Source: a virus
Length of the DNA stretch: 22,188 nucleotides
IMG/VR virus record: IMGVR_UViG_3300023108_001196
Location: 1-22,188 of that record
Strand: one strand, 5' to 3'
Shown here: piece by piece, positions 1 to 22,188 of the stretch
How positions within the stretch are numbered: the stretch's first letter is position 1
Layout of the letters: the number at the start of each line of letters is the position of its first letter
Made by a program: the position numbers and the translations under genes
Notes under the pieces: model-generated
The model's database searches: none
Told to the model about the DNA's origin: nothing
Seen by the model: only the letters and a program-made list of their open reading frames with translations

Positions 1-413
1 GAGAAGCAGCACTAATCGTTATAAACGATTTTGGGGAAGAGAATATACCAGGACTATTTGTGTCTGAACCTATTCGCAAAGGACATGTGCGCAAGTTTCG
101 TAAAGGGTTTAATACTACACACAGCACAAAGATTACAGCGTGTAGTCGTTTAAAAACTATGATTGAAAATGATAGAATGACTGTACATTCAAAACCTTTA
201 ATATCTGAATTAAAAGGATTTGTTGCTACTAATACAAGTTTTCAAGCTAAAGTAGGTATGACAGACGATTTAGTAAGTGCAACATTACTTGCTATAAGGA
301 TGATGGATGTTCTTAAAGATTGGGATCCAAGAGTATACGACACGTTTAATCAAGCAGAAGACATAGACGATTATGATGCACCAATGCCAATCTTCATATC
401 TACAAACTATTGA
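1..413 (+). CDS. 17: Terminase large subunit, C-terminal part (gp17-like)
   Basis: This is the 3' end of the DNA-packaging motor gene; it is open from base 3 and the gene begins before the window. T4-type gp17 has an N-terminal ATPase that pumps DNA into the prohead and a C-terminal nuclease that cuts concatemers. Only the nuclease end is here. The stretch KITACSRLKTMIENDRM followed by TVHSKPLISELKGF lines up with the T4 gp17 segment around 'CSTLKDLIEKDKL...ATIQEFRTF'. It is followed by GMTDDLV, matching the 'HDDLV' that carries a catalytic Asp of the RNase H-like nuclease. A GTG at 60 could be read as a start, but the frame upstream (INDFGEENIPGLFVSEP) is clearly coding, so this is a partial gene and not a 117-residue protein. 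The stop overlaps the promoter-like element before the next gene. Confidence 0.9.
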   Translation, partial: EAALIVINDFGEENIPGLFVSEPIRKGHVRKFRKGFNTTHSTKITACSRLKTMIENDRMTVHSKPLISELKGFVATNTSFQAKVGMTDDLVSATLLAIRMMDVLKDWDPRVYDTFNQAEDIDDYDAPMPIFISTNY

Positions 414-419
414 TAAATA
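412..419 (+). promoter_or_regulatory. Late-promoter-like element GATAAATA before the 425 gene
   Basis: GATAAATA fits the NATAAATA form of the T4 late promoter reported for marine T4-like phages (T4 itself uses TATAAATA). It overlaps the terminase stop codon. Exactly five bases separate it from the ATG at 425. If T4 geometry (-13 to -6) holds, transcription would start at the A of that ATG. There is no Shine-Dalgarno sequence between them. An eight-base motif in AT-rich DNA can occur by chance; the repeat of the same spacing elsewhere in the window is what supports it. Confidence 0.45.
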
Positions 420-424
420 CTAAT

Positions 425-2272
425 ATGAAAAACCTAGACAATATCGCAGAAGAACTTTTTAATAAAATTAGAGGTAGATTCCCAGGAGTTACTATCGGTA
501 ATGGTGATGGTGAAGTTACTAATGTACCAACTGATGCTAGATTTTTTGATTTTGAATACAAAGAATCGGATAGAGTCTTAGGACAAGTAAGTATATCAAT
601 TGATGAAGAAAATTTAAGTGTTATGTATGGTGACGATTTTGTTGCAAACGAAGACTCAGCAACTAGAGATAACTGGTATAACTTTTTAAAAGAACTTCGC
701 ACGTTTAGTAAGAAACGTATGTTAAATTTTGATACAAGGAATATAACTAAGTCAAATTTAGACAAAAGAGATTATGACTTTTTAGCTACAAATCGCTCTG
801 AGGAAGATCAAATGAACGAATCAAAAATGTATGGAACAAACAAAACAAGTTTTCAAAAAATAGGTAATGCAAAGCTATCTATTAAACACACTGAGGCAAT
901 TAATACCGAAAGTGCTACTGCACGTAGTCAAAAGATATCTGCAATATTTGTAGAGAATGCAGAAGGTGAAAAATTTAAATATCCTTACAAGCATTTAAGT
1001 GGTGCAAGAGCAATGGCTCGTCATGTTGCCGAAGGTGGTAATCCATACGACGACTTTGGTAAACATATTACTGGACTATCAGAAGAACTTTCAAAGTTGC
1101 GTAAATTTAATTCATACATGAAGCGTTCAAGTGTAATGGCAGAAAGCCTAGCAGGGTATGTTGATGTTGTTAAAGAACGTGCAGCAAACATTAAAAAAGA
1201 AATTCAAAATCTTCAAAAAGAAAGTTTTTATAAAGAAGCAGCAGAATCATATGAAGCACCTGTACTAGAAGATGTTCCAAATGATGTTGCAGAAAACTGG
1301 ATTGATCAACTTACTATTAAGCAATTTAACGAAGAACTACAAGATGTTTTCCCATACATTTATAATCTTGTAAGTGAAGCAACTAAAGCAGAAGAACTAG
1401 GACCTGATCAATTAGACGAAGGTATTGTTGATTGGATTAAAAGTAAGTGGCAAGACTTTCAACAAGCCAGAGCAGATCGTCAGGCACAATACGAAGCACA
1501 ATTAAATATGATGACTCAAATTATGCAAGACAACGGCATGGATGATTTTGCTATCAGACGTATTATCGACGGCTGTTTAAATGATCCTAGAGTGTGTATG
1601 TATAATCATATTAGAAAGAGTGGCTTTGGACATAAGTTCCACAATGAACTACAAGACGTATATCAAGAGTTAAAAGGCGGCCTAACAACACGTTCAGGCA
1701 CGACTGACGAAGCAATAGATGATGCATTTGAAGAGTTAATGGGTCAATTTAGCGAAAAAGAAACTGACGCAGACGAAGGCAATGCATTTGCACATGCAGT
1801 ACGTCAAGCCAAAATGAATGGCAAGAAAAAAGGCGATGAGATCGACGGACCGGACGGCGAAAAGATTAAAATCGAACAAGAAGATGACAAAACACCGTTA
1901 GGCGAGTTTATCCTTTCGTATTTTGATTATACAACAGGCAACTTCCCAAAAGGTGAAACAGCAGTTCTTACTATGGTAGAAAAAGATTATGGTGAGGAGT
2001 TTATTAATCCTGCAAAACAGTTTATTGAGCGTATCAATAGTCGTGTAGCAGAAGTAATTGGCTATAGAGATCCAGAACTTATGGATACATTAACACCTAC
2101 CGACGACGAGTGGTCAAAAACATTACAAATCCCAAATAGAGAAACTTGGGAAAAATTAATAAAACAAGCCAAAGCCAAAGGCGATAAAGAAATGCTAAGA
2201 AAGTTAATGGCAATGGGAGACCAAGTTGCTAGTACTGAATCAGCAGATATTGTAAGATTAGCAGGGCTGTAA
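425..2272 (+). CDS. Large conserved phage protein of unknown function, possible virion component
   Basis: A 615-residue protein. I do not recognise a characterised family. It begins with a mixed alpha/beta-looking region to about residue 105. A distinctive block at about residues 183-205 follows (key residues KFKYPYKHLSGARAMA and HVAEGGNPYD), of a type I associate with uncharacterised proteins of marine T4-like phages. Then comes a long charged helical stretch at about 217-267 that could be coiled coil, and an acidic, hydrophilic C-terminal half. No signal peptide or membrane segment is seen. I chose ATG 425 over an in-frame TTG at 410, because 410 lies in the terminase stop/late-promoter element while 425 sits five bases after it. 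Position next to terminase and a late-type promoter suggest a structural or assembly role (inference only). Confidence 0.7.
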   Translation: MKNLDNIAEELFNKIRGRFPGVTIGNGDGEVTNVPTDARFFDFEYKESDRVLGQVSISIDEENLSVMYGDDFVANEDSATRDNWYNFLKELRTFSKKRMLNFDTRNITKSNLDKRDYDFLATNRSEEDQMNESKMYGTNKTSFQKIGNAKLSIKHTEAINTESATARSQKISAIFVENAEGEKFKYPYKHLSGARAMARHVAEGGNPYDDFGKHITGLSEELSKLRKFNSYMKRSSVMAESLAGYVDVVKERAANIKKEIQNLQKESFYKEAAESYEAPVLEDVPNDVAENWIDQLTIKQFNEELQDVFPYIYNLVSEATKAEELGPDQLDEGIVDWIKSKWQDFQQARADRQAQYEAQLNMMTQIMQDNGMDDFAIRRIIDGCLNDPRVCMYNHIRKSGFGHKFHNELQDVYQELKGGLTTRSGTTDEAIDDAFEELMGQFSEKETDADEGNAFAHAVRQAKMNGKKKGDEIDGPDGEKIKIEQEDDKTPLGEFILSYFDYTTGNFPKGETAVLTMVEKDYGEEFINPAKQFIERINSRVAEVIGYRDPELMDTLTPTDDEWSKTLQIPNRETWEKLIKQAKAKGDKEMLRKLMAMGDQVASTESADIVRLAGL

Positions 2273-2278
2273 AGCCCT
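2263..2278 (+). terminator. Short stem-loop at the end of the 425 gene
   Basis: AGGGCT (2263-2268), loop GTAA (a GNRA tetraloop) and AGCCCT (2273-2278) form a 6-bp stem that includes the stop codon. T-rich runs (GTTTTT, then GTTTTTCTTT) follow after about seven bases rather than immediately. It could be a modest intrinsic terminator or an mRNA 3'-end stabiliser separating this gene from the gp32 unit. Confidence 0.5.
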
Positions 2279-2312
2279 CTAAAAGTTTTTCAAGTTTTTC
2301 TTTAAAAAAGGC

Positions 2313-2346
2313 TTGACATACTAAGTAGTTGATAGTATTATAAATA
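2313..2346 (+). promoter_or_regulatory. Composite sigma70 and late-type promoter for gp32
   Basis: TTGACA at 2313-2318, a 17-base spacer, and TATTAT at 2336-2341 form a near-consensus bacterial sigma70 promoter. The exact T4 late element TATAAATA occupies 2339-2346 and overlaps the -10 box. The same short stretch could therefore be read by host RNA polymerase early and by the phage late sigma factor later. That would suit gp32, which T4 also expresses throughout infection from several promoters. Confidence 0.7.
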
Positions 2347-2347
2347 C

Positions 2348-2399
2348 TGTGCTACAAAGTTAAAAAGGCACAAAGCACATAGGCATAAATTATAGGAGG
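2348..2399 (+). promoter_or_regulatory. gp32 mRNA leader with possible hairpin and strong ribosome binding site
   Basis: The predicted leader is about 55-60 bases. TGTGCT (2348-2353) can pair with AGCACA (2374-2379) around an A-rich loop, and a second GCAC (2368-2371) could compete for the same left arm. AGGAGG at 2394-2399 is a consensus Shine-Dalgarno seven bases before the ATG. T4 gp32 represses its own translation by binding cooperatively to an unstructured leader next to a folded RNA. A comparable arrangement is possible here but is inference. Confidence 0.4.
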
Positions 2400-2406
2400 C
2401 ATTACT

Positions 2407-3396
2407 ATGGCATCATTAGCAGAAATTAGAGCTAAACTAAAAGAGCAAGAGTCACGTCAAGGTGGCGGTTCAAACGGACCAAGCGGTCCAAACCCAATTT
2501 ACCCGTTTTGGAATATTAAAGAAGGCGAAAGCGCAGTGCTTCGTTTCCTTCCTGATGGCAATCAAGACAACACTTTCTTTTGGAAAGAACGTCTTGTTAT
2601 CAAACTTCCATTTGCAGGTATAAAAGGACAAACTGATTCACGTCCAGTACAAGTACAAATTCCATGTATGGAAATGTACGGCGAGACATGTAACATTCTT
2701 AACGAAGTGCGTGGCTGGTTTAAAGATCCAAGTCTAGAAGATATGGGTCGTAAGTATTGGAAGAAACGCTCTTATATCTTCCAAGGATTTGTTGTGGATA
2801 ATCCACTAGCAGATGATGAAGCACCTGAGAATCCAATTAGACGCTTTATTATCGGTCCGCAAATTTTTGAAATTATCAAGTCAGCATTGCTTGACCCTGA
2901 TATGGAAGAGTTGCCAACAGATTACACTGCTGGTGTTGACTTCCGTCTTAACAAAACATCCAAAGGCGGATACGCAGACTACTCAACATCTAATTGGGCA
3001 CGTAGAGAGCGTCCACTAGGTGATTCAGAAATGGCTGCTGTTAACACACACGGCTTGTTTAATCTAAGTGACTTCCTACCTAAGAAGCCAGGTGAAGTTG
3101 AACTCAAAGTCATGCAAGAAATGTTTGAAGCGTCAGTAGACGGTGAAGCATATGACGAAGCTAGATGGGGTCAATACTTCCGTCCAGCAGGTATGGCAGC
3201 ACGTACAGGTGATCCTGTTGCTCCGGCAGCAAGTACTCCTGCACCAGCGGCAACACCTGCACCTGAGGCAGCACCTGCTCCAGTAGCAGAGGCAGCACCA
3301 GCAGCAACTCCAGCACCAGCGGCTGAAGCGGCTCCTGCAGAAGGTGGCAATGCTCAAGACATTCTAGCAATGATTAGAGCACGTCAAGGACAGTAA
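2407..3396 (+). CDS. 32: Single-stranded DNA-binding protein (gp32-like)
   Basis: A 329-residue protein that coats ssDNA during replication and recombination and works with UvsX and UvsY. The N-terminus (SLAEIRAKLKEQESRQ, about residues 3-18) corresponds to the short basic cooperativity segment. The OB-fold core includes PIYPFWNIKEGESAVLRFLPDG (quoted in part: YPFWNIKEGE at 32-41, LRFLPDG at 45-51). Only two cysteines are present (C87, C95). The T4 zinc site uses one His and three Cys, so zinc binding is probably lost or changed. Residues 271-311 are almost pure Ala/Pro/Glu, followed by a conserved-looking tail (AQDILAMIRARQ). T4 gp32 instead ends in an acidic domain that contacts partner proteins. 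Strong AGGAGG ribosome site, own promoter, and own terminator before uvsX. Confidence 0.88.
   Translation: MASLAEIRAKLKEQESRQGGGSNGPSGPNPIYPFWNIKEGESAVLRFLPDGNQDNTFFWKERLVIKLPFAGIKGQTDSRPVQVQIPCMEMYGETCNILNEVRGWFKDPSLEDMGRKYWKKRSYIFQGFVVDNPLADDEAPENPIRRFIIGPQIFEIIKSALLDPDMEELPTDYTAGVDFRLNKTSKGGYADYSTSNWARRERPLGDSEMAAVNTHGLFNLSDFLPKKPGEVELKVMQEMFEASVDGEAYDEARWGQYFRPAGMAARTGDPVAPAASTPAPAATPAPEAAPAPVAEAAPAATPAPAAEAAPAEGGNAQDILAMIRARQGQ
3217..3339 (+). repeat. Ala/Pro-rich degenerate repeat inside gp32
   Basis: About 41 codons encode irregular repeats of APA, TPAP, EAAPAP and AAP units. They are built from repeated GCA/GCT, CCA/CCT and GAG/GAA codons with internal direct repeats such as GCAGCACC. 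It looks like a flexible linker between the DNA-binding core and the C-terminal tail, and such a tract would be prone to length change. Confidence 0.85.
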
Positions 3397-3400
3397 TAAT

Positions 3401-3432
3401 TAATGGGGGAGCAATCCCCCATTATGCTTTTT
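3401..3432 (+). terminator. Strong intrinsic terminator after gp32
   Basis: TAATGGGGGA (3401-3410), loop GCAA (3411-3414) and TCCCCCATTA (3415-3424) make a perfect 10-bp stem with a GNRA tetraloop, followed by TGCTTTTT ending at 3432. It separates gp32 from uvsX and would let gp32 be made as a short, stable, monocistronic transcript. Confidence 0.85.
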
Positions 3433-3447
3433 AGATAGGAGATACAT

Positions 3448-4539
3448 ATGGCAACAAAGGCATTCGATCCTACGAAGTTTCGAACTTCGTTAACTAAATC
3501 CATTACAGGCATGAGTGCAGGATTTAACGATCCTACTGATTGGATTAGCACAGGTAACTACGCACTCAACTATCTTATTTCAGGTGATTGGAATAAAGGT
3601 GTTCCACTAGGCAAAGTAAGTGTATTTGCAGGCGAATCAGGTGCAGGTAAATCTTACATTTGTTCAGGCAACATTGTAAAGAGCGCACAAGATCAAGGTA
3701 TCTTTGTAGTACTGATTGACTCAGAGAACGCACTTGACGAAGCATGGCTACAAGCACTTGATGTAGATACATCAGAAGATAAACTACTAAAACTTAACAT
3801 GTCAATGATTGATGACGTAGCTAAGACTATTAGTACGTTTATGGCAGACTACAAAGCAATGGCGGAAGAAGACCGTCCTAAAGTATTGTTTGTAGTTGAC
3901 TCACTAGGTATGTTGTTAACACCTACAGATGTTGATCAGTTTAACAAAGGTGATATGAAAGGCGATATGGGTCGTAAGCCTAAGGCATTGACTTCACTTG
4001 TTCGTAACACTGTTAACATGTTTGGTTCACATAATGTAGGACTTGTAGCAACTAACCACACATACGCATCGCAAGATATGTTTGATCCAGATGATAAGAT
4101 TTCAGGTGGTCAAGGTTTTATCTATGCATCATCTATTGTAGTTGCAATGAAGAAGTTGAAACTAAAAGAAGATGAAGACGGTAACAAGATTAGCGAAGTG
4201 CGTGGTATTCGTGCAGCCTGTAAGGTTATGAAAACACGTTATGCTAAACCGTTTGAAGGTGTGCAGGTTAAGATTCCATACGAAACAGGTATGAATCCTT
4301 ACAGTGGACTACTTGAACTGTTTGAAGCAAAAGGCGTTATTGTCAAACAAGGCAATCGCTTGCGTTACGAAACAGTGGACGGTGAAGAACTACTTGAATA
4401 TCGTAAAAATTGGAACGGTGAACTACTCGATAAAGTTATGTCAGATTACTTGATTAAAGAAGCTTCTATGGTAAATACCTCTGAAGTTGACGAAGAAGCA
4501 ACTGACGAACTAATCGAGGAGCCAACCGTAAATGAATGA
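3448..4539 (+). CDS. uvsX: UvsX recombinase (RecA/Rad51 family)
   Basis: A 363-residue ATP-dependent strand-exchange protein that forms filaments on ssDNA for recombination-dependent replication and repair. Walker A is GESGAGKS at about residues 62-69. Walker B is KVLFVVDS ending around D151. The GLVATNHTY segment at about 200 and DKISGGQG beyond it fit the RecA L2/ATPase sensor region (T4 UvsX is similar in order). The N-terminus DWISTGNYALNYLISGD is the usual UvsX/RecA 'STG...LN..I.G' signature. The C-terminal 25 residues are very acidic, as in RecA proteins where this tail tunes DNA binding. AGGAG at 3437-3441 is a good ribosome site. The gene overlaps the next one by eight bases. Confidence 0.93.
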   Translation: MATKAFDPTKFRTSLTKSITGMSAGFNDPTDWISTGNYALNYLISGDWNKGVPLGKVSVFAGESGAGKSYICSGNIVKSAQDQGIFVVLIDSENALDEAWLQALDVDTSEDKLLKLNMSMIDDVAKTISTFMADYKAMAEEDRPKVLFVVDSLGMLLTPTDVDQFNKGDMKGDMGRKPKALTSLVRNTVNMFGSHNVGLVATNHTYASQDMFDPDDKISGGQGFIYASSIVVAMKKLKLKEDEDGNKISEVRGIRAACKVMKTRYAKPFEGVQVKIPYETGMNPYSGLLELFEAKGVIVKQGNRLRYETVDGEELLEYRKNWNGELLDKVMSDYLIKEASMVNTSEVDEEATDELIEEPTVNE

Positions 4540-4762
4540 AGATCAAATTGCTGATGTTTGGATGATGTTCAAAGAATATCTAGATAAGAAACATATTGAA
4601 ATGGCAGCTGAGCGTTTTGTTGACCTACTTGCTGATTATGGCATTAGTGACGAAACATTCCAAGAACTACTCGGAACAGATGCTCAACTAGATTCTGCTA
4701 TTAATTATTATCTAGAATTAGACGATGAAGAAACATACGAGGACGAAGAAGAGGACTGGTAA
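4532..4762 (+). CDS. Small acidic protein between uvsX and uvsY, function unknown
   Basis: A 76-residue, all-helical-looking protein with a strongly acidic tail (LELDDEETYEDEEEDW). The segment ISDETFQELLGTDAQLDSA followed by INYYLE looks like a small three-helix bundle; the 'AINYYLE' ending recalls UBA-like folds, but that is weak. GAGGAG at 4516-4521 provides a ribosome site. It overlaps uvsX at its start and uvsY at its end (TAATG). Its position, locked between the recombinase and its loader, suggests a helper of presynaptic filament assembly or a DNA mimic, but nothing in the sequence proves this. Confidence 0.75.
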   Translation: MNEDQIADVWMMFKEYLDKKHIEMAAERFVDLLADYGISDETFQELLGTDAQLDSAINYYLELDDEETYEDEEEDW

Positions 4763-5217
4763 TGGGATGGTATAGTGAAGTAAGCCGTGACATTTCTAAA
4801 ATACCGGATGCTGTATCTTTTTTTGAAACAGAACTGATACAAGCACGAGCAGAATGTAAGCTCGTAGGTAATGTCGAAAAAAGTGCGGCTGCTATGCCAG
4901 GCATCGTAGAACATCGTTTTAATCAACTACAAGAAATTGAAGCCATTCTTAACTATCTAAATATTGAGCTACGTAGATTGCGTAGCTCATATTTTAAAAA
5001 GTATCTTGAAAACTATCAAAGAGCTTTGTCTAGTCGTGACGTTGAAAAATACGTTGACGGTGAAGCAGATGTAGTTGACTATGAAAAAATTATCAATGAA
5101 TTTGCATTGATAAGAAATAAATGGTTAGGTGTGCTTAAAGCACTTGATCAAAAGCAGTGGCAAATTACAAACGTAGTTAAACTACGTGTAGCAGGAATGG
5201 AAGATGCTACGATATGA
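4762..5217 (+). CDS. uvsY: UvsY recombination mediator
   Basis: A 151-residue protein that in T4 loads UvsX onto gp32-covered ssDNA as a hexamer. The identification rests on the pattern and size (T4 UvsY is 137 residues). A helical N-terminus is followed by a basic helix with LRRLRSSYFKKYLE at about residues 71-84, like the T4 'ALKARLDYYSG' region. Then comes SRDVEKYVDGEADVVDYEKI, similar in place to T4 'LSADKDVLKVD', and a C-terminal helix with WLGVLKALDQKQWQI and VVKLRVAGMED, like T4 'WGILLDFCSGALDAIKSRGF...IQDMRAFEAG'. Context (directly after uvsX) strongly supports it. The last bases overlap the first glycosyltransferase of the glycan island as ATGA. Confidence 0.82.
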   Translation: MGWYSEVSRDISKIPDAVSFFETELIQARAECKLVGNVEKSAAAMPGIVEHRFNQLQEIEAILNYLNIELRRLRSSYFKKYLENYQRALSSRDVEKYVDGEADVVDYEKIINEFALIRNKWLGVLKALDQKQWQITNVVKLRVAGMEDATI

Positions 5218-5876
5218 TCTTCCACACTGCTGCCGATAATACATATTATAATAATTTTTATAATTTGTATTCTTTAACTATTCGTCAGTTTTATCCTAAC
5301 TCAAAATTTTCTTTATATTTTTTAGGTAATCAACTACCTAATAATTCTACTATATCTTACTTAAACCAAGAAAATATTAGTTTTGAAGATATAGAACAAA
5401 AGTATAATACAACAGGAAGAGATACTAAAGGGTACTACGCACTAAGTCGTTGGAAAAGTATGCCAGTAGTAAACGAGAATGTTGTTGTTTCTGACATTGA
5501 TCTTATTGCTCTTAAATCTATACCACAAGAAATAATTAATAATATTTTTAAAAATCACGAAGCTATTAATATTAGTAGACTAAAAAAGAACGGCGATGAA
5601 GGAGGCATGGCAATGATGATCCTTCGAAAAGATATTATTGATATTGTTAATAATTTTGCAAATAATATTTTAGATACAGAAACATTACATTGGGCATCTG
5701 ATGTAAGTGTTAGAAACTTTATATACAAAAATTTTAGTGTTTATACTTTACCGGAAATGCACGTTTTTAAAAAAAGATCTAATTACAATACCCTTGATTC
5801 TACTAATAGAAGTTTTGGAATATTTAAAGGACCAATAGATCAAAAAATTTATAGTTTAACAAAGGCAAAAAAGTGA
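5214..5876 (+). CDS. Putative glycosyltransferase (GT-A type), island gene 1
   Basis: A 220-residue protein with the look of a small nucleotide-sugar-dependent transferase. An N-terminal Rossmann-like strand-helix region is followed by VVVSDIDLIAL at about residues 91-100, in which D94-I-D96 fits the metal-binding DxD motif of GT-A enzymes. A later segment (DEGGMAMMILRK and ASDVSVRNF) fits the acceptor-side part seen in this group. No membrane segment or signal peptide. It is translationally coupled to uvsY and to the next gene (GTGA). The base composition is more AT-rich than the recombination genes upstream. The sugar and acceptor cannot be deduced. Confidence 0.72.
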   Translation: MIFHTAADNTYYNNFYNLYSLTIRQFYPNSKFSLYFLGNQLPNNSTISYLNQENISFEDIEQKYNTTGRDTKGYYALSRWKSMPVVNENVVVSDIDLIALKSIPQEIINNIFKNHEAINISRLKKNGDEGGMAMMILRKDIIDIVNNFANNILDTETLHWASDVSVRNFIYKNFSVYTLPEMHVFKKRSNYNTLDSTNRSFGIFKGPIDQKIYSLTKAKK

Positions 5877-6505
5877 AGTGTAATATTTTATTAGGTGTAG
5901 ATCAAGAATACTATAATAAATGGGCTGTGCCTTTACTAGAAAGTATTCACAGGCACAACCCTTGGATTAATCTACATTGTCATATTGTTAATCCTACTGT
6001 TGAAAATTCTTTAGATAATGTTAGTATAACTACCGAAGAACGAGAATTTGTAAACGACGAATCAAAAATATCATATTTACAAAGTGTAAGATTTTTAGCT
6101 GTTGCTAATAAATTTAAAAATAACGAAAATGTTATAACTCTTGATGCTGATACTATTTGCACACGTAGAATTGGAAAAGTTGCTACAGAGAGATTATTTG
6201 AAAAACAATATGTACTAAAGCATCATAAAGAAAGCAGATGGCTTGCAGGATTCGTTACATTTAACGATAACGGGTTTAGACAAGAATATGCAAGCGAGCT
6301 AACCTCTACTCCGATTGAAAAATGGCGGTGGGGAAGAGATCAAACTATATTAAATCAACTTGCAAACAAGTATAAATTTGAAGCAGCAGATAAACTTTGG
6401 ATTACAATAGGTAAACTTAAACACCCTAGTGCGTTTTTAACTCTTAAAGGTGAACAAAAAGAAACTGAAAAATATCTCAATGTATACAGGAATTATTTAG
6501 AATGA
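5873..6505 (+). CDS. Putative glycosyltransferase (GT-A, DxD), island gene 2
   Basis: A 210-residue protein. It starts with GTG inside the previous stop codon (GTGA), and the start fits because the N-terminus MKCNILLGVDQEYY begins a classic beta strand. NVITLDADTICTR at about residues 86-98 carries the D91-A-D93 metal/nucleotide-sugar motif. FKNNENVITLDAD resembles many GT8-like and related bacterial transferases. WRWGRDQTILNQL downstream is the typical 'W..DQ..LN' element that closes the active site in such enzymes. Soluble, no signal peptide. It is related in layout, but not obviously in sequence, to its upstream neighbour. Substrate unknown. Confidence 0.78.
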   Translation: MKCNILLGVDQEYYNKWAVPLLESIHRHNPWINLHCHIVNPTVENSLDNVSITTEEREFVNDESKISYLQSVRFLAVANKFKNNENVITLDADTICTRRIGKVATERLFEKQYVLKHHKESRWLAGFVTFNDNGFRQEYASELTSTPIEKWRWGRDQTILNQLANKYKFEAADKLWITIGKLKHPSAFLTLKGEQKETEKYLNVYRNYLE

Positions 6506-7086
6506 AATCATATATTATACGATTGTCTGATTTTCCTAACAGCGTAGAATGGGCACAAAAAGCATACAAGTCTGCTAGGATGCATAACTGGGATGTATAT
6601 TTTTTCGAAGGTAGTAACGGACAAAAAGAAACGTTAAAAGATTATAACATAAAAATTAATTCTAAATATAAAAAGGCTATTGCATCATTTGAACGTGTTG
6701 GCACTGTTGGATGTTTCTTAAGTCATTATCGATTATGGAAAAAATGTATTGAACTTGACGAATCTATTTGTATATTAGAGCATGATGTTACAATACATAA
6801 ATCTTTTCCGGAAGTAGAATTTAATGATGTTATTAAACTTTCTACTAATAAAAAAGCAAAGGAAATTTATTTAGGTGAATGGTGGGCCGGCGCAATGGGA
6901 TATTGTGTTAGTCCTCAAGGTGCAAAAAAACTTGTAAACTTTGTAGAAACTAACGGTGCAATGCCAGCAGATACAATGCTATGCACTGGAATAATTGATT
7001 TGCAGTTTTATAACCCAATAAATACTGTTGTTACATATGTAATAGACGACTTTAGTTTTACTTGGGATTTAAAAAATGGACGATAA
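6502..7086 (+). CDS. Glycosyltransferase family 25 (LPS-type)
   Basis: A 194-residue protein. The pattern ERVGTVGCFLSHYRLWKKC at about residues 64-82, then ESICILEHDVTIH at 87-99, is the hallmark of family 25 transferases. These add galactose and similar sugars to lipooligosaccharide in Gram-negative bacteria; here the usual ED(D) is EHD. WAGAMGYCVSPQGAKKL further on is the second family signature ('G..gY.is..gA+kL'). The length is at the short end for the family and the C-terminus stops soon after the second signature, so it may be a minimal version. The start overlaps the upstream stop as ATGA and the end overlaps the methyltransferase by 11 bases. Confidence 0.85.
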   Translation: MKSYIIRLSDFPNSVEWAQKAYKSARMHNWDVYFFEGSNGQKETLKDYNIKINSKYKKAIASFERVGTVGCFLSHYRLWKKCIELDESICILEHDVTIHKSFPEVEFNDVIKLSTNKKAKEIYLGEWWAGAMGYCVSPQGAKKLVNFVETNGAMPADTMLCTGIIDLQFYNPINTVVTYVIDDFSFTWDLKNGR

Positions 7087-7639
7087 GTGGATAACAGGCT
7101 GGCTTAATAACTCTTATCATGCCGAGTCAAAAGAAAAAATATTTAAAAAAATATCATCTTATACTGGACCTGTAGAAACTATGTTAGATATAGGATGTGG
7201 TATTGCTAGAGAAAGCGAACATTTTCATAAAACCTTCGGAACGAAAATATATTTGTTAGACGGTGATTTTGATAATACAAAAGATAACCCTCGTGATGCT
7301 AATTACGGCGGCGTAAAAGATTTTAAATTTTACAGTAAAATTACAGATTTAAAAAAGACATATGATGAAAGAAATATGGAGTATGTTTTTATAGATGCAA
7401 ATAACATTCAGATAGACAAAAATATAAAATTTGATTTATTTTATAGTGCTGTTAGCTGCGGCTTTCATTATCCAGCGTCTACATATAAGCATCTGATACA
7501 AAAACACAAACATAAAAATTCTAAAATTATTTTTGATATTAGAAAAAAATCTAATCAAAAAGATATAGTTATAAAAAACATACTAAGCGAAACTAAAAAA
7601 TACATAACAGCTGAAATTGAGTTTAAAAATGAAATATAA
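7076..7639 (+). CDS. SAM-dependent methyltransferase (class I), putative
   Basis: A 187-residue protein. Residues 37-47 (LDIGCGIARES) are a clear motif I for binding S-adenosylmethionine, and YLLDGDFDNT shortly after is the acidic motif II position. MEYVFIDANNIQ and FDLFYSAVSCGFHYPAS correspond to motifs III-IV. It has no DNA-methyltransferase catalytic motif (no obvious NPPY or PCQ). Together with its place inside a glycosyltransferase run, this favours a small-molecule or sugar methyltransferase. It overlaps its neighbours by 11 bases on each side. Methylation often caps a glycan chain, but the target is unknown. Confidence 0.72.
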   Translation: MDDKWITGWLNNSYHAESKEKIFKKISSYTGPVETMLDIGCGIARESEHFHKTFGTKIYLLDGDFDNTKDNPRDANYGGVKDFKFYSKITDLKKTYDERNMEYVFIDANNIQIDKNIKFDLFYSAVSCGFHYPASTYKHLIQKHKHKNSKIIFDIRKKSNQKDIVIKNILSETKKYITAEIEFKNEI

Positions 7640-8270
7640 TGTACAATACAGAGAAGTACTAGACAAACAATGGCTTTGGCCTAAGAAAGATAGAAAAGCC
7701 TGGACTTACTTAACATTGCCAGGGCATCTTAATTTTCCTAACGAAATTTCTTCTATGATTACATCGCATAGAACTGTTATACAAGCGGGCGGACATTGTG
7801 GACTATATCCTTATCAATATTGTAACACTTTTGATAATGTATATACGTTTGAACCTGAAACTGTAAATCATCATTGCTTAGTAGAAAACCTAAAAGAAAA
7901 AACAAACGCACAAATTTTTAATCTTGGTCTAGGAAATATTAAAGAACAAAAAGGTATTGTATTAGATAGAAAAAATACAGGCAAACATATGATATCAGAA
8001 GATTTAGGAAATATACAAATTACTACTATTGATGATTTAGATATTAAAGATGTAGATTTAATACAGTTTGATTTAGAAGGTTATGAATTATTTGCTTTGC
8101 AAGGTGCAGTTAATACTATAGAAAAATATAAACCTTTAATTGTACTAGAAACAAACGACTTGTGCTTAAACTTTGGATATAGTTTGACAGATTTAGACAA
8201 TTGGATCTACTCTTTAGGATATAAAAAGATTAAAGAATGGGAAGATGATACAGCATATGCACCTGTTTAG
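7629..8270 (+). CDS. FkbM-family methyltransferase
   Basis: A 213-residue protein from ATG 7629 (an in-frame TTG at 7617 is less likely). TVIQAGGHCGLYP at about 49-61 is the SAM-binding loop in the form typical of FkbM enzymes. VYTFEPE at 71-77 is their conserved acidic motif, and LIQFDLEGYELFALQGA at 144-160 followed by KPLIVLE is the family's C-terminal hallmark. FkbM enzymes O-methylate sugars or polyketides, and are common in surface polysaccharide clusters. It is the last gene of the forward run that begins after uvsY. Its stop overlaps the stop of the convergent sulfotransferase gene. Confidence 0.85.
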   Translation: MKYNVQYREVLDKQWLWPKKDRKAWTYLTLPGHLNFPNEISSMITSHRTVIQAGGHCGLYPYQYCNTFDNVYTFEPETVNHHCLVENLKEKTNAQIFNLGLGNIKEQKGIVLDRKNTGKHMISEDLGNIQITTIDDLDIKDVDLIQFDLEGYELFALQGAVNTIEKYKPLIVLETNDLCLNFGYSLTDLDNWIYSLGYKKIKEWEDDTAYAPV

Positions 8271-8294
8271 AATATGTAATTAAACATATCTAAA
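8266..8294. terminator. Imperfect AT-rich stem-loop at convergent gene ends
   Basis: TTTAG (8266-8270) plus ATATGT (8272-8277) pairs with ACATAT (8284-8289) plus CTAAA (8290-8294). It has one bulged A and a six-base AATTAA loop, and sits across the facing stop codons. It could act as a weak two-way terminator. The stem is AT-rich and lacks a clear T-run, so support is limited. Confidence 0.35.
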
Positions 8295-8914
8295 TCTTCT
8301 TCATAAATTTTCTGTGCTAATTTTTTTGTTTTGTTTGAAAATAAGTCTCTATAATTTCCATTATTTTTAGACTTATTAGCATATCCTAGTTCTATATTTT
8401 CAAACAAATACAATTTTTTAATGTCATTAATTGACTCAAATTTAATAATAGTTTTTACATCTTCTGACAGCCAAGCACTTTGATTGTTACTCAATGAAAA
8501 CCAAGTGTAGTCCCAAGGCTCGTTAACATAACGATCAAACCAAGGATTAAATCCGCTGTTCATTACTGCTAGTTCTTGTGTTACTTTGTGCATATCGTCA
8601 ACTACTCTTAATGGCTTTGGCGAATTCTTTTTAAGTTGTTTTAATCCTTTTTGAAGAACTTGCTGCCTAAAAAAATACCAACTAGCTGCTCTGTCAAACG
8701 GATTTCTTACAATACTAAACACAAAATAATCTTTAACATCTACAATATCTTTTGTATGATGTATTGTACTGTGAAAGTTGTTATCTTGAGTTATGCTATT
8801 TTCTATAGTAGAAGTTTTGTATGCTTTGCTTAACGATTTAATTACACTAGCGCCGGCCGTTTTAGGTATGTGTATAAAGATTGCCGGTTTAGGAGAATTT
8901 ATAATGTAACTCAT
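8267..8914 (-). CDS. Sulfotransferase (Sulfotransfer_2-like), inverted gene
   Basis: A 215-residue protein. AIFIHIPKTAGASVIKSL at about residues 11-28 is the 5'-phosphosulfate-binding loop of the carbohydrate sulfotransferase group. FVFSIVRNPFDRAASWY at 64-80 is the 3'-phosphate-binding motif (R70, S78). These enzymes move sulfate from PAPS to a hydroxyl or amino group, usually on sugars. The family in eukaryotes is Golgi membrane-bound; this one has no membrane anchor and should be cytoplasmic. It is one of two inverted genes in the island, with its own late-type promoter and no Shine-Dalgarno sequence. PAPS must come from the host. Confidence 0.85.
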   Translation of the reverse strand: MSYIINSPKPAIFIHIPKTAGASVIKSLSKAYKTSTIENSITQDNNFHSTIHHTKDIVDVKDYFVFSIVRNPFDRAASWYFFRQQVLQKGLKQLKKNSPKPLRVVDDMHKVTQELAVMNSGFNPWFDRYVNEPWDYTWFSLSNNQSAWLSEDVKTIIKFESINDIKKLYLFENIELGYANKSKNNGNYRDLFSNKTKKLAQKIYEEDLDMFNYIF

Positions 8915-8916
8915 AA

Positions 8917-8951
8917 AGATATTTATCAGTTAAATGCGTACATAAATATCT
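8917..8951. promoter_or_regulatory. Divergent promoter pair built on a perfect 10-bp inverted repeat
   Basis: AGATATTTAT (8917-8926) and ATAAATATCT (8942-8951) are perfect inverted copies 15 bases apart, in the gap between the divergent sulfotransferase and nucleotidyltransferase genes. Each arm contains a NATAAATA late-type element pointing outward: CATAAATA (8941-8948, forward) and GATAAATA (8927-8920, reverse). Each element ends exactly five bases before its gene's ATG. Neither gene has a Shine-Dalgarno sequence. The simplest reading is two back-to-back late promoters giving leaderless mRNAs; the symmetry could also serve as a binding site for one regulator. Confidence 0.55.
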
Positions 8952-8953
8952 GT

Positions 8954-9715
8954 ATGAAAACAGTATTAGTCACAGGAGGATTTGATCCTCTGCACTCCGG
9001 ACATATAGAATATTTTAAAGCAGCACGAGAATTAGGAGATCGATTAATCGTAGGAGTTAACAGCGACGATTGGTTAACACGAAAAAAAGGTAAACCGTTT
9101 ATGCCGTTTAAAGAACGTGTTGCTATTATTAAAGAACTAGCAGTAGTAGATAAGGTTATAGGATTTGACGACAGCGACAATAGTGCAAGTCAAGCAATTT
9201 TTCATACAATGTCAACTACAACTGGCAAGATTATATTTGCCAATGGCGGCGATAGAAGTAATACTACTACACCTGAATACGAAGCATATGGCGGACATCC
9301 TAGTGTAGAATTTGCATTTGGTGTAGGCGGCGAAGATAAAAAGAATTCAAGCAGTTGGATTTTAAAAGAATGGGCTCAACCTACTACAGAACGTGCATGG
9401 GGCAACTACACTGTGCTAGATAAAGGCGATGGCTGGGCTACTAAAAAACTTGCGTTTGATGTAGGTAAAAGTCTTAGCGATCAACGACATTTTAAACGTT
9501 CAGAACATTGGCATGTTGTAGAAGGTACAATACACATGGCATTACAATTTGAGAATAATGACATAATTAATAAAACATACTATTCGGGAGACAGTATTGA
9601 CATACCAGTTAATACTTGGCACAAAGCAACAAACGTAGGTGATATTACCGCAAAGGTAATTGAAGTCTGGTTAGGTGATGAGCTAACCGAAGAAGATATT
9701 GAAAGAAGAGACTAA
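8954..9715 (+). CDS. Sugar nucleotidyltransferase fused to a ManC-type cupin
   Basis: A 253-residue two-domain protein. Residues 1-140 are a cytidylyltransferase-like domain: KTVLVTGGFDPLHSGH contains the H14-x-G-H17 nucleotide-binding motif, then GVNSDDWLTRKKGKPFMPF and RVAIIKEL follow. FANGGDR and NSSSWIL stand where HldE/TagD-type enzymes have 'KGGD' and 'SST'. Residues about 150-253 are a cupin (DQRHFKRSEHWHVVEGT, SGDSIDIPVNTWHKATN, IEVWLGDELTEEDIERRD) like the C-terminal domain of mannose-6-phosphate isomerase/GDP-mannose pyrophosphorylase. It probably activates a sugar phosphate to an NDP-sugar; the donor nucleotide is unknown. Start ATG 8954 chosen: a longer frame to 8870 runs into the divergent gene and its promoter. 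Confidence 0.82.
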   Translation: MKTVLVTGGFDPLHSGHIEYFKAARELGDRLIVGVNSDDWLTRKKGKPFMPFKERVAIIKELAVVDKVIGFDDSDNSASQAIFHTMSTTTGKIIFANGGDRSNTTTPEYEAYGGHPSVEFAFGVGGEDKKNSSSWILKEWAQPTTERAWGNYTVLDKGDGWATKKLAFDVGKSLSDQRHFKRSEHWHVVEGTIHMALQFENNDIINKTYYSGDSIDIPVNTWHKATNVGDITAKVIEVWLGDELTEEDIERRD

Positions 9716-11409
9716 TGGATCCATTAAGAATATATGTAGGCTGGGATAGTAGAGAAGATATTGCTTACCAAGCCTGTAAACAAAGTTTGTTAGATACTGC
9801 ATCAGTTCCTATTGAAGTTATTCCTTTAAAGCAAAGATTACTAAAAAGAGACGGGCTATATTGGCGCAAGTCAGACAAACTTGCTAGTACTGAATTTACA
9901 TTTACAAGATTTTTAATAGCAGAAATGGCACAGTTCAAGGGTTGGGCATTGTTTATTGATTGTGACTTTATTGCTGTTGAAGATGTAAAAAAATTATTTG
10001 ATCAAGCTGACAATAAGTATGCATTAATGTGCGCACAACACGATTATACGCCTAAAGAAGGCACAAAAATGGATGGCAGACAACAGTTAAACTATCCACG
10101 TAAAAATTGGTCAAGTATGATGTTAGTTAACTGCGGACATCCAAGTAACGCAAAACTAACAAAAGACCTTGTTAACGATCCTAATATTGACGGTAAGTAT
10201 CTACATAGATTTAGTTGGTTAAAAGATAACGAAATTGGTGCAATTAGTCACGAATGGAACTGGCTAGTAGGATGGTATAAAGAACCGGAAGATGGAAAGC
10301 CGAAGTTTATTCATTATACAGAAGGCGGACCTTGGTTCGAAGAATATAAAGATTGCGAGTATAATTTAGAATACTACAGAGCAGAACGTAAGTATCTAAT
10401 GGAAGGTATAAAAGGTGCAGAACAAAAGACAAATTTAGCAAAATCAAAAGGATCAAAATTTGAAGAGTTAACCTTACCTAGTGAAGTACTTGATACCGTA
10501 AAAACAGTAATATATACACCAATTGATCCTACAGGTAAGTATTACGGAAACACCCAGGAAGAAGCAATGAAAATTATACAAAATAAATTTATGAAAGGAA
10601 CAGTTCATAAAAATGCTGCAATTGATCCTGAAGAGGGAATTGCATATAACAAAGACGGATTACAGTACGACGAATATTTACAAAGTTTTGTAATAGGTAG
10701 TGGTGGTAGATTAAGTGATTGGAAGACTGAAGAACGTACAGATACACCATTAGTAATTAGAGGACTAGGCGGCGGCAGTAGAAAAGCTCTACAGCATTGT
10801 TGGGAAACAAAGCGTACATTTTATGCTATTGATACAGGGTATTTCGGTAACGAAGGAAGCAAATCTAAAATATGGCATCGTGTAACTAAGAACGCATTAC
10901 AAAATACACAACCTATTATGTATCGACCTGATGACCGTTTACTAAACTGGAAATACAAAAAGTTTAAAGGCGATGGGAGAAAAATTCTACTTGTTCCTCC
11001 TAGTGAAAAAGTTATGATGTTATGGGATCAACCGAGTCCAGAAGAATGGGTAAAGCAGGTTAGCGAACAATTAAAAGAGTATACAGATCGTCCTGTCGAA
11101 ATTAGATTAAAACCTGATCGTAGACACAGAATTACAAATCAATCACTAGAAGCAGCAATGGCAAATGATGTTTATTGTGTAGTTACATATAATAGTATTG
11201 CAGCACTTGAAGCACTTAATTTTGGCAAGCCTGCTATTGCGTTAGGTCCTAATTGCGCAACTGCTGTATGTAACACAGAACTATCACAAATTAATAATCT
11301 AAATATGCCAGACAAAGATACAATGTATTCTCTTATGTGTCATTTAAGTTATGCACAATTTAATAGAGAAGAAATGATGAACGGCTATGCTTGGGAGATA
11401 GTAAAGTGA
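9715..11409 (+). CDS. Two-domain glycosyltransferase (GT8-like plus polysaccharide-synthesis-like domain)
   Basis: A 564-residue protein, the largest of the island. Residues 1-230 form a GT-A transferase: RIYVGWDSREDIAY at the start, STEFTFTRFL near 58-67, GWALFIDCDFI with D82-C-D84, and HYTEGGPW at 200-207 (the late His that closes the active site). A linker of roughly 100 residues leads to a second domain (about 345-564) with ILLVPPSEKV, DRPVEIRLKPD (458-468), VVTYNSIAALEAL and GKPAIALGP. The same domain is found alone in the genes at 11406 and 13809. It has the look of a GT-B-like or capsule-synthesis domain. The fusion may couple two sequential sugar transfers. Start overlaps the upstream stop as TAATG. 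Confidence 0.75.
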   Translation: MDPLRIYVGWDSREDIAYQACKQSLLDTASVPIEVIPLKQRLLKRDGLYWRKSDKLASTEFTFTRFLIAEMAQFKGWALFIDCDFIAVEDVKKLFDQADNKYALMCAQHDYTPKEGTKMDGRQQLNYPRKNWSSMMLVNCGHPSNAKLTKDLVNDPNIDGKYLHRFSWLKDNEIGAISHEWNWLVGWYKEPEDGKPKFIHYTEGGPWFEEYKDCEYNLEYYRAERKYLMEGIKGAEQKTNLAKSKGSKFEELTLPSEVLDTVKTVIYTPIDPTGKYYGNTQEEAMKIIQNKFMKGTVHKNAAIDPEEGIAYNKDGLQYDEYLQSFVIGSGGRLSDWKTEERTDTPLVIRGLGGGSRKALQHCWETKRTFYAIDTGYFGNEGSKSKIWHRVTKNALQNTQPIMYRPDDRLLNWKYKKFKGDGRKILLVPPSEKVMMLWDQPSPEEWVKQVSEQLKEYTDRPVEIRLKPDRRHRITNQSLEAAMANDVYCVVTYNSIAALEALNFGKPAIALGPNCATAVCNTELSQINNLNMPDKDTMYSLMCHLSYAQFNREEMMNGYAWEIVK

Positions 11410-12332
11410 AAGTAGTTAGTTACTACAATGTAGTACCTAGCAAAAATAAAAGTCAAGAAAAGTTTAACATTTTAACTAAATTTGTGCAAGGTGTTAATGC
11501 AGCCGGCGATATTGGTGTACTACACAAAGGAAACGATTTAATAGATTCAGACGTTGGAGTCATACAAGGCTGGCAACATGAACGTGGCAAGAACGCTCCT
11601 CATTTGAGACTACGACAAAGCGTCATAGATTGTACAAAAAATAAGCATGTTTGTTGCGCAGATGCTAATTTATTTTTGTATGCTAACAAATCAAACGAGC
11701 CACATCATTACCTTCGATATAGTTTTGACGGAGTATTCCCTAATACAGGAAATTATTTTGACAACAATATTGATCCAAAACGTTGGGAACAAATAAGCAA
11801 AGACACAGGCATCGTTTTAGAAAATAAAGTACGAGACAAGGGACATATTTTAATTTGTGCTCAAAGAGAAGGCGGATGGAGTATGGGAACTTTAAGTTTA
11901 GACAAGTGGCTTATAAAAACATGCAATGCTATTAGAAATTTTTCTGATAGACCTATACGTGTAAGATTGCATCCTAAAGATAATCAAACAAACAGACGTG
12001 CAGGTGAAATAAGTAGACTACTTAGACAGGTAAAATTTGCTACAGTACAGAACAATAGATATTCTTTAGAAGATGACTTAAATGGATGCTGGGCAGTTGT
12101 TAATCATAATAGTAGTTCAATAGTTGGTCCTATTATACAAGGTTATCATGCATTTATAACAGATCCTAACACTAGCCAATGTGCAGAAGTAGCACATTCA
12201 GATTTTAGTAGATTAGAATCACCTAAAGAGTTTGACAGAGAAAAATGGCTTCAGCGTATTAGTATGTTCCATTGGAAATTTAGTGAACTTGAAGATGGAT
12301 CAGCCTGGAGACATATGAGACAATATGTATGA
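11406..12332 (+). CDS. Polysaccharide-synthesis-like protein, paralogue of the 9715 C-terminal domain
   Basis: A 308-residue protein starting at GTG 11406 within the upstream stop (GTGA). An in-frame TTG at 11391 is less likely. The C-terminal half contains HILICAQREGGWS, DRPIRVRLHPKDN (181-193), WAVVNHNSSSIVGPIIQG and a closing segment rich in aromatic residues. The order and spacing match the second domain of the upstream protein and the 13809 protein (ILxx...DRPxxxRxHP...NS...G.A). The N-terminal half has the feel of a Rossmann domain (KVVSYYNVVP, DVGVIQGWQHERGK). A GT-B-fold transferase acting on a polymer is the best guess; I cannot name the family with confidence. Confidence 0.65.
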   Translation: MKVVSYYNVVPSKNKSQEKFNILTKFVQGVNAAGDIGVLHKGNDLIDSDVGVIQGWQHERGKNAPHLRLRQSVIDCTKNKHVCCADANLFLYANKSNEPHHYLRYSFDGVFPNTGNYFDNNIDPKRWEQISKDTGIVLENKVRDKGHILICAQREGGWSMGTLSLDKWLIKTCNAIRNFSDRPIRVRLHPKDNQTNRRAGEISRLLRQVKFATVQNNRYSLEDDLNGCWAVVNHNSSSIVGPIIQGYHAFITDPNTSQCAEVAHSDFSRLESPKEFDREKWLQRISMFHWKFSELEDGSAWRHMRQYV

Positions 12333-12943
12333 TAGTAAAATTTCCAAATCAAAAAACGCTGTATGTTGCTTGTAGTAAAAAAGTCGGATCAACTAGTGTA
12401 ACAAGTATTTTAGGATTTCCTAGAGCACAAAGGCACTTAGCCAGACAGATGAAACATGTTTTAGGAAAACATGACGAATGGTGGAAAACCTTACCACGTA
12501 GTCCTTATAGTTCTTTAGATGAACTAGACTACAAGTATGCACTTGTTCGCGATCCTGTGCAAAGAGTTGTAAGTTGTTTTAAAGATCGTGTAATGTTAAA
12601 AAATAGAAATAACATTAAAAAAGAAGTAAACAACTGGGAAGATTTTATAAACAATCTCGATTATCTTAGAGAAAAGTATATAGATTTAAAAAGGCACTCA
12701 TTACCGCAAGTAGTTGTACTTAAAAAAGATCCTAGTTTTTATGATAACATTTACTTAACACAAGAAATTGGTACTAGATTTTTAGATGATGTATCTAAAA
12801 TTTCAGAATGCAAGATACGTCCTACTCAAACAAAAACAACTTCACAAGTTAATGTCTTAGTAAATGTTACAAAAGAGCATGTCGATATAATCAAAGATTA
12901 TTATTCAGATGATTATACATATTGGGGAGATTATTTCCAATAG
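12329..12943 (+). CDS. Second sulfotransferase (Sulfotransfer_2-like)
   Basis: A 204-residue protein. KTLYVACSKKVGSTSVTSIL at about 9-28 is a 5'-phosphosulfate loop with the P-loop centred on KKVGSTS. KYALVRDPVQRVVSCFKDRV at 69-88 is the 3'-phosphate motif (R74, S82). It differs strongly from the inverted sulfotransferase at 8267, so the two are not a recent duplication and may sulfate different positions. Start is coupled to the previous gene (ATGA). It ends in a 13-base overlap with a convergent gene. Soluble, no anchor. Confidence 0.82.
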   Translation: MIVKFPNQKTLYVACSKKVGSTSVTSILGFPRAQRHLARQMKHVLGKHDEWWKTLPRSPYSSLDELDYKYALVRDPVQRVVSCFKDRVMLKNRNNIKKEVNNWEDFINNLDYLREKYIDLKRHSLPQVVVLKKDPSFYDNIYLTQEIGTRFLDDVSKISECKIRPTQTKTTSQVNVLVNVTKEHVDIIKDYYSDDYTYWGDYFQ

Positions 12944-13767
12944 TCTTCGGTTCTGTTAACCATTAAGTCTTTAGGCAAACTTTTGCCACTGTCTTTACGT
13001 CCGCCTTTCATGTGATCCATCCATTTACCTAACGGACCATTAATAAGTGGATGTCCACCACCGCCTGTCTTAGCTTCCTTAAGATACATGTCTGCACTAT
13101 AATCGTGTGACGGAAACTCTTTATACTTGTTTAATATTTCGCCAAAGATATAACTGTCGTGCCATTCTTCTAACTTAAACATTCCGTTTTCCGCATCTTC
13201 ATACATTGCTTCAAAGTCCTTCATAAACTCGTGACACACAGGATGATTTTTATTCATACCATAGAATCCGCACTCGGGCCATGTTTGTGATCCTTTACCT
13301 CTACCTACATATGTAATGTATGTGTTGTTAGGCAGCAGTGATATAAAGTCTTCGTAACTCCAGTGACTGTGGATGTAACTGTCTGCGTCCATCCATACAA
13401 TCCAATCCTTGCCTTTTTCAAATGCATCAAATACTGCATAAGTTTTATTAGCAAATCTAATGCCATCCCACTTAAATGCTTTATGCCAATCTCTTGGGCG
13501 TCTTGCTTTTATATCATCTGGAGGAATGCCGTTTGCTCTAGGATCGTTTTTATATTTTTCTTTAAATGCATTTAGTTTAGGTAATGCCTTTTCTGCACTT
13601 AGTATTTCTATTCTTCTTATATCTGGATTAGGAGGTAATATTCCTTCAGCATATACTACTAATTTAATTCTTGGATCTACTTGTTTTGCAAAACTTTCTA
13701 AAAATCTTTGTCCGTATTTTGAATACCCGTCTGGATGAAATGTTGTAACCACAGTTATTGCTGGCAT
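12931..13767 (-). CDS. Glycosyltransferase (GT-A, DAD motif), inverted gene
   Basis: A 278-residue protein. The N-terminus AITVVTTFHPDGYSKYGQRF begins a GT-A fold. KDWIVWMDADSYIHSHW at about 120-136 contains the D127-A-D129 metal motif. WPECGFYGMNKNHPV and LEEWHDSYIFGEIL downstream match the region that holds the acceptor and catalytic acid in similar bacterial and phage transferases ('E.GF..fN..hp', 'WHDS'). It has a GAGG ribosome site (complement of 13773-13776). It is the second inverted gene of the island and converges on the second sulfotransferase. Confidence 0.8.
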   Translation of the reverse strand: MPAITVVTTFHPDGYSKYGQRFLESFAKQVDPRIKLVVYAEGILPPNPDIRRIEILSAEKALPKLNAFKEKYKNDPRANGIPPDDIKARRPRDWHKAFKWDGIRFANKTYAVFDAFEKGKDWIVWMDADSYIHSHWSYEDFISLLPNNTYITYVGRGKGSQTWPECGFYGMNKNHPVCHEFMKDFEAMYEDAENGMFKLEEWHDSYIFGEILNKYKEFPSHDYSADMYLKEAKTGGGGHPLINGPLGKWMDHMKGGRKDSGKSLPKDLMVNRTEDYWK

Positions 13768-13778
13768 TGTGTACCTCG

Positions 13779-13807
13779 TGTAAATAAACTATATGAAAGT
13801 ATTTACA
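13779..13807. promoter_or_regulatory. Divergent promoter region with an 8-bp inverted repeat
   Basis: TGTAAATA (13779-13786) and TATTTACA (13800-13807) are perfect inverted copies between the divergent genes ending at 13767 and starting at 13809. Each TGTAAATA points toward its own gene across the other and differs by one base from the NATAAATA late motif. Unlike the 8917-8951 site, these would leave short leaders of about 15-27 bases, and the reverse gene has a GAGG ribosome site. Function as overlapping late-type promoters or as an operator is inference. Confidence 0.35.
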
Positions 13808-13808
13808 T

Positions 13809-14663
13809 ATGAAATTTAGTTTATGGACAAATTATGGCGCACTTAATAGTAGAGAAGTTTTTAATGCCTTTGCTCACAGTCTTGTGGCTGCTGGGCATGA
13901 CGTTGTTTGGAACGACCCTGTATCTGATGTTGATGTTATTTGGAGTGTTCTATTCGCTGGGAGAATGGCTAAGAATAAAGATATCTGGAAAAGGAACTTG
14001 GAACAATCCAAACCGACCGTGGTCCTAGAAGTAGGTGGTATAAGTAGAGGTACAACTTGGAAAGTTGCATTAAACGGAATTAATAGAGATGGTTACTTTG
14101 GTGATAACGGTAATAACAGCGATCGTGCTAATGTTTTGGATCTTTCGCTAAAGCCTTGGCGGAATAACGGCGAATACATTCTTATATGCGGGCAACACGA
14201 TAAAAGTCTGCAATGGATTAATATGCCTAGTATGAGTAACTGGGTAATGAATACAATTACTGAAATACAAAAACATACTGATAGGCCAATTGTTTTTCGT
14301 CCTCATCCTAGATGCACATTACCCAGCATTGAACACGAATTTAAAAACGTTCGTAGACAAACACCTAAACAAACACCTGGTAGCTATGACGATTTTGATA
14401 TAGACTACAGCAACGTATATGCTACTGTAAGCTATAGTAGTAATCCTGGTATACACAGTGTACTAGAAGGTGTTCCAGCGTTTGTAAGCCCTAGCTCGTT
14501 AGCGTATGACGTTGGTAACGACATAGACTTTCTTCACGATATAGAAACACCATTGACTCCGGATAGAACACAATGGCTAAACGATTACGCTTGGACTGAA
14601 TATACAGTAGAAGAAATTTCTGCAGGACTACCACTTAAACGCTTGACTTCTAAACTGTTTTAA
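13809..14663 (+). CDS. Polysaccharide-synthesis-like protein, third copy of the shared domain
   Basis: A 284-residue protein. It has two halves: a Rossmann-like N-terminus (MKFSLWTNYGALNSREVFNA, with VDVIWSVLFAGRM), and a C-terminal half with YILICGQHDKS, TDRPIVFRPHPR (157-168), YATVSYSSNPGIHSVLEGVP and AFVSPSS. The C-terminal pattern is the same as in the 9715 and 11406 proteins. The first ~220 bases use noticeably different synonymous codons (GCT, GTT, CTT, GGG) from the rest of the gene. The last gene of the island; its C-terminal codons contain the -35 box of the next promoter. Confidence 0.68.
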   Translation: MKFSLWTNYGALNSREVFNAFAHSLVAAGHDVVWNDPVSDVDVIWSVLFAGRMAKNKDIWKRNLEQSKPTVVLEVGGISRGTTWKVALNGINRDGYFGDNGNNSDRANVLDLSLKPWRNNGEYILICGQHDKSLQWINMPSMSNWVMNTITEIQKHTDRPIVFRPHPRCTLPSIEHEFKNVRRQTPKQTPGSYDDFDIDYSNVYATVSYSSNPGIHSVLEGVPAFVSPSSLAYDVGNDIDFLHDIETPLTPDRTQWLNDYAWTEYTVEEISAGLPLKRLTSKLF

Positions 14664-14671
14664 GTTATAAT
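14643..14671 (+). promoter_or_regulatory. Sigma70-type promoter for the HARP-like gene and uvsW
   Basis: TTGACT (14643-14648), a 17-base spacer, and TATAAT (14666-14671) make a near-perfect bacterial promoter. It would be read by unmodified host RNA polymerase, so it is probably an early promoter. Only six bases lie between the -10 box and the ATG at 14678, so the expected start site falls on or next to the start codon and the mRNA would be leaderless; no Shine-Dalgarno sequence is present. Confidence 0.75.
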
Positions 14672-14677
14672 ATACTT

Positions 14678-15916
14678 ATGAATACAGTAGAAGATTACCT
14701 TGAATTATTAGTTGGACTTAAAAACAGTTCTATGTTTAAGATAGAGTCTAGCGACATTTCTATATTACAAAGTATAGGAAGACAAGTCTTTAGGGGAACA
14801 GCATTAACTGATAGACAATATTCTTTAGTAAAAGAAAAACTACTAAAATATAAAGATCAATTTGACAATAATTCTAATTTTGAAGTAGAATTAGAAAATC
14901 TTAGAATGCCTCTGAGAGAAATTGATAGAAGCAAATATATTAAAGTTTGTGATTATGATAATCCGTTTCCTAACACACCCTATCATTTGCATAAAAGTGA
15001 TAGAAAGTGGATTAAGGTTAGATTTCCGTTTAGTAAAAAACTTATAGTAGAACTAGATAAAATACAAAAGGTAGGCGACTATCATCATACAAAAGGTAGC
15101 CACGAACATTATTTTGTTCTCAATGAAAAAAATATACACCGTTTGGTAGAAATATTTAAAGATAAGAATTTTGACATAGATGATTTTCTTATTGAAACAT
15201 ATGAACAATTAGAAAAAATTAATAACAATAAACATTTATATATTCCTGGTGTATATAACTTTGAAGTAAAACATTTACCAGATGTTGCTAAAACTAATTT
15301 AGAAAAAATGTTAGGAAAACCTACAACTAAAAATTTAGCACTTTATAAAGACAAACAAAAAATATTCGGATTAAACTATTTTGACAAAAATGACTTAGAA
15401 ATTAGTACTAATAATTTAAGTATTATTAGTCAAAAAATAATCAACAGAACACAAAAAAACGTGATGGTTAATTCAAACAAATACACGTTTGATAACTTAA
15501 TATATAGCATAGTCGAATTAAAAAGATTTCCTCTTTTAGTAATACTACCTTCTGACAATCCATTAAATCATTTGGTTAAAGTACATAGAGCTTTTAGAAA
15601 CATTCTAGATGACACTGAGTCTACAGTTTTATTTAGACTAGATAATGACAAAAATAATGACTTTAATAGTTACATTAAAGACAATAAACTAAATTCTCCT
15701 CTTGACAAAAACACAAAAATAGTGTATATTAACGATAAGATACCGAAACCTTTAATCAAATCTGATTGGAATGCTTATACTGCTCTTATGTTAGAAAGTA
15801 TTAGACCAAACATAAAAACAAAAGCATATCTAAACGAATTTGATTTAGTACTACAGTTTGATAGTAATACATCTCAGTACATGCGGTTTCAAAGACAATC
15901 TATTGAGGAAATTTAA
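14678..15916 (+). CDS. Protein with a HARP-like domain upstream of UvsW, function unknown
   Basis: A 412-residue protein I cannot assign to a named family. Residues 28-60 (SILQSIGRQVFRGTALTDRQ, then VKEKLLKY) resemble the N-terminal lead-in of phage SF2 helicases. Residues about 111-181 (WIKVRFPFSKKLIVELDKI, then HEHYFVLNEKNIHRLVEIF and FDIDDFLIETYEQLEKI) fit the pattern of the HARP/SMARCAL1 annealing domain: 'V.+PF...LI..L.KI...Y.......F.L.E.NI..L'. The C-terminal 200 residues have alternating hydrophobic strands (FPLLVILPSDN) but no Walker A, DExx or motif VI, so no working helicase is visible. It abuts uvsW, and a role with UvsW in fork regression or annealing is plausible. Confidence 0.6.
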   Translation: MNTVEDYLELLVGLKNSSMFKIESSDISILQSIGRQVFRGTALTDRQYSLVKEKLLKYKDQFDNNSNFEVELENLRMPLREIDRSKYIKVCDYDNPFPNTPYHLHKSDRKWIKVRFPFSKKLIVELDKIQKVGDYHHTKGSHEHYFVLNEKNIHRLVEIFKDKNFDIDDFLIETYEQLEKINNNKHLYIPGVYNFEVKHLPDVAKTNLEKMLGKPTTKNLALYKDKQKIFGLNYFDKNDLEISTNNLSIISQKIINRTQKNVMVNSNKYTFDNLIYSIVELKRFPLLVILPSDNPLNHLVKVHRAFRNILDDTESTVLFRLDNDKNNDFNSYIKDNKLNSPLDKNTKIVYINDKIPKPLIKSDWNAYTALMLESIRPNIKTKAYLNEFDLVLQFDSNTSQYMRFQRQSIEEI

Positions 15917-17383
15917 TTGGCAAGTTGCAAACTAATAATTGAAGATGAAGTAAACATCAAACTAGAAGGATTAGATGTAGATGTTAGAAGAAAGCTCTCC
16001 AATGCTCTTAAGTTTGAAGTGCCTTATGCTCGATACATGCCCCAGTATAAACTGGGACGATGGGACGGTAAAGTTGCTTTCTTTGGTATTGGCGGGACAG
16101 GCTACGTTAATCATCTTGATGTCATTGTTGATACTTTACAAAAAAATAACGTCCAAATAGTTGACATTGAAGATAATAGACATCCAGTACAGTTTAACTT
16201 TCCTACTATTACAGAACGTTACTGGGCAGACCAAGGTGTACGCTGGCCAAAAGGTCATCCTGCAGAAGGCGAAGAAATAATTCTGCGTGACTATCAAGTT
16301 ACAGCAATCAACAACTTTCTACAAAACCCACAGAGCTTGCAGGAAATTGCAACAGGTGCAGGTAAAACAATTACCACAGCCACACTGTCACACATTAGTG
16401 AGCCGTACGGACGTAGTCTTGTGATTGTGCCTAACAAATCACTTGTTACACAAACAGAAGAAGACTACATCAATTGTGGGTTAGACGTAGGGGTGTACTT
16501 CGGAGACAGAAAAGAACTAGGTAAGACTCACACTATATGCACTTGGCAAAGTTTGAATATACTTGACAAGCGGCATAAGGACGGCGCGGCTGTATTAAGC
16601 CTAGCAGAGTTCTTAGAAGGTGTAAGCACTATTATTGTCGACGAAGTACACCAAGCTAAAGCAGAAGTACTAAAGAATCTGCTTACACGCAACCTACGCA
16701 ACGCTCCTATCCGTTGGGGACTAACTGGCACAGTACCTAAAGAGAAGTTTGAGTTTGAGTCTATCCACGCTTCATTAGGTCCAGTAATTGGACAGATCAG
16801 TGCTAAGGAATTACAAGACAAAGGTGTGCTATCACAGTGTCATGTTAACATTGTACAATTAATGGACACTCAAGTACACACTGATTATCAATCAGAATTA
16901 AAGTATCTAGTAACAAATAAAGACAGAATAGAATATATAGGCAAACTACTAAACACAGTAAGGCAATCAGGTAATACACTTATACTTGTAGACAGAATTA
17001 GTGCAGGCGAAATGCTACAAGAACTAATACCCGGATCAACATTTGTAAAGGGTGACGTTAAGCTAAAAGATCGAAAGGATGCTTATGACGAGATTAATAC
17101 AGGTGATAACCAAGTGGTCATCGCTACATATGGGGTTGCGGCTGTTGGGATTAATATTCCTCGGATCTTTAACCTTGTTCTTATTGAGCCTGGTAAATCT
17201 TTTGTTCGTGTTATTCAATCTATAGGTAGAGGCGTAAGAAAGGCAAAGGACAAAGACTTCGTACAAATATGGGATCTTACAAGCACTTGTAAGTTTGCGA
17301 AGCGGCACCTTACTCAACGTAAAAAGTTTTACAAAGAGGCGCAGTACCCATTCACAATTGAAAAGGTGGACTGGAATGTTTAG
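15917..17383 (+). CDS. uvsW: UvsW helicase (SF2 branch-migration helicase)
   Basis: A 488-residue helicase. T4 UvsW unwinds R-loops, regresses stalled forks and drives branch migration, and it shuts off origin-dependent replication. Motif Q/I: LRDYQVTAINNFL then ATGAGKT at about 145-151; motif II DEVH at 242-245; motif III GLTGT at 268-272; motif V ATYGVAAVGINIP; motif VI QSIGRGVRKAKD at 434-445. The N-terminal region (YMPQYKLGRWDGKVAFF, about 41-56) is the UvsW DNA-binding domain signature. It starts with TTG directly after the upstream TAA; no ATG is available before residue 41, which lies inside the conserved domain. Expressed with the HARP-like gene. Confidence 0.92.
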   Translation: MASCKLIIEDEVNIKLEGLDVDVRRKLSNALKFEVPYARYMPQYKLGRWDGKVAFFGIGGTGYVNHLDVIVDTLQKNNVQIVDIEDNRHPVQFNFPTITERYWADQGVRWPKGHPAEGEEIILRDYQVTAINNFLQNPQSLQEIATGAGKTITTATLSHISEPYGRSLVIVPNKSLVTQTEEDYINCGLDVGVYFGDRKELGKTHTICTWQSLNILDKRHKDGAAVLSLAEFLEGVSTIIVDEVHQAKAEVLKNLLTRNLRNAPIRWGLTGTVPKEKFEFESIHASLGPVIGQISAKELQDKGVLSQCHVNIVQLMDTQVHTDYQSELKYLVTNKDRIEYIGKLLNTVRQSGNTLILVDRISAGEMLQELIPGSTFVKGDVKLKDRKDAYDEINTGDNQVVIATYGVAAVGINIPRIFNLVLIEPGKSFVRVIQSIGRGVRKAKDKDFVQIWDLTSTCKFAKRHLTQRKKFYKEAQYPFTIEKVDWNV

Positions 17384-18092
17384 GAAAAAAGAAAAACTTA
17401 AACTTACAGCTTATGCTCCGTCTACCGGTCTTATTGACTTATTTCCAGTTGTTAAATCTCAAATGCCGTCATGGTTTAAAAAGTTAGGTAAAAATGATTT
17501 AAAATCAGATAAGCCTTTAAATGCAAAAGTATGTACAGGATTATTAGATTTATATGCAGATTCAATAACTATTCCTGCTTGGCAAGATATGTCTATTACA
17601 ATATTTCCAAACGGTGAAACTTCTGTTGAAGTTCAAAATGAAAAATGGGGAGTAGTTGTATTTACACATCAGTTAGACACACAAGCGCCAGGAGTATGGC
17701 CTAATCACGTTGCAGTTAAATTTGTATCACCTTGGTTAATGGAATGTAATAAAGATATAAAATGGCATTCAATTCAACCTACTTGGGATCAAACTTCTCC
17801 TTGTGATTATGTAATTATTCCCGGAACCTTTGAATTTAAATATTATAATAGATCAAATTTATTTGCCTTATTTCCGATAAAAGAAAATCCAGTAACTTAT
17901 AATATTAGAGCAGGAGAACCTTTAGCTATGCTACTTCCTGGGACTGAAGAAGAATACGAGTTAAGTTGCGAATTTATTAGCCATGACGATGCTGAAAGGA
18001 TATTAACTAAAATATGGGAATTTAAACCTGGTCTAGCTTATCAAAGATTTAGATCTTACCTAAGGAAGAAAAATGCAAATATTGACACTTGA
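17376..18092 (+). CDS. Conserved unknown protein, DUF6065-like pattern
   Basis: A 238-residue protein from ATG 17376, which overlaps the uvsW stop by eight bases. The longer frame from 17295 lies within uvsW and is rejected. KLTAYAPSTGLIDLFPVVKSQ at the start (about 8-28), a middle with ITIFPNG and WPNHVAVKF, then SPWLM and TWDQTSPCDYVIIPG, and IRAGEPLAMLLPG near the end recall proteins annotated DUF6065. In those, a 'G..F...P' beta-rich fold ends in 'GeP....P'. I know of no activity for that family. Soluble and beta-rich. Its position between uvsW and an oxygenase group does not reveal the role. A weak GGTGG precedes the start. Confidence 0.6.
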   Translation: MFRKKEKLKLTAYAPSTGLIDLFPVVKSQMPSWFKKLGKNDLKSDKPLNAKVCTGLLDLYADSITIPAWQDMSITIFPNGETSVEVQNEKWGVVVFTHQLDTQAPGVWPNHVAVKFVSPWLMECNKDIKWHSIQPTWDQTSPCDYVIIPGTFEFKYYNRSNLFALFPIKENPVTYNIRAGEPLAMLLPGTEEEYELSCEFISHDDAERILTKIWEFKPGLAYQRFRSYLRKKNANIDT

Positions 18093-18579
18093 CAACAAAA
18101 CTTTTAAATTAAATAGTTTACCAGATAAATTAGAAGACGAAATACATTTTAGTGTTCTAGATAATTCAGATCCTAAAAATCCTGATTTCTTTTTTATGCC
18201 TTTAATTTTTGTCGAGTCATTTAGCGCACCTGCTATTGTTATGGAAATAAATGGTAAAGAAATTATGATGCCTATAGATTGGTGTATGGCGGTCGGCGAC
18301 AGTCAGACTGGAAACGATTTAGAAATTCTTCCGCTAACTAGTATAAACGATCGAGGTTTTGAAGCATTCCTTTTTAACCCATTAACTAGTTATAAAATAG
18401 ATTTTGGATCTATAAAAATCACAAACTTTTATAATGACGTTAAGTGGTACTTCCCAAAAATGCGTAATGGACAACTATTAAGTGTACCAATTAGTGACGG
18501 AGATGAATCCTTGTGTGCATATTTTGTAAAAGATATAAGCAGACAATGTGAAGTAATAGAATACGCACAATTATTATAA
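18073..18579 (+). CDS. Conserved unknown phage protein (168 residues)
   Basis: I do not recognise a family. A beta-rich soluble protein with alternating strands. Notable stretches are NPDFFFMPLIFVESFSAPAI (about 37-56), EIMMPIDWCMAVGDS (63-77) and KWYFPKMRNGQLLSVPI (124-140). AAGGAAG at 18062-18068 is a fair ribosome site. It overlaps the upstream gene by 20 bases and the next by one (TAATG). The tight coupling with the DUF6065-like gene suggests the two act together. The 'D' at 69 within PIDWC and C71 are possible functional residues but no catalytic pattern is clear. Confidence 0.65.
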   Translation: MQILTLDNKTFKLNSLPDKLEDEIHFSVLDNSDPKNPDFFFMPLIFVESFSAPAIVMEINGKEIMMPIDWCMAVGDSQTGNDLEILPLTSINDRGFEAFLFNPLTSYKIDFGSIKITNFYNDVKWYFPKMRNGQLLSVPISDGDESLCAYFVKDISRQCEVIEYAQLL

Positions 18580-19169
18580 TGCAAGTACATAGTCAAACAC
18601 ATAATAATAATGATTTTATACGAGGTTGGTATTTAGACAACTTAGATACATGTGATCAAATTATAGACTATTTTAAAAATAACAACAATAAATTTTTAGG
18701 ACGTTCGTCTAATGGTGTAGATGCTACGGTAAAGGATAGTACTGATTGCTATCTGCAAGATGCACAGTTAGCAAATTTATATGTAACTCAACTAATGGAT
18801 GTTGCTTCAGAATATATTAACCTTTATCCTTTTGTAAATTTTTATAGTCCTTGGGGAATTAATGATAACATTAATATACAAGAATATAAACCGTCTCAAG
18901 GATATCACAAGTGGCATACAGAACGCAGCGGAGTTGAATATCAAATTAGTACAAGACATATGGTATTCATGACGTACTTAAATGATATAACTGATGGAGG
19001 AGAAACTGAATTCTTTCATCAAAAAATAAAAGTTAAACCTGAAAAAGGTTTGACATTAATATGGCCAGCTGACTGGACCTTTACACATAGAGGAGTTCCT
19101 TCCTCTACAGAAACCAAGTATATTGTTACAGGATGGTTTAATTATTTTGGAGAAAACAATGGGAATTAA
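18579..19169 (+). CDS. 2-oxoglutarate/Fe(II) oxygenase (prolyl-4-hydroxylase-like)
   Basis: A 196-residue dioxygenase. YHKWHTERSG at about 109-118 supplies the first metal ligands, H113 and E115, an H-x-E in place of the usual H-x-D. FMTYLNDITDGGETEFF at 130-146 is the family core. FTHRG at 168-172 gives the distal histidine H170, and TKYIVTGWFNYF ends the fold, with K180 where the 2-oxoglutarate-binding basic residue sits. Such enzymes hydroxylate protein side chains, small molecules or nucleobases, and marine T4-like phages often carry several. Target unknown. The cupin after it starts inside its 3' end. Confidence 0.85.
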   Translation: MQVHSQTHNNNDFIRGWYLDNLDTCDQIIDYFKNNNNKFLGRSSNGVDATVKDSTDCYLQDAQLANLYVTQLMDVASEYINLYPFVNFYSPWGINDNINIQEYKPSQGYHKWHTERSGVEYQISTRHMVFMTYLNDITDGGETEFFHQKIKVKPEKGLTLIWPADWTFTHRGVPSSTETKYIVTGWFNYFGENNGN

Positions 19170-19530
19170 AGCAGGAAAGATCTGGGGTAATACAGAACTT
19201 ATACACGCAAACGGTGTACTAGAATTTCACCGTATTGAGTTTAATGCAGGTTATAAGTGTTCAGAACACGAACACAGATTTAAGTGGAACGGATTCTTTG
19301 TTGAATCGGGCAAGATGCTTGTTCGTGTTTGGCAAGATGCAGATCAAGAAGGTTTGGTTGATGAAACCATTCTTGAAGCGGGTGACTTTACACAAGTAAA
19401 ACCCGGAAAAATTCACCAGTTTGAAGGTTTAGAAGATGGTGTCGCTTTTGAACTATACTGGGCTGAATTTAATCATGACGATATTGTTCGTCGAACAGTT
19501 GGCACCGAAGTAACAAAAGGAAAGAAGTAA
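19159..19530 (+). CDS. Small cupin-domain protein
   Basis: A 123-residue single cupin. CSEHEHRFKWNGFFVESGKM at about 34-53 contains the H37-x-H39 metal pair of cupin motif 1, and GDFTQVKPGKIHQFEG at 75-90 is motif 2 with H86. The start at ATG 19159 is preceded by GGAG (19149-19152). The extension from 19123 lies within the oxygenase and is rejected. Cupins of this size may be isomerases, epimerases or metal-dependent sensors; the sequence alone does not tell. It sits between an Fe(II) oxygenase and a transporter gene. Confidence 0.8.
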   Translation: MGIKAGKIWGNTELIHANGVLEFHRIEFNAGYKCSEHEHRFKWNGFFVESGKMLVRVWQDADQEGLVDETILEAGDFTQVKPGKIHQFEGLEDGVAFELYWAEFNHDDIVRRTVGTEVTKGKK

Positions 19531-19531
19531 A

Positions 19532-20188
19532 ATGTTTACAAAACTATTAGACGGTGTAGACAAGACTCTAGTTAGAAATCTTGTAATCTTACACACACTA
19601 GTAATTGCAGTAAGTAATTATTTGGTTACAATTAGGTTTGATTTATTTCCAGGTGCGGATTTGCCCTTGTTTGGATCATTCCCTTTAGCGGCGGCAGCGT
19701 TTACGTTTCCAATCGTTGTTGTAGCAACTGACCTAACAGTACGTATGGTTGGTAAAGAAGCAGGTCGTGCAGTAGTAGCAATGGCTATTATTCCTGCTAT
19801 TATTGCTTCAGTGCTAGTATTATTAGCACTAGGTGATGAACATGCATACAGAGTAGGATTTGCAAGTGGTACTGCATATGCTATTGGTACAATGCTTGAT
19901 GTATATGTTTTCCAAGCAATCCGTGAACGTTCAAATGCATGGTGGGCAGCGCCAGCAATTTCAACTATTGCAGCCAACATCATTGACACATATTCATTCT
20001 TTTATGTGGCATTTGCAGGTTCAACAGACGCAGAAGGCAACTTAACTTGGATTGGTGAGAACTGGCACATTGTTGCACAGAACAACACACTGACTAAGAT
20101 TGTAGTTGGCTTAATTGTGTTCCTACCGGCATACGGTATATTACTTAACTACCTAAAAGGTAAGTTAAATGACACTGCCAAAGGGTAA
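19532..20188 (+). CDS. yhhQ: Queuosine-precursor transporter (YhhQ/VUT family)
   Basis: A 218-residue inner-membrane protein with about six membrane helices (near residues 14-34, 47-66, 78-100, 105-125, 137-160 and 185-208). FPIVVVATDLTVRMVGKEAGRAVV at 59-82 (shown in part: VATDLTVRMVGKEAGR) fits the YhhQ signature 'TDi..e.yGk..ar..v'. Near 141-156, STIAANIIDTYSFFYVAF includes the conserved 'D...F' region. The family imports preQ0/preQ1-type 7-deazaguanines. In bacteria these go to tRNA queuosine; in some phages they are placed in DNA to resist restriction. No other deazaguanine gene is visible here. AGGAAAG provides the ribosome site. Confidence 0.83.
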   Translation: MFTKLLDGVDKTLVRNLVILHTLVIAVSNYLVTIRFDLFPGADLPLFGSFPLAAAAFTFPIVVVATDLTVRMVGKEAGRAVVAMAIIPAIIASVLVLLALGDEHAYRVGFASGTAYAIGTMLDVYVFQAIRERSNAWWAAPAISTIAANIIDTYSFFYVAFAGSTDAEGNLTWIGENWHIVAQNNTLTKIVVGLIVFLPAYGILLNYLKGKLNDTAKG

Positions 20189-20438
20189 TTTAATCCCCGG
20201 TGAAGCACTGATATATGAGCGTAGCAACGGTGTTGTATACGCTCATTATCGCGACAAGCCCGAGATACCTCGCTGGATAGTAGGCGGGGATCCGGCTGCC
20301 GTTGCTAAAGCTCAAGGTAAGCTAATAGACTATGGTGAATGGATAAATTTGTGCGAAGTTGCTGCAACAAATCCTACACTAAAAAATCAACTGGATAAAC
20401 TAGTTACGATGTATTATATTGCGAAAGAAAGTAAATGA
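20169..20438 (+). CDS. Small conserved unknown protein (89 residues)
   Basis: Unknown. The N-terminus (GEALIYERSNGVVYAHYRDKP, residues about 11-31) looks like a beta hairpin; EIPRWIVGGDP follows, then a helical second half (AAVAKAQGKL, LCEVAATNPTLKNQLDKL). It overlaps the transporter gene by 20 bases and the next gene as ATGA, so it is co-translated with them. The first 150 bases have a higher G+C content and different codons than its neighbours. No family signature. Confidence 0.65.
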   Translation: MTLPKGNLIPGEALIYERSNGVVYAHYRDKPEIPRWIVGGDPAAVAKAQGKLIDYGEWINLCEVAATNPTLKNQLDKLVTMYYIAKESK

Positions 20439-21148
20439 AACAATTGATTGTAAATAATCATTTAATATTTCCTACTGTAGTATCTGAAACATTACACACT
20501 GTTACAGATAAGGAAAAAGACTGTTGGTTTGATTTATACTTAAAAAATTCTAACAATGAAGGTAGGTCTCAAGACTTTATTGGATTTGAAAATATACAAA
20601 ATGAAACAATATTTAATGATCTATTAATGAACAAATTAAAAATTAGTATCAATGAATATTTTAAATGTCTTAATATAAATGCAGACACCCTTGATGTACA
20701 TCTAACTAAGTGCTTTTTTAATGTTACTAATCAGAGTGGTATTGATGTTCACGACCATTCCGAAAATCATATTTCTTTTACCTATTATCCTTTTATTGCT
20801 AACGGAAAAGATAGAGATATTATGATTTATAATTTTAATGAAGCTCATGCTAACGAACCTTATGCACATTTTTTTAGTAACTATATTACTGAATGGACGT
20901 CTATAAACAGTAATATTATTTCATTTCCTATAACAGAAGGTTCTCTTTTTATATTTCCGTCTAAGTTAAAACATTGTATTGAAGAACGACAAGGCGACAA
21001 ATATGAAGAAGGAAAAACATTTACAAATAAAGAATCATTGCAACAAAGCCGCTTTTGTGTAGCGGGCGACATGTTGTATACTAAAAAAGAAAATATAAAC
21101 AGTTACAATCGAGCTTTGTCAAATCCTAAAAATTGGAGAATAATATGA
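20435..21148 (+). CDS. Putative 2-oxoglutarate/Fe(II) oxygenase (2OG-FeII_Oxy_5-like)
   Basis: A 237-residue protein. VHLTKCFFNVTNQSG then IDVHDHSENHISFTYYPF at about 103-120 gives H106-x-H108, the metal pair as found in this subgroup. EGSLFIFPSKLKHCIEERQG at 168-187 carries the distal histidine H180, and R206 in SRFCVAGDM is the expected 2-oxoglutarate ligand. The spacing fits the family pattern 'N....G...H.H....SG.YY...G.l.lFPs.L.H.v...R.si'. It is the second oxygenase in the window and only distantly like the one at 18579. Coupled to both neighbours (ATGA). Confidence 0.75.
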   Translation: MKQLIVNNHLIFPTVVSETLHTVTDKEKDCWFDLYLKNSNNEGRSQDFIGFENIQNETIFNDLLMNKLKISINEYFKCLNINADTLDVHLTKCFFNVTNQSGIDVHDHSENHISFTYYPFIANGKDRDIMIYNFNEAHANEPYAHFFSNYITEWTSINSNIISFPITEGSLFIFPSKLKHCIEERQGDKYEEGKTFTNKESLQQSRFCVAGDMLYTKKENINSYNRALSNPKNWRII

Positions 21149-21951
21149 GAATTATTGCAGGACCCTGCCAACACGAAACACTAGCACAGAGTGCAGAGAT
21201 TGCACGTGAGTGTAAACGTGTGTGCGACAAGTATGGAATTGATTACTACTTTAAAGCAAGTTTTGACAAAGCAAATCGTACAAGCGTAACAGGCAAACGT
21301 GGGGTAGGCTTACACCCATTTGTGCATGACATACTTGCGCTAAAAGACGAACTAAATGTAAAAGCACTAACAGATGTACATGAAGTAGATCAAATACAGT
21401 ATCTAAAAGACATTGTAGATGTTTTACAAATACCTGCATTCTTATGTCGTCAAACAGATTTAATACAAGCCGCTTGTAAAACAAACTGTATTGTAAATAT
21501 TAAAAAAGGGCAGTTCCTAGCACCGTGGGATGTCAAAGGAATACTAAGTAAAACAGAAGGTGCTAAAGAAGTATGGATAACAGAGAGAGGTACAAGTTTT
21601 GGTTATAATACCCTGGTTGTTGATTTTACTGGGCTTGACTATATGCTCACTAATTATAACGTTCCCATTGTATTGGATGCTACCCACTCGGTACAGAAGC
21701 CGGGTGGAAACGGCACTTCAAGTGGAGGCAATCGCGATTTCGTTCCAGGTCTTACTCGTGCTGCTTCTGCTTTGGGTATCAGCAACTTCTTTTTAGAAGT
21801 ACACGCTGACCCAGACAATGCACCTAGCGACGGTCCTAATATGTTGCGTCTAGAAGACTTTGAAAAAACAGTTATAGACATTATTAAATATTCTTATCGT
21901 GAAACAGAAACTATACCCGTTGACAGAAATTATACAGGATTTAATAAATGA
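21145..21951 (+). CDS. kdsA: 3-deoxy-D-manno-octulosonate-8-phosphate synthase
   Basis: A 268-residue enzyme that condenses arabinose-5-phosphate with phosphoenolpyruvate to make Kdo-8-phosphate, the first committed step to the Kdo of LPS or capsule. Signatures are strong: IIAGPCQHE at the N-terminus, YYFKASFDKANRTS, LTDVHEVDQI, QIPAFLCRQTDL, NIKKGQFLAPWD, ITERGTSFGYN, DATHSVQKPGG and PSDGPNML. The C in GPC (C8) with H, E and D later matches the metal-dependent class of KdsA. Start ATG 21145 (GGAG at 21135-21138), not 21133. Length fits the family. From about 21600 on, synonymous codon choice changes (see findings). Confidence 0.94.
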   Translation: MRIIAGPCQHETLAQSAEIARECKRVCDKYGIDYYFKASFDKANRTSVTGKRGVGLHPFVHDILALKDELNVKALTDVHEVDQIQYLKDIVDVLQIPAFLCRQTDLIQAACKTNCIVNIKKGQFLAPWDVKGILSKTEGAKEVWITERGTSFGYNTLVVDFTGLDYMLTNYNVPIVLDATHSVQKPGGNGTSSGGNRDFVPGLTRAASALGISNFFLEVHADPDNAPSDGPNMLRLEDFEKTVIDIIKYSYRETETIPVDRNYTGFNK

Positions 21952-22188
21952 TCAATACAGCAATTTTAATTCCAGCTAGATACGGTAGCACACGTTTCCC
22001 AGGAAAGCCATTAGCTATGTTAGATGGCATTCCTATGATTAAACGTGTGTATGACGCTTGTAGTGCGTCTAAGATACCAACATTTGTGCTTACTGATAAT
22101 AAGACTATTGCACAATGTATTCAAAGTGCAGGCGGTAAAGTTTACATAGACTCAAAAGATTATGCTAATGGTACAGAACGTTGTGCTG
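21948..22188 (+). CDS. kdsB: CMP-Kdo synthetase (3-deoxy-manno-octulosonate cytidylyltransferase), 5' part
   Basis: The gene starts at ATG 21948 within the kdsA stop (ATGA) and runs past the end of the window; only 80 codons are present. NTAILIPARYGSTRFPGKPL is the KdsB nucleotide-binding N-terminus. FVLTDNKTIAQCIQSAG and NGTERC correspond to the 'VATDD..I......G' and 'sGTDR' positions of the family (here with Asn and Glu in the variable places). The enzyme couples Kdo to CMP, the donor for Kdo transferases. Directly after kdsA, so the phage can likely produce activated Kdo or a related sugar. Confidence 0.9.
   Translation, partial: MINTAILIPARYGSTRFPGKPLAMLDGIPMIKRVYDACSASKIPTFVLTDNKTIAQCIQSAGGKVYIDSKDYANGTERCA

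Follow-up and report, generated by a model that had tools for sequence, protein, structure and literature searches.

The window analysed here is the whole 22,188-nucleotide stretch of viral DNA from IMG/VR record IMGVR_UViG_3300023108_001196. It contains an island of twelve open reading frames (ORFs) for sugar assembly, which spans positions 5214-14663 (~9.5 kb) and in which the ends of the listed ORFs mostly overlap. The island is positioned between uvsY (4762-5217, + strand; phrog_231, 1.5e-16), whose end shares 4 bases with the beginning of the first island ORF, and uvsW (15917-17383, +; phrog_16, 6.4e-76). In phage T4, uvsY and uvsW lie close together, whereas in the window they are separated by 10,699 bases. 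A sequence-only reading of this DNA had proposed a glycan-building insertion of eleven genes at this site. The insertion is real and both of its flanks are supported by PHROG matches, but the gene count is twelve, to which that reading's own list also sums. The gene without an assigned function at 14678-15916 (+) was excluded from the island because it is the sole gene between uvsY and uvsW in loci L071, L074, L077, and L079, which lack the island. An assembly chimera, which had been named as a possible refutation, is ruled out by a 98.6-kb contig (L002/G001) that matches the window at 99.9% identity over 5917-21863, although the contig and the window possibly come from one sample. The ORFs of G001 from terL to the oxygenase at 20435 are 100% identical across the compared part.

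The genes following uvsY form swap slot A. The first of them, i01 (5214-5876, +), encodes a putative GT-A type transferase with a DxD motif (DID, residue 94) and a DUF1647 match below the curated cut-off (0.0053); it has no match among the 160 loci compared and recurs only in the near-identical contig G001. The GT8-like i02 (5873-6505, +; GT8 7.9e-4, below the curated cut-off) has matches in 16 loci, L002 among them. It is followed by a GT25 family transferase (i03, 6502-7086, +; PF01755, 3.9e-20), a probable methyltransferase with a DIGCG motif (i04, 7076-7639, +; Methyltransf_23/25 0.012, below cut-off), and an FkbM methyltransferase (i05, 7617-8270, +; PF05050, 3.7e-10; TIGR01444, 50.9 bits, cut-off 37.7). 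The last gene of slot A, i06 (8267-8914, -), and i10 (12329-12943, +), which occupies swap slot B inside the core, encode sulfotransferases of family PF03567 (Sulfotransfer_2; 9.5e-12 and 1.8e-7, respectively). Their scores of 46 and 32 bits exceed the Pfam cut-off of 22, and they contain PAPS-type sulfotransferase motifs.

The remaining genes form the core of the island. Among 39 IMG/VR loci that contain both uvsY and uvsW, 35 have the island and four do not. The HxGH nucleotidyltransferase-cupin fusion i07 (8960-9715, +; PF01467, CTP_transf_like, 3.5e-15; PF01050, MannoseP_isomer, 7.9e-21) is present in 28 of the 35 islands. The 564-residue protein i08 (9715-11409, +) is composed of a GT8-like GT-A domain (residues ~1-235; GT8 1.6e-5, 25 bits, cut-off 24.3) and a GT-B domain (residues ~300-564) of the same family as i09 and i12. 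The two parts of i08 (i08N and i08C) are fused in 12/35 islands, and the N-terminal part is a separate gene in 22/35; the PHROG match of i08 (5.9e-49) covers the N-terminal half only and is to a PHROG without function. The product of i09 (11391-12332, +) is a GT-B enzyme with a beta-Kdo transferase fold predicted from a structure model, and i12 (13809-14663, +) is its paralogue by homology and motifs. Each of them is present in 33/35 islands, as judged for i12 from ORF calls. The protein i11 (12931-13767, -) belongs to a family without a name, contains a DxD motif (DAD at residue 127), and is probably a GT-A enzyme. It is encoded in 34/35 islands on either strand (- in 21, + in 13). Pfam has no family for i09, i11, or i12. 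Pfam and PHROG searches with i08C, i09, i11, and i12 gave no useful match, and nothing above noise was found for them among PDB sequences (best E 0.07). Of the enzyme signatures in the sequence-only reading, those of GT25, FkbM, the two Sulfotransfer_2 proteins, the nucleotidyltransferase-cupin, and the GT8 part of the 564-residue protein hold, and those of i01, i02, and i04 stay below the cut-offs.

The distance between uvsY and uvsW is 6.2-9.7 kb in the 35 island loci, compared with 10.7 kb in the window. The core (nucleotidyltransferase-cupin, GT8-like/GT-B, i09, i11, and i12) is largely constant, whereas the slot after uvsY turns over fast: in 24 pairs of loci with UvsW identity of 90-97%, the similarity is 0.19 for slot A and 0.77 for the core. 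The median dN/dS values of the core genes, 0.07-0.16, indicate purifying selection. The recurrence of the island in 35/39 loci and the selection on its core bear out the earlier proposal of one pathway-like module rather than a random set of genes. The comparison of the interval that had been suggested as a check shows conserved flanks, no island in 4/39 loci, and replaced genes in others, so that the relatives do not all share the same fixed genes, although the core is largely fixed. The site is almost certainly a modular, exchangeable glycan-assembly locus in a lineage of large T4-like phages. The four loci without the island have UvsW identities of 69-70%. The empty site is not established as the ancestral state, since the island or parts of it are present in L080 (UvsW 69%) and L193-L195 (59-60%); gain followed by loss and repeated gain both fit. 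Matches to island proteins were not found between uvsY and uvsW of phages Phosso and Atu_ph07.

A new result is that a single GT-B family, not named in Pfam, is represented by three copies, namely i09, i12, and the C-terminal half of i08. The two proteins previously described as polysaccharide-synthesis-like and the C-terminal half of the 564-residue protein all belong to this family, for which the beta-Kdo transferase fold is predicted. The homology of i12 to i09 is detected at 2.7e-35. In a comparison of the i09 model (pLDDT 92.2) with PDB structures, places 1-15 are all occupied by KpsC, KrkA, and WbbB (Z 13.7-11.4). The next entry, a polysialyltransferase (Z 10.6 over 128 residues), indicates that the CMP-binding half is common to more enzymes than the Kdo transferases. 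In Foldseek, the first match of the i09 model is the KpsC-Kdo adduct (6.3e-7), with TM-scores to KpsC of 0.45-0.58, a moderate match; UDP-GlcNAc 2-epimerases (from 5.8e-5, together with a related epimerase) and TagF are also among the matches. The i08C model, which is weaker, matches KpsC at 6.6e-5. The closest viral folds are from Tetraselmis virus 1. As judged from the model, i09 is predicted to have the modified GT-B fold of the retaining beta-Kdo transferases WbbB (GT99), KpsC (GT107), and KrkA (GT140), to which the window copies have no sequence match in the PDB.

The features of retaining beta-Kdo transferases include a nucleophile Asp in a QxxxD motif, as described for KpsC, WbbB, and KrkA in the available parts of PMC12887879, PMC10148158, and PMC9587256. 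The (K/R)xHP CMP-binding motif and the carboxylate-binding Gln of these enzymes are retained in i09 (RLHP) and i12 (RPHP). The corresponding sequence of i08C is RLKP, without the His, and the core i08C copy has neither the Gln nor the Asp. Unlike KpsC, WbbB, and KrkA, none of the three window copies has the catalytic Asp in the motif alignment; its position is occupied by Ser in 85/85 i12 sequences and Gly in 85/85 i09 sequences. The acid column contains Glu in 85/85 i12 and Asp in 85/85 i09 sequences, and is, by alignment, the putative equivalent of the catalytic Glu. An Arg is conserved in 85/85 i12 and 77/85 i09 sequences. Of 316 aligned relatives, 34 combine the full QxxxD with [RK]xHP, and the window contains none of these; 4/22 Asp-bearing copies weakly match Pfam Capsule_synth (best 3.7e-4). 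The presence of several copies of the family per phage locus is a feature of the island that distinguishes it from KpsC, WbbB, and KrkA. A genome scan using i12 identified six loci, five of them with uvsW.

The island had been described as complete-looking, but it is not a self-contained set. Positions 21133-22187, beyond uvsW, contain kdsA and the first part of kdsB, and these two genes may belong to the island picture. By family score, kdsA (21133-21951, +) encodes Kdo-8-phosphate synthase (TIGR01362, 323.9 bits, cut-off 314; PDB 3fs2, 7.8e-80); of the other equivalog models, NF003543 is reached (340 over 242) and NF009109 is not (226.2 vs 457). The adjoining CMP-Kdo synthetase-like kdsB (21948-22187, +; PF02348, 1.4e-18) runs off the end of the record, and the intact copy in L002 is divergent and scores under every curated cut-off.

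The donor of the core GT-B enzymes is probably Kdo or a related ulosonate. The phage would raise CMP-Kdo through KdsA and KdsB, with arabinose-5-phosphate and the phosphatase step provided by the host. Arabinose-5-phosphate isomerase (SIS family) is absent from nine viral records, including the 357-kb G006, and SIS-family matches came only from the metagenome-assembled genome containing L190. The enzymes i09 and i12 may transfer Kdo or a different CMP-ulosonate. Their mechanism is perhaps inverting, as they have lost the nucleophile of their retaining relatives and kept the CMP motif, the Gln that binds the carboxylate, and an acid. Further sugars would be added by the GT-A enzymes i01, i02, i03, i08N, and i11, one sugar would be activated by the nucleotidyltransferase-cupin, and the slot enzymes would provide methylation and sulfation. 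The expected product is an acidic (Kdo-type), methylated, and sulfated glycan.

The acceptor would be cytosolic. None of the twelve island ORFs has a hydrophobic stretch above 1.6 (highest 19-residue hydropathy 1.23), and at this threshold no membrane flippase, polymerase, or transporter was found among them. The absence of transmembrane segments is compatible with either the virion or lipopolysaccharide (LPS) as the target, since the LPS core can be assembled without a membrane protein from the phage. We tentatively regard a phage Kdo-type glycan locus acting on virion proteins as the best explanation of the whole; virion proteins may be the acceptor, and are slightly likelier than host lipooligosaccharide. 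Relatives of i08C and i08N also occur in Caulobacter phages C1 and CcrSC, where at most a few genes separate them from tail-fibre genes upstream; in the window, tail-fibre genes do not adjoin the island. The substrates of KpsC-type enzymes are lipids or polysaccharides, which counts against a virion-protein acceptor.

It is possible that the same enzymes, working from the cytoplasmic side, remodel the lipooligosaccharide or the capsule of the host, resulting in superinfection exclusion or less grazing. Kdo, GT25, and GT8 are typical of LPS, and the turnover of the decorating genes suits phage-phage competition. The proximity of the Caulobacter phage relatives to tail-fibre genes and the occurrence of the i12 family solely in phage contigs or in L192, the available part of which lacks uvsW, speak against a host-envelope acceptor, but neither is decisive. 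A role at the host envelope has been proposed, in the accessible parts of the respective reports, for P-SSM2 (PMC2984593), pelagimyophages (PMC7029224), and jumbo phages (PMC7824862).

A further explanation, which concerns the donor rather than the acceptor and overlaps with both the virion and the host-envelope readings, is that kdsA and kdsB are ordinary auxiliary genes sustaining host LPS, unrelated to the island, and that the GT-B enzymes use another nucleotide sugar. We consider this unlikely. Both genes are listed among marine viral auxiliary genes in the available part of PMC10653327, and nine genes separate the island from kdsA in the window. Of 51 loci in which uvsW is followed by at least 4.5 kb of sequence, 23 contain kdsA, all of them among the 30 loci with UvsW identity of at least 81% (0/21 below 81%); kdsA is absent from the sequenced flank in 24/43 i12-bearing loci. 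Where the sequence extends at least 6 kb beyond uvsW (44 loci), kdsA is present in 20 loci and an Asp-bearing GT-B copy in none, indicating that kdsA is independent of the Asp-bearing copies. A co-occurrence of the two (kdsA in 4/4 loci with an Asp-bearing copy vs 10/19 without) was rejected as a test, as the loci are too few and too closely related. However, in the L193 island a KdsB gene, whose score exceeds the cut-off of the subfamily model NF003952 (196.7 over 193) but not those of the equivalogs, adjoins two GT-B genes on one strand, with overlaps as called. Synechococcus phage S-SCSM2R has a row consisting of an i08N relative (47%), two genes without a name, KdsB, and KdsA. These linkages and the predicted Kdo transferase fold of i09 argue against unrelated auxiliary genes.

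Attachment of the glycan to modified bases of phage DNA is very improbable: the thymidylate synthase family, which includes base hydroxymethylases, was found in nine partial viral records only as a plain ThyA in G006, and not in G001 (98.6 kb), and FkbM methyltransferases and sulfotransferases are to our knowledge unusual on DNA. The island does encode several glycosyltransferases, and phage glycosyltransferases act on DNA elsewhere, according to the available part of PMC12619734.

Within the favoured virion-glycan reading, a more specific scenario, which we regard as speculative and rather doubtful, is a virus-specific family of Kdo-type transferases in which an ancestral retaining, Asp-containing enzyme multiplied, the core copies became inverting without the nucleophile, and the exchangeable copies stayed retaining. 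The glycan would coat the virion, and slot swaps would act as a serotype switch. The timing of expression is unreadable from the sequence, because sites resembling sigma-70 promoters or terminators are no more frequent in 4500-16500 than expected by chance and the late-promoter-like TATAAATA has a single occurrence, at 2339.

Glycan clusters in large phages are already known. Those of P-SSM2 and pelagimyophages similarly contain many glycosyltransferases and sugar nucleotidyltransferases and vary in content, but are located at a different site, which in pelagimyophages is a hypervariable region with tail fibres; the available parts of these accounts do not describe a constant core with Kdo-transferase-fold paralogues. 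The capsular polysaccharide modification systems of jumbo phages (Iyer et al., PMC7824862) resemble the island in their HIGH nucleotidyltransferases, cupin isomerases, and paralogous glycosyltransferases, as far as the available part of the report covers them. Its main text uses neither "sulfotransferase" nor "Kdo", and the available part describes no uvsY-uvsW site. Pelagibacter phage Mosig EXVC030M has a cassette in which i08N, two i08C-like genes, an i11-like gene, a sulfotransferase, and two methyltransferases occur together, but it belongs to the family Kyanoviridae and the cassette adjoins ruvC and ribonucleotide reductase genes. Viral Kdo synthesis with methyltransferases and glycosyltransferases has also been predicted, in the available part of PMC9614988, for Cafeteria roenbergensis virus and Fadolivirus; these are eukaryotic giant viruses, for which the isomerase and phosphatase are predicted too, and the former has fused multidomain enzymes.

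Clusters of glycosyltransferases in large phages tend to be labelled "LPS genes" without a substrate. The combination of a largely constant module, one enzyme family without a name, and a candidate donor pathway makes the substrate testable. The naturally occurring variants of the catalytic position (Asp, Ser, Gly, no Gln) provide a ready set for studies of mechanism change in glycosyltransferases, and the empty, short, and long versions of the site enable comparison of function across related phages. The relative G006 encodes a permuted tmRNA (RF04321; also RF01850, Betaproteobacteria) and has 27 tRNA calls; its RNAs point loosely to a host among the Proteobacteria.

The window is an entire virus record of 22,188 b. 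It contains the end of a terminase gene (matched to the annotated terminase of Phosso), a structural gene (phrog_13484), a gene that we read as a putative gp32-like ssb, and uvsX, followed by a small gene and uvsY (4762–5217). The twelve island ORFs (i01–i12, 5214–14663) are followed by a flank gene of unknown function encoding 412 aa (14678–15916) and by uvsW (15917–17383). The flank gene is far less conserved than its neighbours, with 24–46% identity among the matches listed. By UvsX identity, its nearest isolates all belong to the jumbo phages: Sinorhizobium phage Phosso (66.4%), Vibrio phage 2.275.O (65.8%), and Agrobacterium phage Atu_ph07 (65.1%).

IMG/VR was scanned with uvsW and with uvsX, and the best 80 loci of each scan were compared. 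uvsY and uvsW occur in order in 39 of these 160 loci, and 35 of the 39 have an island between them, with a gap of 6.2–9.7 kb (median 7.9). The gap in the window, 10.7 kb, exceeds all of these. The four island-free loci (L071, L074, L077, and L079) have gaps of 1.2–1.3 kb occupied by the 14678-type gene alone. Five genes form the core of the island: i07 is present in 28 of the 35 islands, the N part of i08 in 34, i09 in 33, i11 in 34, and i12 in 33. The two absences of i12 (L031 and L032) are ORF-calling misses, because tblastn detects the gene in both. The N part of i08 is joined to a GT-B part in 12 islands and separate in 22. A total of 79 ORFs from 28 families fill slot A, the exchangeable segment between uvsY and the core. 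At UvsW identities above 97%, content similarity is 0.63 for slot A versus 0.85 for the core (7 pairs); at 90–97% it is 0.19 versus 0.77 (24 pairs), and below 80% it is 0.04 versus 0.66 (297 pairs). Median dN/dS values of the core genes are 0.10 (i07), 0.07 (i08), 0.12 (i09, only 8 pairs), 0.10 (i11), and 0.16 (i12, 11 pairs), and those outside the core are 0.15 (kdsA), 0.10 (uvsX), and 0.06 (uvsW); of three slot genes tried, only i02 yielded pairs (2). The largely constant core, the turnover of slot A, and the core dN/dS values therefore show a module that is maintained while some of its parts are exchanged. Among otherwise similar islands, i11 (12931–13767 in the window) is on the minus strand in 21 and on the plus strand in 13, a pattern suggestive of repeated inversion or exchange of this gene.

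Profile comparisons join i12, i09, and the C part of i08 (i08C) into one GT-B family (E-values of 2.7e-35 for i12–i09, 1.3e-18 for i12–i08C, and 3e-22 for i09–i08C). The AlphaFold2 model of i09 has a pLDDT of 92.2 and pTM of 0.87. In its VIA-align comparison with PDB chains, places 1–15 are all taken by the beta-Kdo transferases KpsC, KrkA, and WbbB (Z 13.7–11.4; top entry rmsd 4.1, 243 aligned), followed by a polysialyltransferase with Z 10.6 over 128 residues. Foldseek ranks a KpsC-Kdo adduct first (6.3e-7, TM 0.46), with UDP-sugar 2-epimerases from 5.8e-5 and TagF further down. The closest viral folds are proteins of Tetraselmis virus 1 (1.9e-15). The i08 model has a pLDDT of 75.5; its N half resembles GT8/LgtC/UGGT folds (Z ~13), and KpsC and WbbB are among the structural matches of the whole model.

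According to the available parts of published reports, the hallmarks of retaining beta-Kdo transferases are a QxxxD motif, in which Asp is the nucleophile and Gln binds the carboxylate, and a (K/R)xHP motif (PMC12887879, PMC10148158, PMC9587256). In an alignment of 316 family members (85 i12, 124 i09-type, and 107 i08C-type), the Asp column holds Ser in all 85 i12 and Gly in all 85 i09 core members; in the i08C core, Pro replaces Gln and Lys replaces His (46/46). QxxxD with [RK]xHP is present in 34 of the 316 members, all of them additional copies whose position varies among the related loci. Pfam Capsule_synth is touched by four of 22 such Asp-bearing copies (best 3.7e-4); the copy in L088 scores 17.5 bits, below the cut-off of 20. 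A phylogeny of 77 members separates each of three groups, i12, i09, and the Asp-bearing copies, from the rest by a single well supported branch (100/100, 100/100, and 99/96). By predicted fold and donor motifs, i09 and i12 of the window look like Kdo/CMP-ulosonate transferases; judged by the key residue, they fall outside the retaining class. A lost nucleophile beside a conserved acid is how an inverting enzyme would look, and i09 and i12 may, by inference, work in this way.

Candidate genes for a Kdo donor lie behind uvsW. Of three curated equivalog models for Kdo-8-phosphate synthase, KdsA (21133–21951) exceeds the cut-offs of two, and it also matches KdsA proteins of solved structure. A KdsB-like gene follows directly and is cut by the record end; its copy in the near-identical locus L002 scores highest as CMP-Kdo synthetase, under the cut-off. 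The long match to L002 stops at 21863, inside kdsA/kdsB, and the final part of the window (21700–22188) is closer to L003 than to L002, reflecting either recombination or a contig-end switch. Among 51 loci with uvsW and 4.5 kb or more of sequence behind it, 23 have kdsA: 23 of 30 with UvsW identity of 81% or more and 0 of 21 below. The gene is thus characteristic of one lineage and does not accompany every island. kdsA and an Asp-bearing copy occur together in L015, L021, L023, L034, and L190; no Asp-bearing copy was found in any of the 20 kdsA loci with at least 6 kb behind uvsW. In L193, two GT-B genes and KdsB adjoin on the minus strand within the island. Phage S-SCSM2R has a row of an i08N relative, two unnamed genes, KdsB, and KdsA; the unnamed genes gave no match to the GT-B family profiles.

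In the proposed pathway, i07 and KdsA/KdsB would provide activation, i01, i02, i03, i08, i09, i11, and i12 transfer, i04 and i05 methylation, and i06 and i10 sulfation. None of the twelve ORFs has a hydrophobic stretch above the usual threshold (maximum 1.23 versus 1.6), and an island without a membrane protein suggests a cytosolic acceptor. In Pelagibacter phage Mosig, genes of these types are clustered at a different site, and Caulobacter phages C1 and CcrSC carry GT-B-like, GT8-like, and FkbM genes downstream of tail-fibre genes, at a distance of no more than a few genes. Scanning 84,980 genomes with two i12 peptide patterns gave six loci, five with uvsW; the other, L192, lacks it within the 11 kb examined. 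Because of the tail-fibre neighbourhood and because the core is met almost only in phages, a virion protein is slightly favoured as the acceptor, at a little under an even chance. Host lipooligosaccharide, the published guess for similar phage clusters in the accessible text of three reports (PMC7824862, PMC7029224, PMC2984593), is nearly as likely. Phage LPS gene clusters (PMC2984593, PMC7029224), jumbo-phage polysaccharide systems (PMC7824862), viral kdsA/kdsB (PMC10653327), and predicted Kdo pathways of giant viruses (PMC9614988) are in print, as far as the available text of these articles extends. The literature searched, with most subscription journals outside it, yielded no description of the GT-B family or of the uvsY–uvsW island site.

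Loci L190 and L191 are PBPT01000016.1 and PBPT01000082.1 of a Neomarinimicrobiota MAG. A 335-kb contig in this MAG has UvsW at 86% identity, kdsA/kdsB, and an island with all its parts; it appears to be the genome of a related jumbo phage that was assigned to a bacterial bin. The relative G006 (L188 15184–15629; L186; L172) encodes a permuted tmRNA (RF04321, 127 bits) and has 27 tRNA calls. Three genes of the window between uvsW and kdsA (18579–19169, 19153–19530, and 20435–21148) encode a small cupin and a pair of 2OG-Fe(II) oxygenases; the cupin is matched in 53 loci (84–92% identity among the matches listed) and the oxygenases in only four and one. The gene at 19532–20188 encodes a queuosine-precursor (preQ0/preQ1) transporter (TIGR00697, 94.3 bits versus a cut-off of 50.95), with matches in 21 loci. 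A carbamoyltransferase family (L049 18908–20410) is found in 18 loci, ~7.4 kb after uvsW, and a gene downstream of the kds genes with a weak C2H2 zinc-finger match (L028 7627–8394) is of a family found in 58 loci.
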